From Candidatus Fibrimonadaceae bacterium (GTDB lineage: Bacteria > Fibrobacterota > Fibrobacteria > Fibrobacterales > Fibrobacteraceae), in the NCBI GenBank assembly GCA_031281345.1, contig JAITFN010000015.1:1-64000 (forward strand): a stretch of 64,000 nt of DNA, in the 5' to 3' direction. The position numbers and the translations under genes were made by a program. Every line of letters begins with the position of its first letter. The first letter of the stretch is position 1. Of this stretch, positions 1-64,000 are shown in pieces. The notes below the pieces were generated by a model, which saw nothing but the letters and a program-made list of their open reading frames with translations, made no database searches and was not told the origin of the DNA.

Positions 1-12
1 ATAATATTAGTA

Positions 13-261
13 TCAATAATTGCGTTCATAGCGTTTATATCTTGCCTCTTTAATTTCATCATCTGTTATTGTAGAGGGTAAAATTCCAAATAAAGACTCT
101 GCAATAGCAAGCCTTTCTGTAATATTATTTTGTTTTTCTTCTGAAACTTTCTGAATTTTAGGTTTTAAAAAAGTTATTAAAACTTCATATTCCTCTTTAA
201 AAGGAATAACTTCTTTTGGCTTTATAGACACGCCATCATAAACACCTTGAATTGCCAGCAT
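13..261 (-). CDS. Small antitoxin-like protein
   Basis: This 82-aa protein starts MLAIQGVYDG and ends in a charged DDEIKEARYKRYERNY helix. A short N-terminal beta-type segment followed by a basic/acidic C-terminal helix resembles antitoxins of type II toxin-antitoxin pairs that partner PIN-domain toxins. An AAGAGG Shine-Dalgarno lies upstream of the ATG. A partner toxin would be expected directly downstream on the minus strand, outside the window. The antitoxin call is an inference from overall pattern only; no catalytic motif exists to confirm it. Confidence 0.45.
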   Translation of the reverse strand: MLAIQGVYDGVSIKPKEVIPFKEEYEVLITFLKPKIQKVSEEKQNNITERLAIAESLFGILPSTITDDEIKEARYKRYERNY

Positions 262-316
262 AATAAACCTCTTAGTTAAGATAGAAATAAAACTTTTTGA
301 CTAAATGAGAAATTCG

Positions 317-2044
317 CTAATCTTTATCTATCCCAAAAACCGCATTGCCCGCACTGCGCAAATGGTCGCGGATTTTGCGGAAAGCGTAAAGCATATTTGA
401 ATAGGCATCGTCAACCACAGGCGATGTTGCATTCCCACTAGATACGCTCCAGAATGTAGCCCTCATTGAGCGGATAAAATCTTTTATTTCGGCATAATCT
501 CTTTCGTGTTCTTCTATCATTTGCTGATTATGCCTGCGACCAGTTCCCAAAACAGGAATCAGTTTGCCATAAGCCGCAGAAATAAGGGCGTTTAGTTTTA
601 GCAAATCATTTTTTTGGTAATCCAAAAAATCCACTTTATTATCCAAAACCCTGAGCCTCAGTTTTGCCACTTGCTCAATATAATCAGAAGTGCTTTCCAG
701 ATTGTCAAAAATCTTTTCGTAAGCGAAAATCCTATGTTGCACGGCAGAGGTCGCCGTTTCTTCGTTGCCAACAAAACTCGTTAAAATTCCCATCAATTTG
801 GATTTTATCATATCGTATTGTTTTTCCATTTCAAAAATCTGGTCAATTTCAGGGGAGCTTTTGTCGGAATTTTCAATACAGTTGCTTAAATTATCTACTC
901 CCGTTTTCAATTGATTTCCCATATAATTCAAAACCTTTTGAATACGACTTTCCATCTCAAAAAACATAGTGTAAGATGAAGTGTCTCTGTGGGTATATGA
1001 AAGTGTTAGCAAAGCTCCCACTTCTGGAGGTTGCTCTGCTTCTTTGCGGAGCAGTTTTATTTTTGTAAAAATGTTTGTAACTTTGGGATTTTCCAAAAGA
1101 TTCGCCAAGGCTCTGCAAGGGGCTAAAAATATGAGCGTGTTGAAAATATTAAATGTTGAATGCACAGCCGCTATGCCAAAACTGACATTTTTAGATTCGC
1201 TCAGATTTGTTAATCCAAAGAAAGTGTTCAGTTCCCATTCAACAAAGCCTATAAAAGGGTGGAATAAAAGCGTTATATAGAATACACCTATTAAATTAAA
1301 CAGAGAGTGGAAATAAGCCGCACGGCGAGCATTGTTGTTTGCTCCCAAAGAAGCCAAAATTGCCGTTATGGTTGTGCCAACGTTTTCGCCTAAAACAAGG
1401 GCTGCTGCGGTGTGAAAATTTATTAAGCCTTGGCTTGCAAGCACCATAGTTATGCCGATTGTAACGGAACTGGATTGCACCATAAGCGTTAAAAAGCAAC
1501 CGAGTGCTGCACATTTCAAAATGCCTGGATAGCTGTTGGCGTTGAAAATGCTGAACATTCTAACAAAGTCTGGATTTTCCTTAATTGGCTCCACAGCTTC
1601 TTTCATAAAGAGAAGCCCTAAAAATATGCAACCAAGCCCTAAAAATCCGAGGGCTATGTATTTAATGGTTTCTTTTTTGCAAAATATATATACTATGGCA
1701 GATATACCCGCTATGGGAAGCCCGTATTGGTCTATTTTTATGGTTAAAATCCAAGCTGTTACTGTGGTTCCTATGTTTGCGCCCATAATGACCCCAACCG
1801 CCTGTGCAAGGGTCATTAAGCCGCCATCCACAAAACTCACCACTAAAACAGTTGTAACAGAGCTGGATTGTATTATACCTGTTACCAAAAGCCCAATGCC
1901 CACTCCAAATATCCTATTATTGGTAGCCATACCCACAAGGGTTCTCAATCGATCGCCAGCAACTGTTTGCAAACCATCGGAAAGAAATTTCATTCCCAAA
2001 AGGAAAATGCCTATGCCGCCGGCCAAAGAGAGTAATATTTCCAT
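317..2044 (-). CDS. Na/Pi cotransporter family protein (NptA/YjbB type)
   Basis: Predicted inner-membrane sodium-dependent phosphate transporter of about 575 aa. Two inverted Na_Pi_cotrans repeats carry the family's QSSS motifs (GIIQSSSVTTVLVV near residue 60 and MVQSSSVTIGITMV near residue 190). Many hydrophobic helices follow, then a soluble helical PhoU-like C-terminal domain (about residues 360-570). The ORF track starts at a TTG (2050); the ATG at 2044 (MEILLSLAGG) is preferred. A TATATT-type -10 box (AATATA on the plus strand at 2056-2061) lies just upstream, so the transcript has almost no leader. It stands alone and is divergent from the fibro-slime gene. Confidence 0.9.
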   Translation of the reverse strand: MEILLSLAGGIGIFLLGMKFLSDGLQTVAGDRLRTLVGMATNNRIFGVGIGLLVTGIIQSSSVTTVLVVSFVDGGLMTLAQAVGVIMGANIGTTVTAWILTIKIDQYGLPIAGISAIVYIFCKKETIKYIALGFLGLGCIFLGLLFMKEAVEPIKENPDFVRMFSIFNANSYPGILKCAALGCFLTLMVQSSSVTIGITMVLASQGLINFHTAAALVLGENVGTTITAILASLGANNNARRAAYFHSLFNLIGVFYITLLFHPFIGFVEWELNTFFGLTNLSESKNVSFGIAAVHSTFNIFNTLIFLAPCRALANLLENPKVTNIFTKIKLLRKEAEQPPEVGALLTLSYTHRDTSSYTMFFEMESRIQKVLNYMGNQLKTGVDNLSNCIENSDKSSPEIDQIFEMEKQYDMIKSKLMGILTSFVGNEETATSAVQHRIFAYEKIFDNLESTSDYIEQVAKLRLRVLDNKVDFLDYQKNDLLKLNALISAAYGKLIPVLGTGRRHNQQMIEEHERDYAEIKDFIRSMRATFWSVSSGNATSPVVDDAYSNMLYAFRKIRDHLRSAGNAVFGIDKD

Positions 2045-2081
2045 TTTCAAGTGGAAATATAGAAAATTCTTTCAATAATCA

Positions 2082-2138
2082 CACAAAAAGGGAAAAAAAC
2101 ACAAATTTTGGCTAAAAAACGCACAAAAAGGGAAAAAA
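2082..2138. repeat. Direct repeat CACAAAAAGGGAAAAAA in promoter region
   Basis: Two perfect copies of CACAAAAAGGGAAAAAA lie at 2082-2098 and 2122-2138, spaced 40 bp start to start. They sit between the divergent Na/Pi transporter and fibro-slime genes, immediately upstream of a TATATT-like box (ACTATATTATATC near 2141-2153). The 40-bp spacing is about four helical turns, so a regulator binding both sites on one DNA face is plausible. Function is inferred. Confidence 0.5.
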
Positions 2139-2184
2139 TGACTATATTATATCTGTGATGTAAAGTAATTGCAAGGGGGTTGCT

Positions 2185-4941
2185 ATGCTTAAAAAAATTC
2201 AGTTGATTTTTGCTTTTGCGCTTGTGGCGTTTTTTTCAAATGCTTTTGGAGATTTCATAGAACTAGATGTTATAGTTCGTGATTTTAAGGTTGGGTATCC
2301 TGGCTTTGAAGAATTTGATTCTGATTTGGGAAGCAATGGCCAGTGCACAGAAAAAAATGATGCTCGTGAATCTAGATGGATTCCAGAAAATAGGATATGC
2401 TTTTCGGGTAGCAACTATATTCCTTGTTCTCAGGGCGGTACGCAGCTTGGCTATGGGCAAGACAACGGTAAAACAAATGCGAATGGCGTTAAATTCAGAG
2501 GTTATTGCAATGGTCCAGATAAAGCCACAAATTGCAGTTGCAATGCGAATGGCAACACAATATCTAACGGCGATTGCGAATGGGCTAATCCGGTTGGTGT
2601 AACCAAAGGCATGGTTGGCAATAGATTAGATTACTCCGGATGCACAAAAGACGATGAAAAGGGACCTGCAGGCTCTATAGAAGAAGCTATAAATGGTCGC
2701 TATTGCGCACGTCCTCAAAAAGAGAATGGCGCATGCCACAGCAGTAACCTTCAAAGTTGGTTTACCAATAGCGGGGACGCAAAAACTTATGAGGATGTGA
2801 TAAGACTTAATCAGGTTGGCAACGGAGCTTTTTATGAGATAAATTACGATTACAACACAAGAACGGAATGGCGCCCGGGCACGGGTCTTTACGACAACGG
2901 CTATTTTCCTTTAGATAAATATGGAGATTCTTGGGGGATGCAGAGTTTGAATATTTGGTGCCCCCCTATTGGAACCGGAATAAGTTATGATTTAGGAGAA
3001 GACTGCAGGAGATGGAAGAATGCTGGTACTGGTGTTAAGGGACCAAAAGACCCTACAGCAGCTCAATTAGCCGTAAATAACGGTGTCCCTGCAAGACTAT
3101 TGCACAATTACGGTTTTTCGATGGCTGGTTCTGGTGAATTTAAATTTGACAAAAGTAAAGATGAAGAGTTTCAATTCATAGGCGATGATGATATGTGGAT
3201 ATTCATAGATGGAAACCTTGTGGTGGACTTGGGTGGTACCCATTTGGCGGCTCCAGCAAAAATAAATATAAGAGATTATGGCAATAGCAAAGGCTGGGAA
3301 GATGGTTCTATGCACGCTATAAATTTTTATTATCTAGATAGGCAAACAGATGGCTCAAATATGAAACTTCGCATATCCATTAGCAACTTGTCGCCCTCTC
3401 GTTTTGGTGCGCCTCGCATATTAAAAGCCGAAACAATTCAAAAGCAAGATGGCACAAGCGAAACAACTATATATGTCAATAACAAGATAGAGAATTTACA
3501 GAATTTCATTAGCTCCGGTCAGTTCCCCATAATAATAAAGAAACCTGGCAACCCCGATATTTTGGCTTACAGGCTTGACAAAATCATTGATGGACCTGTG
3601 AATATGGGTTCGGATGGTTATGCTTATGTGATAACCGGACAGGTATGCAAAAGTAGCAATGAATGTGGCGGTGCTTGGATACTTAACTCTGGCGATTCGC
3701 TTTCTTTCAATGTAAAAAATGGACAAGACGTAACAGATGGCGGATTTAATAACCCCAACGGATTAGGCTTGTCAGACGAAAGCTGGTATATAAAATCCAC
3801 AAATGGCACTCCAGCTACCACAAAGTCTTGGGCTATTAACACAACAAACTTGCCACCAATAGATTTCAAGCCAAATGTCCCCGATAAAACCCCAGTTAAA
3901 CCACCTTTCGTCATTGCTGATGGTGGTGGCGGTGGTGACCAAGGTGATAGAACAGTGCCTGGTGGAGCAGGCGGAAGCGTTGGCAAGTATGATGGCGGCG
4001 GCAAATTCCCGAACATAACTCAAGTTTGGGATGCTAAAACAGGCACAATGGTTCCTATCGGTAACATTCCAGGAGCAGGCATAAATAATAGCGATGTTCA
4101 CGGGTTTGGCGTAGTGGGCAATCAAATTCCTCCGCAGAGAACCGGTGAATTAATTTTAACTGTTTTCCCCAGCACCACAAATGCAGCTGAATATGACGCA
4201 TGGTCAAAAGACCCACAAAGGCAAAAACTCTTCGGTTTGCCACCACAGGCAAGTGACGATCCAAATGAATGGTGGGGCTTGGCAAACCCAAGTAAATCTC
4301 CAGAGTATAACAACGGTATTCAACCTATTCAACCTGGTGGATACCAATTTGTGAAAAACGGCTTCCCAAATGAAAGCAGCACCAAAGGCAACATAAAAAT
4401 AGCGCCAACTCGTTGCACAGCTATATTCGACGAAAAGGGTGAACCTCGCATAAATTGCTTGAACTTCAGCTTGGTGGCAAAACAGCCATTCCAGCTTGCA
4501 GTAACAGTTTACGACCAATTGGGCAACTTTGTAACCCAATACCGCGAAACTTTAACCGAGCAGGAATTCAGAAATGTTGTTCAAGCTCCAAATTATATTG
4601 ATAATGGTGCCCTTGTTAACAAAAGCGGAACGAGTACTGGATGCGAACTGCCAACTCCCAGCAACTATGGCGCACCAACCACTTTAACCACCAACGGTCA
4701 GATTAACGTGAACGTAAACATATATCCATTCTCCGCCAATGGCCGCCGTTTTGGAAATGGTGTTTACATAGTAAAAATAGACAGAGTGGATTTGCCATTC
4801 AAAGATGGAGAAAAAGACTCCTATGGAAATGGCTACACTTGCATCAGTGCCGGAGGCGGAAATTCAGCAAGGACGAGTCCGTCTTTTATACGTTATCACG
4901 CAGACCAAAAATTTGGCTGGATGCGCACCAATCAAAAATAA
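2185..4941 (+). CDS. Secreted fibro-slime domain protein
   Basis: Large exported protein of 918 aa with an N-terminal signal peptide (MLKKIQLIFAFALVAFFSNAFG). The first 200 residues are Cys- and Asn-rich. A fibro-slime domain follows at about residues 300-400, with the core GEFKFDKSKDEEFQFIGDDDMWIFIDGNLVVDLGGTH. A Gly-rich linker lies near residues 585-610. The C-terminal part has an Ig-like, FlgD-type strand pattern (VTVYDQLGNFVTQY ... NGVYIVKI), often found at the end of surface proteins. Fibro-slime proteins are abundant in Fibrobacter and are thought to act at the cell surface in adhesion to polymers. A strong AAGGGGG Shine-Dalgarno precedes the ATG. It is the best taxonomic clue in the window. 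Confidence 0.85.
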   Translation: MLKKIQLIFAFALVAFFSNAFGDFIELDVIVRDFKVGYPGFEEFDSDLGSNGQCTEKNDARESRWIPENRICFSGSNYIPCSQGGTQLGYGQDNGKTNANGVKFRGYCNGPDKATNCSCNANGNTISNGDCEWANPVGVTKGMVGNRLDYSGCTKDDEKGPAGSIEEAINGRYCARPQKENGACHSSNLQSWFTNSGDAKTYEDVIRLNQVGNGAFYEINYDYNTRTEWRPGTGLYDNGYFPLDKYGDSWGMQSLNIWCPPIGTGISYDLGEDCRRWKNAGTGVKGPKDPTAAQLAVNNGVPARLLHNYGFSMAGSGEFKFDKSKDEEFQFIGDDDMWIFIDGNLVVDLGGTHLAAPAKINIRDYGNSKGWEDGSMHAINFYYLDRQTDGSNMKLRISISNLSPSRFGAPRILKAETIQKQDGTSETTIYVNNKIENLQNFISSGQFPIIIKKPGNPDILAYRLDKIIDGPVNMGSDGYAYVITGQVCKSSNECGGAWILNSGDSLSFNVKNGQDVTDGGFNNPNGLGLSDESWYIKSTNGTPATTKSWAINTTNLPPIDFKPNVPDKTPVKPPFVIADGGGGGDQGDRTVPGGAGGSVGKYDGGGKFPNITQVWDAKTGTMVPIGNIPGAGINNSDVHGFGVVGNQIPPQRTGELILTVFPSTTNAAEYDAWSKDPQRQKLFGLPPQASDDPNEWWGLANPSKSPEYNNGIQPIQPGGYQFVKNGFPNESSTKGNIKIAPTRCTAIFDEKGEPRINCLNFSLVAKQPFQLAVTVYDQLGNFVTQYRETLTEQEFRNVVQAPNYIDNGALVNKSGTSTGCELPTPSNYGAPTTLTTNGQINVNVNIYPFSANGRRFGNGVYIVKIDRVDLPFKDGEKDSYGNGYTCISAGGGNSARTSPSFIRYHADQKFGWMRTNQK

Positions 4942-5550
4942 TTAAAGACTGCTGAAATTTCTTAAAACTTCTAACCCAATATCGCCACTCTTTTCCAAAT
5001 GGAACTGAGTGGCTATTAAGTTACAACCGTTTCCTATAATGCAGGGGAATGTTTGGGAGCCATAAGTTGTTGTGCCGTATATTGTTTCTGTATCGCAGGC
5101 AGAGGGGGCAAAAGAATGCACAAAATAAAAATTTGAATTATTTGGAATACCTTTGAAGATAGGGTGCTCTTTTGTGAAATTAACCTGATTCCAACCTATT
5201 TGCGGGATTTTCAAATTCGGCTCTTTCTTGAATTTCGCTGCCCTGCCCTGCAAAAGCCCAAGGCATTTTACCCCACCGTCTTCTTCGCTTTCTTCCAAAA
5301 TAATTTGGCATCCAATGCAAATGCCCAAAATAGGGGTTCTTTTTTTAAAAGCTCTTTCAAGGGAGGTACCAATACCGCTTTTATTCAAATTTTTCATAGC
5401 AGCCCCAGCAGCCCCAACGCCGGGGAAAATGATTTTCTCTGCATTCTCAATTTCCTCTGGTTCGCTTGAAACCAAGCTTTTTATGCCTAAATACTCCAAA
5501 GCGTTATGCACAGAGGTCAAATTGCCCGCGCCATAATCCACGATTATCAT
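4942..5550 (-). CDS. hisH: Imidazole glycerol phosphate synthase, glutaminase subunit
   Basis: Class I glutamine amidotransferase of 202 aa that would supply ammonia to HisF in histidine synthesis. The N-terminus MIIVDYGAGNLTSVHNALE is typical. The nucleophile elbow reads LGICIGCQIIL, with the first Cys as nucleophile, where most HisH have GICLGMQ. The His-Glu of the triad is in QFHLEKSG. The stop abuts the stop of the fibro-slime gene. No other his gene is nearby, so it is an orphan copy here. A HisH2 role in surface-sugar amination is a weaker alternative. Confidence 0.88.
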   Translation of the reverse strand: MIIVDYGAGNLTSVHNALEYLGIKSLVSSEPEEIENAEKIIFPGVGAAGAAMKNLNKSGIGTSLERAFKKRTPILGICIGCQIILEESEEDGGVKCLGLLQGRAAKFKKEPNLKIPQIGWNQVNFTKEHPIFKGIPNNSNFYFVHSFAPSACDTETIYGTTTYGSQTFPCIIGNGCNLIATQFHLEKSGDIGLEVLRNFSSL

Positions 5551-5602
5551 AGCTCAAAAGTAGAAATAAATTTCTACATTATCCAAAACAAAGGAGTTTC
5601 TT

Positions 5603-6055
5603 ATGGAAAAAACATTCGCTATGGTAAAACCCAATGCGGTTAAGTCTGGGCTCATTGGGCACATAATCGCTCGCTACGAATCTGCAAGGCTATCTGTTGT
5701 GGCACTTCGCTTTAAGCAGATGACCCAAGCCGATGCAGAGGGTTTTTATGCAGAGCACGTTGGCAAAGGATTTTTCGCAGAGCTTGCCAAATTCATGACC
5801 TCTGGTCCTTCTGTTCAGCTTGTGCTTGCAGGCGAAAACGCCATTGCAAAAGTCCGTGCCATTAACGGAGCAACAAATCCAGAAAAGGCAGAACCAGGCA
5901 CCATACGCTACGACTGGGCAACTTCTATGACAGAAAACGCAGTGCATTCCTCAGATAGCCCAGAAAGCGCAGCAAGAGAAATAGCCTTCTGGTTCAAGCC
6001 CGAAGAAATTTTTGAATACGGCGCAACGGATCAGAGAGCAAAGTCTGTACTCTAA
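5603..6055 (+). CDS. ndk: Nucleoside diphosphate kinase
   Basis: Transfers the gamma phosphate between nucleoside triphosphates and diphosphates through a phospho-histidine. The 150-aa length is slightly above the usual 140. The N-terminus FAMVKPNAVKSGLIGHI and the active-site motif NAVHSSDSPESA (His at about residue 114) are clear. AAGGAG precedes the ATG. The last 44 bases overlap the start of the downstream dus gene, suggesting translational coupling. Confidence 0.96.
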   Translation: MEKTFAMVKPNAVKSGLIGHIIARYESARLSVVALRFKQMTQADAEGFYAEHVGKGFFAELAKFMTSGPSVQLVLAGENAIAKVRAINGATNPEKAEPGTIRYDWATSMTENAVHSSDSPESAAREIAFWFKPEEIFEYGATDQRAKSVL

Positions 6056-6977
6056 AATAATTCTTTCCCCAATGGAAGGCGTTACGGATTTGCCGTTTCG
6101 CCGATTTATACGAGAGCTTTCCAAAGACAAGCAGCCTTTTTTCGTTTCGGAATTTTTGTCCACAGGTAGTTCTCTTTTTTTAACCCCTGTAAATACAAGG
6201 GCTGTTCGCTTTGATAAAGAAGAAGAACCATTTTGTATGCAGTTGTTTGGGCATAATGCAGAGAGGCTTTCCGCTGCGGCTTTGCAGGTACAGGAATTGG
6301 GAGCGGCTTTTGTTGAGCTCAACGCAGGCTGCCCAGCACCAAAAATCGCAAACAAAGGTTCTGGCTCTGGCTTGCTGAGGGATTTGCCAAATTTGCAAAA
6401 AATTTTACAATCTATGAAAAGTGTTTTGAAAATTCCGCTGTTTTTAAAATGCCGTTTAGGCTGGGATGAGAATTCCATAGTGATAAATGAGGTTTTGGAA
6501 ATGGCAGAGGGCTGTGGGGTAGAGCAATTAACCATTCATGGCAGAACAAAAGTGCAGGGCTACAAAGGCCTCGCGAATTGGAACGCAATAGGAGAAATAG
6601 CAGCGAAAGCAAAAATTCCAATAATTGGCAACGGCGATATAGACAGCGCAGAAAAAGCCTTGAATGCTGTTAAAAATTATGAAGTGAAAGGAGTAGCAAT
6701 AGGCAGAGCGGTTCTGCGCAATCCCTGGATTTTTTCGCAAATAGCAAATGCAGAAACAAAAAAAATAACAGCCTCGGATGCCTGCAATGCCGTTCTTCGC
6801 TACGAAAAATTGCTCAGAGCAGATTCTATGAGGGAAGGGCAAATCATAGGCAGATTAAAACAGCTTTCCGCAAGGCTCTGTTTGGAATTCTCACCGGATT
6901 TTCGGTTGAAGGTTTTGCACTCAGAGACTGTTCGTGAGATTTTAGATAACTGGGGAGCTATTGTTCAGACAATTTAA
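6012..6977 (+). CDS. dus: tRNA-dihydrouridine synthase
   Basis: FMN-dependent enzyme of 321 aa that reduces uridine to dihydrouridine in tRNA. It shows the TIM-barrel opening ILSPMEGVTDLPFRRF, the catalytic-Cys loop ELNAGCPAPKI and the FMN-phosphate loop IPIIGNGDID with GVAIGRAVLRNPWIF. The start is a TTG inside ndk, with GAAGAA upstream. A later ATG (SPMEG) would delete the first strand, so the TTG is preferred. The 3' end overlaps the convergent rnc gene by 36 bp. Which Dus subfamily it belongs to cannot be told by eye. Confidence 0.92.
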   Translation: MNTAQRIREQSLYSKIILSPMEGVTDLPFRRFIRELSKDKQPFFVSEFLSTGSSLFLTPVNTRAVRFDKEEEPFCMQLFGHNAERLSAAALQVQELGAAFVELNAGCPAPKIANKGSGSGLLRDLPNLQKILQSMKSVLKIPLFLKCRLGWDENSIVINEVLEMAEGCGVEQLTIHGRTKVQGYKGLANWNAIGEIAAKAKIPIIGNGDIDSAEKALNAVKNYEVKGVAIGRAVLRNPWIFSQIANAETKKITASDACNAVLRYEKLLRADSMREGQIIGRLKQLSARLCLEFSPDFRLKVLHSETVREILDNWGAIVQTI

Positions 6978-7625
6978 CGCTTCTTTTGCTGCATTTTGCT
7001 CGGCTTGTTTTTTTGAAAAACCTTCTCCCTTGCCAAGCCTTTTTTTGTTCACATTAACTGCAATTCTGAATTCTCTTTTATGCACCTCGCCCCACTCTTC
7101 CAAAAGCTCATACTTGGGTGTGCCAAGCCCAAGCTCCTGCGTTTTTTCGTTGAGAAGCATTTTGGGATTTTGAAATATATCGCTTTGCAGAATTTCATTT
7201 TCTTCTGCGAACAGAAATTTTGAAAGTATTTCCCTGCACTTTTCAATGCCTTTATCTAAATATACCGCACCTATAAGGGCTTCAAAAACATCTGCCATAA
7301 GAGTGGGATTTTTTTTATCAACGCCCTCTGCGCTTATTAAATATGAATGCAGCTTTAAACGTTTTGCCACCCGTGCAAGGGCATCACCGCTAACAATAGC
7401 AGATTTCTTTTTTGTTAGCATTCCCTCATTTTCCCTTCCATATTTTAAGAACAAAAATTCCGCAGTCAAAAAATTAAGAACGGAATCCCCTAAAAATTCC
7501 AAGCGCTCGTAAGTTTCAAAATCCAAAACTGCGAGCCCCCGTTTGCAAGAGCTATGAGTGAAGGCTTGTTTTAGCAAGCCCTGATTTTCAAAGGAGCAAT
7601 TTAAAATTTGCTCCAATTTTCGCAT
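6942..7625 (-). CDS. rnc: Ribonuclease III
   Basis: Double-strand-specific endoribonuclease of 227 aa, acting in rRNA and mRNA processing. The RNase III signature ERLEFLGDSVLNFLTAE is near residue 40, and the second acidic site is in PTLMADVFEALIGAVYLDKG. The C-terminal dsRNA-binding domain begins about residue 150 and ends KKQAEQNAAKEALNCL. It lies 18 bp downstream of acpP on the same strand, the classic fab-cluster neighbourhood, but fabF, which usually lies between them, is missing. Confidence 0.96.
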   Translation of the reverse strand: MRKLEQILNCSFENQGLLKQAFTHSSCKRGLAVLDFETYERLEFLGDSVLNFLTAEFLFLKYGRENEGMLTKKKSAIVSGDALARVAKRLKLHSYLISAEGVDKKNPTLMADVFEALIGAVYLDKGIEKCREILSKFLFAEENEILQSDIFQNPKMLLNEKTQELGLGTPKYELLEEWGEVHKREFRIAVNVNKKRLGKGEGFSKKQAEQNAAKEALNCLNNSSPVI

Positions 7626-7643
7626 TGCAATGCCTGTCCGCTA

Positions 7644-7880
7644 TTATTTCTCAGCCAAGAACTTGACCACATCGCCAACGGTCTGGAATTTCTCCGAAAC
7701 AGCATCTGGTATTTCAACCTTGAACTCGTCTTCCAAACCCATTATGAGTTCGGTGCGGTCTAAAGAATCTGCTCCCAAATCGCCTGTAAAAGAAGCTCCT
7801 TCTACAACCTGCTCTTCCTTGACTTCTAATTTGTCAAGAATAACTTTTCTCACTCTGCTGACTATTTCATCGTCTGCCAT
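7644..7880 (-). CDS. acpP: Acyl carrier protein
   Basis: A 78-aa acidic four-helix carrier protein. The phosphopantetheine attachment Ser lies in GADSLDRTELIMGLE. It carries acyl chains for type II fatty acid synthesis. AGGAG sits at the usual distance before the ATG, and its own promoter (TTTACTATATT) lies about 30 bp upstream, so acpP and rnc can be transcribed independently of fabG. Confidence 0.97.
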   Translation of the reverse strand: MADDEIVSRVRKVILDKLEVKEEQVVEGASFTGDLGADSLDRTELIMGLEDEFKVEIPDAVSEKFQTVGDVVKFLAEK

Positions 7881-7908
7881 TGTTTTCTCCTGAATGGATG
7901 TTTAACAT

Positions 7909-7914
7909 AATATA
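7909..7914 (-). promoter_or_regulatory. -10 box (TATATT) of acpP
   Basis: On the minus strand the sequence TTTACTATATTATG places TATATT about 29 nt before the acpP ATG. This leaves a short leader that contains the AGGAG ribosome site. The same TTTACTATATT string precedes many other genes in this window. No good -35 hexamer was identified by eye. Confidence 0.55.
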
Positions 7915-7930
7915 GTAAAATATATAAAAA

Positions 7931-8671
7931 TTATGCGCCTAAGCCGCCGTCAACGCCAAGTACCTGCCCAGTTATGTAAGCTGCTTCGTCAGAAGCCAAA
8001 AAAGCAACGGCATTAGCCACGTCTCTAGGGTTTCCCAAATCTTTTAGAGGTATTGCCTCTTTGTATTTGACTATTACCTCTGGTGCAAGCTTATCTGTCA
8101 TAGCGGTTTTGATAAAGCCAGGGGCTATGGCATTAACTGTTACTCCGCGGGCGGCAAACTCCATTGCGTTTGATTTTGTTAAGCCTATTATGCCAGCTTT
8201 GGAGGCTGCATAGTTAGACTGCCCAGCTTGGCAACGAATGCCGTTTATGGAGGCCATATTTATTATACGGCCAGAGCGGTTGCGCATTAAATGCGAGCTT
8301 ATAGCCTTTGTGCAAATAAATGCGGAACGCAAATTTACGTTTAACACCGCGTCAAAATCTTCTTGCTTCATACGAATTATCAGGTTATCGCGGGTTATGC
8401 CAGCATTGTTCACCAAAATATCCACTTTGCCAAAATCCGAAAGTATTTGCTTGAATATTTCGTCCACTGCCTCTGGGCTAGATACATCGCAGGCATAGCC
8501 TTTGCAAGTGACTCCGAGTGCCTCTACCTCTTTTATGGAAGAGCCATCGCCGAGCTGAATATCTATTATTGCAACATTTGCGCCATTTTCTGCCAAAACT
8601 TTTGAAATTTCCAAACCAATGCCACGAGTTGCCCCCGTGACAATTGCATTTTTGCCTTTTAAATTTATCAT
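7931..8671 (-). CDS. fabG: 3-oxoacyl-[acyl-carrier-protein] reductase
   Basis: SDR-family NADPH-dependent reductase of 246 aa for the first reduction of fatty acid elongation. The Rossmann motif TGATRGIGLEISK, the NNAG motif, the catalytic Ser (INMASINGI) and the YAASKAG (YxxxK) active site are all present. It ends VLGVDGGLGA, typical of FabG. A strong GAGGAGG precedes the ATG. It is 11 bp downstream of the CbiM-like gene, where fabD or fabH would normally lie. Confidence 0.94.
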   Translation of the reverse strand: MINLKGKNAIVTGATRGIGLEISKVLAENGANVAIIDIQLGDGSSIKEVEALGVTCKGYACDVSSPEAVDEIFKQILSDFGKVDILVNNAGITRDNLIIRMKQEDFDAVLNVNLRSAFICTKAISSHLMRNRSGRIINMASINGIRCQAGQSNYAASKAGIIGLTKSNAMEFAARGVTVNAIAPGFIKTAMTDKLAPEVIVKYKEAIPLKDLGNPRDVANAVAFLASDEAAYITGQVLGVDGGLGA

Positions 8672-8682
8672 TTGAACCTCCT

Positions 8683-9435
8683 CTAGTTAATTGAAGTTTT
8701 TTCCATTGTCTTTTCTATAGACCATTCAAGCCCATCGGGGTAGGTAGAAGCAAGTGGCGACAGAAAGCACCCTGCAAAAATTGCGAGAGTAGCAAAGGCG
8801 ATAACAGGGCGCCTGCTATAGACATAAACAAAGCAAAGAATAGTTGCAGTGATAATGCCCTCTGCAATGCCAATCGCAAAATGTATGGGTTGCATCAAAG
8901 ACAGGAATGTTGAAAAAGGAAGCGCGGTTATGCCAGATAGCTGTGTTTCTAGCACCACGCAAAACGCACCAATTTGTAAACTTGCAACAGCCGAGGCAAT
9001 GGAAGCAAGCGTTATGTTTTTAAATGTCATTCCATTTTTAACAAGAGGTTTAAAAACCAATGGATAAACAAATAGGCAAGGTATAACACCCATATTGAAA
9101 ATATTGCACCCCAAAGCGAGCAAGCCTCCATCTGCAAAGAACAGGCATTGAACAGCAAGCACCGCAGATATGGCAAGGAGCGCTGGAAAACAGCCAATTA
9201 TAGCGGCAAGCAAAATACCACCAATTATATGCCCGCTTGAGCCAGTGGCTGGAATTGTGAAATTGAGCATTTGCGCAGCAAACACAAAAGCACCAGTCGC
9301 GCCAATTAAGGGAATTTTATCTGCGCAAAAGCCGTCTTCTTTGATTTTTTTCACGGCATAAACATTGGTAGCAAGGCTAACGGCACACATAGCAGCACCT
9401 ATAGCAGGGGATAAAAGAGAATCTGACATATGCAT
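8683..9435 (-). CDS. CbiM/NikM-like energy-coupling factor metal permease
   Basis: Integral membrane protein of 250 aa with about seven hydrophobic segments. The N-terminus MHMSD puts a His at position 2, the metal ligand of CbiM/NikM proteins. A second family motif, GSSGHIIGGILLA, supplies another His. The family forms the substrate-specific unit of Co2+ or Ni2+ ECF transporters. No CbiN, CbiQ or CbiO gene is adjacent, so the energising module must be elsewhere or absent. The start is fixed by the His2 requirement. A TATATT box lies 6 nt upstream of the ATG. It appears co-transcribed with fabG. Confidence 0.8.
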   Translation of the reverse strand: MHMSDSLLSPAIGAAMCAVSLATNVYAVKKIKEDGFCADKIPLIGATGAFVFAAQMLNFTIPATGSSGHIIGGILLAAIIGCFPALLAISAVLAVQCLFFADGGLLALGCNIFNMGVIPCLFVYPLVFKPLVKNGMTFKNITLASIASAVASLQIGAFCVVLETQLSGITALPFSTFLSLMQPIHFAIGIAEGIITATILCFVYVYSRRPVIAFATLAIFAGCFLSPLASTYPDGLEWSIEKTMEKTSIN

Positions 9436-9454
9436 AACAAGAATATAGTAAAAA

Positions 9455-10135
9455 TTACTTTCCTTCTTTCTCTTTTTCTTTTAAAAATTCGTTCCAATCA
9501 CTGACAACACCAACGGGGTTTTCGGTGGTATCTATATCAAAACCCATGCTTTTCAAAGGAGCAATAGAGGATTTCAACTCTTCTAGTGCGTGAACGGAAC
9601 GCGTATAATTGTTTTGCAAATCTCTGAGTATCTCTTCGCGTTGGCGAATATCTTTGTCTTGACTGGATATAATGGAGAATAAAGTTAGCAACCAGCCAGC
9701 CAGCAAAAACAGAAAAACTAAGGCTATGCCAGGTGCAAGCCTTATCCCTGTGCTTTTGTTATAGGTTATGCCAGTGGCTTTTAGCTTTTTCCAAAAATCG
9801 GAGTCTTTTCTATATGAATCTTTGGAATCGTATATTTTAAATATATGGTAAAAGGGGCTAAAAAATTCCCTATTTGTTTCGTTGTGAAAAATAATCACCA
9901 ATTCGGAGTCTTTTCCCTTAACGAAATTCAACAATTCCAAAAACATTCCCAAATAATTCTTGTCTCTGAACTTAACCCGCTCAAGAACCACAAAATAAAT
10001 TTTATTGGTGCCTTCAACCGAAGAGAATAACCTTTCACGCACGGCTGAGAGCTGCTGAGGTTTCAAAATACCCTTGAACTCAAGCATAACTTCGTTTTGG
10101 AAAATTTCCATTTCAAAGTCTAAATTTTCATTCAC
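9455..10135 (-). CDS. STAS-like domain protein with one transmembrane helix and coiled coil
   Basis: The ORF-track start at 10285 is too long. A GTG at 10135 overlaps the upstream stop as GTGA, giving 226 aa. Residues about 1-95 alternate strands and helices in a STAS-like pattern (GILKPQQLSAVRERLF, IYFVVLERVKFRDKNYLGMFLELL, SELVIIFHN). A single transmembrane segment follows (APGIALVFLFLLAGWLLTLF), then a coiled coil (KDIRQREEILRDLQNNY) and a short tail. STAS domains usually sense or relay signals; a cytosolic STAS tethered to an external coiled coil is unusual. The STAS call is by secondary-structure pattern and uncertain. It is coupled to the GH57-like gene. Confidence 0.6.
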   Translation of the reverse strand: MNENLDFEMEIFQNEVMLEFKGILKPQQLSAVRERLFSSVEGTNKIYFVVLERVKFRDKNYLGMFLELLNFVKGKDSELVIIFHNETNREFFSPFYHIFKIYDSKDSYRKDSDFWKKLKATGITYNKSTGIRLAPGIALVFLFLLAGWLLTLFSIISSQDKDIRQREEILRDLQNNYTRSVHALEELKSSIAPLKSMGFDIDTTENPVGVVSDWNEFLKEKEKEGK

Positions 10136-11976
10136 AGAAAAAGCCCTCCGCTGTTCAGCTTTATGCGTAAATGAAAGGTATCGCTTTCTTGCCCTTTTAA
10201 TTCTGCCCTGTGAAAAATAGCGAGCCGCAAGCCCTGCGCAATATCTGGAGCGGCAACAGAACCTATGCCAAAAATAGGTGCGCATAGAACATTTGCGTTT
10301 TTGCTCATTTCAACGCTGGCACCAATACTTAAAACTCTGTCTCTAAAATCTATTTTCTTCACATCGTTATGAAAACTGTTGCTGAGTTCGGTTTTTATTT
10401 TTTGGCCACCAATTTTAAGTGCCTGTCCGCGAATATCATCGTAGCGAAATCCAAGGCATAGCTCCGTTGCAATTTCTCCATTAAAAGCGTGAAAAGAATT
10501 GTTTGTGACAGACACGCTAACCAAAAGCTCTGAGTCGGTATTTTTAAGACTAAAAACCTTTTCTACCTTAAAAGAAAAATCTTTTCCGAGGTGCGATATA
10601 TTTTGCTCGCCAAACAATATAACTTGTACTTTGTCTTCTTGTTTTTTCACTGAACTTTCGTAAGGGCTTAAAAATGCGCCTTGGCGGTCGTTAATCCACA
10701 AATTTCTTTGGTCTAGGGTTTCAAATTCAAAAGGACAAATATGGTCTAAAAAAAGCGGAGAAACTTCACCATCATCTCGCATAGCACAAACTAACTCCGA
10801 AAAAGATGGTTTGAATGCAAGCGAGCGAACCCAGCCACCAAAAACCGGTTCTATAAGGCATTCCAAATACTTATTGCTGAAAAAAAGCTGCTGATTTCCG
10901 TCTAAAAGAAAACCAGACATTGCAAAGTGAATTCCTTCATAGGCTCCATCTTCTATCAAAACATTTTCTGCTTTCATAACGGAGCGATTTGCCCTGAACC
11001 TCACGGCATCGCGTAGCATGCCGTTTACAGTTTTTTCAAAATAGCTTTTAGGCATTGATTTTAACAGTTTTTCAAAAACTTCTTCTCGAATTTTCTCATT
11101 GCTAGTGGAATGGGCTTTGAAATACACGTTTAAAATTCTTTTATGCAAAAAATTTATTTCTGGCATGCGTAAAAGTATGTCGCGACAACTTGGGGCAAAA
11201 GAACTGTAGCTAATCAAATTTACCTTGCCGGCAGCCTTTTGCTCGGCCACCGCTTGGCAAAGCAAATTATGCTCAATATCCAAGCCTTCGGCTTTTGCGG
11301 TATCTATGGCTTGCAACCATTGGCTTGTGAAAACTGTTTCTTCTAAATCCACATTCAAAAGAACACAATTCACTCCACTTGAATCCTTGAAATTTTTAAG
11401 TGCATTTATTATCTCTGCACGGTCGCCGTTTTGACAAACAAGAGACAGGCTTTGGGCATAAGTTAAAATTCTCGTAAAAGAATCACCGTATTCAGCAGCA
11501 AACCACCCGCTTACCAAAGCCTTTCTCCCAAGTGCTTCTTGAACAGAGATATCTGGCATAAGAGTGTATTCAAAACCAAATTTTTCAAGGCTTTCTATAA
11601 GCGAAATTTCCCAAGCGTGCGATTTACAAAAAAATCCCGTTGGCTCCATTAAAGAATCCGAGAGAATTTTTTTGTGCTTTTGCAGTTGCAATTCCCTGAG
11701 TTTTTTTGGAAACAAAGGGAGCATAGCATCGTTATATGCTCCGCCTAAAAATTCTAATTGTTTGTTTGCAACAAATTCAGAGAGCTGTTCGCGCTCTTTT
11801 TTATATTCCTTGTTCAGAGACCTGAGCATTTTCCCTGTAAAAAACACGCTTAACTTCAGTGCTGGCCTTCCATGCAACAAACTGATTATTTTTTCTGACC
11901 AGATTTTTGAAGCATGGAGATGCGCATTTTTTTTATGCGGGTCGTAAACAGGGCAAAGAACAAGTGAGAGCTTCAT
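10132..11976 (-). CDS. GH57-like protein (amylase/4-alpha-glucanotransferase fold), probably without the usual nucleophile
   Basis: A 614-aa cytosolic protein whose layout matches GH57 4-alpha-glucanotransferases: N-terminal barrel (1-290), helical middle, then a beta-rich C-terminal domain of the DUF1926 type. The segment QLEFLGGAYNDAMLPLFPKKLRELQLQKHKKIL matches the family's GGFYEPxLxxIP region. The segment that should hold the nucleophile (WLTERVW) reads GFFCKSHAWEISL, with Ser in place of Glu, and the usual N-terminal HQP reads LCPVYDP. It may therefore be a non-catalytic glycan-binding or regulatory protein. It is translationally coupled to the STAS-like protein. A TATATT box is 9 nt before the ATG. 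Confidence 0.7.
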   Translation of the reverse strand: MKLSLVLCPVYDPHKKNAHLHASKIWSEKIISLLHGRPALKLSVFFTGKMLRSLNKEYKKEREQLSEFVANKQLEFLGGAYNDAMLPLFPKKLRELQLQKHKKILSDSLMEPTGFFCKSHAWEISLIESLEKFGFEYTLMPDISVQEALGRKALVSGWFAAEYGDSFTRILTYAQSLSLVCQNGDRAEIINALKNFKDSSGVNCVLLNVDLEETVFTSQWLQAIDTAKAEGLDIEHNLLCQAVAEQKAAGKVNLISYSSFAPSCRDILLRMPEINFLHKRILNVYFKAHSTSNEKIREEVFEKLLKSMPKSYFEKTVNGMLRDAVRFRANRSVMKAENVLIEDGAYEGIHFAMSGFLLDGNQQLFFSNKYLECLIEPVFGGWVRSLAFKPSFSELVCAMRDDGEVSPLFLDHICPFEFETLDQRNLWINDRQGAFLSPYESSVKKQEDKVQVILFGEQNISHLGKDFSFKVEKVFSLKNTDSELLVSVSVTNNSFHAFNGEIATELCLGFRYDDIRGQALKIGGQKIKTELSNSFHNDVKKIDFRDRVLSIGASVEMSKNANVLCAPIFGIGSVAAPDIAQGLRLAIFHRAELKGQESDTFHLRIKLNSGGLFL

Positions 11977-12022
11977 TTACTTGTAAATATAGAAAATTAT
12001 ATAAACTTTTTAAAGAAATTTA

Positions 12023-13198
12023 TCAAATTCCCCAATAAAATCTCAGCATAATAGAAAAATAACTTTCATTGCGGTTTTTTATTGAACTTTCTGCAAATAA
12101 ATTTAAGTCTTCCCTTAAATCAAAGGAAATCCATGTCTTTAAATCTGTTTTTGCAATTTTCTCTTTTGCATTCAAACGCAAATAATCAAAATATATTCCA
12201 GAGCGATAATTTCTCGCAGAAAAAACTCTGGTAAAAATTTGAAAACCTGTATAAAATTCCATTTGCTCCTTTTCCAAAACCGAACCACGAAGCATATAAC
12301 CGAGCAGGTAATCGTTGAATATAATGTAGGTTTTGCCCAAACCGATGTTTGTGGTTATATATTTTTCCCAGCCTCTTTCAAGTAGCCAAGACCAGCCAGA
12401 AATAAAGTCGCGTGAGGGTATTTCTGAACGAGCACGAGCAAGCCACAATTCTCTGAAATTTATTTCGCCCTTGTCAATATACATATTCAAAACCAATACT
12501 TCAAGATTTATGAAATTTGAATAATAGCCAGCATAATCGCTTACATCGTGCAAAAACAACCGGAAACGCAAATTCGCATAAACCTTTTCTAGGAATAACA
12601 TTCCAATGTCAAAGCGGCTATATTTGTGCGGGATTTGCATATCTTTTTGCTCTATAAAATTTTCATCCTCTCTCTTGTTTCCAGAAAATTGCAACAATAT
12701 AGGTTTTTCTAATTTGCCACTTTCATTTAACAACCTTATTAAATTTTGCGGGGTTAGCAAAGCGGGTGCTTCTTGAACGGAATCAAGTGTGTTTTCTAGC
12801 AAATCATAAAGTCCGTCAACGCAATTTTTTGTGAAAAATTTATATGAATCTTCTTTTGTTTTCCAAGAATTTAAAGTATCGTTGAATTTTGCCAGTTCCG
12901 CATTTGAAATTTTAAGCGGATAAATAAACAAGTCGCGTTTCTCATTATCCACATATTTATAAATTTTCTCATAAAAAGGTATGGTTTCATATTTTGCCGC
13001 AAAGCCACCATATACGCCTTTCGTTATGTAACTGAGTTTATTGGCATCTCCTGGTTCTGCCACAAATTCTATTGTGTTCCATAGTGGATATGGAAGTGAA
13101 TCCGCTTGAAGAAGAAACACGTGTCCAAAAGCCGAAGCAGGATTTTGCTGATAGGGGGAGGTTAAAACAATAAAAAGCGTGGAATAAAAATTCAGCAA
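12023..13198 (-). CDS. DUF4105 / Lnb-like N-terminal domain protein
   Basis: A 391-aa protein with the DUF4105 core, also named Lnb N-terminal periplasmic domain. It has a His in PASAFGHVFLLQAD (about residue 25) and a Cys in FFTKNCVDGLYDLLENTL (about residue 125). Family members include lipoprotein N-acyltransferases. Typical sub-motifs such as KGVYGGFAAKYETIPFYEKIYKY and RDLFIYPLKIS are also present. The C-terminal half is beta-strand rich, like a small outer-membrane or surface barrel. The start is a TTG with a short hydrophobic leader (LNFYSTLFIVL), so export is likely but the exact N-terminus is uncertain. It follows the Gln-rich lipoprotein by 12 bp. Confidence 0.72.
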   Translation of the reverse strand: MLNFYSTLFIVLTSPYQQNPASAFGHVFLLQADSLPYPLWNTIEFVAEPGDANKLSYITKGVYGGFAAKYETIPFYEKIYKYVDNEKRDLFIYPLKISNAELAKFNDTLNSWKTKEDSYKFFTKNCVDGLYDLLENTLDSVQEAPALLTPQNLIRLLNESGKLEKPILLQFSGNKREDENFIEQKDMQIPHKYSRFDIGMLFLEKVYANLRFRLFLHDVSDYAGYYSNFINLEVLVLNMYIDKGEINFRELWLARARSEIPSRDFISGWSWLLERGWEKYITTNIGLGKTYIIFNDYLLGYMLRGSVLEKEQMEFYTGFQIFTRVFSARNYRSGIYFDYLRLNAKEKIAKTDLKTWISFDLREDLNLFAESSIKNRNESYFSIMLRFYWGI

Positions 13199-13210
13199 AA
13201 ATATTACCAG

Positions 13211-13711
13211 TTATAGCGAATTTTCTATTTCATCGGCGAAAACTTCGGCATTGCCGTTTGCTTTTCTTATGGCTTTTTTAATCAAAAGCGTAGATTCGTC
13301 TTTAGGAATTCCTTCGCTTTCCAGAAGCAAAATCAGAGAATTCAAATGGTCTCCTTTGCCCTTTTGATTATCCTTAACTATTTTGTCATAAGATTTTACA
13401 GCAAAATTCCTTATGGAACTATTCTTTGCTTTTTGCTGAACTACAGGAGCAGGCTGCTGTTGTTGCTGAACTTGAACAGCCTGTGGAGCCGCTGGTTGTG
13501 AGGCTGGTTGCTGTTGGTAAATGATCACAGGCTGTTGCTGCTGCGGTTGCTGTTGATTAACAACAACCGTTTCTTTTTTACCGCTGGTGCTGCCGCTTGT
13601 AGAACCTGTGGACACACCGAGTGCGGCGGTGGTAGAGGCAACAGAACAGGAGATGGTTAATGCGGCAAATACAAAACTTGCCGACAATAGAAGAAAAGAA
13701 TTTGATTTCAT
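13211..13711 (-). CDS. Gln-rich lipoprotein of unknown function
   Basis: A 166-aa protein with a lipoprotein signal peptide (MKSNSFLLLSASFVFAALTISC). A low-complexity linker of Gln, Pro and Val (about residues 50-95) follows. It ends in a helical domain starting KNSSIRNFAVKSYDKIVKD. The linker probably spans periplasm or peptidoglycan. The C-terminal domain was not recognised. It is in an apparent operon with the DUF4105 gene. Confidence 0.7.
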   Translation of the reverse strand: MKSNSFLLLSASFVFAALTISCSVASTTAALGVSTGSTSGSTSGKKETVVVNQQQPQQQQPVIIYQQQPASQPAAPQAVQVQQQQQPAPVVQQKAKNSSIRNFAVKSYDKIVKDNQKGKGDHLNSLILLLESEGIPKDESTLLIKKAIRKANGNAEVFADEIENSL

Positions 13712-13767
13712 AGTATACTCCTTTTTAATAAGAAACTATGGTATAAATATAATAAAATTTTCCGCAA

Positions 13768-13799
13768 AAAAAAAGAAAAGTGATAAATTATCACTTTTC
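13768..13799 (-). terminator. Rho-independent terminator of rpsA
   Basis: An 11-bp perfect stem (GAAAAGTGATA / TATCACTTTTC, loop of 3 nt) is followed on the minus strand by an uninterrupted run of T. It lies about 45 bp beyond the rpsA stop. This is a textbook intrinsic terminator. Confidence 0.88.
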
Positions 13800-13844
13800 C
13801 TGAGAAAATGAAGATTTTTAAGGAGTAGCCAGAATTGAGTTATT

Positions 13845-15605
13845 CTACGCTTCCTGTTCCTTTTTTTCTTCTTTCTTTTTCTTTTCCTTTTTCTTTTCCG
13901 TTGAATTCATGCCTGGTTTGTGATTTGTTTTCCAATCGGTAAGTTCATCGGGATGGTTTTTGAAATAATCTGCCGCAGACAGATAAATGGTACGCTGGCT
14001 GTTGTTCAGCTCGGTAACTATGGCAGGAATTTCATCGCCAATCTTGAATGCTTCGGCTGGGATTTTAATGTAATCTGTGCCTAGTTTTGAAACTGGAACA
14101 AGACCCTCAAAGCCACGAGTAAGCTCAACGGCTGCACCGCGTTCAATGAGGCGAATTATTTTGCCCTTAACCTCTGCGCCAACTTGGAAATCGTTCTCAA
14201 CGGAATCCCACGGATCGTCTTCCAAGTGCTTCATGGAAAGAGAAATGCGGCGTCTCTCGCTATCTACAGCAAGCACAACGCATTCAACCTTATCACCTTT
14301 CTTAATCATCTCGCCCGGGTGTTCAATTTTCTTTGTCCAGCTCATATCAGAAACGTGAATCAAGCCGTCAACGCCTTCTTTAATTTCAACAAAGGCACCG
14401 AATGTTGCAATGGAACGAACCTCGCCAGTGACCTTTGCGCCAGGCAAAAGCTCGCTTTCAATGGATTCCCACGGGTCTGTTTCTAACTGCTTTGTACCAA
14501 GCGAAATGCGCTCGTTCTCGGCTTCCACTTTTAGAACAACTGCTTCTATTTCTTGACCAACGGTGAAAAGTTTGTTTGGGTGCTGCAAATGCGCGCTCCA
14601 AGACATTTCGGAAACGTGAATAAGACCTTCCAACCCGCTTTCCAGCTCAACAAAGGCACCGTAATCGGTGACAGAGACGATTTTGCCCTTGACCTTTGTA
14701 CCTTCGGGGTAGCGTTCTGCAACATCTTTCCACGGGTGTGGGTGAAGCTGCTTTATGCCAAGCGAAATGCGTTCTTTTTTGTCGTTGAAATCCAAAATAA
14801 CAACTTCAACTTCTTGTCCGAGCTGCACAATTTCTTTTGGGTCGTTAATACGTTTATAGCTCATATCTGTTATGTGCAACAAACCGTCCACGCCGCCAAG
14901 GTCTATAAATGCGCCGAACTCGGTGATATTTTTGACAATGCCTTTGCGAACCTGATTCTTTTCCAAAGTATCCAAAACATTGCCCCTTTGCTTGTTGCGC
15001 TCATCTTCAAGCACAATGCGGCGGCTAACAACAATGTTCCTGCGGTCTTTGTTGATTTTTATGATTTTCAAATCAAATTCTTGGCCAATTATTATGTTGA
15101 TGTCTGGAATTTGGCGAAGGTCTATTTGTGAACCTGGCAAGAATGCTGGAATGCCGAATAAATCCACTTCCACTCCACCCTTTATGCGGCGAGAAAGAGT
15201 GCCGCGCACAACGTCTCCTCTTTCGTAAGCTTCGTAAACCTGTTTCCAAATTCTTAGGAAATCTGCTTTTTGTTTTGAAAGAACAAAACGGCCGTCTTCG
15301 TTTTCAAATTTGTCTATATATACTTCTATTTTTGAGCCTATCTCTATTGGCTCGCCTTCTTTGAACTCCTCGCGGGGGATTATTCCCTCTGATTTTCCTT
15401 TTACATCAACAAAAACTTCTAAGTCGCTAACGTGGCGAATTATGCCTTCTATAACAACTTCTTCTTTAAAGTCGTTGAGCGTTTTGTTGTAAATTTCAAG
15501 AGCTTCGTCAGAAACTGCTATGCCTTTGTTTTCTTGCTCTGCGTTCAAGATTTCGTTTAAGTCGTCTTGTGTGCCTGCTTTTACTTTTAACGTTTGATTG
15601 GACAT
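13845..15605 (-). CDS. rpsA: 30S ribosomal protein S1
   Basis: A 586-aa protein made of six S1/OB-fold RNA-binding repeats. Repeats with the pattern G-x-V-x-x-I-x-x-F-G-A-F-V-x-L...GLIHVSDMSW are easily seen (for example GIVKNITEFGAFIDLGGVDGLLHITDMSY and GEVRSIATFGAFVEIKEGVDGLIHVSDMSW). The tail is Lys/Glu-rich (KKKEKKKKEEKKEQEA). It helps mRNA bind the 30S subunit, mainly for leadered mRNAs. The cmk-rpsA order is widely conserved, and the cmk stop is 1 bp before the rpsA start. Confidence 0.97.
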   Translation of the reverse strand: MSNQTLKVKAGTQDDLNEILNAEQENKGIAVSDEALEIYNKTLNDFKEEVVIEGIIRHVSDLEVFVDVKGKSEGIIPREEFKEGEPIEIGSKIEVYIDKFENEDGRFVLSKQKADFLRIWKQVYEAYERGDVVRGTLSRRIKGGVEVDLFGIPAFLPGSQIDLRQIPDINIIIGQEFDLKIIKINKDRRNIVVSRRIVLEDERNKQRGNVLDTLEKNQVRKGIVKNITEFGAFIDLGGVDGLLHITDMSYKRINDPKEIVQLGQEVEVVILDFNDKKERISLGIKQLHPHPWKDVAERYPEGTKVKGKIVSVTDYGAFVELESGLEGLIHVSEMSWSAHLQHPNKLFTVGQEIEAVVLKVEAENERISLGTKQLETDPWESIESELLPGAKVTGEVRSIATFGAFVEIKEGVDGLIHVSDMSWTKKIEHPGEMIKKGDKVECVVLAVDSERRRISLSMKHLEDDPWDSVENDFQVGAEVKGKIIRLIERGAAVELTRGFEGLVPVSKLGTDYIKIPAEAFKIGDEIPAIVTELNNSQRTIYLSAADYFKNHPDELTDWKTNHKPGMNSTEKKKEKKKKEEKKEQEA

Positions 15606-15606
15606 T

Positions 15607-16305
15607 TTAACCTGTTCGGGTTGCGCCCAGAGAATGTTTGCAACGCGCCACCTCGCCTACGCTCTGCAAAATTTTCTGAACTTGTTGTTGGATTGTGATG
15701 TGCGAGGTGTCTATTTCAATTGCATCTTTAGCTTTCACAAGGGGAGCTATTTCTCTCTCAGAATCTGCCTTATCCCTTTCTCTTAAATTTTTCTCTACGC
15801 TCTCAAGGGTCTCACCCAGAGCCTTACCTGCAGCCTGCAGCTCAAGCAACCGCCTGGCCGCTCTTGTGCCATAATCCGCGGTTAAAAAGAACTTGTATTT
15901 TGCATTGGGGAAAACCACCGTTCCAATATCGCGCCCGTCTAAAACACAAGGCTGCCCAGAACCAATTTCCCTCTGCCGTGCCGTAAGGGCTTCTCTGATG
16001 TATGGCATAGCGCTGTATTTGCTAACCACCGTGCTTATTTTAGGGTCTCTAATCTCACCTTCTCTATTAACGCCATTTATCAAAATCTGATTATTTTTAT
16101 CAAAAGAAATTCTTATCTCATTTAAATTCAAGCTATTCTCCACCCGAAGCTCTCCATTCTCAGCTAAATAAGCAACCGCTCTATACATAGCTCCAGTATC
16201 CAAATAAGTATAGCCAAGCTCTTTGGCAACCAATTTCGCCGTGGTACTTTTGCCAGTGGCGCTAGGTCCGTCTATTGCTATAACTTCTACAGTGTCGTTT
16301 TCCAT
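15607..16305 (-). CDS. cmk: Cytidylate kinase
   Basis: Phosphorylates CMP/dCMP with ATP. The P-loop is IDGPSATGKSTTAK at the N-terminus. The family motifs YLDTGAMYRAVA and DGRDIGTVVFPNAKYKFFLTAD are present. The ORF-track start at 16509 is too early; the ATG at 16305 (MENDTVEVIAIDG) gives about 232 aa, the usual length. A short unusual C-terminal tail (ARCKHSLGATRTG) follows. A TATATT box lies 13 nt before the ATG. The gene is divergent from the solute-binding protein. Confidence 0.95.
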   Translation of the reverse strand: MENDTVEVIAIDGPSATGKSTTAKLVAKELGYTYLDTGAMYRAVAYLAENGELRVENSLNLNEIRISFDKNNQILINGVNREGEIRDPKISTVVSKYSAMPYIREALTARQREIGSGQPCVLDGRDIGTVVFPNAKYKFFLTADYGTRAARRLLELQAAGKALGETLESVEKNLRERDKADSEREIAPLVKAKDAIEIDTSHITIQQQVQKILQSVGEVARCKHSLGATRTG

Positions 16306-16350
16306 ACTAGGGTCTATAAATATAGAAAAATTATTACTATATTCACACTT

Positions 16351-17178
16351 ATGGGCAAACTTAAACTCTGCGCGCTTGCTTTGGCCTTGGCTTTTTTTGC
16401 TATTGGTTGCGGAAAAAAAGAACCAAATGGGCTTGAAATAATAAAAAAACGTGGTTTTTTGCAGATTGCCGTTATGGGCGATGACCCGCCATTTGGTTAT
16501 ATAGACCACAGGGGCAAAAATCAGGGTTTTGAGATAGTATTTGCAAAAAGGCTTGCTTACGAGCTTTTTGGAGATTCCTCAAAAATTGAATTTATAATTG
16601 TTGACCCCATTGGCCGCTTTGATGTTTTGACAAACGGAAAGGCAGACGTAGTAATCGCGAATTTCACAAATACACCCGAAAGAGCCAAAATATTTGATTT
16701 TGCACATCCATATATGAAAGCCTCCATTAGCGTGATTTCGCCCAAAACCACCCCAATCAGAGACCTAAGTGAATTAGCTGGCAAAAAGTTGATTGTTCTC
16801 AAAGGCACTACCTCGGAAAAATATTTCTCAGAAAAACATCCAGAAATAGAACTTGTGACTTTTGGGCGGATAGACGAAACTTTTATAGCATTAAAAGACG
16901 GCAGAGGAGCGGCACTAGCACAAGATAATACCGTTACATTTGCATGGGCAAATGAAAATCCTGCTTTTGAAGTTGGAATTAGTTCCCTAGGCTCGGTTGA
17001 AGGCATTGCCCCCGCACTTAAAAAAGGCAACACCGAGTTGCTTAATTTCATAAACAAAACCATTGAGGACCTGGCAGAAGAACAATTTTTTCACAAAGAT
17101 TTTGAAGCAACGCTCAGAGCATTCATGGGTCCCAAAGCAAATCCCGATGATTTTGTGGTGGAAGGCGGAAAGATTTAG
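16351..17178 (+). CDS. Amino-acid-type solute-binding lipoprotein (SBP family 3)
   Basis: Periplasmic substrate-binding protein of 275 aa with lipobox AIGC (Cys20). The motif LKKRG-like IIKKRGFLQIAVMGDDPPFGY opens the family 3 fold, followed by GFEIVFAKRLAYELFG and the hinge segment AGKKLIVLKGTTSEKYF. Ligands in this family are polar amino acids. No permease or ATPase gene is adjacent, so it may serve a transporter encoded elsewhere or act as a sensor. TATATT ends 7 nt before the ATG with no Shine-Dalgarno. Confidence 0.88.
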   Translation: MGKLKLCALALALAFFAIGCGKKEPNGLEIIKKRGFLQIAVMGDDPPFGYIDHRGKNQGFEIVFAKRLAYELFGDSSKIEFIIVDPIGRFDVLTNGKADVVIANFTNTPERAKIFDFAHPYMKASISVISPKTTPIRDLSELAGKKLIVLKGTTSEKYFSEKHPEIELVTFGRIDETFIALKDGRGAALAQDNTVTFAWANENPAFEVGISSLGSVEGIAPALKKGNTELLNFINKTIEDLAEEQFFHKDFEATLRAFMGPKANPDDFVVEGGKI

Positions 17179-17201
17179 CCATTCAAGGGGGGATGCTTTT
17201 T

Positions 17202-18638
17202 TTAGTAGCAAACCTTGTTTCTTCCAGTTCTCTTTGCTCTGTAAAGCATTTCGTCTGCTACGTCGTAAAGAATTTGAGGATTTTGTTCTAAATGCGGAAT
17301 AAGGCTTGCAATGCCAGCACTAATTGTAATGGAAATATGCTTATCTGAATCTTTAAGTGGAATTTCTGTTTCTTGCACTTCTACTCTAATTTTTTCTGCA
17401 ATTTCAATAGCACCTTCTTCTCCTGTTCCAATGAGCAACACCCCGAATTCTTCGCCACCCAACCTAAATACAAAATCGTGTTCGCGCCTTGCGTGTTTCA
17501 CAAAAATACCTGCAACGCATTTCAACACTTCATCGCCCTGAACGTGCCCATAAGTATCATTGCATTTTTTAAAGAAGTCAATGTCTAGCATAATCAACGA
17601 AATGTATTTTTGTTCCTTTTCCATTCTTGCAAATTCTGGTTCTATTATTTTTTCGTAATATCTTCTGTTGAATATGTTGGTTAAGGGGTCTGTTAAACTT
17701 TCTTTCTCCATGTTTTCCTTTTTTCTCTGTTCCACACTCATAAGCATAATCACAAAAATCGAAACGGATATTATCATAGTTATGAAAAGGAAAGTTGGTA
17801 TAACAAACATTTTGTTGAAGAAGAAATTTTTTGTTGAATAAATGGATTTAATTGGCATTTTTGAAATCAAAACAAAGTTCCGCTCAAAAACAGGGGTAAA
17901 GAATATGTAATGATTATTATCTGCGATAAAAGAATTTGAATAAGAAAAAATTTTATTCTTGTAAGCATTCAGACCAATTTCGTCAAACTTAAAAGAATGC
18001 ATATTTTTTATATAGCCTTCATCAGTTGAGGTTATGAGATTCTCAGAATAATCGAGCAGATATATTTCGTGTTCTGGCACTCTTTTATGCTGTAAAAGCA
18101 CTCTTGTTAATTTCTCTAAATAAAAAGAATGAGACAAGGCACCAATATCTTGCCCCTTGTTGTTGTAAATGTTTATTGAAAAATCCATCAATATCTTGTT
18201 GCTAGGAGAGTCTAAATATGGCAGGGAGAATGAAACTCTCCCATTGGCTTTTTTGGCATTTATGAACCAAGGGCTTTTGATGCTATCTTTATTGGAACTA
18301 ATATAAATTTTCAAAATATCGGGATCAAAATTAATTTTGCCACTGATATATTTTTTTAAAAATTCATCTTTATATTCTAATTCCATCAAATTGGATAATG
18401 TTAGCTTGGATTCTATTAACGATTGTTCCAGTTTTTTTAGATTAAGTGACACATCGCTCAAAAGACTGAGATTTTCGGCATAAGTGCTTGTTTTTACCTG
18501 ATCTGCCAAAAACATTTTGAAATTTGAAATTAAAAACACGGCAAATAGCAAAATACTTATTAAAATGACAACCATTGATAAAAAAACTATCAAACTTTTG
18601 TTAGCATCTTTTGTCCATTTGCGAATTTCAATTGCCAT
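17202..18638 (-). CDS. Membrane diguanylate cyclase with extracytoplasmic sensor domain
   Basis: About 478 aa from the ATG at 18638 (MAIEIRKWTKD); the ORF-track start overlaps uvrC and is rejected. Order: TM helix (residues 13-35), a periplasmic Cache-like sensor (about 40-265), a second TM (about 275-300), and a GGDEF domain with RLGGEEFGVLL. An RxxD inhibitory site (REHD) sits five residues before the GGEEF, so feedback inhibition by c-di-GMP is likely. It synthesises c-di-GMP from two GTP. TATATT lies 9 nt before the ATG. Confidence 0.93.
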   Translation of the reverse strand: MAIEIRKWTKDANKSLIVFLSMVVILISILLFAVFLISNFKMFLADQVKTSTYAENLSLLSDVSLNLKKLEQSLIESKLTLSNLMELEYKDEFLKKYISGKINFDPDILKIYISSNKDSIKSPWFINAKKANGRVSFSLPYLDSPSNKILMDFSINIYNNKGQDIGALSHSFYLEKLTRVLLQHKRVPEHEIYLLDYSENLITSTDEGYIKNMHSFKFDEIGLNAYKNKIFSYSNSFIADNNHYIFFTPVFERNFVLISKMPIKSIYSTKNFFFNKMFVIPTFLFITMIISVSIFVIMLMSVEQRKKENMEKESLTDPLTNIFNRRYYEKIIEPEFARMEKEQKYISLIMLDIDFFKKCNDTYGHVQGDEVLKCVAGIFVKHARREHDFVFRLGGEEFGVLLIGTGEEGAIEIAEKIRVEVQETEIPLKDSDKHISITISAGIASLIPHLEQNPQILYDVADEMLYRAKRTGRNKVCY

Positions 18639-18687
18639 TATGGGTGTAATATAGTAAATTCCTTTATTACTTACTATATTAAAAAGA

Positions 18688-20370
18688 ATGCAGAACGATT
18701 TAGTTTCACGCCTTATGAGCCTACCTGCCAAGCCAGGCGTTTATTTGATGAAGAACTCCAAAGGCGAGATTATTTATATAGGCAAAGCCAAGCTTTTGAG
18801 CAAGAGGGTTCGTAGCTATTTTGATGGGAGGGAAAAAGAAGGCCACAGGGCAGCAATGCTTATGCTCCCGCATATAGTAGATATAGAATGGATAATAACC
18901 GAAACCGAAACCGAAGCCCTTATTTTAGAGGCAAATTTAATAGCGCAGCACCAGCCATATTACAATGTTCGCCAAAAAGACAACAAGCATTTTCCGTATT
19001 TAATGCTTGAAATGCAAGAGAAATTCCCACGCCTTAGGCTAACCCGCAAAACAAAAGAAGACGAAAATCTCTATTTTGGCCCATTTACCAATTCCAACTA
19101 CATAAGGGCTATTCTAGATATGGTTCCACGTCTTTTTTATTTAAGGGAATGCCATTTGACATTTCCATTGAAAAAAGAAGTTCGTCCCTGCCTTAATTTT
19201 CATATGGGCAGGTGCAAGGCTCCTTGCATAGACAATATTACCGAAGAGGAATATATGGAGGGTGTATATGCCGCCAAAATGCTTTTGGAAGGTAAAAACA
19301 CCGAAATTTTAGCGAGGCTGCAAAGGAAAATGCAAATAGCGGCAGCCGAAATGCGTTTTGAAGATGCCAGCAAATATAGAGACCAAGTTTTTGCGGTGCA
19401 AAGCGCATTCGCAAAGCAAAAAGCAGATCACGCAAACAATGCAGGACTAAGCCTTGATGTTATTGCTGTTTGCAGAGCAAAAGAACTGGCAACTGCGGTT
19501 ATAGTTGAGTACAGAAGCGGGATTTTATTCAACAGGCGGCATTTCTATTTGGAAAGCCACTTGGAACAGGAACCTCCGGAGATTTTGTCGGAATTTTTGC
19601 CGGGTTGGTATTTGAGCGTTTCAAAAGATGATTTGCCGCGCGAGATAATTATGGAATTTTCGCTTGGCGAGGAGCAAGAGGCATTTGAAGAATTGCTCGC
19701 AAATTTGGCTGGTCACAAAATTCAGGCTGAGGCTCCGCAAAGAGGTGAAAAACTTGGATATTTGCAAATGGCAAAAGCAAACGCAGAAATGCTCTTGGTT
19801 GAATTACAGGCAAAAGGCGCAAAATACGATGAAATGAACAGGAGCGTTTTTGAACTGCAAAAGGAATTGAATTTAAACAATCCGCCACTCTGCATAGAGT
19901 GCTTTGATATTTCGCATTTGGGTGGGGAAGAGCCTGTGGCAAGTATGGTTCGTTTTGTGAATGGCTTTCCGAGCAAAAGCGATTACAGAAAATACAAGGT
20001 TAAAGTAGCAATGGGTGGAGACGATTTCGCGAGCATGAAAGAAATTTTAACTCGAAGACTTACAAGACTGCGAGCAGAAAAATCCGATTTCCCAGATTTA
20101 CTCCTTATAGACGGTGGCAAGGGGCAGGTTAACGCAGCTTTTGAAGTTTTAGAGAAAATGAATTTAACAGACATTCCCGTTATTGGGCTTGCCAAGCGTT
20201 TAGAGGAAATTGTTTTCCCCGGAGAAAAGCCATCCGTTTTGTTAAAACGTAATCACCCAGCCTTGCAGCTTTTGCAAAGAGCAAGAGACGAGGCACATAG
20301 GTTTGCTATAAAATTCCAGAGGAAGAGGAGGAAACTCCAACCTACAAAGACCTCTCCACTCGCTTTATAG
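18688..20370 (+). CDS. uvrC: Excinuclease ABC subunit C, lacking C-terminal HhH domain
   Basis: Nucleotide excision repair endonuclease of 560 aa. The GIY-YIG domain (KPGVYLMKNSKGEIIYIGKAK), Cys-rich stretch (CLNFHMGRCKAPCIDN), UVR motif and RNase H-like endonuclease domain (ECFDISHLGGEEPVASMVRF, LLIDGGKGQVNAAFEVL) are all present. The protein then stops at EAHRFAIKFQRKRRKLQPTKTSPLAL. The paired helix-hairpin-helix domain that normally follows FAIxFHRxxR is absent. The 3' end overlaps the convergent kinase gene by 29 bp. TATATT ends 7 nt before the ATG. Confidence 0.94.
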   Translation: MQNDLVSRLMSLPAKPGVYLMKNSKGEIIYIGKAKLLSKRVRSYFDGREKEGHRAAMLMLPHIVDIEWIITETETEALILEANLIAQHQPYYNVRQKDNKHFPYLMLEMQEKFPRLRLTRKTKEDENLYFGPFTNSNYIRAILDMVPRLFYLRECHLTFPLKKEVRPCLNFHMGRCKAPCIDNITEEEYMEGVYAAKMLLEGKNTEILARLQRKMQIAAAEMRFEDASKYRDQVFAVQSAFAKQKADHANNAGLSLDVIAVCRAKELATAVIVEYRSGILFNRRHFYLESHLEQEPPEILSEFLPGWYLSVSKDDLPREIIMEFSLGEEQEAFEELLANLAGHKIQAEAPQRGEKLGYLQMAKANAEMLLVELQAKGAKYDEMNRSVFELQKELNLNNPPLCIECFDISHLGGEEPVASMVRFVNGFPSKSDYRKYKVKVAMGGDDFASMKEILTRRLTRLRAEKSDFPDLLLIDGGKGQVNAAFEVLEKMNLTDIPVIGLAKRLEEIVFPGEKPSVLLKRNHPALQLLQRARDEAHRFAIKFQRKRRKLQPTKTSPLAL

Positions 20371-23300
20371 CTTCTTCAAAATCACTGTGCAGCAGCAGTT
20401 CAGAGAGGGTGGACAAAAGCTCTTTGGTTTGGCGCGACCAACGCTTGGAATAAATATCAGAGAGAACGTTTTTGGCTAATTTTTTGTCGTAAGCAGTACA
20501 AGCATACCGGAATTCCAAAAGTTTAGCACGCAAATATGCAGTATCTTCATCATCAAAAACATTTGAATCGTCGTCAGAGTCTATTTTTTGAATTATCTCG
20601 TTAAGGCTATCTAAAAAAGGCGGAGTATCGGTGGATATAACCGCTCTATTGCCCTCATTGCCTGCCATTTCCAAATCGTGGGCAGCCTTGGAAAGTGCTC
20701 TTTCGCCAACATTTGCAAGCACACTTTTTAAGGCATTTGCATTTATAGCAAATAATTTCAAATCTTCGTCTGTTGCGGTATTTATATTATTTGAAATTGA
20801 CTCAAGAACTTGGAATCTTTTCTTGGCATCACGGGCAAAGGCAAGTTCCATAGTAGAACTCATTTTAAAACTTGAATCGCGAGCGCTGATTTTTGAAAGA
20901 GCATACTGGCGGCGAACTTCCCCTATCACTTCTGGGCTTTGCCTATCGCGAATAAATTTATTCAAAATGGAGTTCATCTGGTGAATGTTTATGGGTTTTG
21001 AAATAAAACCATCAAAACCATTTTTCAAAAATAGTTCTGCCTGCCCTCCAATAGCATTCGCTGTTAGTGCAATAATGGGATTGTTATATCCAAATTCACG
21101 AATGGCTCTAACAGCTTCCACTCCATCCATTTCTGGCATCATGTGATCCATGAATATAATATCGTAACTTCTGCCTTTCTTAATTTTTTCTACAGCTTCT
21201 GCTCCGCTATCTGCTGTGTCAATAGTGAGCTTGTAAGGTTGTAGCAAACCTTTGGCAACATATAAATTGGATTCCACATCGTCAACAATAAGCACATTGC
21301 CATAAGGCATTGGTTCGCGTTCTATTCTCGCACTTCTAATTTGCGCGTAACTTATATAACGGAAATTTTGCAAACTTTCAACAAGTTCTTTGCCCAAAAC
21401 ACCCGAATTGGTGCTCTTTTGCGGCAAGCGCACTATAAATTCCGTACCTTTGCCAAGCTCGGTATTCACAGCAACTTCGCCTTTCATCGCCTTTATCAAA
21501 TATTGCGTGATGTTCATGCCAAGCCCAGTGCCTTCAATCAAATAGCTGAAATTAGAGTATTCATCAAATATTTTGTTTTTCTGTTCTTCGGTCATGCCTT
21601 GCCCAGTATCGCTCACGCTAAAAACGAGTGTCATATCAAAATTTTCTTTTTTAGTGTTTTCTGCACTCACCGATAATTTTACTTTTCCAGATTCAGTATA
21701 TTTAAATGCATTGGAGAGCAAATTATTCAAAATCTGCTTAATGTGAATCACATCTCCAAACAACATAACGGGTAGGTTTTCGTCAACATTAAATTCAAAT
21801 TCAACCGCTCTGTTTTTCATTCGCATAATGTTAAGTTGCACAACATCGTTTATCAAACTCGCAACATCATATTCCACAAATGCAATTTCTATTTTATTCG
21901 CCTCTATTTTATATACATCTAATATATTGCTTATAACATCTAAAAGTAAATAACTTGTATTGTAAATCTCAATAAATACTTTTTTCATATCTTGCCCTAT
22001 GGTTTCGTTCTGCAATTGTATTTCGGTGATGCCCATAATTGTAGCCATAGGCGTTCTTATTTCATGGCTTATGCGCGATAAGAATCTATTTTTGAAACGG
22101 CTGCTCTGTTCGGCCAATTCCCTTGCAACAACTAATTCGGTTACGTCTTCGGAATGTTGTATATGTACAATTTCGCCATCGTGCCATTCCATGTATCTAT
22201 CTGTATTGCGATATACACGCCCAGTTAAGGAGCTACGTTCTTCCCATATAACAGTGTTGTGCGGTTCCTTATTCAACTGTAAACAAGGGCAAAATTCGCA
22301 TTTTTTGTCCATTCCCTCCTGAAAAACTTTATAACAAATTTTCCCAATTGCCTCGTCTAAACCGTAATGCTTTTTCATATTTTCGTTTATAAAGAGAATT
22401 TTATCCGTAGATGGGTCGGTAACATATATCATAATATCCAACCCGTTCAGCACGTTTGTGAGAACTTTTATGGATTGTTCTGCGCTTTCTTTGGCTCTCT
22501 CAATTCTCAGTAGCAAGGTTATCAATACAGCTGCCAATACAATGCCAAGCAAACTGAGAACTATTGTAATGCTTTTAATCTCTTTATAATAATTTTCCTC
22601 TGGTATCAAAACTCCTACATACCAGTTGTTTTTCAACCTCTTGAAAAATGCAACCGACTCTTCGTTTCTGTAATTCAACACTCTGCGCTCAGAAATTTCT
22701 GCGCCTTGTTCCAATTCTTCCGCAAGGCTTGATATTCCATAATTCACATCACGGAGTGCCTTGCCCAGTAGCGAGGAATCGGGATGGACAACAATATTTA
22801 ATTCTTCGCTGAGAAGTATTCCTACTTCTGTTTCTGCAATATATATACTGCTTATATATTCTTTGATTTTGGCAAGATTTATATCTAAACAAATTATGCC
22901 CAGCCGATTGCCTTTTTCATCAAAAATACGGCTTACATAAGTGATGATAATTGCGCCAGTCGCCGCATCCAAATATGGCTCCGTAATTCTCACTTCTTTG
23001 CCTAACTTCATCGCTAATTCATGCCAAGGGCGTTCCGATAGCATATAATTGCTTGGCGGAACCCAATCATTGCCAATAATCAATTTTCCATCAAATGCTT
23101 CAAAAACACCATATACATTTATTATGTAAGATGCGAATTTCTCATCGGTTGTCATATATTGGGTTACGTTTTTAATATATTCAGAAAGCATCTCAAAACT
23201 TTTGTGCTGTGAAATCATTATTCGGGCGGTTTCTGCTATGCCACTCAGCACCACTTCATTTTCAAGCAGTTCAAATTCAATGCTAGACTGCATATGAAAG

Positions 23301-23443
23301 ATATCATTCTCAGCCTCCCTTTTCAAATGGTCGTGTTCTAATTTATGCGTCAATAAATAGTTTAAAACTATCATCAACGCAAACGAAAGCACAATCCATA
23401 GAATTTGCGCGTGTAAGTGCTTGGGTATCAGTGAGCGTATCAT
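20342..23443 (-). CDS. Hybrid sensor histidine kinase (dCache-PAS-HisKA-HATPase-REC) with degenerate Hpt
   Basis: A 1033-aa membrane kinase. Order: TM at 13-30, dCache sensor (about 40-290), TM (about 292-312), PAS with a Cys cluster (KKCEFCPC), HisKA with SRISHEIRTPMATIMG (His about 459), and a HATPase with N and G boxes (NNLLSNAFKYT, DTGQGM, GTGLGM). A receiver domain follows with DDVESN and phospho-Asp in FMDHMMPEMDG, then an Hpt-like helical domain. At the Hpt active site the sequence is AINANALKSVLANVG, so the phospho-acceptor His is Asn. It is a paralogue of the upstream kinase and overlaps its stop by 4 bp. Confidence 0.92.
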   Translation of the reverse strand: MIRSLIPKHLHAQILWIVLSFALMIVLNYLLTHKLEHDHLKREAENDIFHMQSSIEFELLENEVVLSGIAETARIMISQHKSFEMLSEYIKNVTQYMTTDEKFASYIINVYGVFEAFDGKLIIGNDWVPPSNYMLSERPWHELAMKLGKEVRITEPYLDAATGAIIITYVSRIFDEKGNRLGIICLDINLAKIKEYISSIYIAETEVGILLSEELNIVVHPDSSLLGKALRDVNYGISSLAEELEQGAEISERRVLNYRNEESVAFFKRLKNNWYVGVLIPEENYYKEIKSITIVLSLLGIVLAAVLITLLLRIERAKESAEQSIKVLTNVLNGLDIMIYVTDPSTDKILFINENMKKHYGLDEAIGKICYKVFQEGMDKKCEFCPCLQLNKEPHNTVIWEERSSLTGRVYRNTDRYMEWHDGEIVHIQHSEDVTELVVARELAEQSSRFKNRFLSRISHEIRTPMATIMGITEIQLQNETIGQDMKKVFIEIYNTSYLLLDVISNILDVYKIEANKIEIAFVEYDVASLINDVVQLNIMRMKNRAVEFEFNVDENLPVMLFGDVIHIKQILNNLLSNAFKYTESGKVKLSVSAENTKKENFDMTLVFSVSDTGQGMTEEQKNKIFDEYSNFSYLIEGTGLGMNITQYLIKAMKGEVAVNTELGKGTEFIVRLPQKSTNSGVLGKELVESLQNFRYISYAQIRSARIEREPMPYGNVLIVDDVESNLYVAKGLLQPYKLTIDTADSGAEAVEKIKKGRSYDIIFMDHMMPEMDGVEAVRAIREFGYNNPIIALTANAIGGQAELFLKNGFDGFISKPINIHQMNSILNKFIRDRQSPEVIGEVRRQYALSKISARDSSFKMSSTMELAFARDAKKRFQVLESISNNINTATDEDLKLFAINANALKSVLANVGERALSKAAHDLEMAGNEGNRAVISTDTPPFLDSLNEIIQKIDSDDDSNVFDDEDTAYLRAKLLEFRYACTAYDKKLAKNVLSDIYSKRWSRQTKELLSTLSELLLHSDFEEAIKRVERSL

Positions 23444-26400
23444 TTGTATAACTCCATAAATTCTGTTGTTTTAGAAACCGCTTCTTCAAAATCGCTGTGC
23501 AAAAGAAGTTCTTGAAGAAGAGCCAAAAAGTCTTTGATTTTTGAAGACCATTGCATAGAGCTAAGCTCGACTAGAATATTCTTGGCGAGTTTTTTATCGT
23601 AATTTGTGCAAGCAGATCGGAACTCCACAAGTTGCGCCCTAAAATACACGGTGTCTTCTTCTTTTGACGCAATTGCATCTTTATCGGATTCAAGCCTTTG
23701 AATCACTTTGCCAAGACCTTCTAAAAAATTCCCTGTTTCGGCAGATATAACCGCTCTATCGCCCTCATTGCCAGCTTTTTCCAGCTTGCGGGCAATATTT
23801 GAAAGTTCTTTTTCGCCAACATTTGCCAAAGCACTTTTTATGGCATGGACATGAATAGTGAATAAGCGTAAATCTTCGTTTGTTGCGTCATTGATGTTCT
23901 TTGAGATTGAATCCATAATTGGTATTTTCTTTTTGGCATCGCGAATAAAAGCAAATAGCAAGTCTGGGTTTGCTTTGAAATCTATTTCATAAGGGCTTAT
24001 TTTTGAAATATTATGCTTTTGGCGAGCCTCCGCTATAACTTCTGGACTCTGCTTGTCGCGAATATACTTGTTCAAAATGTAGTCCATTTGGCGAATATCT
24101 ATGGGTTTTGAAATAAAATCATCAAAACCTTTGTTCAATAAAATCTCTGCCTGCCCAACTATTGCATTCGCAGTAAGTGCTATAATGGGAGCCGAGTATC
24201 CTGAATCGCGCATAATTTTTACCGCCTCCACACCATCCATTTTTGGCATCATCTGGTCCATAAATACAACATCGTAAATCTTGCCGTTCTTAATTTTTTC
24301 TACCGCTTCTTCGCCGCTTTCGGCTATATCAATGGATAGCTTGTAAGGTTGCAGCAAACCTTTGGCAACAAATAGATTAGATTCCACATCGTCAACAACA
24401 AGCACGTTGCCATAAGGCATAGGTTCGCGTTCAATTCTGGCATTCTTTAATTGTGAATCTTTGACAAAACGGGAATTTTGCAGATTTGCGGTTAATTCTT
24501 CGCCCAAAACATCTTCGCTCACAAATCCTTGCGGTACTTTCACATTAACAACCGTACCCTTTCCAACCTCGCTCTCAACGGAAATTTCGCCATTCATCAT
24601 TTGAATGAGATGTTTCACTATGCTCATTCCAAGCCCTGTGCCCTGAACTGCTCTATTGTATTCCAAATTAAAACGGGAGAATTCTTCAAATATTTTGTTT
24701 TTCTGTTCTTCGGTCATGCCTTGCCCCGTATCGCTTATGTTGAAAATAAGCAGGATATCAGAGCTTTCGCTTTTCTTCTCGGAGCTCACAGCCAATTTCA
24801 CTTTTCCTTTATTGGTGTATTTGAACGCATTTGTGAGCAAGTTATTCAAAATCTGTTTAATGCGCAGTTCATCTCCCAATAACTCTGTAGATACATTTGG
24901 GTCAACCTCAAGTTCAAAATCAACAGCTTTGTGGCTGAACTGAACCATATTCAATTGCACAACATCGTAAATCATGCTTGCAATATTGTACTTATTTGAA
25001 ACAAGCTCTAATTTGCCAAATTCCGCTTTTGACAAATCCAGAATATCGTTTATGATATTGAGTAGCAAACTGGCAGAAGCATAAATTTTATTAAGAGCCT
25101 CTTGTGTTGGCAAAGGCAGTGCATCATCTTCAAGTTGAATTTCGGCAATTCCGAGAATGGCATTCATAGGTGTACGAATTTCATGGCTCATTTTTGCAAG
25201 GAATGCAGATTTGGCAATATTAGCTGTTTCGGCTTCGGCTTGTTTTTTTGCCATGATTTTAAGGTTGGTTATATCTTGCACCACTTCAATATATCCAGTA
25301 GTTTCGCCTTTTAAATCCTTTAATTTTGCAACGTCCACCTGATACGATTTGTCTCCATCTGAGAAATATGTTTGTTTAAGCCCTCTTTTTGCGCATTCTA
25401 TGCCGCAATCAATGGTGTTGCATATATTGGCATTCCAGTTACTGCACGGTTTGCCCAAGGCATCTTTAAGCGTTATTCCCAAAAATTCTTCAACCGCAGT
25501 ATTTATGAATGTCCATTTAGCATTTGTATCGGTCACGGTTACGAGAAGCGGTATGGCATTGAGAATGGATTTATACCAATGAACCATAAATTTAGAGTTC
25601 TCGCTTTCTTTGTGCAATTCGTCTAGCATTGCTTTAAGCCCACGCAAGTCACGCAGATATGCTACCACAGAAAAGTCGTCTTTATATTTAACGCGCGTAA
25701 GGATAATCTCGCAAGGGATAGGTTCGCCGTCTAATGTTTGGTGCATCCATTCAAATTGGTTAAAGCCTTTTTCAAAAGTTTCGTTTATAAGCGCAACTGC
25801 TCTCTCACGTGATAACTTCCCATTTGGCTGATATTCTGGCGAGAGTTCGTGGAATTTGTCAATGCATTCTTGCTTGCTGGTCAATTTAAACAACTTAATA
25901 GCCTTCTGATTGCATTCTATAATATTGCGATTTTTATCGAGCATAAGGTAGCCGAGCGGTACATTGTCAAAAACCATTTGCAGATGTTTATCTGCTTCGC
26001 GCATTTTAGTGATTTGCAAATTGCGGCTAATTGCATTGCTCATCATAAATCCAACAGAGGTGAGTATTTCCATTTCTTCTCTTGAAAATTTACGCTCTGT
26101 GTGGCAATTATCAATATTGAAAAATCCCCAAAAATCATCATCTAAAAACAACGGAATTATGACTATGGATTTCACGTCGTAGCTACTCAAAAAATCTTGC
26201 TCGTCTTGCGATAAATCTTTTACCAAAGTGTTTATATTTTCTCTGCGTAAAAATATTTTTTTCCATTCCTGCCGCTTGCCGTAAGAAAAATTGAACCCAA
26301 CTGGAATTGGCACGCACTTTTTGCCATATTCGCTGAGCCATTTATGCCTACACACAAAACGCAAATCGCCGTCAATCATTTCGTTGCGGTAAATTTGAAC

Positions 26401-27873
26401 GCGGTCAACATCAAGGCATTGCCCCATAAGCTCAAGACTTTTTAACAGTGAATTTTCAAAATTGCTTTCGTCATAGTTCTGCAACAAAATAGAAGCTATC
26501 TGATTCACAGTGTTCAGCAAAAGGCCCCTATTTTTAATTTCGTTCACCATTCGTTTTGTATCGCGCAAATCTCGCATATAAGACATCAAAACAACTTCTT
26601 TGTCAAACTCGGCACGTACAAGCATGACTTCGTAAGGAACAGGCTCGCCGTTCAGTTTTTGGTGCATCCATTCAAAATTATAGGAACCATTTTCATAAGC
26701 CTTGGTTGCAACTTTTGTCAATTCATCGCGTGATAATCTCCCATTGGATTGATATTTGGGTGAGAACTCTAAAAATCTTTTAACGAACTCTTGCTTGCTG
26801 GAGAGTTCAAACATTTTAACAACTCTCAAATTGCATTCAATAATGTTTGCATTTTTATCAAATATAATGCTGCCAAATGGCGCATTTTCAAATATTATCC
26901 CCATTCGTTTTTCCAGTTTGTTGTTCACTGCTGTTATACGCGACAATAGTAGGCTTAAAGTAATTGCCATTGTAAGGCCTAGAATCGAAAGGAATTCTGC
27001 TATGCCATTCAAATTTTGGTAATACTCTTTAGAAGGTATTATAACGGAGAGGCTCCAGCCATTTTCCAATTGCCGCATAAAACCAATAGCTTGATTGCCC
27101 TTGTAATCCATCACTTTGCGCTCAGAAATACTTATGCCTTGCCTTAAATCGCTTTCAATGGAGAGACCATCATTCAACTGGCGCAGTGATTTACCCAAAT
27201 ACGAGGGGCTTGGATGGGCAATGATTTCAAATTGCTTATTGAATAATATGCTATAGGTGCCTTCGGTTAAATGCACATTGCTTGCATACTCTTTAATTTT
27301 GCTTAATTTTAAGTCCATGCAAATTATGCCAAGAGATTTGCCTTTATCATCCATAATTCTGCGCGAATAAGTGATAACGGGCACGTCCAAAACAACATCC
27401 ATATATGGTTCAGTAACAGCAATGCCCCCATTAGCTTCAACAGCCGCTTTATACCAAGGACGGTTTTGAGGTGAATAACTATCTGGGGGAACCCTATCAA
27501 CGCTGGCATGAAACTTTCCTTCAAATACATCAAAAATGCCATAAATATCCGTAACCTGAGATAATACATTTTTATTGTTAGACATATATTCAGTGACATT
27601 TTTCAAATACCAAGACACTTTCTCGTAATCATCGCCTTTAATAATCATTTTGCGAGCCGTTTCTGAAATTATGTCCATCATGGTTTTCAGTTCGGTCAAA
27701 TCGGTTTCTATTTTTATGCTTGTATTGTCTAATACATTTTCGGCATCTTGCTTAAGATGCTTTTGCTCTGTACTGCTTATCAAAAGGTAGCTTGTTCCAA
27801 TAACCAACATAAAAGCAAGGAAAACAAGGATCACTTGCCAATAAGATAATATGCGTTTATACTTCGCTACCAT
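23440..27873 (-). CDS. Giant hybrid sensor histidine kinase (dCache-PAS-GAF-PAS-PAS-HisKA-HATPase-REC-Hpt)
   Basis: A 1477-aa protein. TM and dCache domain (1-310) are followed by PAS (about 325-440), GAF (about 455-605), two PAS domains (about 615-875), HisKA with AKMSHEIRTPMNAILG (His about 895) and HATPase (GTGLGMSIVKHL). A receiver follows (DDVESNLFVAKGL, FMDQMMPKMDG, about 1160-1280), then Hpt with TIHVHAIKSALANVG (His about 1340). The two linked PAS copies (MVFDNVPLGYLMLDKNRNIIECNQ and MGIIFENAPFGSIIFDKNANIIECNL) look like internal duplications. It lies between the HD-GYP regulator and its shorter paralogue, overlapping both, so all three are one operon. Confidence 0.93.
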   Translation of the reverse strand: MVAKYKRILSYWQVILVFLAFMLVIGTSYLLISSTEQKHLKQDAENVLDNTSIKIETDLTELKTMMDIISETARKMIIKGDDYEKVSWYLKNVTEYMSNNKNVLSQVTDIYGIFDVFEGKFHASVDRVPPDSYSPQNRPWYKAAVEANGGIAVTEPYMDVVLDVPVITYSRRIMDDKGKSLGIICMDLKLSKIKEYASNVHLTEGTYSILFNKQFEIIAHPSPSYLGKSLRQLNDGLSIESDLRQGISISERKVMDYKGNQAIGFMRQLENGWSLSVIIPSKEYYQNLNGIAEFLSILGLTMAITLSLLLSRITAVNNKLEKRMGIIFENAPFGSIIFDKNANIIECNLRVVKMFELSSKQEFVKRFLEFSPKYQSNGRLSRDELTKVATKAYENGSYNFEWMHQKLNGEPVPYEVMLVRAEFDKEVVLMSYMRDLRDTKRMVNEIKNRGLLLNTVNQIASILLQNYDESNFENSLLKSLELMGQCLDVDRVQIYRNEMIDGDLRFVCRHKWLSEYGKKCVPIPVGFNFSYGKRQEWKKIFLRRENINTLVKDLSQDEQDFLSSYDVKSIVIIPLFLDDDFWGFFNIDNCHTERKFSREEMEILTSVGFMMSNAISRNLQITKMREADKHLQMVFDNVPLGYLMLDKNRNIIECNQKAIKLFKLTSKQECIDKFHELSPEYQPNGKLSRERAVALINETFEKGFNQFEWMHQTLDGEPIPCEIILTRVKYKDDFSVVAYLRDLRGLKAMLDELHKESENSKFMVHWYKSILNAIPLLVTVTDTNAKWTFINTAVEEFLGITLKDALGKPCSNWNANICNTIDCGIECAKRGLKQTYFSDGDKSYQVDVAKLKDLKGETTGYIEVVQDITNLKIMAKKQAEAETANIAKSAFLAKMSHEIRTPMNAILGIAEIQLEDDALPLPTQEALNKIYASASLLLNIINDILDLSKAEFGKLELVSNKYNIASMIYDVVQLNMVQFSHKAVDFELEVDPNVSTELLGDELRIKQILNNLLTNAFKYTNKGKVKLAVSSEKKSESSDILLIFNISDTGQGMTEEQKNKIFEEFSRFNLEYNRAVQGTGLGMSIVKHLIQMMNGEISVESEVGKGTVVNVKVPQGFVSEDVLGEELTANLQNSRFVKDSQLKNARIEREPMPYGNVLVVDDVESNLFVAKGLLQPYKLSIDIAESGEEAVEKIKNGKIYDVVFMDQMMPKMDGVEAVKIMRDSGYSAPIIALTANAIVGQAEILLNKGFDDFISKPIDIRQMDYILNKYIRDKQSPEVIAEARQKHNISKISPYEIDFKANPDLLFAFIRDAKKKIPIMDSISKNINDATNEDLRLFTIHVHAIKSALANVGEKELSNIARKLEKAGNEGDRAVISAETGNFLEGLGKVIQRLESDKDAIASKEEDTVYFRAQLVEFRSACTNYDKKLAKNILVELSSMQWSSKIKDFLALLQELLLHSDFEEAVSKTTEFMELYK

Positions 27874-28907
27874 TCTACACTTACATTCATAAAACGTTCA
27901 TGAACATCACAAAATACTTCCACTATTTTAGGGTCGAATTGTTTTCCAGACTCAGACTTGATTATTTCAACTGCTTTATAATGGTCAAAAGCCTTTTTAT
28001 ACACTCTCTCAGATATCAGGGCATCGTAAACGTCCACTACAGCCAAAATTCTTCCCTGAAGAGGAATGTCTAAACCTTTAAGCCCACGTGGGTAGCCTGT
28101 GCCGTCCCAACGCTCGTGATGATAGCTTGCGAAAATTTTTGCCTTGTTCCAAAAAGATTCTTCACGAGTTTTGCTTATTATTTTATCTATAATCTGCTCG
28201 CCTGCATTTACGTGTTTTTTCATTATTTCATATTCTTCTTCGTTTAACTTGTCTGGTTTATTCAAAATGGAGTCTGGAACGGCTATTTTGCCTATATCGT
28301 GCAAACGAGCCGAAGAAGCTACCAAGTCTGAATTCCAACTTTTTATTTCATCTGCATACACGTTGCGTTCTAGCATAGCATCTATTAGAATTTTAGTTTG
28401 AATCGTGGTTCGCTCAATGTGGCCACCAGTCAGGTGGTCGCGGCTTTCAACAACATCTGCCAGAATAGATATAATATTATCGTATAAAGACTCCATCTGT
28501 TTTGTTTTTTGTTCCAAATGCTCTGTTCTTTCACGGACAACGCCATCCATATCCATATGCATTTTAACGCGGTTCAGCAAAACAAGGGCAGAAAAGGGTT
28601 TTACTATAAAATCTATAACACCGAGGTCAAAGCTATGAGCCTCTACCATAACATCTGCTTGCCCTGTTAAAAATATCACCGGTATATTAGCGGTTTTGGG
28701 GTTATCCTTCAATATACGTAGTGCTGTGTAACCATCCATTTCTGGCATAGAAATATCCAGCAATATCAAATCTGGCGTAATTTTTTCTAACATAGCAAAC
28801 ATTTTAGCAGCAGAGGGTAAAGTCATAACGCGGTACTGGCTTTCCAGTACCTCTTCTACCTTAGATAGGCAAGTATCGCTATCATCAACTACAAAAATGG
28901 TTTTCAT
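27867..28907 (-). CDS. Response regulator with HD-GYP domain (c-di-GMP phosphodiesterase)
   Basis: A 346-aa cytosolic two-domain protein. An N-terminal receiver (VVDDSDTCLSKVEEVL; phospho-Asp in LILLDISMPEMDG) is followed by a coiled-coil linker and an HD-GYP domain with ARLHDIGKIAVPD, HHERWDGTGYPRGLKG and VVDVYDALISERVYK. HD-GYP enzymes hydrolyse c-di-GMP. It is the first gene of the operon with the two hybrid kinases, so it is their likely phosphorylation target. The ATG at 28907 is preferred over the preceding TTG. TATATT lies 10 nt upstream. Confidence 0.93.
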   Translation of the reverse strand: MKTIFVVDDSDTCLSKVEEVLESQYRVMTLPSAAKMFAMLEKITPDLILLDISMPEMDGYTALRILKDNPKTANIPVIFLTGQADVMVEAHSFDLGVIDFIVKPFSALVLLNRVKMHMDMDGVVRERTEHLEQKTKQMESLYDNIISILADVVESRDHLTGGHIERTTIQTKILIDAMLERNVYADEIKSWNSDLVASSARLHDIGKIAVPDSILNKPDKLNEEEYEIMKKHVNAGEQIIDKIISKTREESFWNKAKIFASYHHERWDGTGYPRGLKGLDIPLQGRILAVVDVYDALISERVYKKAFDHYKAVEIIKSESGKQFDPKIVEVFCDVHERFMNVSVEW

Positions 28908-29055
28908 CAATTATGGTAATATATAAATTTTTGGGAATTATAGATATAAATCACCACACCATCTCCGCAAACATATATAACGTATAAATCTACATGGAAA
29001 TCCACAATTCCAAAAAATGGATTCAAATCGCTCTAATCTTTTAATTCGACAGAAT

Positions 29056-29346
29056 TTATTGGCTATAATCTTTTATAATGGATGAGTCAGCCTTTCCCGT
29101 AAATTTTGGATTTAGGCAAGACAAAATGCTTCTGCTTAAATCAGTTCCATTTAGTTCACTCAATAGTTCATCTTTATACAGTCGTAAACTCATAAGTACA
29201 TATCTCAGGATGGCTATTTCTTGTTCCTTGGTTTTCTCGTATACGCAACGGGTCTCTAGTTCTTTATATCTTTTAAAAAGAAAATAAAGACGTTCTAATT
29301 GACATTTTACATCGTTTAATTTTTGCGTTGTCGTTTTAAAGTTCAT
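29056..29346 (-). CDS. Hypothetical helical protein
   Basis: A 96-aa protein with no signal peptide. It is predicted largely helical (KLNDVKCQLERLYFLFKRYKELETRC) and resembles no family I recognise. AAGAGG lies before the ATG. It stands alone between the signalling operon and the protease operon, with about 145 and 190 bp of featureless AT-rich DNA on each side. Confidence 0.5.
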   Translation of the reverse strand: MNFKTTTQKLNDVKCQLERLYFLFKRYKELETRCVYEKTKEQEIAILRYVLMSLRLYKDELLSELNGTDLSRSILSCLNPKFTGKADSSIIKDYSQ

Positions 29347-29535
29347 TTTAACCTCTTAGTACAATATATAAGTTATAGGGGCTATTCATAGCTTTGTTTT
29401 GCCTTTATCAATAAAAATTATTTTGCTATTGGCTACATTCATTGCGGTATTCTGTCATTACCAATATGGTTGCCTTATGTGGTTAGCATTGAGTAATAAC
29501 TGGATGTACCCAATTTCGGGAATTATTTACTTATT

Positions 29536-30039
29536 CTAAAAAAACACATTTTTTTTCTCTTTTCTACAATCCCAATCTTCATCGGTATAGGAGCGTATAG
29601 AATTTAAATCTATTATGTCTTTTAAATTACCTTCTTCGGTATTATCGCATACAAGCATTACATGGAATACAATGTCGTTACTAGCACCGCATATTTCTGC
29701 ATTATATGGTTTTATTTTGTATAAAACTATACCTTTCGAAAGAATCCAATATTTAATAATGGTAGATGGGGTAGCAAAGTACATAGCAAAATAATTACAT
29801 TTAGATTCTGCATAATCTTTATCAAATACGTGCGGAAACCATGACTCTAAAGTGTCTTTGCCAAGAATAAAACCATTCTTATATTTTGGACGTAGATGTT
29901 CACTCTTATCTCCAATCATTCTATAAGATACTACCGCTTTGCTATTAATGGGTGGAACCTCGCTGAAAAACCAATTGCAAGAAAAAAATGCAACCGATGT
30001 TACAAAAATGCAAACAAATCTACCAATAGAGACTTTCAT
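29536..30039 (-). CDS. Hypothetical lipoprotein downstream of S8 protease
   Basis: A 167-aa protein from the ATG at 30039, which overlaps the protease stop by one base (TGATG), so the two are translationally coupled. The lipoprotein signal is MKVSIGRFVCIFVTSVAFFSC. No recognised domain follows. Coupling to a secreted protease suggests a partner, substrate or inhibitor role, but this is inference. Confidence 0.65.
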   Translation of the reverse strand: MKVSIGRFVCIFVTSVAFFSCNWFFSEVPPINSKAVVSYRMIGDKSEHLRPKYKNGFILGKDTLESWFPHVFDKDYAESKCNYFAMYFATPSTIIKYWILSKGIVLYKIKPYNAEICGASNDIVFHVMLVCDNTEEGNLKDIIDLNSIRSYTDEDWDCRKEKKNVFF

Positions 30040-31826
30040 CAAAAATTCTCGCGCAAGTGATAACCTAAAAGTACATTGCCGCCAGCGTTAAAACTTCTTT
30101 TGAAAATTATAGTTAAAGGTGCATTTGACTGTGTGACAAAATCAACAACTTCAAAAGCATTCGTTGATGATGTTGAAGAAGCAATTCTTTTACCGTTTTG
30201 CTCAACATATAAACCAATGATTTGAGGGGATCTTCCAAATTGATAAACAAAAGTACCGGAAACAAGCCATGCTATGGCTATCCTATAACGTTTATTCGCT
30301 TGAATATTATTTTCTGTAAATTTTATTTCTTTATTGGAGTCAAAGAAATCAGAATTTCCTCCATTCCACCATGCGCTTCTTGTTCCCCAAGCAACGCTGG
30401 AATAAGTCATAATTCCTTTAGCAATTTGAGAATAATTGTCTGTATCCCAAGAATTAGCATTTTGAATAGGTATCGTTTCTCCAGTCAAAAGAACCGCTTT
30501 CATTAAAGCTGGCTGTCGCTTAAAAAAAGGATGCTGATCTAATAGTGAAGCTGTAAAACCTGCCGCAAGAGGAGTAGCTGCACTTGTGCCATCTATGAAA
30601 CCATAAATACCCATATCTATGTCGGTATACATTGCTATTTCAGGCTTATCGCTACCTTTGTTGATATCATTGACTAACATAGTGACGTTATTTCTAAGTA
30701 AAGGGTTTTTCCAACTAGAGCTCCACGAGTCATAATCAACATAGCGATTTGTAGCAGGATCTATCGCGCCAACAGTTATGACATTCATAGCTTTACCCGG
30801 AGATGTTACAGGGATATACTTGTCGTTTCCAGCAGATACAAAATTTATTACTTTATTTTCATAAATGTAATTATCCATATTCGCATCACGGCCGCCGTAG
30901 AAAGCATTACCTTTGTCATAATAATAACTATGCGTACCTATTTCTAAAGGAGGGGAATATGAAAATGGATTTGAAGGATACGGAGCGGAACTATTAATTC
31001 CAAAAATATGTGCTGAAGTGGCAGCTTTTTGCACAACATTTACAACCCTACTATGATGCGTATCATAAGTACCAGTACATTTATCTGTATATCTGCCTGA
31101 ATCTACTATTGGAAAATTTGTATTCCTACAATTAATCTCCGCTACGTAAACTCCTATTCTTTTGCCATCATAACCAATATTATGGGCAGTTGACAACTGA
31201 ATTGTTGACAAAATAGAGACTATACTGGCAGTTGATTCTGGTTCTTTATAATCGTCAATAATGAGTTCTTTATAATTTTTTGTCAGCTCGTAAATTTCCT
31301 CTGCCGTCATCCACGCTGTCCAGCTACGGTCATCTGAACTTATTACACCTTGAACAGGCAAATCTCTTTTGCCTCTTTTTTCTTGTCTAAATTTTGCCAA
31401 ATTCTTATCTAAATATTCAAGGTATTCTTTTTCACTTATTTTTTTACCATTAAATGAATAATTATGTTTTTTAGTTTCGGAATTGTATTCATAGCTGGCA
31501 TACGCAGGTTCTATATTATTTTCACGTATATGCATATCCGAAACAAGAACCAGCCTTTTTTGTTTATTATCTACAACCTTTACCTCTCCTTTTCCGATTT
31601 TATCGGTACTTGATTTTACCCTACCCTTAACATCAGTCTTCATTTCAATAGTCTTTTTCTCGCTGGCTTTGGCGAGTTGTTCGTTCATCCACTTTTCCAC
31701 ATCTGGGCTTATTATTACCACATTGGGATCGTAAGGAGGCAGATATTCTTCTTGTGAATATGTATTTTGCCAAGCAAAACAAAACAGAAAGGCCAAAAAC
31801 ATCAATGATTCGAAAGAGATTTTCAT
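30039..31826 (-). CDS. Secreted subtilisin-like (S8) serine protease with N-terminal prodomain
   Basis: A 595-aa exported protein with signal peptide MKISFESLMFLAFLFCFAWQNTYS. Residues about 25-200 form a non-catalytic N-terminal region, likely a prodomain, homologous to the lipoprotein at 52969. The peptidase domain (about 205-500) shows the His motif TYDTHHSRVVNVV, the oxyanion/Asn region NFVSAGNDKYIPV and the Ser motif GFIDGTSAATPLAAG. At the position of the first catalytic Asp (normally VxVIDTG) the sequence is IGVYVAEINCRN, with Glu. A beta-type C-terminal domain follows. It has an AGGAG site and its own promoter region. Confidence 0.88.
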   Translation of the reverse strand: MKISFESLMFLAFLFCFAWQNTYSQEEYLPPYDPNVVIISPDVEKWMNEQLAKASEKKTIEMKTDVKGRVKSSTDKIGKGEVKVVDNKQKRLVLVSDMHIRENNIEPAYASYEYNSETKKHNYSFNGKKISEKEYLEYLDKNLAKFRQEKRGKRDLPVQGVISSDDRSWTAWMTAEEIYELTKNYKELIIDDYKEPESTASIVSILSTIQLSTAHNIGYDGKRIGVYVAEINCRNTNFPIVDSGRYTDKCTGTYDTHHSRVVNVVQKAATSAHIFGINSSAPYPSNPFSYSPPLEIGTHSYYYDKGNAFYGGRDANMDNYIYENKVINFVSAGNDKYIPVTSPGKAMNVITVGAIDPATNRYVDYDSWSSSWKNPLLRNNVTMLVNDINKGSDKPEIAMYTDIDMGIYGFIDGTSAATPLAAGFTASLLDQHPFFKRQPALMKAVLLTGETIPIQNANSWDTDNYSQIAKGIMTYSSVAWGTRSAWWNGGNSDFFDSNKEIKFTENNIQANKRYRIAIAWLVSGTFVYQFGRSPQIIGLYVEQNGKRIASSTSSTNAFEVVDFVTQSNAPLTIIFKRSFNAGGNVLLGYHLRENF

Positions 31827-32013
31827 AGAAACACTCCTAGTTTAATTTTATAAAATATACAAAATTAGTTTAATGATTAAAGTGAATAATTTCAGTATAT
31901 GTATGGTAACCTTTGGGAATGGCTAAATTCGCTAAAAAACAACATTTCAATTCTATTTTTAGAGTCTTAAAATCCCCAAAAGTCTTATATAAATTTTTCT
32001 ATATTACTCCCGT

Positions 32014-32775
32014 ATGCATAACGCGAAGTTCATAGTTCCAAATGCTTTCACCAGCATTAATTTTTTACTCGGTGTAGCTTCTATATGTTGCTCTGCCGGT
32101 TTGTTTGAAATAAAAAACGAATATCATGTGGTTATGGGGGCGCATTTCATAATTTTTTGCGCATTACTAGACAAATTAGACGGTTTTGCCGCCCGTGCTT
32201 TTAACGCAAGCTCGGAATTCGGGGCGCAGTTCGACAGCCTTGCAGACTTAATAGCATTTGGTTTAGCACCCGCATTTATGATAATGTTTGCCTATAAAGA
32301 TATATTGCCAGATTGGTATGAATCGCACAAACTAGCCCTATTTGCCGGAGCTGCGGTTTATATGGTATGTGCCGCTATGAGGCTTGCCAAATACAACGCA
32401 ATGGATAACGATTCCTACCCCGATTATTTCTCTGGAATGCCCTCTACTTTTGCTGGGATTGTAAATGCCTTGGTCGTAATTTTGCTCTGCAAGTATAAAT
32501 TCTTTGACTCTTGCCCCGATATTCTCTACATTCCCCTGGTGATTATGCTAATTACCAGCGTACTTATGGTTAGCCCCTTGTTTCTTGCTAAACTAAAAAA
32601 GAGAAAAAGCAATATCATAAACGCAATACAAGTGATAAACATAGCCGGGGCTTATATTGCGGGCTTTGCCATGATTTTGCCTGAATATCTAATGGCTTTG
32701 GTACTCATATATTTTATAATAGGTTTTGCGCACGGAATAATAACCCGCAATAAAATAACAGCTAAGGAGCCTTAA
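32014..32775 (+). CDS. pssA: CDP-diacylglycerol-serine O-phosphatidyltransferase
   Basis: Inner-membrane enzyme of 253 aa with about eight TM segments. It has the CDP-alcohol phosphatidyltransferase signature DKLDGFAARAFNASSEFGAQFDSLADLIAFG, whose Asp residues bind metal. It makes phosphatidylserine, the precursor of phosphatidylethanolamine. TATATT (32000-32005) ends 8 nt before the ATG with no Shine-Dalgarno. It starts a tight operon with the next two genes. Confidence 0.93.
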   Translation: MHNAKFIVPNAFTSINFLLGVASICCSAGLFEIKNEYHVVMGAHFIIFCALLDKLDGFAARAFNASSEFGAQFDSLADLIAFGLAPAFMIMFAYKDILPDWYESHKLALFAGAAVYMVCAAMRLAKYNAMDNDSYPDYFSGMPSTFAGIVNALVVILLCKYKFFDSCPDILYIPLVIMLITSVLMVSPLFLAKLKKRKSNIINAIQVINIAGAYIAGFAMILPEYLMALVLIYFIIGFAHGIITRNKITAKEP

Positions 32776-32997
32776 ATGGAAGCGGAAACCTCAAGTGATG
32801 TTTTATACTATATATGGTTTGCTGTTCTTGTGGCTTTTTTGGTAATTCTGTTTGTTGCAAAATCTAAATTTGATAACAGTTTTGCCAAAAGACAAGAACG
32901 CCGCAGAATGCTAATATATTCAAAAATAAAACTCACACCCTCAAATGAAGGACAAAATAGAGCACTGAAAATAAAAAGAATTAGAGATTTAAGATGA
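32776..32997 (+). CDS. Small membrane protein of unknown function
   Basis: A 73-aa protein with one N-terminal TM helix (DVLYYIWFAVLVAFLVILFVA) and a very basic cytoplasmic tail (KRQERRRMLIYSKIKL...IKRIRDLR). It begins on the base after the pssA stop and overlaps ispE by 4 bp. No family recognised; its position suggests a membrane or envelope role. Confidence 0.7.
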   Translation: MEAETSSDVLYYIWFAVLVAFLVILFVAKSKFDNSFAKRQERRRMLIYSKIKLTPSNEGQNRALKIKRIRDLR

Positions 32998-33833
32998 TTT
33001 TAGCCGAACTTGCACCTGCAAAAATAAATCTTTTTTTATCCATAATAAATAAAAGAGAAGATGGATACCACGATATTGGCACAATGTTCCACACCCTTAA
33101 TTGCGGAGACCGTCTTTTTGGCGAGCGAGACAGCAGCGGCGAAATTTCTATCTCTTACAATAATCCGCAAGAATACTCACCTAAAAAAGACCTAGTTTGC
33201 AAAGCAGCAGAGAAATTAAAAGAAAAACATATGATTTCAAGCGGAGTTCGTTTTTATTTGGAAAAAAACTTACCTCTGGGTGCAGGGCTTGGCGGCGGAA
33301 GTTCCGATGCAGCAGCCGCGCTCAGGCTTTTGAACAAATTATGGGGTCTGCGCGCCAGCTCAGAAGAATTAGAAGAAATAGGGAGGGGCATAGGGGCCGA
33401 TATTGCCTTTTTTGTGAAAGGCGGGGCTGCGTTTGCAACTGGTATTGGCGATATTTTAACACCGCAAAACACAATAGAGAGCGATTGCTGCATAATTTTA
33501 GCCACGCCCAAATGCTCAGTTTCCACCGCCGATGCCTATAAAGACGTTATCCCTGCTGGCACCCTGCACTGGCAAAACTTTTTGAAGAATACAAACCCCT
33601 TAGACAATTTATACAATCAATTTGAAGAAACCGTGCTCGAAAAATATCCCCTTATAAATTCCTTAAAGCAAAAATTAAATGATTGCGGAGGAAACTCCCT
33701 GCTCTCTGGCAGTGGCTCTAGCGTTTTTTCTCTATTTTATTCTTTGGAAAGCGCGGTGAATGCTTATGAGACTGTTAAAGATGAATGCAGGTTTTTACGG
33801 ATTACGAGTTTTTCTCCAAGAAATTATTTTTAA
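32994..33833 (+). CDS. ispE: 4-diphosphocytidyl-2-C-methyl-D-erythritol kinase
   Basis: GHMP kinase of 279 aa in the MEP isoprenoid pathway. The N-terminus APAKINLFLSI and the ATP loop PLGAGLGGGSSDAAAALRLLN are diagnostic. The C-terminal LLSGSGSSVFSLF motif is also present. Its start overlaps the small membrane protein by 4 bp, and its 3' end overlaps the convergent carbonic anhydrase gene by 32 bp. Confidence 0.95.
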   Translation: MILAELAPAKINLFLSIINKREDGYHDIGTMFHTLNCGDRLFGERDSSGEISISYNNPQEYSPKKDLVCKAAEKLKEKHMISSGVRFYLEKNLPLGAGLGGGSSDAAAALRLLNKLWGLRASSEELEEIGRGIGADIAFFVKGGAAFATGIGDILTPQNTIESDCCIILATPKCSVSTADAYKDVIPAGTLHWQNFLKNTNPLDNLYNQFEETVLEKYPLINSLKQKLNDCGGNSLLSGSGSSVFSLFYSLESAVNAYETVKDECRFLRITSFSPRNYF

Positions 33834-34320
33834 CTTCAACATATTTTTTCGCACTCCACTCGCAGTGTTTTATTTCATCTTCTGTCAAATCCCTAACTCT
33901 GCGTGCCGGACTTCCGGTTATTAGGGAATAAGGCGGAAATTCTTTGCCACTGGTGACAAGGGCGCAGGCGCCAACAATGCTGTGGTGGCCAATTACGGCT
34001 CCGTCCATAACGCAAGCCCCCATACCAATTATGCAATAATCCTCAACTGTGCAAGCGTGGATAATGGCATTGTGACCAACTGTCACTCCCTCACCTATAA
34101 CAACTCCTTTGTCGCTTGCCAAATGCACCGTTGAATTATCTTGAACGTTTGAGTTTTTCCCAATTTTTATGCTGTTTATATCTCCTCGCAAAACCGCATT
34201 GTGAAAAATGGAAACATCATCTGAGAGTTCCACATCGCCTATAACGCGGGCACCTGGAGCTATGAACACATCTCTCCCAACAAGTGGCTCTTTTCCTTTA
34301 AATGCGTAAATCCCTTTCAT
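33802..34320 (-). CDS. Gamma-class carbonic anhydrase-like hexapeptide protein
   Basis: Left-handed beta-helix protein of 172 aa with hexapeptide repeats. The three zinc-ligand His positions of gamma carbonic anhydrases are visible in NSTVHLAS, TVGHNAII and IHACTVEDY. Members (YrdA/PaaY type) are often weakly active or inactive as carbonic anhydrases. Its start overlaps the ExbD-like gene by 4 bp, so it belongs to the exbBD operon. Confidence 0.88.
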   Translation of the reverse strand: MKGIYAFKGKEPLVGRDVFIAPGARVIGDVELSDDVSIFHNAVLRGDINSIKIGKNSNVQDNSTVHLASDKGVVIGEGVTVGHNAIIHACTVEDYCIIGMGACVMDGAVIGHHSIVGACALVTSGKEFPPYSLITGSPARRVRDLTEDEIKHCEWSAKKYVEVKNNFLEKNS

Positions 34321-34739
34321 TTTTTCTTTTTCTCTCTTTTTGGGGTTACTCCTTTGTCGGATGTTAAAAAACCTAGCTGTTTAACACCAGCAAGCTGAAC
34401 CAAAGATACAATTTTCATAACAATGCCATAATGCACGGATTCATCGGATTGTATCACCACCGGTATATCACTATTGCAAAGCGATTCAAAAATTTTATCA
34501 AAATTGTTCATGCGCACTTCCATACCTTCAATGAAAATTTTTTCTTCCTTGTTTATGGAAACTGTGCACATCTTTTTCTGTTCCAAGGTAGGTGCTTCGG
34601 CATTTGGCAAATCTACCTTTATGCCTTGGCTCATAAGAGGAGCAGATATTAAAAAAACTATCAAGATGGCAAAAACAACATCTATCATGTTGGTTAAGTT
34701 CATCTCTTGGTTCAGCGATTTTCCGCGGCTTCTTTTCAT
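34317..34739 (-). CDS. ExbD/TolR-family biopolymer transport protein
   Basis: A 140-aa protein with one N-terminal TM (MTNMIDVVFAILIVFLISAPLM) carrying the conserved Asp (IDVVF) used for proton coupling. A periplasmic domain follows with VVIQSDESVHYGIVMKIVSLVQLAGV. It forms a proton-driven motor with the upstream ExbB/TolQ protein, 2 bp away. Whether it serves TonB or Tol cannot be told, because neither tonB nor tolA/tolB is here. Confidence 0.92.
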   Translation of the reverse strand: MKRSRGKSLNQEMNLTNMIDVVFAILIVFLISAPLMSQGIKVDLPNAEAPTLEQKKMCTVSINKEEKIFIEGMEVRMNNFDKIFESLCNSDIPVVIQSDESVHYGIVMKIVSLVQLAGVKQLGFLTSDKGVTPKREKKKK

Positions 34740-34741
34740 AA

Positions 34742-35452
34742 TTATCTTTTGGCTGTTTCTCTTTCTGTGAAAACTTTTTCTATGGCGAGCAAATCCCCGC
34801 GTTTGAATAAACTTAGCAAGCGCGATGCAAAATTGTAATAAAAAATTTCTTGGCGGGTATTGCGCGAAACAAAATAGTTATATGCAATGGAAGCAGGAAT
34901 GGCAGCTATCAATCCTGCAACGGTGGTCACCAAGGCAACCGCTATGCCTGGGGCAACAACGCTCAAATCTGCCGAGCCGTGCGTTCCAATTTCGTAAAAA
35001 GACTGCATAATTCCCCAAACGGTTCCAAAAAGCCCAAAAAACGGCGAAACGTTGGAAGCCATTGCCAAAAAAGAGAGTTTGCCATCGTCTATCATTCTGC
35101 AAGCCTCTACCTCGCGCTGTATGGTGTCTTCTAGCATTTCTGAGCGAGGGCCAAGGGTTTCAACGCTAACAAAGGGGCTTAAATTTTTAGCCTCTTCTAG
35201 CACTGCGCCTGTTATGAATCTAAGCGGGCACTTAGGTGCTGCTGCAAAAAAACTCTCCACTTCCGCAAAATGGTTTACGCGTTCAAAATTTTTATAAAAA
35301 CGAATATTTGCGCCCATTTTGTTTTTAAGGGAGAGATATTTTGTTATTATTATTCCCCAAGCAAATAGCGAAAAACAGCATAAAATTAAAAGTACAGCTA
35401 TGGTAACAGGGTCGCCCAGCGACATTTTAATTATTTCAAAAGTGATTTTCAT
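34742..35452 (-). CDS. MotA/TolQ/ExbB-family proton channel protein
   Basis: A 236-aa inner-membrane protein with three TM segments. The MotA/TolQ/ExbB signature is LSFLAMASNVSPFFGLFGTVWGIMQSFYEIG followed by VVAPGIAVALVTTVAGLIAAIPASIAYNYF. It energises outer-membrane processes together with the ExbD-like partner. A TAAATT box lies 7 nt upstream of the ATG. Confidence 0.93.
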   Translation of the reverse strand: MKITFEIIKMSLGDPVTIAVLLILCCFSLFAWGIIITKYLSLKNKMGANIRFYKNFERVNHFAEVESFFAAAPKCPLRFITGAVLEEAKNLSPFVSVETLGPRSEMLEDTIQREVEACRMIDDGKLSFLAMASNVSPFFGLFGTVWGIMQSFYEIGTHGSADLSVVAPGIAVALVTTVAGLIAAIPASIAYNYFVSRNTRQEIFYYNFASRLLSLFKRGDLLAIEKVFTERETAKR

Positions 35453-35482
35453 AGCGGGTAATTTAGAAAATTTCGCATTTCC

Positions 35483-35511
35483 TTGACAAAATTTTCAATT
35501 TTTTCTATATT
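35483..35511 (+). promoter_or_regulatory. Sigma-70-type promoter of rpmH (TTGACA-17-TATATT)
   Basis: A perfect -35 TTGACA at 35483-35488, a 17-bp spacer and TATATT at 35506-35511 are followed by the rpmH ATG only 8 nt later. A start about 7 nt after the -10 would give an mRNA beginning at or within two bases of the ATG. This is the clearest leaderless-type promoter in the window. Confidence 0.88.
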
Positions 35512-35519
35512 TAAACCCT

Positions 35520-35675
35520 ATGAAAAGGACTTTTCAACCACATAATCGCAAACGTGCCAACAAACACGGCTTTAGGCACCGCATGGAAGACCGCTGGGGT
35601 CGCGACGTACTAAGCTCTCGCCGCTCCAAAGGCAGAAAAAGGCTCACCGTAAGTGATGAGTTATACAAAAAATAA
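35520..35675 (+). CDS. rpmH: 50S ribosomal protein L34
   Basis: Too short for the ORF track. The 51-aa translation starts [22 protein letters not shown] and ends [13 protein letters not shown], a typical very basic L34. It is followed 15 bp later by rnpA, the near-universal bacterial order. Confidence 0.97.
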
Positions 35676-35690
35676 CCGCTAAGGCTCATT

Positions 35691-36023
35691 TTGGGCACGC
35701 TTAGGAATTTTCGCTTTCCCTCGCAGGATTCTTACAATGTTGTGGCATCTAAGGGCAAAAAGCTCCGAATTGGCTTTTTAAGCCTTAAAATTATGCCTGC
35801 ACCCGATGCCTGCAATAGGTTTTGCTTTGTTGTTAAAAAGAAAAGCGGAAACGCTGTTTTTCGCAATAAATGCCGCCGAATTCTGCGTTCTGTGTTATTC
35901 AAAGAAGCAAAAAACTTCAAATCGCCCGCTTGGATTATGGCTCTTGTTGAAATGAGCCAAGCAGATGCAAATTGGGAGGCTCTGAGGGGAGATGCCGGAA
36001 AGCTGGTGCTTGAACTATGTTGA
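35691..36023 (+). CDS. rnpA: Ribonuclease P protein component
   Basis: A 110-aa basic protein that assists the RNase P RNA in tRNA 5' maturation. The conserved RNR-type motif appears as GNAVFRNKCRRILRSVLF, preceded by FCFVVKKKSG. The start is a TTG at 35691. It overlaps yidD by 7 bp. Confidence 0.92.
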   Translation: MGTLRNFRFPSQDSYNVVASKGKKLRIGFLSLKIMPAPDACNRFCFVVKKKSGNAVFRNKCRRILRSVLFKEAKNFKSPAWIMALVEMSQADANWEALRGDAGKLVLELC

Positions 36024-36217
36024 TTAAACTCATAAAATTATATCAAAAAGTGCATCCAGCTTTTTTTAGTGGGTGTTGCAGGTTTTACCCAACTTGCTCA
36101 AATTATGCCATAGAAGCACTGGAAAAACACGGCATTATAAAAGGCATTCTACTTACAATATGGCGAATCTTACGTTGCCAGCCTTTTTGCAAAGGCGGCT
36201 TTGACCCTGTTCCGTAG
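36017..36217 (+). CDS. yidD: Membrane protein insertion efficiency factor YidD
   Basis: A 66-aa amphipathic protein with the family Cys pattern CCRFYPTCSNYAIEALEKHG and the C-terminal LRCQPFCKGGFDPVP. It normally precedes yidC; yidC is not found here, so the cluster has been cut short in this lineage. The promoter of the next gene lies inside its 3' end. Confidence 0.95.
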   Translation: MLIKLIKLYQKVHPAFFSGCCRFYPTCSNYAIEALEKHGIIKGILLTIWRILRCQPFCKGGFDPVP

Positions 36218-36229
36218 GTTTACTATATT
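36201..36229 (+). promoter_or_regulatory. Promoter of CnoX-like gene inside yidD (TTGACC-17-TATATT)
   Basis: The -35 TTGACC at 36201-36206 lies inside the last codons of yidD. A 17-bp spacer leads to TATATT at 36224-36229, and the next ATG is only 6 nt further. No Shine-Dalgarno is possible, so the mRNA is expected to be leaderless. Confidence 0.8.
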
Positions 36230-36235
36230 TCTCAC

Positions 36236-37000
36236 ATGCCTGTAATTCAAACCGATATTGAAACATTTGAGCAAATTGTAATAAATGGCTCTGCGGAAAA
36301 AGCTATTGCGGTTGCTTTTGAGGCATCACCTGCGCTGGAAAAACTCGCCAGCGAACTTAGATTCACCATAGCAAAGCTAGACCCCGAAGACCCTAACAAC
36401 CAGCAGCTTGCCGCTTACCTGCGCGTAAGCGCAATAACCGATATTCGCATTTTCAAAAACAGGCAAATTGTAGCCAACATAGATGGCACTCTTTCCGAAG
36501 CAGAGCTAAAAAAACAACTCTTGCCGTTTTTTTTATCAGAAGAAGAAAGTCTGTTGCTAAATGCCGAAGAAGCCATAAATTTTGGGCAAGCAACTGCGGC
36601 TATAAAAATTCTGCAAAAACTATTTGAAAAAAATCCGAGCAACAAAAAAGGTTGCTATCTGCTCGCAAAAGCCAAAGTTATGGCTGGCAAAAAAGAAGAG
36701 GCAAAAACTTTATTGCAAAATATAAAAGAAGGCGATGATTTTTACAATGAATCAAAATCCCTCATTGAGTTAATGGAATTTTACGAAGATGCCGTGCCCC
36801 CTTACGACAAGGCTTATAAATTAGCATCTCAAAACAAATACAAAGAAGCCTTGGACTCATTTTTAGAACTTATTGAAAACAAGCAAGACAAAGAGGGCAA
36901 GGCGAAAAAAGCTATGATAACGTTGTTCTCCGTTCTTGGTCCCAAGCACGAGCTGACTTGGGAGTATAGGGCAAAACTCAATAGGTTGATTTATATATAG
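36236..37000 (+). CDS. Thioredoxin-fold TPR protein (CnoX/YbbN-like)
   Basis: A 254-aa cytosolic protein. Residues about 1-100 have a thioredoxin-like fold pattern without a CxxC active site (AVAFEASPALEKLASELRFTIAKLDPED ... ITDIRIFKNRQIVANIDG). Residues about 105-250 are helical TPR-type (ATAAIKILQKLFEKNPSNKKGCYLLAKAKVMAG). This is the layout of CnoX-type chaperedoxins that hold oxidised clients. Without a CxxC, redox activity is unlikely. Its stop shares a base with the start of the next gene. Confidence 0.75.
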   Translation: MPVIQTDIETFEQIVINGSAEKAIAVAFEASPALEKLASELRFTIAKLDPEDPNNQQLAAYLRVSAITDIRIFKNRQIVANIDGTLSEAELKKQLLPFFLSEEESLLLNAEEAINFGQATAAIKILQKLFEKNPSNKKGCYLLAKAKVMAGKKEEAKTLLQNIKEGDDFYNESKSLIELMEFYEDAVPPYDKAYKLASQNKYKEALDSFLELIENKQDKEGKAKKAMITLFSVLGPKHELTWEYRAKLNRLIYI

Positions 37001-38202
37001 TGCATATCTCCCTTCTTCCTTCTCGCGAAAAATCCCTGCTGCGCCTTCACCCTTGGGTGTTCAGCGGTGCGGTGGATAAAGTGAATGGAAACCCAAAACT
37101 TGGCGAAAATGTTGAAATTGTTGATAGCAAAGGTAATTTTTTGGCTTGGGGTGCATATTCGCCAAATTCGCAGATAAGGGCGAGGGTTTGGAGTTTTGAG
37201 AGAAACGAAAAAATAGATAAAGATTTTTTTGTACGCAAGTTAAAGCGTTGTTTGGAGAGCCGTAGTGTTATGGGCTTTGAGCCAAAGGGAGCAAATGCAT
37301 TTCGCTTGGCTAATGCGGAGAATGATTTTTTGCCAGGGTGCATAATTGATTATTATGCGAGTTATTTAAGCGTTCAGTTGCTCTCTGCTGGCTGGGAAAT
37401 TTTTAGGGGAATTTTAGTTGAGTGTTTAATGGAAATTTTCCCGAATTGCAAAGGGATTATTGAGCGTTCAGATAGCAGTGTTCGCATAAAAGAGGGCTTG
37501 GAGCCGCAGGTGAAAATTTTAGCGGGGGAAATTCCTCAAAATGCGGTGGAAATAGAAGAAAATGGGTTAAAAATTTTGGTTGATTTGCACAGCGGGCACA
37601 AAACCGGATATTATTTAGACCAAAGAAATGCGAGAAAGAGAATTGGCGAGCTTGCCAAAGACAAGCGTGTTTTGAACTGCTTTTGCTATACCGGAGGATT
37701 TGGCTTGTTTGCCGCAAAGGGAGGCTCAAAATTTGTTAGGCAAGTTGATGTTTCTGCTTCTGCGCTTGAGCTTGCAAAGCAAAATGCCGCATTGAACGGC
37801 TTGGAAAGTGCAGAAATTGAATACGCAGAAGCAGATGTATTCACACACTTGCGCAAATGCAGGGACAAGGGCGAAACCTTTGACCTCATAATCCTAGATC
37901 CGCCTAAATTTGCGGAATCTACAAGCCAAGTGGAAAAGGCGGCAAAGGGCTACAAAGACATTAACTTATTGGCTATTAAACTGCTCGCTCCAGGTGGAAT
38001 GCTCGCCACATTTAGTTGCAGTGGGCATATAAGTGCTGAGTTATTCCAAAAAATAGCAGCAGATGCTGCAGTTGATGCAAAACGCCAAGTACAAATTTTG
38101 GAAAGTTTTAGACAGGCACAAGACCACCCAGTGCTAGGGTCATTCCCAGAGGGAATGTATTTAAAAGGATTGCTTTTATTTAGTGGCTCCGAGCAGATTT
38201 GA
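37000..38202 (+). CDS. Class I SAM-dependent rRNA methyltransferase (RlmI-like)
   Basis: A 400-aa protein with an N-terminal PUA domain (LLRLHPWVFSGAVDKVNG), a linker and a Rossmann methyltransferase domain. SAM and catalytic motifs include VLNCFCYTGGFGLFAAKGG, DLIILDPPKFAESTSQ and LATFSCSGH. RlmI methylates C1962 of 23S rRNA. The start is a GTG sharing its G with the previous stop. The final residues SGSEQI and the stop are encoded by antisense tRNA-Phe sequence (att copy A), so the gene ran into the convergent tRNA gene before element insertion. Confidence 0.9.
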   Translation: MHISLLPSREKSLLRLHPWVFSGAVDKVNGNPKLGENVEIVDSKGNFLAWGAYSPNSQIRARVWSFERNEKIDKDFFVRKLKRCLESRSVMGFEPKGANAFRLANAENDFLPGCIIDYYASYLSVQLLSAGWEIFRGILVECLMEIFPNCKGIIERSDSSVRIKEGLEPQVKILAGEIPQNAVEIEENGLKILVDLHSGHKTGYYLDQRNARKRIGELAKDKRVLNCFCYTGGFGLFAAKGGSKFVRQVDVSASALELAKQNAALNGLESAEIEYAEADVFTHLRKCRDKGETFDLIILDPPKFAESTSQVEKAAKGYKDINLLAIKLLAPGGMLATFSCSGHISAELFQKIAADAAVDAKRQVQILESFRQAQDHPVLGSFPEGMYLKGLLLFSGSEQI

Positions 38203-38226
38203 ACTGCTGACGCACGGATTTTCAGT
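38179..38226 (-). repeat. Attachment-site copy A: 3' part of tRNA-Phe
   Basis: 48 bp identical to the 3' half of tRNA-Phe at 47435-47482, from just outside the acceptor end through the T arm, variable loop and anticodon loop. Identity then breaks (CAGTGGCAAAT). Because the tRNA lies on the minus strand, this left copy is the displaced original 3' end, which marks the outer left border of the island. It overlaps the end of the RlmI-like gene. Confidence 0.93.
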
Positions 38227-38372
38227 GGCAAATGAAGCTGGAAATCATCGGATTCTTTTGAGTTTCGTGCATTCCATAATTAGCATTGCTTTGGCACTGT
38301 CATAAGACTGACACTTAAATTCCTTATGTTAATAATAATTTTATTATTTTAACCAAAAGTAGGAGAAATGTT

Positions 38373-38663
38373 ATGAAAAAAATACTTTTTATTGCCACTT
38401 GCTTATTCTTATTAAGCTGTTCATCTGAAAATGAAGATGATGAGTGGATTCAACCTAGAGCGTGCTTTAAATTGCTACCGCCCTGTGTTCCTTATCATGA
38501 CGAGTACACTTCTAAGGAGTGCAATTCAAGCGAGGTAATAGAACAAGCAACATTAACTCTTGAAGAACATGGATGCTTATTCAAGAAATCAGCTTGCTTA
38601 GAAAATGAAATTGAGGGTCGTGATAATGAAAAAAACATAAAGTGTGAGCGTGAATTAAATTAG
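38373..38663 (+). CDS. Small Cys-rich lipoprotein
   Basis: A 96-aa protein with lipobox LLSC (MKKILFIATCLFLLSCSS). The mature part has six Cys (ACFKLLPPCVPY, KECNS, HGCLF, SACLEN, IKCER), consistent with three disulfides. AGGAGAAATGTT precedes the ATG. No family recognised. It is the first gene inside element 1. Confidence 0.65.
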   Translation: MKKILFIATCLFLLSCSSENEDDEWIQPRACFKLLPPCVPYHDEYTSKECNSSEVIEQATLTLEEHGCLFKKSACLENEIEGRDNEKNIKCERELN

Positions 38664-38852
38664 TTATTCTACTTCGTAAGCCAAATTGTTTATTCTCAAA
38701 AAGCCATTCCAACGAACTTCAGCTCTATAAACAACATTGCGTTCCCCTTGAAGTAAAATGTTCCACTGACTAATAATCTCCTGCTCATCGTCAGCCAGCC
38801 CAATAGACCACGTGCTTTTTGCTATGAAAGGCACGAACCGTGTCATTTCCAT
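38664..38852 (-). CDS. Small hypothetical protein
   Basis: A 62-aa ORF that begins MEMTRFVPFIAKSTW and ends RWNGFLRINNLAYEVE. Its stop abuts the stop of the lipoprotein on the other strand. Composition is protein-like (Trp, aromatic, acidic residues), but no ribosome site is evident. Could be real or chance. Confidence 0.35.
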   Translation of the reverse strand: MEMTRFVPFIAKSTWSIGLADDEQEIISQWNILLQGERNVVYRAEVRWNGFLRINNLAYEVE

Positions 38853-38911
38853 GTCAATTATAGGAAGCTAGGGAACTCCTACACACTAAAATACCATACA
38901 TGGATTATTAA

Positions 38912-39112
38912 CTATTGCTTTCTGTCGGTTAAATCAAGTTCAAGACCGGTCTTAATGCAATTTGCAATAACACACACAAACACATAACCGCAAAAAATGT
39001 TCTCAATAACATCACATACATCTTTTGATAGAAAAAAGGGACATACAAAGATTAAGGTAAATAAGAAAATCATAATTCTAAACAGCCATTTATCAACTTT
39101 TATCTTTGTCAT
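38912..39112 (-). CDS. Small membrane protein, two TM helices
   Basis: A 66-aa protein with a basic N-terminus (MTKIKVDKWLFR) and two hydrophobic segments (IMIFLFTLIFVCPFFL and IENIFCGYVFVCVIANCI). It starts right after a GGAGG-containing copy of the repeated leader. It shares the opening MTKIK and upstream sequence with the 35-aa ORF next to it, suggesting duplication of a leader-plus-start cassette. Confidence 0.55.
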   Translation of the reverse strand: MTKIKVDKWLFRIMIFLFTLIFVCPFFLSKDVCDVIENIFCGYVFVCVIANCIKTGLELDLTDRKQ

Positions 39113-39127
39113 CTTATACCTCCATAG

Positions 39128-39164
39128 CTAATCTACAAAATTTCTCCGCAAGTGGATCAAATTA
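39128..39164 (-). repeat. Repeated intergenic module, copy 1 (37 nt)
   Basis: The 37-nt string CTAATCTACAAAATTTCTCCGCAAGTGGATCAAATTA (plus-strand reading) matches 40170-40206 at 35 of 37 positions. Its first part is also shared with 39501-39521. On the minus strand it forms the leader of the downstream gene and runs into the ATGGAGG ribosome site. Reuse of one leader for unrelated small genes suggests cassette-like duplication. Confidence 0.75.
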
Positions 39165-39173
39165 AAACAGAAA

Positions 39174-39281
39174 TTAAGGAATAAGCTCAATGAGCTTGAG
39201 AAGCAAAATCCATCCAAATACACTAAGCACTAAAGCACTTGTTGCTGGGCGTGCTTTCATAAACGATTTTATCTTTGTCAT
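39174..39281 (-). CDS. 35-aa single-TM micropeptide
   Basis: Too short for the ORF track. The minus-strand ATG at 39281 opens MTKIKSFMKARPATSALVL and continues into a hydrophobic helix ending LLLKLIELIP. It starts 1 bp after the stop of the upstream gene, so it could be translationally coupled. The first five residues match the 66-aa membrane protein. Whether it is expressed is not known; similar short hydrophobic peptides can be toxins or membrane-complex accessories. Confidence 0.45.
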   Translation of the reverse strand: MTKIKSFMKARPATSALVLSVFGWILLLKLIELIP

Positions 39282-39282
39282 C

Positions 39283-39492
39283 TTATACCCCCAAAGCATT
39301 ACAAATTTTCCTTATTAACCCGTGGTAAAACATAGCATTCATACTTTTGGAATCCATTAGATAATTATCATAATCCTTTACATAAAGCTCTAAGTAATTT
39401 GTGACATTATTTCTCATACCAATTAAATGCTCTGGATCATGCTCTTTTAGCAACTCAAAAAGTTTTAGCCATTTGTCTCTAGGTACCATCAT
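39283..39492 (-). CDS. Small hypothetical protein
   Basis: The ORF track starts at 39504, but that ATG belongs to the GGAG ribosome site of the shared leader. The ATG at 39492 (MMVPRDKWLKLFELL) sits 8 nt after GGAG and gives 69 aa. The protein is soluble and mixed charged, with no known motif. It is followed immediately by the 35-aa ORF. Confidence 0.5.
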   Translation of the reverse strand: MMVPRDKWLKLFELLKEHDPEHLIGMRNNVTNYLELYVKDYDNYLMDSKSMNAMFYHGLIRKICNALGV

Positions 39493-39500
39493 TTTACACT

Positions 39501-39521
39501 CCATAGCTAATCTACAAAATT
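39501..39521 (-). repeat. Repeated intergenic module, copy 2 (partial, 21 nt)
   Basis: CCATAGCTAATCTACAAAATT is shared exactly with 39122-39142. The copy overlaps the stop of the 132-aa gene and contains the ribosome site of the next gene. It is the shortest of the three copies. Confidence 0.7.
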
Positions 39522-39918
39522 ATTCCATGTCTCTTAACCAAAAAACTTTATTTCGTTTGTGCCACTCATAATTTGCGCAATAATTTTTATACCAAAAGTC
39601 TAGTCTAGTACTCATAGCTTCTATTTCTTTTTCCACTTCTTTGTCTATTTCATAAGGACAAAGTCCAGTTTCTACGCATGGATACCATGTAAGTTCTTCA
39701 CGAAACACCTCAGAATTAGTTGCAACTAAATTCCTATAAAAAGCATAGTATGCTTTAGTGTAATACTCTATAGGAATTTTTTTTAAATCAAGCTGTTTTT
39801 TTAAGTCACTAGCAAAGACCTTTTTTGTCATAACATCGTTATACATTTTACATGATTTATTTGTATCTGCCATAGAAATACTGGTCATTAGTGCAACTGC
39901 TACAAGAACTTTTTTCAT
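39520..39918 (-). CDS. Secreted hypothetical protein
   Basis: A 132-aa protein with a cleavable-type signal peptide (MKKVLVAVALMTSISMADT). The mature part is helical and Tyr/Trp-rich with four Cys (SCKMYNDV, WYPCVETGLCPYEI, KNYCANYEW). The upstream sequence AAGGAGAATAATTATGAAAAA is identical to that of the 49-aa gene, so the two share a leader. Function unknown. Confidence 0.6.
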   Translation of the reverse strand: MKKVLVAVALMTSISMADTNKSCKMYNDVMTKKVFASDLKKQLDLKKIPIEYYTKAYYAFYRNLVATNSEVFREELTWYPCVETGLCPYEIDKEVEKEIEAMSTRLDFWYKNYCANYEWHKRNKVFWLRDME

Positions 39919-40002
39919 AATTATTCTCCTTTTTTGGCTAAAGCCTTTTCCCTTTTGTTATGTCGTAATAACATAAAAATAATTCTGCCTCAGAATGAAA
40001 TT

Positions 40003-40152
40003 CTAAAATAAGGTTTTTCTCAATGGAATACCCTCGGCTAATTTCTCAAGAGCTGTTTTATTGTCTTCTTCGCTTGTCTTCATTTTAGAATAAGCGAATG
40101 CTGTTGAAGCCAAAGCCACGGCAAACGCAACTACTACGATTTTCTTTTTCAT
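40003..40152 (-). CDS. 49-aa secreted small protein
   Basis: The ORF-track start at 40191 is an artefact of the leader repeat. The ATG at 40152, preceded by AAGGAGAATAATT, gives MKKKIVVVAFAVALASTAFAYSK and a short mature peptide of about 29 aa ending GIPLRKTLF. A signal peptide on such a short product resembles secreted peptide precursors (bacteriocin- or signal-like), but nothing confirms this. Confidence 0.55.
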   Translation of the reverse strand: MKKKIVVVAFAVALASTAFAYSKMKTSEEDNKTALEKLAEGIPLRKTLF

Positions 40153-40169
40153 AATTATTCTCCTTTTAA

Positions 40170-40206
40170 CTAATCTACAAAATTTCTCCACAATTGGATC
40201 AAATTA
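40170..40206 (-). repeat. Repeated intergenic module, copy 3 (37 nt)
   Basis: Full-length copy of the 37-nt module, differing from 39128-39164 at two positions. It lies just upstream of the AAGGAG site of the 49-aa gene, in the same position relative to its gene as copy 1. Confidence 0.75.
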
Positions 40207-40272
40207 TTTTCATTTTTTCTGCTTGGATAGCACTTTCTTTATTAGAGGCGAAATCTTTAAGAAATGGACTTT

Positions 40273-40632
40273 TTAAATTTTAATTTTACCTTCTACAATT
40301 AGTTTTACCACTGTTTTAGTAAAAGTATCGCTGGAGTTATGACGTTTATGTTCTTTAAGTTCTTGTTTAATGGATTCTTTTTCATCATCTGTTAAATTAT
40401 TCCATCCTGGGTACTTCCTTTCCCATTTTGCTTCTTTTTTTATTTTTGCAATGATTTCATCAGTATAAACAATGTCATGCTCAGTAGGCGGTCTTAACAT
40501 TCTTAGAAAACCAGTGAAAATGTATTTATCGTCTAAATCTTCATCTGCTATAATGAATTTATCCCCGAATTTACTCTTAATCTCTTCTTTCAGAGCCTTT
40601 ATCTTATCATTTTTCTTAATAATTTCTGGCAT
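40273..40632 (-). CDS. Hypothetical soluble protein
   Basis: A 119-aa charged protein (about one third Lys, Glu and Asp) with no signal peptide. The sequence LRPPTEHDIVYTDEIIAKIKKEAKWERKYPGWNNLTDDEKESIKQ suggests helices. It resembles no family I know. It is divergent from the 112-aa gene at 40719, so the roughly 85-bp gap may hold a shared regulatory region. Confidence 0.5.
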   Translation of the reverse strand: MPEIIKKNDKIKALKEEIKSKFGDKFIIADEDLDDKYIFTGFLRMLRPPTEHDIVYTDEIIAKIKKEAKWERKYPGWNNLTDDEKESIKQELKEHKRHNSSDTFTKTVVKLIVEGKIKI

Positions 40633-40718
40633 AAATGTTACAATTTAGAAAAATCTTAACATTTTTGACTATTTGGGAAGCGACTATTAATACACATGTT
40701 AAACTTTTGGAGGCAACT

Positions 40719-41057
40719 ATGAAAAGTTCCCAAAACAATGCTGCGGATAGCCGCTCAAAGATGAAATTCTCTGAAAAAGCCAAATTTGACGATTTTAGGG
40801 ATTTTTCAAGGTACAATGACGAGCAATTAGCTTACGAATGTGTATTAGACTGTGGCTATTCCATTCAAGAGTATAATGAATGGAATAATTCTAGGCTGAT
40901 AAAAACGGAACTAATAAACAAGTTTGTAGTAAAACGAATCAAAGCTGGGGAATTACCCAAAGAGGTAATAGAGGATTTTCATCTTCTATTCATAGAAGAT
41001 GTTGATGCTTTGGAAGTCTTGAATAAGCTTTCGGTTGTTTTCATGGATTGGAAGTAG
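40719..41057 (+). CDS. Hypothetical soluble protein
   Basis: The start is moved from 40635 to the ATG at 40719, because TTGGAGG lies 8 nt upstream. The result is 112 aa beginning MKSSQNNAADSRSKMKFSEKAKFDDF. The protein is acidic and helical (LPKEVIEDFHLLFIEDVDALEVLNKL), with no known domain. TTGACT at 40665-40670 followed 17 bp later by TAATAC is a possible promoter. Confidence 0.55.
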   Translation: MKSSQNNAADSRSKMKFSEKAKFDDFRDFSRYNDEQLAYECVLDCGYSIQEYNEWNNSRLIKTELINKFVVKRIKAGELPKEVIEDFHLLFIEDVDALEVLNKLSVVFMDWK

Positions 41058-41080
41058 AACTATAATTGCATAAATAAAAA

Positions 41081-41172
41081 TGGCCACGGGTGTTTGGCCA
41101 TAACTCATCAGAGATACACCCTCACGTTTCCTAGGCAAAATGTGAGTATTAACAAGAAGCCCTAGCGTGAGG
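41081..41172 (+). promoter_or_regulatory. Two hairpins in the leader of the 222-aa gene
   Basis: Hairpin 1 is TGGCCA-8 nt-TGGCCA (41081-41100). Hairpin 2 pairs CCTCACG(ttt)CTAGG (from 41119) with CCTAG/CGTGAGG (to 41172), 12 bp with one bulge. It ends 8 nt before the ATG at 41181, so folding would hide the GTGAGG ribosome site. This suggests translational control of the gene. Confidence 0.5.
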
Positions 41173-41180
41173 TACAAATT

Positions 41181-41849
41181 ATGAGAACAAACATAAAACT
41201 ATGCCATGAGGAAGTTGAATACAAAAAAACTCTTGGACGGTATGGAAAAGAAATGGTTAAACAAAACCATGACAACCTTAAGGTAATGCTTAACTGGCTT
41301 ATGCAGGAAGATACTTACCCTTCTTACGAAGAGTATAAGGAAGCATTTTTAGAGCAAGGCAAAAATAGGCAATGGACACCAGAGGCACGAACAGAAGGAG
41401 CTATTCAGTATCTTTGGAAACATCAAGCAGGAAAATGGAACCAGCAGAGGAATTTGAAACCATTTCAAAACACTTCAGAGCATTCCATCTCATCTCACCC
41501 ATCTCATTCCACTTCACCCATTACACCCATTTCATTACATAAGAGTTCATCAGAGACTACAGAGAACACTAGAGAAACACCAGAGGCACCTAGAGAATCT
41601 CAGAGAAATACAGAGACTACAGAGAACTCAGAGACTACAGAGAAACAACAAATTATTGAACTTTTGAATGAACATAAAGAAGTTCTAGAAGAACAAATAA
41701 AGTCTTATGAAGGTTTCTGTTCTTACAAAGAAGTTTATTTAAATGAACTCTTTACTCTGTTTAAGACAAAGCATCCTAACTTAGTTTATAATGATAAAAG
41801 TCTAAGACATAACTTTATCACCTGCATTTATGACTTCTACAGGCACTAG
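41181..41849 (+). CDS. Hypothetical protein with Thr/Glu/Ser repeat linker
   Basis: A 222-aa protein in three parts: a charged helical N-terminus (about 1-90, HEEVEYKKTLGRYGKEMVKQNHDNLKVML), a low-complexity linker rich in Ser, Thr, Glu and Pro (about 95-155, including ETTENTRETPEAPRE and NTETTENSETTE), and a helical C-terminus (about 160-222). The linker DNA contains a short imperfect tandem repeat (AGAGACTACAGAGAA). The overall plan resembles small element-borne DNA-binding or replication accessory proteins, but no motif confirms it. Confidence 0.5.
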   Translation: MRTNIKLCHEEVEYKKTLGRYGKEMVKQNHDNLKVMLNWLMQEDTYPSYEEYKEAFLEQGKNRQWTPEARTEGAIQYLWKHQAGKWNQQRNLKPFQNTSEHSISSHPSHSTSPITPISLHKSSSETTENTRETPEAPRESQRNTETTENSETTEKQQIIELLNEHKEVLEEQIKSYEGFCSYKEVYLNELFTLFKTKHPNLVYNDKSLRHNFITCIYDFYRH

Positions 41850-41868
41850 TTTGTTTGAAAAGGATTTT

Positions 41869-41999
41869 ATGGGCCTGACAACCCGCACGGGTACCCTTCT
41901 CCCCCGCTGGGTCTCTCACGCTAATACCCCTAGTTCCTTGTCAAATGTGTTGGTTGGTAGGAACAGGTGGGCTAATGCAAACGAGGGAACTAACCCTTT
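41869..41999. other. GC-rich, structured non-coding stretch in element 1
   Basis: Between the 222-aa gene and att copy B lie about 130 bp much richer in G+C than the surrounding island. They contain ACCCGCACGGGT (41881-41892), TAGTTCC paired with GGAACTA (41931-41937 / 41986-41992), an alternative GTTCC/GGAAC pairing, and a repeated GCTAAT. The ORF-track entry across it has no ribosome site and unlikely composition. A structured RNA or a DNA-processing site is possible. Confidence 0.4.
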
Positions 42000-42135
42000 A
42001 TCTCAGGCATTATAAATAATTGCATTCTTTTTGTGCCACTCCCCGCAATTGAAATTAGATTATCCACTAGGTTTTATCGCAAGTGACATGGAAATGTCAT
42101 AATCTATGGGTGGAGAAATGGCAAAACCAAAGAGA

Positions 42136-42187
42136 TTTAGTGGCTCCGAGCAGATTTGAACTGCTGACGCACGGATTTTCAGTCCGA
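42136..42187 (-). repeat. Attachment-site copy B: internal 3' part of tRNA-Phe
   Basis: 52 bp identical to 47435-47486, of which the first 48 bp are also identical to copy A. It lies between element 1 and element 2 in the same orientation as A and the intact tRNA. It marks a junction between two tandem insertions or an internal hybrid att site. Confidence 0.93.
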
Positions 42188-42614
42188 TAGTATCCAAGAG
42201 GATTACAGTCAAATCTAGTAAATCTAACCGTTGTTCCTAAATTACCAAACACTTCCACCATTTTCATTATTTCTTGTGTCACTTTAATGTCACCTCACTA
42301 AACCTTATTTTAAAACTAACTTTTTTCTATAAAAGAGTTCATTTTATTTTCAAAAAATAAATAAATCGTGCCGGCACGAAGCCGATAAAATAGGGGTTTG
42401 TGGGTAGGTGGTGTTTTAACAGGTTCTAACAAATTCTAGGGGTGGTTCTAGGTGGGGTGGTGGGTTTGTAGGGTAAAGGGTAGGGGTCAAGGGTTCAACC
42501 CCAAAATCAAACAAGTAAATAATTTAGGGGGTGTTAAGTGAATTTGTTTTTTCACTATTATTTTTTTTTATTTCACTTAATACACCCAAAAAATTTCTAG
42601 GGCTGTGTGTCTTT
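42188..42614. other. Left end of element 2: arm-site-like repeat, 12-bp palindrome and G-rich tract
   Basis: These 427 bp contain no credible gene. They contain TTGTGTCACTTTAATGTCACC (42274-42294), matching TTGTGTCAGTTTAGTGTCAGG at the other end of the element (47351-47371). They also contain the perfect palindrome CGTGCCGGCACG (42367-42378), then a G-rich plus strand with runs such as GGGGTGGTTCTAGGTGGGG (about 42391-42495), able in principle to form G-quadruplexes, and an inverted GGGGT/ACCCC pair near 42483. Recombination or replication signals are likely. Confidence 0.55.
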
Positions 42615-43712
42615 TTACTTATTAGATTTTCTACGGTTGTCTTCCTTACACAACATTTCACAATTTTCAATTATTGTTTTACCACCCAAACTCCAAGGGG
42701 TTATATGGTCAGCTTCCATTTCCTCTATTTTAAATTTTTTACCACACTTTTTACAAATACCGTCTTGTTTTTCATAAACTTTTAATTTCTCTTTGTCAGT
42801 AAAAGAACGAATACTCAAATGTTTTTCCTCACCATCTATTAAATACTCATAAATTCCTTTTTTACTTGTAACATCATCATCATCAATAAGTTTTTTTATT
42901 TGTTTTTCCAAATCATTTGAATTAAATTTTTTGTCCTTAAAATTGTTGTAAAGGTTTCCCCAATTTATACCTTTCATTTCCTTTCTGTAATTTGGAAAAA
43001 TAACATTTACCCAATTTATTACACCTTGAAAATACAGCCATAATTCATTAGCGTTTGGTGTGTGTTGGTGTTCAGCCATATATTTTTCTATGTTGTTTTC
43101 ACTAATCCATTTTATAGCCGTTTCCAAATACTCTTGTCTGTTTGGGTGTCCATTTAAATAATCTTTGGATATATTGTAGGCTGGGCAATTATTTTTACTA
43201 AAATACCTTTTAGCATCTGTAAGCCATTCACCTGTGTAAATAGCATTTCTTAATTCTTGGTCTGTTAGTTTTTCACCAGCTATGTTTATTATTTTGAACC
43301 AGTCCAATTTTTCCCTGTCTGTTCCTTCACAAAAATAAATCATTAGTTTGTATTTAAGGATTTTTTCTTGTTCCTCTTTTTCTAGGTTATGAAAATACTG
43401 TGGCTTTCCTTTTGTAAATTCTATTGAAAAATTACCAACAACATATTCACAAATACTTATGGTTCTTTGTTGTCCGTCTAAAACTTCATAGGTTTCATTT
43501 TCGTTTTTAGCCCAATACATAACATTAAGGGGAAAGTTTTTCCAAATTGTTTCCAAAACGGCGTTACGTTTTTCGTCTTTATACACAAATTCCCTTTGGT
43601 ATTTTGGTCTTATGTTTAACCTACCATCATACCCAACAACACCTTCCTCGTCTTTGTTGGTGTAATTTTTTACAACCTCTTCCACAGGGATTTCTTTCAA
43701 ATCTATTTTCAT
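42615..43712 (-). CDS. DUF262-HNH endonuclease
   Basis: A 365-aa protein. The N-terminal DUF262 (ParB-like) domain shows IRPKYQREFVY (about residue 35) and YEVLDGQQRTISICEYV (about residue 75); the DGQQR motif is the family's nucleotide-binding/hydrolysis signature. A helical middle region follows, then a C-terminal HNH nuclease with CKKCGKKF, EADHITPWSLGGKTIIENCEMLC and a closing Asn/Lys. DUF262-HNH proteins include GmrSD-type type IV restriction enzymes. Here a methyltransferase is directly upstream and the AAGGAG site for this gene lies in the methyltransferase's last codons, so the two are coupled. Confidence 0.88.
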   Translation of the reverse strand: MKIDLKEIPVEEVVKNYTNKDEEGVVGYDGRLNIRPKYQREFVYKDEKRNAVLETIWKNFPLNVMYWAKNENETYEVLDGQQRTISICEYVVGNFSIEFTKGKPQYFHNLEKEEQEKILKYKLMIYFCEGTDREKLDWFKIINIAGEKLTDQELRNAIYTGEWLTDAKRYFSKNNCPAYNISKDYLNGHPNRQEYLETAIKWISENNIEKYMAEHQHTPNANELWLYFQGVINWVNVIFPNYRKEMKGINWGNLYNNFKDKKFNSNDLEKQIKKLIDDDDVTSKKGIYEYLIDGEEKHLSIRSFTDKEKLKVYEKQDGICKKCGKKFKIEEMEADHITPWSLGGKTIIENCEMLCKEDNRRKSNK

Positions 43713-43713
43713 T

Positions 43714-44664
43714 TTATTTCTCCTTTTTTTTGATTAAAAGACGGGCATAGGTTTCTTTGTTATTAAGTTTAAATCTATGTCCATAGTTTGGGTTGTCTTC
43801 AACATATCTATCAATACCAATAATTTCAAATTGTTGTGGGTTGTATTTGTCTAAAAAGGTAATTGGAACACCCATTACACCATCATAATCCATAGGGATT
43901 TCTTTGGTTACATCTACATTTATGGCTTTGTAATTGTCATACTTTGGGTAATCTTTTTTATTGTATTTTTTGTAGAGAATTAAATTTTCGTGTCGTTCTT
44001 TGTAATCCAAATTTGTGAACCAACGAACACCTTTAACACGAATATAGTGGTTTCCCTCGTTGTCTATTCTATAACCAGCTGCTTTCAAAGGATAATCTTT
44101 TGGAACTTTAAATTCCCTGTCTCCACTATGAATACTAACCCCAAGCCAAATTTTATTTTCTTTAATTAACTTGAAAATCTCTTTGTAAGTTATAGAATTT
44201 ACATTACCAATAATTACAAACTTCCTTTTATATTCCACAAGTTGTTCTACATATTCTCTAAACAAACTAAAAGGGGGATTTGTTATTACAATATCACTTT
44301 TTTTCAAAATTTCCACACATTCTTTACTTCTAAAATCCCCATTTTCTATTAAAATTGTTTTAACACCCACCATAATATCATTGTCATTACCACCCTCATA
44401 TTCCAATTTATATGTTTCACCTTGTTTGAAAATATCCTCATATACAAAGTGTGTGGAGATAAGTTTTTTAATTCCCAATTTTTCAAAATTCAAGTGAAAA
44501 TACTTCCAAAAATTACTTAATTCTGGGTCATCACAATTACAGAAAATAACCTTACCTTTTAGGTGTTCCTTGTAATGGTTTATTTCTCGTTCTATGTCTG
44601 GTAGTTGTGTATAGAACTCGTCTTTTTTGGCTTTACTAGCTAGGTGTAAATTTAAATTACCCAC
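43714..44664 (-). CDS. EcoRI-family adenine-specific DNA methyltransferase
   Basis: A 316-aa protein starting at a GTG. Catalytic motif IV is DIVITNPPFSLFREYVEQL (about residue 130). The N-terminus ASKAKKDEFYTQLPDIEREINHY and later segments GNHYIRVKGVRWFTNLDY and DYDGVMGVPITFLDKYNP fit the M.EcoRI family (N6-adenine, SAM-dependent). It presumably protects DNA from the coupled nuclease. The long AT-rich repeat region directly upstream is a likely control region. Confidence 0.88.
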   Translation of the reverse strand: MGNLNLHLASKAKKDEFYTQLPDIEREINHYKEHLKGKVIFCNCDDPELSNFWKYFHLNFEKLGIKKLISTHFVYEDIFKQGETYKLEYEGGNDNDIMVGVKTILIENGDFRSKECVEILKKSDIVITNPPFSLFREYVEQLVEYKRKFVIIGNVNSITYKEIFKLIKENKIWLGVSIHSGDREFKVPKDYPLKAAGYRIDNEGNHYIRVKGVRWFTNLDYKERHENLILYKKYNKKDYPKYDNYKAINVDVTKEIPMDYDGVMGVPITFLDKYNPQQFEIIGIDRYVEDNPNYGHRFKLNNKETYARLLIKKKEK

Positions 44665-45195
44665 AGATTTCTAATGTAGAAAAAATATTGAAAATTTACT
44701 CCCAAAGCCTAGAAAACTATTACAACAACCCAAATTCACGTAATTCTTACGTCAAAATCCATTCTAACCCTGTGGGTGTGGGTGTATGAATTTGCTGGCT
44801 GAATTTGTAAAATTACCCCTTTTATTTTTAATTCTAGCCCTTTGATTTCGTTTTAGGTAATAACACCTATTCACAAATTCAAGGGGTTTATCCACCTTTT
44901 CTAATTGTAAATAAATATGTTTGGTAGTGGTGTAGTTTCAAGTGTTCCACGCATACTTACACAATAGTTCTATAAGTATAATGAATTTGAAAATACACCA
45001 CTAAAACAATAAATTATTATAACATAAGAATATAAAACATTTGATATTACACCATTAAAAACATTAAACAAAAAAATAATAAATAATATAAAAACAAAAA
45101 ATAAAAAGTATGAAAAAATAATAATTTATTAAGGTGTAATTTCATAAATCAGATATATGAAGTGGTAAGTGTGTCAAGTGTTTGAAACTACACCA
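44665..45195. promoter_or_regulatory. AT-rich region with iteron-like TACACCAYTA repeats
   Basis: These 531 bp contain no credible gene. The motif TACACCACTA or close variants occurs five times in both orientations: 44926-44935 (inverted), 44994-45003, 45048-45057, about 45130-45139 (inverted variant TTAAGGTGTA) and 45189-45198. The outer copies form longer inverted repeats (GTGGTGTAGTTTCAAG ... TTGAAACTACACCAC) around about 230 bp of nearly pure A+T. A separate palindrome ACGTAATTCTTACGT is at 44738-44752. This could be a replication origin or an operator cluster for the methyltransferase operon. Confidence 0.55.
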
Positions 45196-45873
45196 CTATA
45201 ATTTATTCTCTTTCAAAACCTTTTTAATTGTCCTTTTGTCCGTTTTTAATTCTTGGTGTATTTTATTAATAGAATAACCTTGTTTGTGAAGGTTTATTAT
45301 TTTCTCTTTTTTTACATCTTTTATTTTATTCCCAGCCCCCTCTCTTTTACCACCACGTTTTATTTCCACACCATTTTTTCTATTGTATTCATTTAACCAT
45401 TTTCTAATAGTGGGTTTGGTATAAGGTTTAGGTTTCCTTCTAACCAATGAAGCCAACATATTTGCTTCTTTTATGTTTCCATTTTTTAACCACCAATAAA
45501 AGAAAATTTCTTTGGCTCTGTGGTCATTACTGATTTTTTTCATTATAAAATCTGGTAACCATTTTGTTTCACTTGTTTTGGGTGGCTCATAAGGCTTGTA
45601 GGTTTGTTTCCATTTAGGGATTTGTCTAAAAAGTTGATTTACTTGGTTGTTTATTGTTTTAGCATTGTGTTCAGTATGTTTTAACCTGTAATGTTTTGAT
45701 TTGTTTATTATTTCCTGTATTGTGGTTTTTAACCAACCTCTGGTAACGCTAAAATAAGGGTCTTTGTCCCATTCCATTTTAACAGCCATTCTAACAGAAT
45801 AATAAATTACTTGGTGGTGACGGTCAGCCCATTCAGCTGATTTTTCTATATAATCGTCTAGTGTTTTTTTCAT
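45196..45873 (-). CDS. HTH-containing element protein (possible regulator or initiator)
   Basis: A 225-aa basic protein. The N-terminal part is helical with many aromatics (HHQVIYYSVRMAVKMEWDKDPYF). The middle has KRGGKREGAGNKIKD, a linker common in phage and plasmid proteins. The C-terminus is a resolvase/Hin-type helix-turn-helix (EKIINLHKQGYSINKIHQELKTDKRTIKKVLKE). The gene ends inside the last iteron-like repeat. DNA binding is likely; whether it initiates replication or regulates is not decidable here. Confidence 0.6.
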   Translation of the reverse strand: MKKTLDDYIEKSAEWADRHHQVIYYSVRMAVKMEWDKDPYFSVTRGWLKTTIQEIINKSKHYRLKHTEHNAKTINNQVNQLFRQIPKWKQTYKPYEPPKTSETKWLPDFIMKKISNDHRAKEIFFYWWLKNGNIKEANMLASLVRRKPKPYTKPTIRKWLNEYNRKNGVEIKRGGKREGAGNKIKDVKKEKIINLHKQGYSINKIHQELKTDKRTIKKVLKENKL

Positions 45874-46011
45874 TTACAACCTTTCCCCCTTCAAAAAAAT
45901 TACACACCCAAAAAAACAATTTTCTTGGGAAAGGTGGGTAGTTTTGAAGGCTCTACCACACCTGTTTTATTTATTTGGGAAAAATAGTAAATAACCTAAA
46001 AAGGTATTTTT

Positions 46012-46140
46012 ATGAATAACGAAAATTCAGTTCCAAACAAAATTCTAAAATGGGCAGAAAACAAAGAAAAAAGGGAAGGAAAATCACGTAAGGTTTTGTA
46101 TAATCCAAAAGAGAAAGTGTCTAAAACACAAGGAAAATAG
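46012..46140 (+). CDS. 42-aa basic small ORF next to integrase
   Basis: Too short for the ORF track. The ATG at 46012 follows AAAAAGGTATTTTT and opens MNNENSVPNKILKWAENKEK; the rest is very basic, ending KVSKTQGK. Its stop is 3 bp from the integrase stop, converging. Size and charge would suit a recombination directionality factor, but there is no motif to support that. Confidence 0.45.
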   Translation: MNNENSVPNKILKWAENKEKREGKSRKVLYNPKEKVSKTQGK

Positions 46141-46142
46141 GG

Positions 46143-47333
46143 TTAGAAATAATCCTCTTCAAGCCACTTCAACAATTCCTTTCTCTCCTTGATAGTTTCC
46201 TCAAATCCAGCCTTGAAATGTTTGGGTTCAAATTTTCCATAAAGGTCTGTGGTGATACTTGTTCCAGCGTGCCCCATTTGATAGCTCACCATTTGTAATG
46301 GAGTTTGGGCTAGTAGCTTATTCACAGCAAAAGTATGTCTCAACCTGTGTGGGTGTATTCCTTTGTAATACCTACCCAAAACCAGCCTAAAAGCATTTGT
46401 GGTTGTTTTGAATATATTGCCCCTCTCAAATAGTTTTACTAAGGTGGGGCAAATAGGGAGATTTCTATTGGCTGAACTTGTTTTACCTGTGGTTTTAATG
46501 TTTCCAACAAAATCGCCATGTAAAGAAATAATGTTATTTTTAAGGCTGTCTGGTTTTATAGCATTTAATTCGCCCAACCTTATACCTGTAATCAAAAGAA
46601 ACAAAGCTATATCGTGGTAAGATTTATTTGTTTCAAGATTTTTCAATAATGTTTTTTGTTCCTCAATGCTCAAAGGCTCAACTACCTTTTTATTTTTTCC
46701 AACCACAGCCTTAACCTTAACCGACCCCCAAAGGTTTCCGTTATGAATCCAGCCTTGTAAAGCCGCTAGTTTGGCTAGCTGTTTCAAAATGTCAAGCCCT
46801 TTTTTAATCGTGCTAGCACTTACAATTCCTTTGTGTTTGCTGTATCTTTTTTGGGAACGCCAATTTATAAAATCATAGGCGGTGCTTAATTTTAGGTCAT
46901 TGGTTGTTTTAAGTTCATAATCATTGAAAAAATCAAAGAATAACCTTTCACAACCAAAGTGCTCAACGTCTTGTAAATCCTCAGCATTTTTACTTTTTTT
47001 CCAAAGCTCAAAAAGTTCTCTCAACGAGTGTGTTCCCAATTTCTCAACACCTGAATTGTAGGGTAGTGTTATGGTGGGTGGTATTATTAAACCACGTATA
47101 AATTCCTTTTTACCCTCCTCGTCTAGGCTTACATACTGAATTACGATTTGTTTCACCTCTTGGGGTGTAATGGTTTGTCTTCTCTCTTTGGGTAGTAAAA
47201 CCATTATAGTTTCGTGGGCTGTTTTACACAACCTTAAAAACGTTTTATTCAGTTTTGGAACGGCGTAGGATATTTCCTTGTAGCCTCTTGTTTTATCCCT
47301 GATTAGCCCTGTTTTCTCAACCAAACAAGCCAT
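46143..47333 (-). CDS. int: Tyrosine site-specific integrase
   Basis: A 396-aa phage-type recombinase. An N-terminal arm/core-binding region is followed by the catalytic domain. Active residues are Arg in LLITGIRLGELNA, His-x-x-Arg in IHPHRLRHTFAVNKLL, His in MVSYQMGHAGTS and Tyr in TTDLYGKFEPKHF. It starts 107 bp from the 3' end of tRNA-Phe, the usual position of an integrase relative to its attachment site. It is the only recombinase in the tandem island. Confidence 0.95.
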   Translation of the reverse strand: MACLVEKTGLIRDKTRGYKEISYAVPKLNKTFLRLCKTAHETIMVLLPKERRQTITPQEVKQIVIQYVSLDEEGKKEFIRGLIIPPTITLPYNSGVEKLGTHSLRELFELWKKSKNAEDLQDVEHFGCERLFFDFFNDYELKTTNDLKLSTAYDFINWRSQKRYSKHKGIVSASTIKKGLDILKQLAKLAALQGWIHNGNLWGSVKVKAVVGKNKKVVEPLSIEEQKTLLKNLETNKSYHDIALFLLITGIRLGELNAIKPDSLKNNIISLHGDFVGNIKTTGKTSSANRNLPICPTLVKLFERGNIFKTTTNAFRLVLGRYYKGIHPHRLRHTFAVNKLLAQTPLQMVSYQMGHAGTSITTDLYGKFEPKHFKAGFEETIKERKELLKWLEEDYF

Positions 47334-47439
47334 ATATCCCCCTGTTTTTCTTGTGTCAGTTTAGTGTCAGGTGATAAAATGGGATAAAAACTTTGAAAAA
47401 TGAAACCCCTTAAAGTCTTCACATTCAAGGGGTTTTTAG

Positions 47440-47512
47440 TGGCTCCGAGCAGATTTGAACTGCTGACGCACGGATTTTCAGTCCGACGCTCTACCAACTG
47501 AGCTACAGAGCC
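47440..47512 (-). tRNA. tRNA-Phe (anticodon GAA)
   Basis: The minus-strand sequence GGCTCTGTAGCTCAGTTGGT folds into a full cloverleaf. The acceptor GGCTCTG pairs with CGGAGCC (one G-U). The anticodon loop is CTGAAAA (GAA at 47477-47479), the T arm contains GTTCAAATC, and the discriminator base is A. CCA is not encoded. It is the integration target of the elements to its left; its 3' half is supplied by element 2. Confidence 0.96.
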
Positions 47513-47646
47513 GTGGGGGTAAATATAGAAAAATTTGAGGACTTTGTCAATTTTTGAGGCAACGAACAGAAAAACCAAACCCCTTGCCACGATAGCTCTG
47601 ATAAACATAAGCTGAAAAAGCTATTGAATTTCTGCTGAAACAGTAA

Positions 47647-47674
47647 AAGCCCCCCCGCTTTCGCGAGAGGGCTT
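47647..47674 (-). terminator. Rho-independent terminator of flagellin gene
   Basis: On the minus strand an 11-bp stem AGCCCTCTCGC/GCGGGGGGGCT (with G-U pairs) closed by a GAAA tetraloop is followed by TTTTAC. It lies about 18 bp past the flagellin stop. Confidence 0.85.
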
Positions 47675-47691
47675 AACCCTACGGTTTAAAA

Positions 47692-49377
47692 TTAACCTAC
47701 CAAACCCAAAACCGCTTGCGGTAAGCTATTAGCTTGCGCCAACATGCTCGTGGAAGCCTGCACCATAATTTGATTTCTGGTGAAGTTTGTGGTTTCCGTT
47801 GCAAAGTCGGTATCGCGAATGCGACCTTCTGCGTCTTGGATGTTGTACTCCATAGAAGCTATGTTGTTTATGGTGTAGTCAAGACGGTTGATGTAGGTAC
47901 CAATGGCTGCACGGTTGCCGCTTATCACCTTTATGGTTTCCTGGAGCTTGTCAATAGCTCTTTGGGCACCTTCGCGGGTGTCAATGGTCTGGGCTTGCAA
48001 GCCCAAACCTTTAACGTCAACTGCAACGTAGTTCACCTTTATCTGGTTGGCTGCTGCACCACCCAAGCCTGTTGAGTAGTTTGGACCAACGTGCAGAATC
48101 TCAGAAGCCGCCGTGCCTGTGGCTATGTCCTTTTCGGCATAAATTTTGTAGGCATCTTTGAGGTCGCTGATGTTTTTCTGCCAAGCAGCTACCTCGTCTT
48201 TTGAGTCACCTACAGTCATTTTTCCCACATCAATTCCAAGCACAGCTTTTAAGTCGGCCTGCATTCCCTCAGAAGCTCTTGAACCAAAGATTGCACCCAG
48301 AGCAGACCACCTATCCTCATCAGAGCCAGTTCTGGCAACACTTATCTGGGCTATGATTCTTTCAAGAGAACCAATACCAGTGGTGGTTGTGAATGTATTA
48401 ACGGCAGCTATATCCGAAGTCGCAATGTAATTTAACATAAAGTTTCTGGTCCTTGCTGCACCAGCTGCGATAGATCCTACTCCTACATCGGCTGATTGAT
48501 AGTTAATTAAAGCATCCCAAGCTTCTCTCAGGAAGGTGTTTAACGTTTGGACAGTTTTCATATTGCTGGCTGTTCTTTCGTCATCCAAAAAATTTCTATC
48601 TGTCATCCATTGCACGATATTGGTGTTCAATCGGTCGTTGCCAAGATTGACTGTGCTTAAGCTAGTGCTATCCCCAGCCCAAGTTACAGTAAAAGCTTTC
48701 AAGACATCTTCTATATTGGCATCGGTCAGTATTCCCGCTTTTGCTAGACCATCTGTTGGATCCAACAATACCTTGTTGATACCATTTATAGCCGTATTTA
48801 TTGCAGCGGCACCACCACCCAGAGTGGTTGTCAAGGATGCAAAACCACCTTTCAAGTCTTGACCAAAGTATTTGTAAACTACGTTAGCGGCTTCCTGAAA
48901 AGCGATTTCCTTGTTGTAAGGGTCAAGTTTTGTTGCAGCGAAGCTCTTGTTCGGGTCAACATCAAAGAGCAGCACGTTTTTGCCGTTGTAGTCAGTGTTT
49001 TTGGCTACGCGGTCCATTTCCTTAGTGAGAGCTTGGAACTCGTCGTTAAGGTACATACGCTCGGTGCTTGTCAGAGTATCGTTGGCGGATTGCACAGCCA
49101 ATTCCTTCTGCCTTTGCATCATATTGGTGATTTCGCTGAGAGCGCCTTCTGCTATTTGCAGAGCAGCTTGCCCGTCTTGGGAATTCCGTTTGGCTTTACC
49201 CAACCCACGAATTTGCGTTCGCATTTGTTCACTCATCGCCAGTCCCGCGGCATCGTCTTGGGCACGATTTATCCTTAAGCCTGTTGAGAGCTTTTCCAGT
49301 GACTTTGTCATAGAGTTGTCGTTTTGAAACAACGCCTGTTGAGTCACCATAGCACGAATGTTATGGTTTATTTGCAT
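47692..49377 (-). CDS. Flagellin
   Basis: A 561-aa filament subunit. The conserved N-terminal D0/D1 region (MQINHNIRAMVTQQALFQNDNSMTKSLEKLSTGLRINRAQDDAAGLAMSEQM) and C-terminal D1/D0 region (EYNIQDAEGRIRDTDFATETTNFTRNQIMVQASTSMLAQAN) frame a variable central part of about 270 residues. This shows the organism is, or descends from, a flagellated lineage. A GGAGG ribosome site, structured leader and sigma-28-like promoter lie upstream. Confidence 0.97.
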   Translation of the reverse strand: MQINHNIRAMVTQQALFQNDNSMTKSLEKLSTGLRINRAQDDAAGLAMSEQMRTQIRGLGKAKRNSQDGQAALQIAEGALSEITNMMQRQKELAVQSANDTLTSTERMYLNDEFQALTKEMDRVAKNTDYNGKNVLLFDVDPNKSFAATKLDPYNKEIAFQEAANVVYKYFGQDLKGGFASLTTTLGGGAAAINTAINGINKVLLDPTDGLAKAGILTDANIEDVLKAFTVTWAGDSTSLSTVNLGNDRLNTNIVQWMTDRNFLDDERTASNMKTVQTLNTFLREAWDALINYQSADVGVGSIAAGAARTRNFMLNYIATSDIAAVNTFTTTTGIGSLERIIAQISVARTGSDEDRWSALGAIFGSRASEGMQADLKAVLGIDVGKMTVGDSKDEVAAWQKNISDLKDAYKIYAEKDIATGTAASEILHVGPNYSTGLGGAAANQIKVNYVAVDVKGLGLQAQTIDTREGAQRAIDKLQETIKVISGNRAAIGTYINRLDYTINNIASMEYNIQDAEGRIRDTDFATETTNFTRNQIMVQASTSMLAQANSLPQAVLGLVG

Positions 49378-49380
49378 AGT

Positions 49381-49469
49381 GGTTACCTCCTTGCACAGTT
49401 CAAACCTCGGGCATCCTTGCCTTCGGCGTTAAACCCTTTTCCGGCACTCGCCGGCAACCCAGGTTTAAC
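49381..49469 (-). promoter_or_regulatory. Structured 5' leader of flagellin mRNA
   Basis: On the minus strand GTTAAACC (49462-49469) pairs with GGTTTAAC (49428-49435), enclosing CCGGC-GAGT-GCCGG (49441-49454). A competing pairing is available: GGTTGCC (49453-49459) is complementary to GGTAACC (49381-49387), which overlaps the GGAGGT ribosome site. Two mutually exclusive folds, one hiding the ribosome site, suggest regulation of flagellin translation by a protein, RNA or ligand. No known riboswitch consensus was recognised. Confidence 0.55.
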
Positions 49470-49489
49470 ATTTGGCTCTTTTAGTTAAG

Positions 49490-49517
49490 TTATAGGCTTG
49501 TTTTTGAGAAAAATTTA
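49490..49517 (-). promoter_or_regulatory. Sigma-28 (FliA)-type flagellin promoter
   Basis: On the minus strand TAAA (49514-49517) is followed by 16 nt and GCCTATAA (49490-49497). The consensus is TAAA-N15-GCCGATAA, so the -10 element matches 7 of 8. Its position about 110 nt before the flagellin ATG fits a leadered flagellin transcript. Confidence 0.75.
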
Positions 49518-49599
49518 ACCAAATCGCAATGATTTGCACCTATTGCAAAAAATAAAAAGGATTAGTTTGTAAATTTATGTGTATATTGCCCGAATTGTA

Positions 49600-49848
49600 T
49601 CAAGTGCCTCTTTTGTTTGTTGAAACAAAAAACCATTTTATGTAATCCATCATTTGCGTGCCAATGCCTTGCCCTTGGATCCTCGCCCCAAAAATATCAT
49701 TCATCCAGTTATTTACGGGAAATTGCTCTTCTTTGCTTTGAAATCGCATAATTTTGTCTTCAATGCTTTCGCTTGTTTTTACGCAGTAGTAATAATTCAC
49801 ATCATCCAAATTTGCACCTATCAAATAATCATTTATGCTCTCGTGCAA
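49600..49848 (-). pseudogene. Fragment resembling a GNAT acetyltransferase
   Basis: An 82-aa remnant from a weak TTG start. The segment GARIQGQGIGTQMMDYIKWFF resembles the acetyl-CoA-binding loop (Q/RxxGxG/A) of GNAT enzymes, but neither a full N-terminal half nor the C-terminal strands are present. The upstream in-frame sequence (KIWQWNG) continues only to a nearby stop. Probably a decayed gene. Confidence 0.4.
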
Positions 49849-49921
49849 GCCGTTCCATTGCCAGATTTTCCTTCATAATAAATCTTAAAAATGTGAAATT
49901 TTAAGTGAATTTGCGAAATTT

Positions 49922-50566
49922 TTATGCTTTCAATTGCACATCGGAAGATTTTTTTGTATATTTAGAGGTAGAGGCGGTTGGAAAACCGCTTTGGATAGCT
50001 GGCTCCGGGGGACTAATCCCGTTCTTGTTCCAGCTATCCTTTTTGTTTTCTTGCAAGATTTTAGTTAACCTACCATATTTTGAATTATCTCCAGCGTTTT
50101 CTGCTTTTGCAAATACTTCTTTTGGTGTTCCATCAAACACATTCTGGTCATAGTAAATTTCATTACCCATTTTCCCAACTGTACTTAATATAGTATGAGA
50201 TTCACCGTCTATATTTACTCCGATAATGTAGTAGGAATATTTGTTATATTTGGTATTATCCCCTTCAGATGGCATTTCTTCCAAAAATTGCATATTCTCT
50301 ATTATCTGCGGAATATGGGCTATGGTCTTTTGGTATGCCGCTCCGCTTCTATAATGCGTAGCTAGTTTTTCTGCACTTCTCTTTGAAAGTATTATTTTAT
50401 TGCCTATAGAATGATTTTTGTATCCTTCATTATTTCGTAGTTTGGTTAATATAAAATTTGTGATAGATTTCATATTACCTAATTCATACTTACCTCTATA
50501 CGCCTCACCAGCAAGCTCTATCTCGCTTGCGTGTACAATACGGTCTATGCGTTCTTCAAGAGTCAC
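49922..50566 (-). CDS. Putative PBECR-like (barnase/EndoU/colicin-RelE superfamily) nuclease domain protein
   Basis: A 214-aa protein. Residues about 55-150 read IILSKRSAEKLATHYRSGAAYQKTIAHIPQIIENMQFLEE ... YYIIGVNIDGESHTILSTVGKMGNEIYYDQNVF. This is the strand-helix-strand pattern with a central alternating beta-sheet seen in phage-associated PBECR-type toxin nucleases. The tail is low-complexity and is encoded by a strongly palindromic DNA stretch that may instead be a plus-strand RNA gene. No dedicated immunity gene is evident. The family call is by pattern and tentative. Confidence 0.5.
   Translation of the reverse strand: MTLEERIDRIVHASEIELAGEAYRGKYELGNMKSITNFILTKLRNNEGYKNHSIGNKIILSKRSAEKLATHYRSGAAYQKTIAHIPQIIENMQFLEEMPSEGDNTKYNKYSYYIIGVNIDGESHTILSTVGKMGNEIYYDQNVFDGTPKEVFAKAENAGDNSKYGRLTKILQENKKDSWNKNGISPPEPAIQSGFPTASTSKYTKKSSDVQLKA
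49957..50050 (+). ncRNA. Candidate small RNA antisense to the 3' end of the toxin-like gene
   Basis: TATATT at 49957-49962, the -10 type used throughout the window, is preceded 17 bp upstream by TTGCAC. About 10 nt later come a hairpin GCGGTT-GGA-AAACCGC and then a perfect 10-bp stem GGATAGCTGG (49993-50002) / CCAGCTATCC (50030-50039) with an inner CGGG/CCCG, followed by TTTTTGTTTTC. This is promoter, structure and intrinsic terminator in the right order for a roughly 80-nt RNA on the strand opposite the ORF. Confidence 0.45.
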
Positions 50567-50571
50567 GTTTT

Positions 50572-52833
50572 CTAAAAAACCTGCGTTTTTCCTTGACTAA
50601 AATCCACCTTCATAGTCCCCATTTCGGAAGTTTTATAGTTCCTAATTCCAAGGCTGTCCAGCCTATCCAAAACCTCCTTGCTCGGATGCCTGTACATATT
50701 TTTTTGCGCAACAGAAATAATGGTAGCACTCGGTGAAACCCTCTCCAAAAACTCCCTTGTGCTTGAAGTTTTGCTCCCGTGATGCCCAAGTTTCAGCACA
50801 TCGCTTTTTATGTCTAATGGGAGCAGCTGCCTCTCACCCTGTTTTTCCAAATCTCCTGTTAAAAGCAAAGTTTGTCCAAGCCCCTCAACTTTTAGCACTA
50901 TGGAATTGTTGTTCTGATTTTTTTCGCAGAGCAAGGAATCGGGATAAAGAACGGTTAAATCCCATTCACTTTTTGAAATGAGCATTTTTTCTTTTAAGCC
51001 GAGTCCCGTGTGCAAATTTTTTATAGGTACTCCCTTTGCCTTTGCAGTTTCCAAAACGTTTCGCCAAGAGCGGTCTTCCACAGAGTGCTGGGCACACGAA
51101 GTTGTCCAAAATTCTTTTACGGGAAATTCCTTCAATATATCTGCGGCATTGCCGTAATGGTCTGCGTGTGGGTGAGATATTATCATAGCATCTATTTTTG
51201 AAATTCCCTGCGAGCGAAAATAGGGAATTATTTTGTCTTTGGCAAGGCTTCGTTTTTTCCCCGGAGGCCCTGCATCCACAAGATAAAAACGCCCACCCGG
51301 GCTTTTCAGCAAAATGCTATCCCCTTGCCCAACATCTAAAAACACCGCACTCCAGCTCGGAAAAAAATTCTTTTTAAATTCAAATCCAAAAAAAACTACA
51401 GCGCAAAAAAACAGGCAAAAAATTGCCACTCGCCGCACTCGGTGATTTTTTCTTCTCATAAACGGCAATAAAGATATAAAAATTGAAATGGCAAATAAAC
51501 AGGGCAGGGGCCAAGGACCAATGGTAGAAGAAGCATAAGGATTTACAGCCAAAAAACTTGTGATTACAGAACTTGCCCGCAAAAGAAGTGTTGCGGAATC
51601 CGCAAAGGTTTGACAAATAAAAGGGTGAATCCCAAAAAGCGATAAAACGCTAGCCTGCATACCCAAACCCACAAGAGGAACAACCACCAAATTTCCAAGC
51701 CAAGATATTGGAGAAAAAGACTGAAAATGAAAAACGAGCAAGGGCAAAGTACTTAGCGTTGCACAAAGTGTTATAAAACTCGGATTAAAAATAAAAGAGG
51801 AAAAAACTTTGCCTATTTTACCGCGAAAACTCGGTAATTTAATGCCCTGCCCAAGCAAAATTCCAAAAGTCGCCGCTGCGGAAAGCTGAAATCCGGCATT
51901 GAAAGCCTGTTCTGGGCTAAAAATCAGGATAAAAACAAGAGCAACCCCAAGTGCATTTATTGAATTTGCATTTTTTTGAAAAATATTTCCGCTTTCCATA
52001 ACGCAAAACATAAGCACAGCGCGCCACACCGCAGAAGAACCGCCTGTTATGGGGGCATAAAGGCATAAAAGGGCTATGGATAAAATTTGCGAAACCTTGC
52101 GGGGCAGCCTCAAAGCCCTCAAAAACAGAGTGAGCATACCCGCCAGCATAACAACGTGAAACCCTGAAATGCTTAAAACGTGAACTAAGCCCGTTTTTCT
52201 AAAATCATTCTGCAAAGTTTCCGAAATCCCAGACCTATCGCCTGCCAAAAGCCCCATAAGCAAGGCACTTTCGGGTTTGGCATAGTATTGCAAAAAGTAT
52301 TTTTCCAATTTTTGCTTTACAGAGAACGAAAATCTCTGAAAGGTGAATTTACTACTCAAAATTTCAACTTTCTCTAAACTACCGCTTGCCCTATACCCCT
52401 GTGAGCGCATCCATTCCGGTGCATTGAAGGAACCAGGCACGGTTGGTGGGGTGGCGGGAAACCATTTTGCCTGCCACAAAACGCTATCACCGGGCAAGGG
52501 GAAATTTTCTCCGGCATAGTTCAGGCGGGTTTTGCCAAAATCCGTTTTTAAAATTATTGCGTGGCCATTTGGCCTGTTCAAAACCTCTTCCACAGTGCCC
52601 TGCCCGCTTTTAGGAGGATTTTCCTCAAAACGGAAGCTGTCTTTTTGCAAAAAATAAGACGAAAGAATCACTCCGCAGACCGCAAAAGAGACTTTTCTAA
52701 GTACAGGGCTCAGAATATAAAGCCAAAAGGCGAGCAAAAATGCTATTTGCCAGTGAACAGTTGCCCCAAGTGCAAGCAAAACGCTTACAGCTCCCGAAAA
52801 TGCCGGATAGCGATTGAAATTATTTCCTATCAT
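50572..52833 (-). CDS. comEC: ComEC/Rec2-family DNA uptake channel
   Basis: Inner-membrane protein of about 753 aa from the ATG at 52833 (the track's TTG at 52869 is less likely). An N-terminal domain is followed by the multi-TM Competence domain (GLVHVLSISGFHVVMLAGML, ITGGSSAVWRAVLMF) and a C-terminal metallo-beta-lactamase domain (AVFLDVGQGDSILLKSPGG, ISHPHADHYGNAADIL, LKLGHHGSKTSSTREFL). It forms the channel for single-strand DNA entry in natural transformation. No other competence genes are nearby. Confidence 0.94.
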   Translation of the reverse strand: MIGNNFNRYPAFSGAVSVLLALGATVHWQIAFLLAFWLYILSPVLRKVSFAVCGVILSSYFLQKDSFRFEENPPKSGQGTVEEVLNRPNGHAIILKTDFGKTRLNYAGENFPLPGDSVLWQAKWFPATPPTVPGSFNAPEWMRSQGYRASGSLEKVEILSSKFTFQRFSFSVKQKLEKYFLQYYAKPESALLMGLLAGDRSGISETLQNDFRKTGLVHVLSISGFHVVMLAGMLTLFLRALRLPRKVSQILSIALLCLYAPITGGSSAVWRAVLMFCVMESGNIFQKNANSINALGVALVFILIFSPEQAFNAGFQLSAAATFGILLGQGIKLPSFRGKIGKVFSSFIFNPSFITLCATLSTLPLLVFHFQSFSPISWLGNLVVVPLVGLGMQASVLSLFGIHPFICQTFADSATLLLRASSVITSFLAVNPYASSTIGPWPLPCLFAISIFISLLPFMRRKNHRVRRVAIFCLFFCAVVFFGFEFKKNFFPSWSAVFLDVGQGDSILLKSPGGRFYLVDAGPPGKKRSLAKDKIIPYFRSQGISKIDAMIISHPHADHYGNAADILKEFPVKEFWTTSCAQHSVEDRSWRNVLETAKAKGVPIKNLHTGLGLKEKMLISKSEWDLTVLYPDSLLCEKNQNNNSIVLKVEGLGQTLLLTGDLEKQGERQLLPLDIKSDVLKLGHHGSKTSSTREFLERVSPSATIISVAQKNMYRHPSKEVLDRLDSLGIRNYKTSEMGTMKVDFSQGKTQVF

Positions 52834-52968
52834 ACCTATTAGACGTAAAAAAAGGGAAAAAAATCCCAAAAAAGTGAAATCTTTTAAAAAAAAGTGATTT
52901 TTTTATGAAAATATCTGTTTTTTTATCGGAATTTAAATAAATAGCCATAAAAATTATATATTATTAGT

Positions 52969-53691
52969 ATGTCTATTACTATTAAAACATTCGCCTTTGT
53001 CGCTGCGGTATCAATGTTACTTTTATCTTGCAACGAATTTGGTACCAATTCCGATTCTAGTAGCACAAACGACTCAGCTTTTGCTCCCAGCTGCAAAGTC
53101 TATATCAGCCGTGATGTCTATGACGGCCCTGATGACCCCTCTATTGTTATAATAGTTGGAGATGTGCAAGACTGGATAGAAGAGCAGCTTGCATCTGGCG
53201 GCAATGAGAGAAAGCCCATTTGGATTGCAATGTCGGACATACATTTAGCAAATATGGATATTCCAAAAAGACCTGAGGTTAGTGGCACTTACAATGAAAT
53301 AACCGGAGAATCCAAATTTTTCATAAATGATCAAGAAGTCACTTATGATTATGTAAAAGAAAGTGAAGAGGCTTGGCGGCAAGAATACATAAAATTTATG
53401 GAAGAACAAATACCTTTGTATATGGCTTCTGTGTATATTCCGGGCGAGAATGTGGAAATACTCCACGGCGGTTGGAAAGCGTTTATGACAGCAGAGGAAA
53501 TCGTTGAATTATCAGAAAACAACGAAGGACTTTCAATTTCGTTCTGGACAGAAGCTCCTTATATGCCTGGAATACCTGTAGACGATATGCCTATAGACGA
53601 GGGTGGCAGTGGTGATGCAACATTGGAATACACGCAAACGTACATAGAGTACACTGTAGGTAAAGTAGAATACTCTCATCGTTGTCCTTAA
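52969..53691 (+). CDS. Lipoprotein homologous to the N-terminal prodomain of the S8 protease at 30039
   Basis: A 240-aa lipoprotein (MSITIKTFAFVAAVSMLLLSC). Its mature part aligns with residues about 30-200 of the S8 protease: DPSIVIIVGDVQDWIEEQLA against DPNVVIISPDVEKWMNEQLA, IAMSDIHLANMDI against VLVSDMHIRENNI, and WKAFMTAEEIVELSENNEGLSISF against WTAWMTAEEIYELTKNYKELIIDD. No peptidase domain follows. Stand-alone relatives of protease propeptides are often inhibitors. TATATT ends 6 nt before the ATG. The 3' end overlaps proS by 4 bp, convergent. Confidence 0.75.
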   Translation: MSITIKTFAFVAAVSMLLLSCNEFGTNSDSSSTNDSAFAPSCKVYISRDVYDGPDDPSIVIIVGDVQDWIEEQLASGGNERKPIWIAMSDIHLANMDIPKRPEVSGTYNEITGESKFFINDQEVTYDYVKESEEAWRQEYIKFMEEQIPLYMASVYIPGENVEILHGGWKAFMTAEEIVELSENNEGLSISFWTEAPYMPGIPVDDMPIDEGGSGDATLEYTQTYIEYTVGKVEYSHRCP

Positions 53692-55373
53692 CCGAGAAGC
53701 CCCTTAACCTTTTCTACAACCTCTGCAATAGGTACCATTTCCATATCTTTCTTAGAGCGAAGTTTCCACTCAACTTTGTTCTCTGCAAGACCTTTTTTGC
53801 CTATGGAAATGCGAATTGGTATTCCCCATAAATCGCCGTCTTTGAACTTAACGCCTGGGCGTTCGTCACGGTCATCAACCAGAACTTCTATTCCTTGGGC
53901 TTCCATTTCTTTTTCCAGTTGCTCAGATACCTGCAAAATTGCATCGTCTTTTGCTATTTGCACAATGAGAACTTGGAATGGTGCAATGGAAAGGGGCCAT
54001 ATAGGACCAAAATCATCGTGGCTGTTTTCAACAACGCTTGCCATTAAACGACCAACGCCAATTCCGTAGCAACCCATTATAGCGGGTTTAACCTCGCCTG
54101 CCGCATCTGTGAAAGAACAATTCATATTTTCGCTGAATTTTGTGCCCAGCTTGAATATATTGCCAAGTTCAATGCCCCTTGTTTCCGTCAATTCCTTTTC
54201 GCATTTGGGGCAAAGACAATCCGCTGCTGCTTCTGCAATATCCACCGTTTCAAAACTGGCAAAATCTCTTTTTGGAATGCAGTGAATAAAGTGATAGCCT
54301 TCTTCGTTTGCACCAACGATTAAGTCTTTGCTTTCGGCGGCTCCAGTGTCTAATATTATTCTGCAATTTTTTGCATTTATTGGGCTTGCATAGCCCGGAA
54401 TCATTCCGCTTGCTTTTATCAATTCTTCGGAGGCGGGGATTAAGGTTTTCACTTTCAAAAAATTTCTCAGTTTAGTTTCGCTCACCTCTAAATAACCCTG
54501 AACCAAAGCTACTATCAGTTTGCCATCAACGTCAAAAAATACGCATTTGCCGGCATTTTTTTTGTTCGCTTTTAAAAAAGTGCAAACCTCATCAATGGTT
54601 TGTTTGCTAGGCGTTGCTACTTTCTCAAGACTCAAATTTCCATCAACTGGTTGCCTTTTGAATTCGGCTATTTCCCTGTTCGCTTGGTAGCCGCAATGTT
54701 TGCAGATAATTAAGTAATCCTCACCGCTCGGCGTGTCTAGCATAAATTCGTGGGCAATTTTTCCACCCATAATTCCTGTGTCGGACTGAACAATTACGGG
54801 TTCTATCCCAACTCTGTTGAAAATTTTTTGGTAGGCTTTGTATTCAAGTTCGTAGTGCTTGTCTAAATCTTCTGATGTGGAATGGAAACTGTAGGCATCT
54901 TTCATTTCAAATTCGCGTACCCTGATTAAACCGCCTCGCGCACGCGCTTCGTCTCTGTATTTTGTTTTGAATTGGTAGAGCATAAAGGGCAGTTGCTTGT
55001 AGCTGGAAAGCACGTAGCGCGCCATATCGGTAATGGCTTCTTCGTGGGTCATTGCCAGCACCATATTGTGGCTGTTGCGGTCTTTGAAACGGAGCAGTTC
55101 GTCTCCTATCGCTTGGTAGCGGCCAGCCTCGCTCCAAAGCTCGGCGGTTTGTACCACTGGCAAATCCACTTCCATTCCGCCAATTACGTTCATCTCTTCC
55201 CTTATTATATTTTCAATTTTGCGAATAACCCTAAGCCCCAAGGGTAATATGCTGTATATACCTGTGGATAATGGCTTAATATAGCCGCCTCGCATTAAAA
55301 ATATATGGCTTGGCAGTTGCGCATCGCTTGGAATTTCGCGAAGCGTTGCGTAAAAGAAATTTGAGAGTTTCAT
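53688..55373 (-). CDS. proS: Prolyl-tRNA synthetase (bacterial type)
   Basis: Class II aminoacyl-tRNA synthetase of 561 aa. Motif 1 is at MRGGYIKPLSTGIYSILPLGLRVIRKIENIIREEM, motif 2 at TKYRDEARARGGLIRVREFEMKDAYSFH, and motif 3 at GCYGIGVGRLMASVVE. Between motifs 2 and 3 lies the bacterial YbaK-type editing insertion (TFLKANKKNAGKCVFFDVDGKLIVALV). The C-terminal anticodon domain ends at residue 561. The start overlaps the rpoZ-like stop as ATGA. Confidence 0.97.
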   Translation of the reverse strand: MKLSNFFYATLREIPSDAQLPSHIFLMRGGYIKPLSTGIYSILPLGLRVIRKIENIIREEMNVIGGMEVDLPVVQTAELWSEAGRYQAIGDELLRFKDRNSHNMVLAMTHEEAITDMARYVLSSYKQLPFMLYQFKTKYRDEARARGGLIRVREFEMKDAYSFHSTSEDLDKHYELEYKAYQKIFNRVGIEPVIVQSDTGIMGGKIAHEFMLDTPSGEDYLIICKHCGYQANREIAEFKRQPVDGNLSLEKVATPSKQTIDEVCTFLKANKKNAGKCVFFDVDGKLIVALVQGYLEVSETKLRNFLKVKTLIPASEELIKASGMIPGYASPINAKNCRIILDTGAAESKDLIVGANEEGYHFIHCIPKRDFASFETVDIAEAAADCLCPKCEKELTETRGIELGNIFKLGTKFSENMNCSFTDAAGEVKPAIMGCYGIGVGRLMASVVENSHDDFGPIWPLSIAPFQVLIVQIAKDDAILQVSEQLEKEMEAQGIEVLVDDRDERPGVKFKDGDLWGIPIRISIGKKGLAENKVEWKLRSKKDMEMVPIAEVVEKVKGLLG

Positions 55374-55585
55374 TCTTTTTCGTGAACCACTACAGATAGC
55401 TTGTTCTGTTTAAACTTGTTCATAGCTATGGTTGTGGGTTTTTCTTCTAACTGAATAAAACCTTGGTGTGCTTGGTTGTTTATGAACCTAGATTCCTTGG
55501 ACATCATAACCACAGCCTTAAACGGCGAACCACCGCATTTTTCGCTTTCGTAAATATCGTCTAAATAAACTTTTTGGTCTAACAT
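55370..55585 (-). CDS. rpoZ: RNA polymerase omega subunit-like protein
   Basis: A 71-aa protein. The segment PFKAVVMMSKESRFINNQ matches the omega pattern (LVxAAKRARQIN), and EEKPTTIAMNKFKQNKLSV matches the KPTTIALEEIAEGKI region. Omega helps assemble RNA polymerase. It has an upstream TTTACTATATT promoter and a GAGGTAAGCT ribosome site. Divergent sequence keeps this below certainty. It is translationally coupled to proS. Confidence 0.72.
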   Translation of the reverse strand: MLDQKVYLDDIYESEKCGGSPFKAVVMMSKESRFINNQAHQGFIQLEEKPTTIAMNKFKQNKLSVVVHEKE

Positions 55586-55626
55586 AGCTTACCTCGTTTT
55601 TTGTGTGGGAAGATAATATAGTAAAT

Positions 55627-57984
55627 TTAACGACCAGCTTTCCTGAACATCTCCACCGCACTTTCTGGCGAATCATCGCCGCTCGCGTTCTTTATTGGGG
55701 CAAATTCCTCTTCTCGCAAAACTCCTGTTAAATACATATTTCCGAGCTTTGGGAAGGCATCAAACAAGAGTTGCTCAAACTTAAAGGCTTTTTCTATGCC
55801 GCAAACACGCTTAACAGCCAAATGCCAAGGCAAAGATTCCTTTTCAAGTTTCTTTAAAGATTCCATTGTGAATAGATGAGCGAGAATATTGCCGCCGTCT
55901 AGTTTTTTTGCGAGTTCAGGGGAAATTTCGCTATATTCAATAACCCCGGGCAAGCCGTTTTTAAAGGCAAACACGCCCATTTTTTCTTCGGGATATTTCT
56001 TTTTCACAACCTTGGAAGCCGCAGCCATTTTTGAGTCCAAAAAAGCTCCTATAAAAGGCGGGTCGCAGGGTTTCGCTAGAATGTTATCCACCCCGTACAG
56101 AAAAACAATTTCTATATCCTGTTCTTCAAGCCATTTCAAAGCACCTGTCTCGCAAAGCGCCCTAAAACAGCCGCCATTGCCGTCTGGGGCTAAAAATAAA
56201 TCCCCATTGTTTTCAAATATAAGTTCTCTATTCGGAGACATTGCAAAAATGGTGCCTTGTTCAATGAATTTAATTTTATTCTTGTCTAAACCAAAATAAT
56301 CATTTTGCTCAAAATGTTCTATGGTATCTTTATTGTTCAGCGGGCTTGTCATTATAACCCAAGGGATGTTTTTTCCCAGCTTCAACATATTTTCTGCGTG
56401 TATTTGGAAAATGGATTTGCCAAGGGATTCCAGCCTAAAAACCCCTTTTGGTCCTTCAAAACCGAGCCTAGAACCCTGACCGCCTGCGATTAAATAAGCC
56501 GCAGCCTTTCCCTGTTTCAAAATTTCTTTGCCCTTTTTTTCAAATTCATCGTATTTTGGGTTATCTCGGAGCATTTCAAAATTCATTGGACTAATGTTTT
56601 CTTCTATGTGTTTTATCTCTTTTTTTGTCAATTCCTTTAATTCATCGTATAGCTTTGAACCCATAATTTTCCAAAGCTCAAAAGTTTTTATGCACTTATC
56701 GCTTAAAAGCTCCGCCTGCTCCGGTGTTTTGCTCTCTGTGTAGCAACGGAATTCGGGAGCGTTTCCGCTTTTGCGCAAATGGATAATATCTCCGTTTTCA
56801 AATTCTATTCTGTAGCCATCTGTGGAGTCCACTGAAAAGCCTCTGGTTAAACCGCTCCCTGCATACCTTGCCGGCAATTTTGCGAGAAGTTCCGAGATTT
56901 TTAGGTTATGTTTTTTGCTCTCTATAATGGTTGCAATAATGGGAGTTAGAGCATCTCTTGTTGTTAAACTCTCGGTTAAAAAACCGCCGTTTGCCTCAAA
57001 ACCCGCAACACTCTTGTATTTGCCCTGCAACTTTTTTATCCCTTCAATAACAAAGGGGCTTCCAATTCTCGTTCTAAGAACTTCCTTGAAAAAACCGCTT
57101 TTCTCGGCAGCCGTGTTGCAGCTAACGGGAATGGCAACCGCCTCTACCCCAAGTGCCCTGCCTGCCAAAATACCCAGCGAATCGCCTTTAAGCCAAACCC
57201 CGTTTTCATCAGACAAAAGCGGTCTGTCGGAGTCTCCGTCTGTGCTTGCCACGCAAAAAAACTCGCCGCTCGCACAAAGTTGCTTTGCTAAAGCCACGTC
57301 TTCTTTGCGAATGGCCTCTGTATCCACAGGTACAAATTTCTCGCTTCGCCCTACCGCTTTTACGTTTGCCCCCAATTCGGTTAAAATTTCTGGAGCAATA
57401 TCCCTGCCTACAGCAGAGTGCTGATAAAAGGCTATATTCACGCCTTGCAAAGAATTTTTTGGGAATAGGTTTAAAATATATTCTTTGTAGATTTTCAGGG
57501 CTTCTCCATTTGAATCTTTCATATCCTTTGTCCCTTGTCCCTTGTCCCAAGAAGACATATCCACTTCCTGACTGCGAATATCCTGTTCGTCTGCTTTTGT
57601 TATTTCTCCATAATAATCGCAGAATTTTATGCCGTTTCTGTTGTCTGGTATGTGGCTTCCGGTTACCATTATGCTTGGGATTCCTTTTTTTATGCTGTAG
57701 AGTGCAAGGGCGGGGCTTGGCAAAAAGCCTTGATAGTCGCATTCAAAACCTGCGGTTTTTGCCGCTACCATACAAGCTGCCATTATGCGTGGGGTGCTTG
57801 GGCGCAAATCACCACCTATTGCTACCTTCTTTTTTGCATTTTTGTTTGCCAAGGTGTGCTGCAAAAAACCAAGGGTATAGGCATAGCATACCTCATCTGT
57901 CATATCACTGACAAGCCCTCTCGCCCCACTTGTTCCAAAAACCACACCACTGCTTTCCATTAAAGAAGCTATTGAAATCTGCAT
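55627..57984 (-). CDS. Fusion: phosphohexomutase + eukaryote-type UDP-sugar (UDP-GlcNAc) pyrophosphorylase
   Basis: About 785 aa from the ATG at 57984. The first half (about 1-440) is an alpha-D-phosphohexomutase with FGTSGARG, active-site Ser in MVTGSHIPDNRNGIKF, metal loop STDGDSDRPLL and phosphate loop RKSGNAPEFRCY. The second half (about 470-785) is a UDPGP/UAP-type enzyme with AAYLIAGGQGSRLGFEGPKGVF, IPWVIMTSPLNNKDT, LFLAPDGNGGCFRAL and FLYGVDNILAKPCDP, very close to eukaryotic UAP1 motifs. Together the two halves could turn a hexose-6-P (or GlcNAc-6-P) into UDP-sugar. Which sugar is used is not decidable by eye. Confidence 0.88.
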   Translation of the reverse strand: MQISIASLMESSGVVFGTSGARGLVSDMTDEVCYAYTLGFLQHTLANKNAKKKVAIGGDLRPSTPRIMAACMVAAKTAGFECDYQGFLPSPALALYSIKKGIPSIMVTGSHIPDNRNGIKFCDYYGEITKADEQDIRSQEVDMSSWDKGQGTKDMKDSNGEALKIYKEYILNLFPKNSLQGVNIAFYQHSAVGRDIAPEILTELGANVKAVGRSEKFVPVDTEAIRKEDVALAKQLCASGEFFCVASTDGDSDRPLLSDENGVWLKGDSLGILAGRALGVEAVAIPVSCNTAAEKSGFFKEVLRTRIGSPFVIEGIKKLQGKYKSVAGFEANGGFLTESLTTRDALTPIIATIIESKKHNLKISELLAKLPARYAGSGLTRGFSVDSTDGYRIEFENGDIIHLRKSGNAPEFRCYTESKTPEQAELLSDKCIKTFELWKIMGSKLYDELKELTKKEIKHIEENISPMNFEMLRDNPKYDEFEKKGKEILKQGKAAAYLIAGGQGSRLGFEGPKGVFRLESLGKSIFQIHAENMLKLGKNIPWVIMTSPLNNKDTIEHFEQNDYFGLDKNKIKFIEQGTIFAMSPNRELIFENNGDLFLAPDGNGGCFRALCETGALKWLEEQDIEIVFLYGVDNILAKPCDPPFIGAFLDSKMAAASKVVKKKYPEEKMGVFAFKNGLPGVIEYSEISPELAKKLDGGNILAHLFTMESLKKLEKESLPWHLAVKRVCGIEKAFKFEQLLFDAFPKLGNMYLTGVLREEEFAPIKNASGDDSPESAVEMFRKAGR

Positions 57985-58004
57985 AAAAGTAAATCTAGAA
58001 AATG

Positions 58005-58084
58005 TCCCCCCTTGAATGGAGATTTTTTTAACAAAAATCACCATTCGTCCCCCCGTTCTTTCCGCTCGGAGAGCTAACGGGGGG
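58005..58084. repeat. Palindromic, G/C-run-containing region upstream of fusion gene
   Basis: This region contains TCCCCCCTTGAATGG (58005-58019), the exact reverse complement of CCATTCAAGGGGGGA at 17179-17193. It also contains GATTTTT/AAAAATC (about 58021-58039) and a long hairpin with CCCCCCGTT (58049-58057) / AACGGGGGG (58076-58084) plus an inner CTTTCCG/CGGAGAG stem. It lies in the 5' region of the fusion gene and may be a repetitive extragenic palindrome or a structured leader. Confidence 0.5.
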
Positions 58085-58258
58085 AACGCCACATTGAAAT
58101 TCAAATTTAATAAGTGGCTACTTTAGAAAAACAAAAGTTATAGAAACGTCACCATTGTATTTTATGTGTGTATTCAATATGTATTTCTTTTGTAATAAAT
58201 TATTTTTTTGCGAATTTTTCCCCTTTTCTGCAAATTCTTTCTTATATTCTATTAATAT

Positions 58259-59626
58259 ATGCGGGCTACGACCCTTGAAAAATTATTACTCATCATTTTT
58301 GACTGCATAGCAAGCAGCTTGTGCTTCTTTATATTTTTGCCAAACTACACCGAACACATAGCTCTTGCTGTTTTGTGCTGGTTTTTGATATTTTTATGCG
58401 CTGGCGCATATCGCAGGTGGCTTTTGGAGTCTCGCACAGCTCACGTTATGTATATGCTAAAAATAGTTGGAGCTGCATATTGCTTGACCGTAGCCGCCTT
58501 GTTTGGCAAAAACGCATTTAGCATAGACAAATTCCTTAGAGATATTTCTCTTGCTTCAAACTACTTTCTTTCTGTTTGGTTTTCTGTTAGCATTTTTAGG
58601 CTTTTGATTTGCAAAATTTTGCGGCATTTCCTCAGCAAAGGCTGGGGTGCAGACTGTATTCTTTTACTCGGTTGCACAAATGAAGCACGGGAATATTCGC
58701 AGTTGTTTAAAGATAATCCCCAACTTGGGAAAAAAGTGATAGGCATTGTGGAAGAAAGTTATGGACCAGAAAAAATCTTTGAAGGCTTGCAAATTTTGGG
58801 GACTTATTCCGATTTGCCAAACTTAATCAAAAAAAACAATGTACAAGCGATTATCATAGCTCACCGCAACAATTCCGAAAAGAAAATCAATGAAATTTTA
58901 TATTGGGTAGCTCACTTGCCCGTGAAAGTTTATTTGGTGCCAAGTTTGTGGGAATGCGCAAAGAATTTCAAAACATCTAGCCAACCGATGCTTGTGCGTT
59001 CCAAAGAATTACAAGAGCTTTTTGTGCTTAATTTGCTGCCTTGGCAGGCCACCGCAAAAAGAATTATGGATATTGCAATAGCCTTGCTTTTGCTTGTGCT
59101 TACATTTCCCTTGCTCTTAGTAACCGCTATTGCAATTAAATTAGATTCTAAAGGTCCTGTTTTTTACAAGCAGCAGAGAATAGGTTTGTATTCAAGGGCA
59201 TTCACCATCTATAAATTTCGCTCTATGAAGTTAGATGCAGAAAAAGACGGTCCACAATGGGCAAGAAAAAACGATAACCGCATAACAAAAGTTGGGAGAT
59301 TCATTCGCAAATACCGCATAGACGAAATTCCGCAGCTGATTTGCGTTTTAAAAGGCGATATGAGCATGGTGGGTCCCAGGCCAGAACGTTCTGTATTTAT
59401 AGAAGAACTCCGCAAAACCATTCCATTTTACGCAAGCCGTTTAAAGATGAAACCAGGCATAACCGGCTGGGCTCAAGTTCGCCACCATTACGACAACGAT
59501 ATTGAAGACGTAAAAATAAAACTGGGCTACGACATTTACTATTTATCCAATGCATCCATTTTGCTAGACATTCAAATTTTAATCAGAACAATTTACGTGG
59601 TTTTAGCCGGAAAAGGAGCGCAGTAA
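58259..59626 (+). CDS. Polyprenyl-phosphate sugar-1-phosphate transferase (exopolysaccharide initiation)
   Basis: A 455-aa membrane protein of the WcaJ/WbaP type. Four N-terminal TM helices (1-120) are followed by a Rossmann-like CoA_binding_3 segment (ILLLGCTNEAREYSQLF), a fifth hydrophobic helix (KRIMDIAIALLLLVLTFPLLLVTAIAI) and the bacterial sugar transferase domain with KFRSMKLDAEKDGPQWA, RKYRIDEIPQL and MSMVGPRPERSVFIEEL. It loads the first sugar phosphate onto undecaprenyl phosphate. TATATT lies 10 nt before the ATG. It starts an EPS region. Confidence 0.93.
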   Translation: MRATTLEKLLLIIFDCIASSLCFFIFLPNYTEHIALAVLCWFLIFLCAGAYRRWLLESRTAHVMYMLKIVGAAYCLTVAALFGKNAFSIDKFLRDISLASNYFLSVWFSVSIFRLLICKILRHFLSKGWGADCILLLGCTNEAREYSQLFKDNPQLGKKVIGIVEESYGPEKIFEGLQILGTYSDLPNLIKKNNVQAIIIAHRNNSEKKINEILYWVAHLPVKVYLVPSLWECAKNFKTSSQPMLVRSKELQELFVLNLLPWQATAKRIMDIAIALLLLVLTFPLLLVTAIAIKLDSKGPVFYKQQRIGLYSRAFTIYKFRSMKLDAEKDGPQWARKNDNRITKVGRFIRKYRIDEIPQLICVLKGDMSMVGPRPERSVFIEELRKTIPFYASRLKMKPGITGWAQVRHHYDNDIEDVKIKLGYDIYYLSNASILLDIQILIRTIYVVLAGKGAQ

Positions 59627-59645
59627 AATTGCTACCTTACAACCT

Positions 59646-60827
59646 ATGCCTATAAAAGATGTAAAACCGGAAATTCTCGCCGAATTGCGCGGAAACAATG
59701 CCGCAGATTCCTTGCTTTCCAAAGATGCTGCAAAAAACGCAGACGCTCTGAGATTTTTCCCCGAAAATCACGAAGGCGAAATTCGGCCACCCTTTTTTCA
59801 CGATACCGACCGCATTATACATTCTCAGGCTTATACCCGCTACATAGACAAAACGCAAGTGTTTTATCTGTGCGAAAACGACCATTTAACGCATAGGGTG
59901 CTGCACGTTCAGCTTGTGGCAAAAATAGCCAGAACTCTTGGGCGGGTTATGAAATACAATGAAGATTTAATAGAGGCAATAGCCCTTGGGCACGATGTTG
60001 GACATTCACCCTTTGGGCATACCGGAGAGAGATTTCTCTCTGCTTTTTTGAGAAGCAAAAATGAGGGTTATTTTTGTCACAATGCGCAAAGCTTTAGGCA
60101 GTTGCACGAAATTGAAAAAACCGAAGGAAAGCACTATATAAACTTATGTATTCAAACATTGGATGGCATACTTTGCCACAACGGAGAATGGATAGACGCA
60201 GAATATAAAAACAATTCCAGCAAAACAAAGGAAAAACTCTATGAGGAATATCAAAAATGCCTTGTTGATGAAAATGCAACAAAAAAACTGCGACCTATGA
60301 CAATGGAAGGCTGCATTGTGCGAGTTTCCGATGTTATTGCATATATAGGCAGGGATATAGAAGATGCCATTGCCGTGAATTTGATAAAAAGAGAGGATAT
60401 TCCAGCAGATGTAGCCGAGGTTCTTGGAAATACCAATAAACTCATAGTTAATTCACTCGTTTTGGATATAATAAACAACAGTTATGGCAAAAATTCCATA
60501 TCTTTTTCAAAAGACGTTTTTAACGCTTTGAATAACCTAAAAAAATGGAACTACAAAAATATTTACGATGCTCCACAAAAAATGTCTGAAGACTCTAAAA
60601 TACAGAATATGTTTAATGCTGTGATGGAATCTCTTATAGAAAAAAAACTGCGAGGCAATATCAAAGAGCAATATCACAAATGGGAAAAAGACCAAAGCGA
60701 GGAATATTTCAATACAAATGGTCCCGCACGCATAGCGGCAGATTATTTGTCTGGAATGACAGACGATTTTTTGATGAGTTCTTATAGGGAATTGGTTGTT
60801 CCAAAATCCTTTGGATTTAGTTTTTAA
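59646..60827 (+). CDS. dGTPase-like HD-domain triphosphohydrolase
   Basis: A 393-aa cytosolic enzyme. HD-domain metal ligands are in LTHRVLHVQLVAKIARTLGR, IALGHDVGHSPFGHTGERFL and GCIVRVSDVIAYIGRDIEDA. The family hydrolyses dGTP (or dNTPs) to the nucleoside and triphosphate. Its place between two envelope genes looks incidental. The stop is immediately followed by the next ATG. Confidence 0.88.
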   Translation: MPIKDVKPEILAELRGNNAADSLLSKDAAKNADALRFFPENHEGEIRPPFFHDTDRIIHSQAYTRYIDKTQVFYLCENDHLTHRVLHVQLVAKIARTLGRVMKYNEDLIEAIALGHDVGHSPFGHTGERFLSAFLRSKNEGYFCHNAQSFRQLHEIEKTEGKHYINLCIQTLDGILCHNGEWIDAEYKNNSSKTKEKLYEEYQKCLVDENATKKLRPMTMEGCIVRVSDVIAYIGRDIEDAIAVNLIKREDIPADVAEVLGNTNKLIVNSLVLDIINNSYGKNSISFSKDVFNALNNLKKWNYKNIYDAPQKMSEDSKIQNMFNAVMESLIEKKLRGNIKEQYHKWEKDQSEEYFNTNGPARIAADYLSGMTDDFLMSSYRELVVPKSFGFSF

Positions 60828-60828
60828 T

Positions 60829-61941
60829 ATGAAATTTTTGCTTGGCTTTTTACTTTTGGTTTTTTTTGCTTCTTGCGCAAAAGAATCCGTGCCAAAAGAA
60901 AACAGTGAGCAAGCCGAGCATTTTAGTGTGTATTATGGCGATGGCTATAAAATTTTGAACATAAAAGAAGCATGGAATGGAGATTCCGAAAATCACCGCT
61001 GGTTGCTTTTGGATTCAAACGAAAATAAAATCCCAGATAGCTTAAAAAATTTGCCTGTGATTAAAATTCCAATTAAAAGAGCTGTGGTGCTTTCTACGGT
61101 GGCTATAGCTTTTATGGAAAAAATGGGCTTGCTCCATAGTATAGTAGCTGTTGAAAACAGAAATTTGATTTACAGCGAAAAAATGCAGAACTTAATAGAC
61201 TCTCTTTCCATAAAACAGGTTGGAAGCGGAAACACTTTGGATTTGGAAACCATATTGATTTTGCGCCCAGACATAGTTTTAACCTTTGGCACAGGCTCCA
61301 CCATTTACGATGACTATCCCCGCCTTAAAACCTCAGGAATTCCAGCTATTTTAACCGCCGAGTGGATGGAGAGCCACCCTCTTGCTCGCTTTGAATGGTT
61401 AAAGTTTTTTGGGATTTTGTTTGGAAAAGAAAAAGAAGCAGATTCAATTTTCAAAGAGACTGTTCACAGATATAATTTGCTTGCGGAACAAGCTCTGAAT
61501 TCTGCCGAAAAACCCTCTGTTATCACGGGATACCCCCAAGGCTCCGAATGGCTTGCGGGCGGAGGGAACAGCTACTTTGCAAAATTTTTGCGAGATGCTG
61601 GAGCAAAATATATTTGGGAAAACACACCCCAAACGGGGCTTTTAACGCTCAATATAGAGGCTGCTTTGCAAAGCGGGGCGCAGGCAGAGTTCTGGCTACA
61701 TCCAAGCCTCTGGGCGAGCAAGTCAGAAATTACGCAAAATGAACCGAGAATGCACATATTTCCTTCTTGGCAAAACAACAAAATCTATCAAAGCTCAAAG
61801 CGCACCGGCAAAAACGGAAGCAGGGATTTTTATGAATCCGGTGTGGCATACCCAGATTTGGTTTTGGCAGACCTCATATTTATATTTCACCCAGAAATTT
61901 TGCCAGAACACCGTTTTGTATATTATGAGTTGGTAAAATGA
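60829..61941 (+). CDS. Periplasmic binding lipoprotein (BtuF/FecB type)
   Basis: The start is moved from 60796 to the ATG at 60829, right after the dGTPase stop. This gives 370 aa with lipobox FASC (MKFLLGFLLLVFFASCAKES). The PBP cluster III fold shows IPIKRAVVLSTVAIAFMEKMGLLHSIVAV, LETILILRPDIVLTFG and PSVITGYPQGSEWLAGGGNSYFAKFLRDAGAKY. Ligands of this family are iron-siderophores or cobalamin. No permease genes are adjacent. It overlaps the next gene by 4 bp. Confidence 0.88.
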   Translation: MKFLLGFLLLVFFASCAKESVPKENSEQAEHFSVYYGDGYKILNIKEAWNGDSENHRWLLLDSNENKIPDSLKNLPVIKIPIKRAVVLSTVAIAFMEKMGLLHSIVAVENRNLIYSEKMQNLIDSLSIKQVGSGNTLDLETILILRPDIVLTFGTGSTIYDDYPRLKTSGIPAILTAEWMESHPLARFEWLKFFGILFGKEKEADSIFKETVHRYNLLAEQALNSAEKPSVITGYPQGSEWLAGGGNSYFAKFLRDAGAKYIWENTPQTGLLTLNIEAALQSGAQAEFWLHPSLWASKSEITQNEPRMHIFPSWQNNKIYQSSKRTGKNGSRDFYESGVAYPDLVLADLIFIFHPEILPEHRFVYYELVK

Positions 61942-63089
61942 TACGTTTTTTTATAATTATTCTTATGGTCTTGCTCTCGCTCGCAAACGCGGCAGATGGC
62001 TCGGCATCAAAATCCGAAATTCAAGCGATTTCAAAGCCAATTTTTTATGAAGAACTACTCCTTAGGCAACGAGACCAAATGGTGCAAAACCCCGTAAATT
62101 TGGAAAGCCCTGTAGATTCAAATTACAAAATCGGTCCTGGTGATTTTTTTGAAATTCTTTTTCCTTCGGGAGTTGAGGGTTTGCAGGTTTCACCAGAAGG
62201 AACGGTTGCCATTCAAGGTAGCGGAATTGTTTACGTTAATGATATTCCTCTTTACGAGGCAAAACGAAAAATTTTGGACAAACTAAAAAATCGTTATGAC
62301 CAAAGATACATAGGAGTGCATTTGGTTCAGCTTCGCAAATTTATGGTGAACGTTCATGGGGCGGTGTGGAACCCTGGGCAAGTTACGGTTAGTGGGCAGG
62401 CAAAGATAATGGGAGCAATTTATGCTGCCGGAAATTTTAAACAATCGGCGAACAAAGATAGCATTTACATATACCGCAAAGGCGACACTATAGTCACAAC
62501 AGAAAATATCCTTTTGCAAGCTGGAGACATAATAGAAGTTCCCTACAAAGAATGGCAGCAAACAGTCAATTTAATTTTAGCCGATAAAGCAACAACAGTT
62601 CCTTATGTTCCAAATCGCACAATAAAAAAATATACCGAAGATGCTGGCATAAATATTGAAGGTGGCTACAACGGAGTGAGCGTTAAATATCATGAAAACA
62701 ACTTTGTGAAATGGATCGGAATAAATCAAATAGGCAGTTTTTCGCCAGAACCTTCGTGTGACATTGAATTTCATATTCAGTCACCTTTTGTATATATTGG
62801 TGGTGCTACAGCAGTGGTTGGAAAAGTTCCTTACAATCCGTCAATGCACGCAGCAGATTATGTGGCAGCAAGCGGAGTTACAATAATAACCGGAGATTTT
62901 TCCAGAGCCTCTGTTATGAGAGATGGAAAAAAAATTTCTGTGGATTGGGCAAAGGGTGAAATTTTACCCGGAGATTTTATTGAAATACCACGTACAGCCT
63001 ATGAACAAATAAAAGATGTTACATATTTTATAGCATCGCTTATAGGCATATTGGCAACAACTGTAACAATTTATGTAGCAACCAGGTAG
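61938..63089 (+). CDS. Polysaccharide export protein (SLBB, Wza-like)
   Basis: A 383-aa exported protein with signal peptide MIRFFIIILMVLLSLANA, without a lipobox. The Poly_export domain (SNYKIGPGDFFEILFPSG ... ISPEGTVAIQG-like QVSPEGTVAIQG) is followed by SLBB segments (FMVNVHGAVWNPGQVTVSG, then VYIGGATAVVGKVPYNP) and a C-terminal TM helix (VTYFIASLIGILATTVTIYVA). It likely forms part of the outer-membrane route for exopolysaccharide. Confidence 0.9.
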   Translation: MIRFFIIILMVLLSLANAADGSASKSEIQAISKPIFYEELLLRQRDQMVQNPVNLESPVDSNYKIGPGDFFEILFPSGVEGLQVSPEGTVAIQGSGIVYVNDIPLYEAKRKILDKLKNRYDQRYIGVHLVQLRKFMVNVHGAVWNPGQVTVSGQAKIMGAIYAAGNFKQSANKDSIYIYRKGDTIVTTENILLQAGDIIEVPYKEWQQTVNLILADKATTVPYVPNRTIKKYTEDAGINIEGGYNGVSVKYHENNFVKWIGINQIGSFSPEPSCDIEFHIQSPFVYIGGATAVVGKVPYNPSMHAADYVAASGVTIITGDFSRASVMRDGKKISVDWAKGEILPGDFIEIPRTAYEQIKDVTYFIASLIGILATTVTIYVATR

Positions 63090-63094
63090 GTAAT

Positions 63095-63703
63095 ATGTTT
63101 AGACTCACACTCGTTTTATTGTTATTGCTTGTAGCGGCGATTGCCACTATAGGCGTTTTGGTTGGTCGTTCTTTGAACGGCGGGCAGGTTATAACCCCAA
63201 AGCAGGAAACAAGCATTCACGTGAATGTGCGTGAGGTTTTTCCGGTGGCGGAATTCATATCTCTTGTTTACAGATACACAGCTGTAATTAAAGATGTGAA
63301 CAGCAAGGAAATGTTTGGCATTCCTATCCCAGGTACCGAAAAGAAAATGCTTGCGGTTATAGATGGGACTATAAAACTTGGCATTAACTGCAAAGATATG
63401 AAAATAGACACAACTCGCACAGACACGCTTTTCATAAAATTCCCGCCAATAAAAGTTCTCGCCCACGAATTGCACCCAGAAACGGCAGAAGTATATGACC
63501 AGAGAAACGGCATTTTCAATAAATACAGGGCAACTGACCATTTTGCAATAGAGGCAAGGCAAAAATCGGAAACAGAACTCAATGTTAGAGCCAATATGGA
63601 TATAGTTTTGCAAGCTCGTGCAGCAACTGAATACGCATTCAGATCGTTCTTGCACGCTCTTCCAGTTTTAGACACAATACCTGTAGCTTTTAAATGGAAT
63701 TAA
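63095..63703 (+). CDS. DUF4230-like membrane-anchored protein
   Basis: A 202-aa protein with one N-terminal TM (LTLVLLLLLVAAIATIGVLVGRSL). A periplasmic domain follows: VREVFPVAEFISLVYRYTAVIKDV, AVIDGTIKLGINCKDMKID and IKFPPIKVLAHELHPETAEVYDQRNGIFNKY, a pattern typical of DUF4230. Function unknown. Its position between the Wza-like and Wzz-like genes suggests an EPS or envelope role. Confidence 0.75.
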   Translation: MFRLTLVLLLLLVAAIATIGVLVGRSLNGGQVITPKQETSIHVNVREVFPVAEFISLVYRYTAVIKDVNSKEMFGIPIPGTEKKMLAVIDGTIKLGINCKDMKIDTTRTDTLFIKFPPIKVLAHELHPETAEVYDQRNGIFNKYRATDHFAIEARQKSETELNVRANMDIVLQARAATEYAFRSFLHALPVLDTIPVAFKWN

Positions 63704-63710
63704 AAGAAAT

Positions 63711-64000
63711 ATGTCTTTAACTGAAATTCTGATTTTTTTGCTGCAAAGAAAAAAATATTCAATCGGAATACCACTTCTTGCTGGAATTTCAGGATTTGTT
63801 ATAGCTTGGATTTCGCCAGAATATTACAAAAGCGAAATTAGAGTGTTTTTAGATACCGGTTCCAAAACAGCAAATATAAATTCTTTGGTAAAAAATGCCT
63901 CATCATCTAATATGCTCAGTTCTCTCGGAGCAGGTCTTGGAAGTGTTGGAACGCAAGAGAACGAAGATTTATATTTAGAAATTGTCAGTGGAAGAGATGT
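63711..64000 (+). CDS. Wzz/chain-length determinant-type protein, N-terminal part (cut by window end)
   Basis: An open frame from the ATG at 63711 runs off the window after about 96 codons. It opens MSLTEILIFLLQRKKYSIGI, has a TM helix (PLLAGISGFVIAWIS) and PEYYKSEIRVFLDTG, the usual start of Wzz/PCP co-polymerases that set polysaccharide chain length. Whether it also carries a tyrosine-kinase domain is not visible. Confidence 0.75.
   Translation, partial: MSLTEILIFLLQRKKYSIGIPLLAGISGFVIAWISPEYYKSEIRVFLDTGSKTANINSLVKNASSSNMLSSLGAGLGSVGTQENEDLYLEIVSGRD

Follow-up and report, generated by a model that had tools for sequence, protein, structure and literature searches.

A probable CsrA-controlled flagellin leader with an additional covarying hairpin in termite-gut Fibrobacterota

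Control of flagellin translation by CsrA and its antagonist FliW has been described in several bacteria. The flaA 5'UTR of C. jejuni contains two ANGGA stem-loops, the second of which lies over the ribosome site, and shows compensatory changes (PMC4894983). In B. subtilis the hag leader has two CsrA sites, one of them over the Shine-Dalgarno sequence, and fliW is located directly before csrA (PMC6529632, PMC7652899). Treponema denticola flaB1/flaB2 combine a fliW-csrA pair with predicted CsrA sites near several flagellin Shine-Dalgarno sequences (PMC9481697). In E. coli glgC, CsrA is tethered at a hairpin site of high affinity and from there bridges to a site at the Shine-Dalgarno sequence; this is a glycogen gene with four sites and antagonism by sRNA instead of FliW (PMC7652899).

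We analyzed a window of 64,000 nucleotides from the draft genome (85 contigs) of a termite-gut member of the Fibromonadaceae, phylum Fibrobacterota, and compared the leader of its flagellin gene (start codon ATG at 49377, minus strand) with these systems. As in C. jejuni flaA, the gene is of the sigma-28 type, a hairpin loop holds the first of two ANGGA sites, the second overlaps the ribosome site, the stems carry compensatory changes and FliW, here by analogy, would be the antagonist (PMC4894983). The flaA leader measures 45 nt and consists of SL1 and SL2 only, whereas ours is about 110 nt long and carries an extra conserved two-level hairpin, which we call P1. CsrA binding was measured for flaA (PMC4894983) and is predicted here. 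It shares with hag the two CsrA-type sites and the order of fliW and csrA, but B. subtilis has one flagellin gene, whereas at least five leader copies could compete for CsrA here, and no P1-like domain is mentioned for hag in the available parts of the sources (PMC6529632, PMC7652899). The T. denticola sites are predictions from a different phylum and come without P1 (PMC9481697). A limited literature search returned no paper on CsrA control of Fibrobacterota flagellin, which is not proof of absence. The CsrA part of the leader follows a known kind of flagellin leader, of which the added P1 makes it a variant.

Table 1. Positions of the leader elements and the flagellin gene in the window.
Feature	Positions	Strand	Details
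Sigma-28-type promoter	49490..49518	minus	TTAAA 49518-49514, 16 nt, GCCTATAA 49497-49490
P1 hairpin	49428..49469	minus	outer stem 49469-49461/49436-49428; inner stem 49454-49450/49445-49441; loop GAGT 49449-49446
P2, CsrA-type hairpin (BS1)	49404..49427	minus	covariation; phylum-wide GGA-loop test
P2 outer pairs	49427-49425/49406-49404	minus	
P2 inner parts	GGC 49421-49419; GCC 49412-49410	minus	loop AAGGAT 49418-49413 (GGA 49416-49414)
BS2	49385..49394	minus	GCAAGGAGGT; GGA 49390-49388 within the Shine-Dalgarno sequence
GGTTGCC, 5' half of the earlier alternative pairing (rejected)	49453..49459	minus	
GGTAACC, 3' half of the earlier alternative pairing (rejected)	49381..49387	minus	
Flagellin gene	47692..49377	minus	561 aa; Flagellin_N 144 bits and Flagellin_C 84 bits (Pfam)

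The preliminary description had placed a leader of about 105 nt behind a sigma-28-like promoter. This agrees with the promoter box at 49518-49490, which gives a leader of about 105-110 nt with the transcription start taken from the promoter position. Such a promoter occurs 140-147 bases (163 once) 5' of the start codon in 19 of the 23 scanned leaders of this kind, and fliA is present in the host genome. In flagellin arrays, second and third genes that have no sigma-28 promoter of their own and stand behind terminator-like hairpins still retain the entire leader including P1, which argues for an action on the RNA rather than on transcription start. Five flagellin copies in the host genome share this leader, the other four being found on contig C76 (DNA identity 78-83%), and the nearest matches to the window flagellin are 94% identical. 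We gathered 104, later 120, distinct flagellin upstream regions from relatives through matches to the flagellin N-terminus. This kind of leader is common to at least 25 distinct flagellin leaders from the host genus and one sister genus.

No Rfam family reaches its gathering score on the leader, the best being Proteo-phage-1, whose 13 bits (E 8.4) fall short of the cut-off of 42. The earlier remark that the leader matched no known type holds for Rfam, but it overlooked the CsrA-type flagellin leader. This type can be recognized without an Rfam match, since its two GGA motifs, in a hairpin loop and in the Shine-Dalgarno sequence respectively, occur alongside the csrA-fliW pair.

The first of the two GGA motifs is displayed by hairpin P2, which follows directly 3' of P1 with the sequence GCC-GAA-GGC-AAGGAU-GCC-CGA-GGU. 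Its core at 49421-49410, GGC-AAGGAU-GCC, places a GGA in a hairpin loop upstream of the ribosome site and fits the CsrA SELEX consensus RUACARGGAUGU (PMC7652899) in both loop position and sequence. P2 covaries, with five of the six pairs of helices 3 and 4 changed on both sides in the sets of 23 and of 26 leaders, although its predicted pair probabilities in the window's own sequence are low (0.17-0.41). One relative (L042) builds a 9-bp stem, CUCAGGGUU/AACCCUGAG, around an identical AAGGAU loop, and other relatives enclose the GGA in stems such as UUAAGC/GCUUAG, GGGCGGC/GCUGCCU and AAAAAGAAUA/UAUUCUUUUU. In a motif-blind assay of 77 dereplicated flagellin upstream regions from across the phylum, trimmed of their Shine-Dalgarno region, we took for each of the 64 triplets the best-scoring hairpin that encloses it and compared it with dinucleotide shuffles. 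GGA ranked top in hairpin loops with a z of 19.5, followed by AGG (7.8) and GAU (5.7), which rank next because both overlap AGGAU, and all others stayed below 2.8. The stems around the loop vary freely across the phylum; position 2, for example, is CG in 23, GC in 15, AU in 8 and UA in 5 cases. Most of the loop GGA motifs are 35-46 nt upstream of the start codon, and a further cluster occurs at about 50-58 nt.

The second GGA overlaps the ribosome site within CAAGGAGG at 49393-49386. Of 90 flagellin leaders, 66 have ACAN in front of GGAGG, compared with 1 of 14 other genes with GGAGG, a small control set (p 3e-6), and within the SELEX consensus it is ACA-GGA that does not vary (PMC7652899). 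The window copy departs from the usual ACAN-GGAGG in that it reads GCAAGGAGG, with GCAA. In the window 23 nt separate the two GGA motifs, which falls within the bridging range of a CsrA dimer, at least 10 and at most 63 nt with an optimum above 18 (PMC7652899).

In the host genome fliW (C64:1-333, cut by the contig end) and csrA (C64:351-506) lie side by side. The encoded CsrA has a long C-terminal tail and retains the equivalents of L4 and R44 in an alignment with the solved CsrA/RsmA proteins 2jpp, 5dmb and 1y00; PDB relatives of both CsrA and FliW include 5dmb, a CsrA-FliW complex. Among 61 genomes, csrA was found in 27 of 33 flagellin-bearing relatives and fliW in 28 of 33, while neither occurred in the 28 relatives lacking flagellin; the Fisher p-values of 7e-12 and 2e-12, respectively, overstate the case because relatedness is ignored and the loss of flagella in the family was a single large event (PMC4704652). 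Neither gene was found in G008 (78% complete), where the leaders are present, or in G057 and G059, two drafts of one genus (94% and 91% complete). The flagellins of the latter two (L154-L156) have GGA-loop hairpins despite the lack of a detected csrA or fliW, a discrepancy that may reflect missing contigs or a diverged regulator.

We consider it very probable that the leader in the window is controlled by CsrA and that flagellin translation is blocked until FliW removes CsrA. The observed structure, its two sites, their conservation across the phylum and the genes suggest binding, repression and release along the following lines. Sigma-28 would start the transcript about 110 nt before the flagellin gene, as the promoter indicates, and the RNA would fold into P1 and then the short P2 displaying AAGGAU in its loop, a fold supported by covariation. 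Judging from the consensus, the spacing and the presence of csrA, a CsrA dimer would bind the GGA of P2 and reach the Shine-Dalgarno GGA 23 nt further on, keeping ribosomes off. As in the Bacillus system, and in line with the adjacent fliW-csrA genes, export of flagellin would free FliW, which would bind CsrA and release the mRNA; once flagellin accumulates, it would hold FliW and translation would be turned off again.

P1, located upstream of these sites, consists of an outer stem in which GTTAAACCT pairs with GGGTTTAAC (nine pairs including a terminal U-G) and an inner stem of CCGGC with GCCGG, separated by an asymmetric internal loop (GRGUUG/AAA) and closed by a GARY terminal loop. A two-level hairpin of 8 bp plus 5 bp had been proposed from the window alone, and covariation in 23 leaders confirms it far beyond chance, with 9 of its 14 pairs altered on both sides (helix 1 5/9, helix 2 4/5). 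For the full structure of 25 pairs, 92.2% of cells are standard pairs and 14 pairs changed on both sides, where shuffles would give 7.3. Its covariation score of 0.366 exceeds the 0.219 +/- 0.012 of shuffled alignments and is matched by 0 of 500 shuffles in a statistic that ignores the relatedness of the leaders; with the partner slid by 1-3 bases it reaches at most 0.130. A covariance-model alignment of 26 leaders, fitted to the structure and hence biased towards it, yielded 0.479 versus 0.256. Compensation is evident from single copies, as GUUAAACC/GGUUUAAC in the window corresponds to UGCCAAAUU/AAUUUGGCA in the copy before L008 6118, while L093 has GAUUAAC/GUUAAUC and L042 has CCAGU-GAGU-ACUGG. 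By folding energy alone the window leader is unremarkable (z -1.04).

Across 101 genomes of the family, P1 is found in the host genus and one sister genus, with weak matches (E > 0.01) elsewhere. Where the leader model matches strongly (E < 1e-8), the match precedes a flagellin, falls at a contig end or is a relic between flagellins, and we therefore rejected P1 as a widespread RNA.

Such relics occur between divergent flagellins: L008 has degenerate leader copies at 6613-6687 (+) and 6756-6826 (-), L169 at 339-445 (+) and about 434-521 (-), some of them with sigma-28-like promoters, and in L169 a leader is followed by ATG TAA. These copies are probably remnants of lost flagellin genes and may act as CsrA-binding RNA. 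On the minus strand of L040 (G008:C51, about 16823-17015) the whole leader, P1 and P2, is tandemly duplicated behind a single promoter. The host genus also has a second class of flagellins (L083 at G000:C40:1000-1900, L045, L047, L057, L060, L087 and L089-L091), with a sigma-54-like promoter TGGCACGATTATCGCAT, neither P1 nor P2, and the Shine-Dalgarno sequence inside a small hairpin AACAAAGGAGUUUGUU; rpoN is present. The two classes recall the C. jejuni pair of sigma-28 flaA and sigma-54 flaB. Elsewhere in the window, 52 bases of the tRNA-Phe gene (47439-47512, minus) recur in two further copies, at 42136-42187 (100%) and at 38179-38230 (94%). An integrase gene (46143-47333) adjoins these repeats (window 38179-47486), and the region includes an EcoRI-type adenine methylase (43714-44664, 427 bits). 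This looks like two tandem integrated elements at tRNA-Phe, one of which bears the methylase.

The preliminary description had attributed regulation to the RNA itself, toggling between an open and a closed state as P1 competes with a pairing of GGTTGCC and GGTAACC over the Shine-Dalgarno sequence. Translational regulation through the leader is well supported, although by another mechanism, and the mutually exclusive folds over the ribosome site were not borne out. Both pairings can be drawn in the window sequence and forcing the alternative costs just about 2.3 kcal/mol, but GGTTGCC and GGTAACC pair in 69.6% of cells compared with 69.8% after shuffling (70.0% compared with 69.1% in a second alignment), slid versions score equally, and 14-18 of 23-26 leaders lack the two outermost G-C pairs. 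The partition function assigns the pairing a probability of about 0.01 per pair in the window. A riboregulator that switches its own Shine-Dalgarno sequence has two exclusive stems, both conserved; in the related leaders the two-level hairpin is strongly supported, whereas the alternative stem stays at shuffle level, neither conserved nor covarying. The match is due to chance, and such a switch is highly improbable. Another internal switch, in which AGGGUU of the 3' arm of P1 would pair with AACCCU before the Shine-Dalgarno sequence, extend P2 and free the ribosome site, is unlikely. There 77-80% of cells pair, covariation reaches 0.210 against 0.154 +/- 0.024 (6/500) with slid versions at or below 0.106, and for a few relatives, e.g. 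L137 and L130, the pairing gives the minimum-energy fold. This signal is weak and comes from a statistic that ignores relatedness, the central pairs are absent in about 8 of 26 leaders, and in the window the segment reads AACUGU, which breaks the pairing (probability 0.01).

P1 and P2 could also be thought of as merely stabilizing the mRNA or as RNase processing signals, with an incidental loop GGA and CsrA uninvolved. Although the stable P1 hairpin lies close to the inferred 5' end and the promoterless tandem copies come after terminator hairpins, this reading is quite improbable, as it leaves unexplained why GGA is the top loop triplet across the phylum within freely varying stems, why the second site has its ACAN context and why csrA and fliW are associated. 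Least credible is that the leaders are alike simply because the genes are young duplicates: the five copies in the host genome, at 78-83% DNA identity, would fit, but compensatory changes extend across genera and the same GGA-loop architecture recurs with unrelated stems in other families and classes.

CsrA control, our preferred reading, gives no account of the covariation of P1. P1 forms a conserved domain of its own and matches P2 in the strength of its conservation. A role as third CsrA site was rejected, since its GARY loop lacks GGA. As an insulator of the fold it was likewise rejected: deleting P1 or shuffling its 5' arm leaves the predicted P2 and site accessibility unchanged, and shuffling all of P1 in silico lowers the exposure of BS1 slightly, from 0.83 to 0.77. 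Our best guess is that P1 protects or matures the 5' end of the abundant flagellin mRNA, or docks another protein. More specifically, P1 might be a novel RNA domain that joined a CsrA leader in the Fibromonadaceae and has a partner of its own, recruiting a second factor such as FliW, an RNase or a localization factor, a possibility that we regard as doubtful; FliW is reportedly a weak binder of the B. subtilis hag leader. Were P1 to have its own partner, the flagellin mRNA would be under two RNA-protein contacts rather than one.

The best-known members of the Fibrobacterota are non-motile. On comparative evidence, our data extend CsrA-FliW control of flagellin to this phylum, and they indicate that the CsrA signal can be read from sequence alone as GGA loops held by drifting stems. 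In the leaders of two genera the CsrA-type sites are accompanied by the covarying upstream hairpin P1. The C. jejuni flaA leader is said to act as a CsrA sponge, and in genomes with at least five such leaders one flagellin mRNA might serve as a CsrA sponge for the others.
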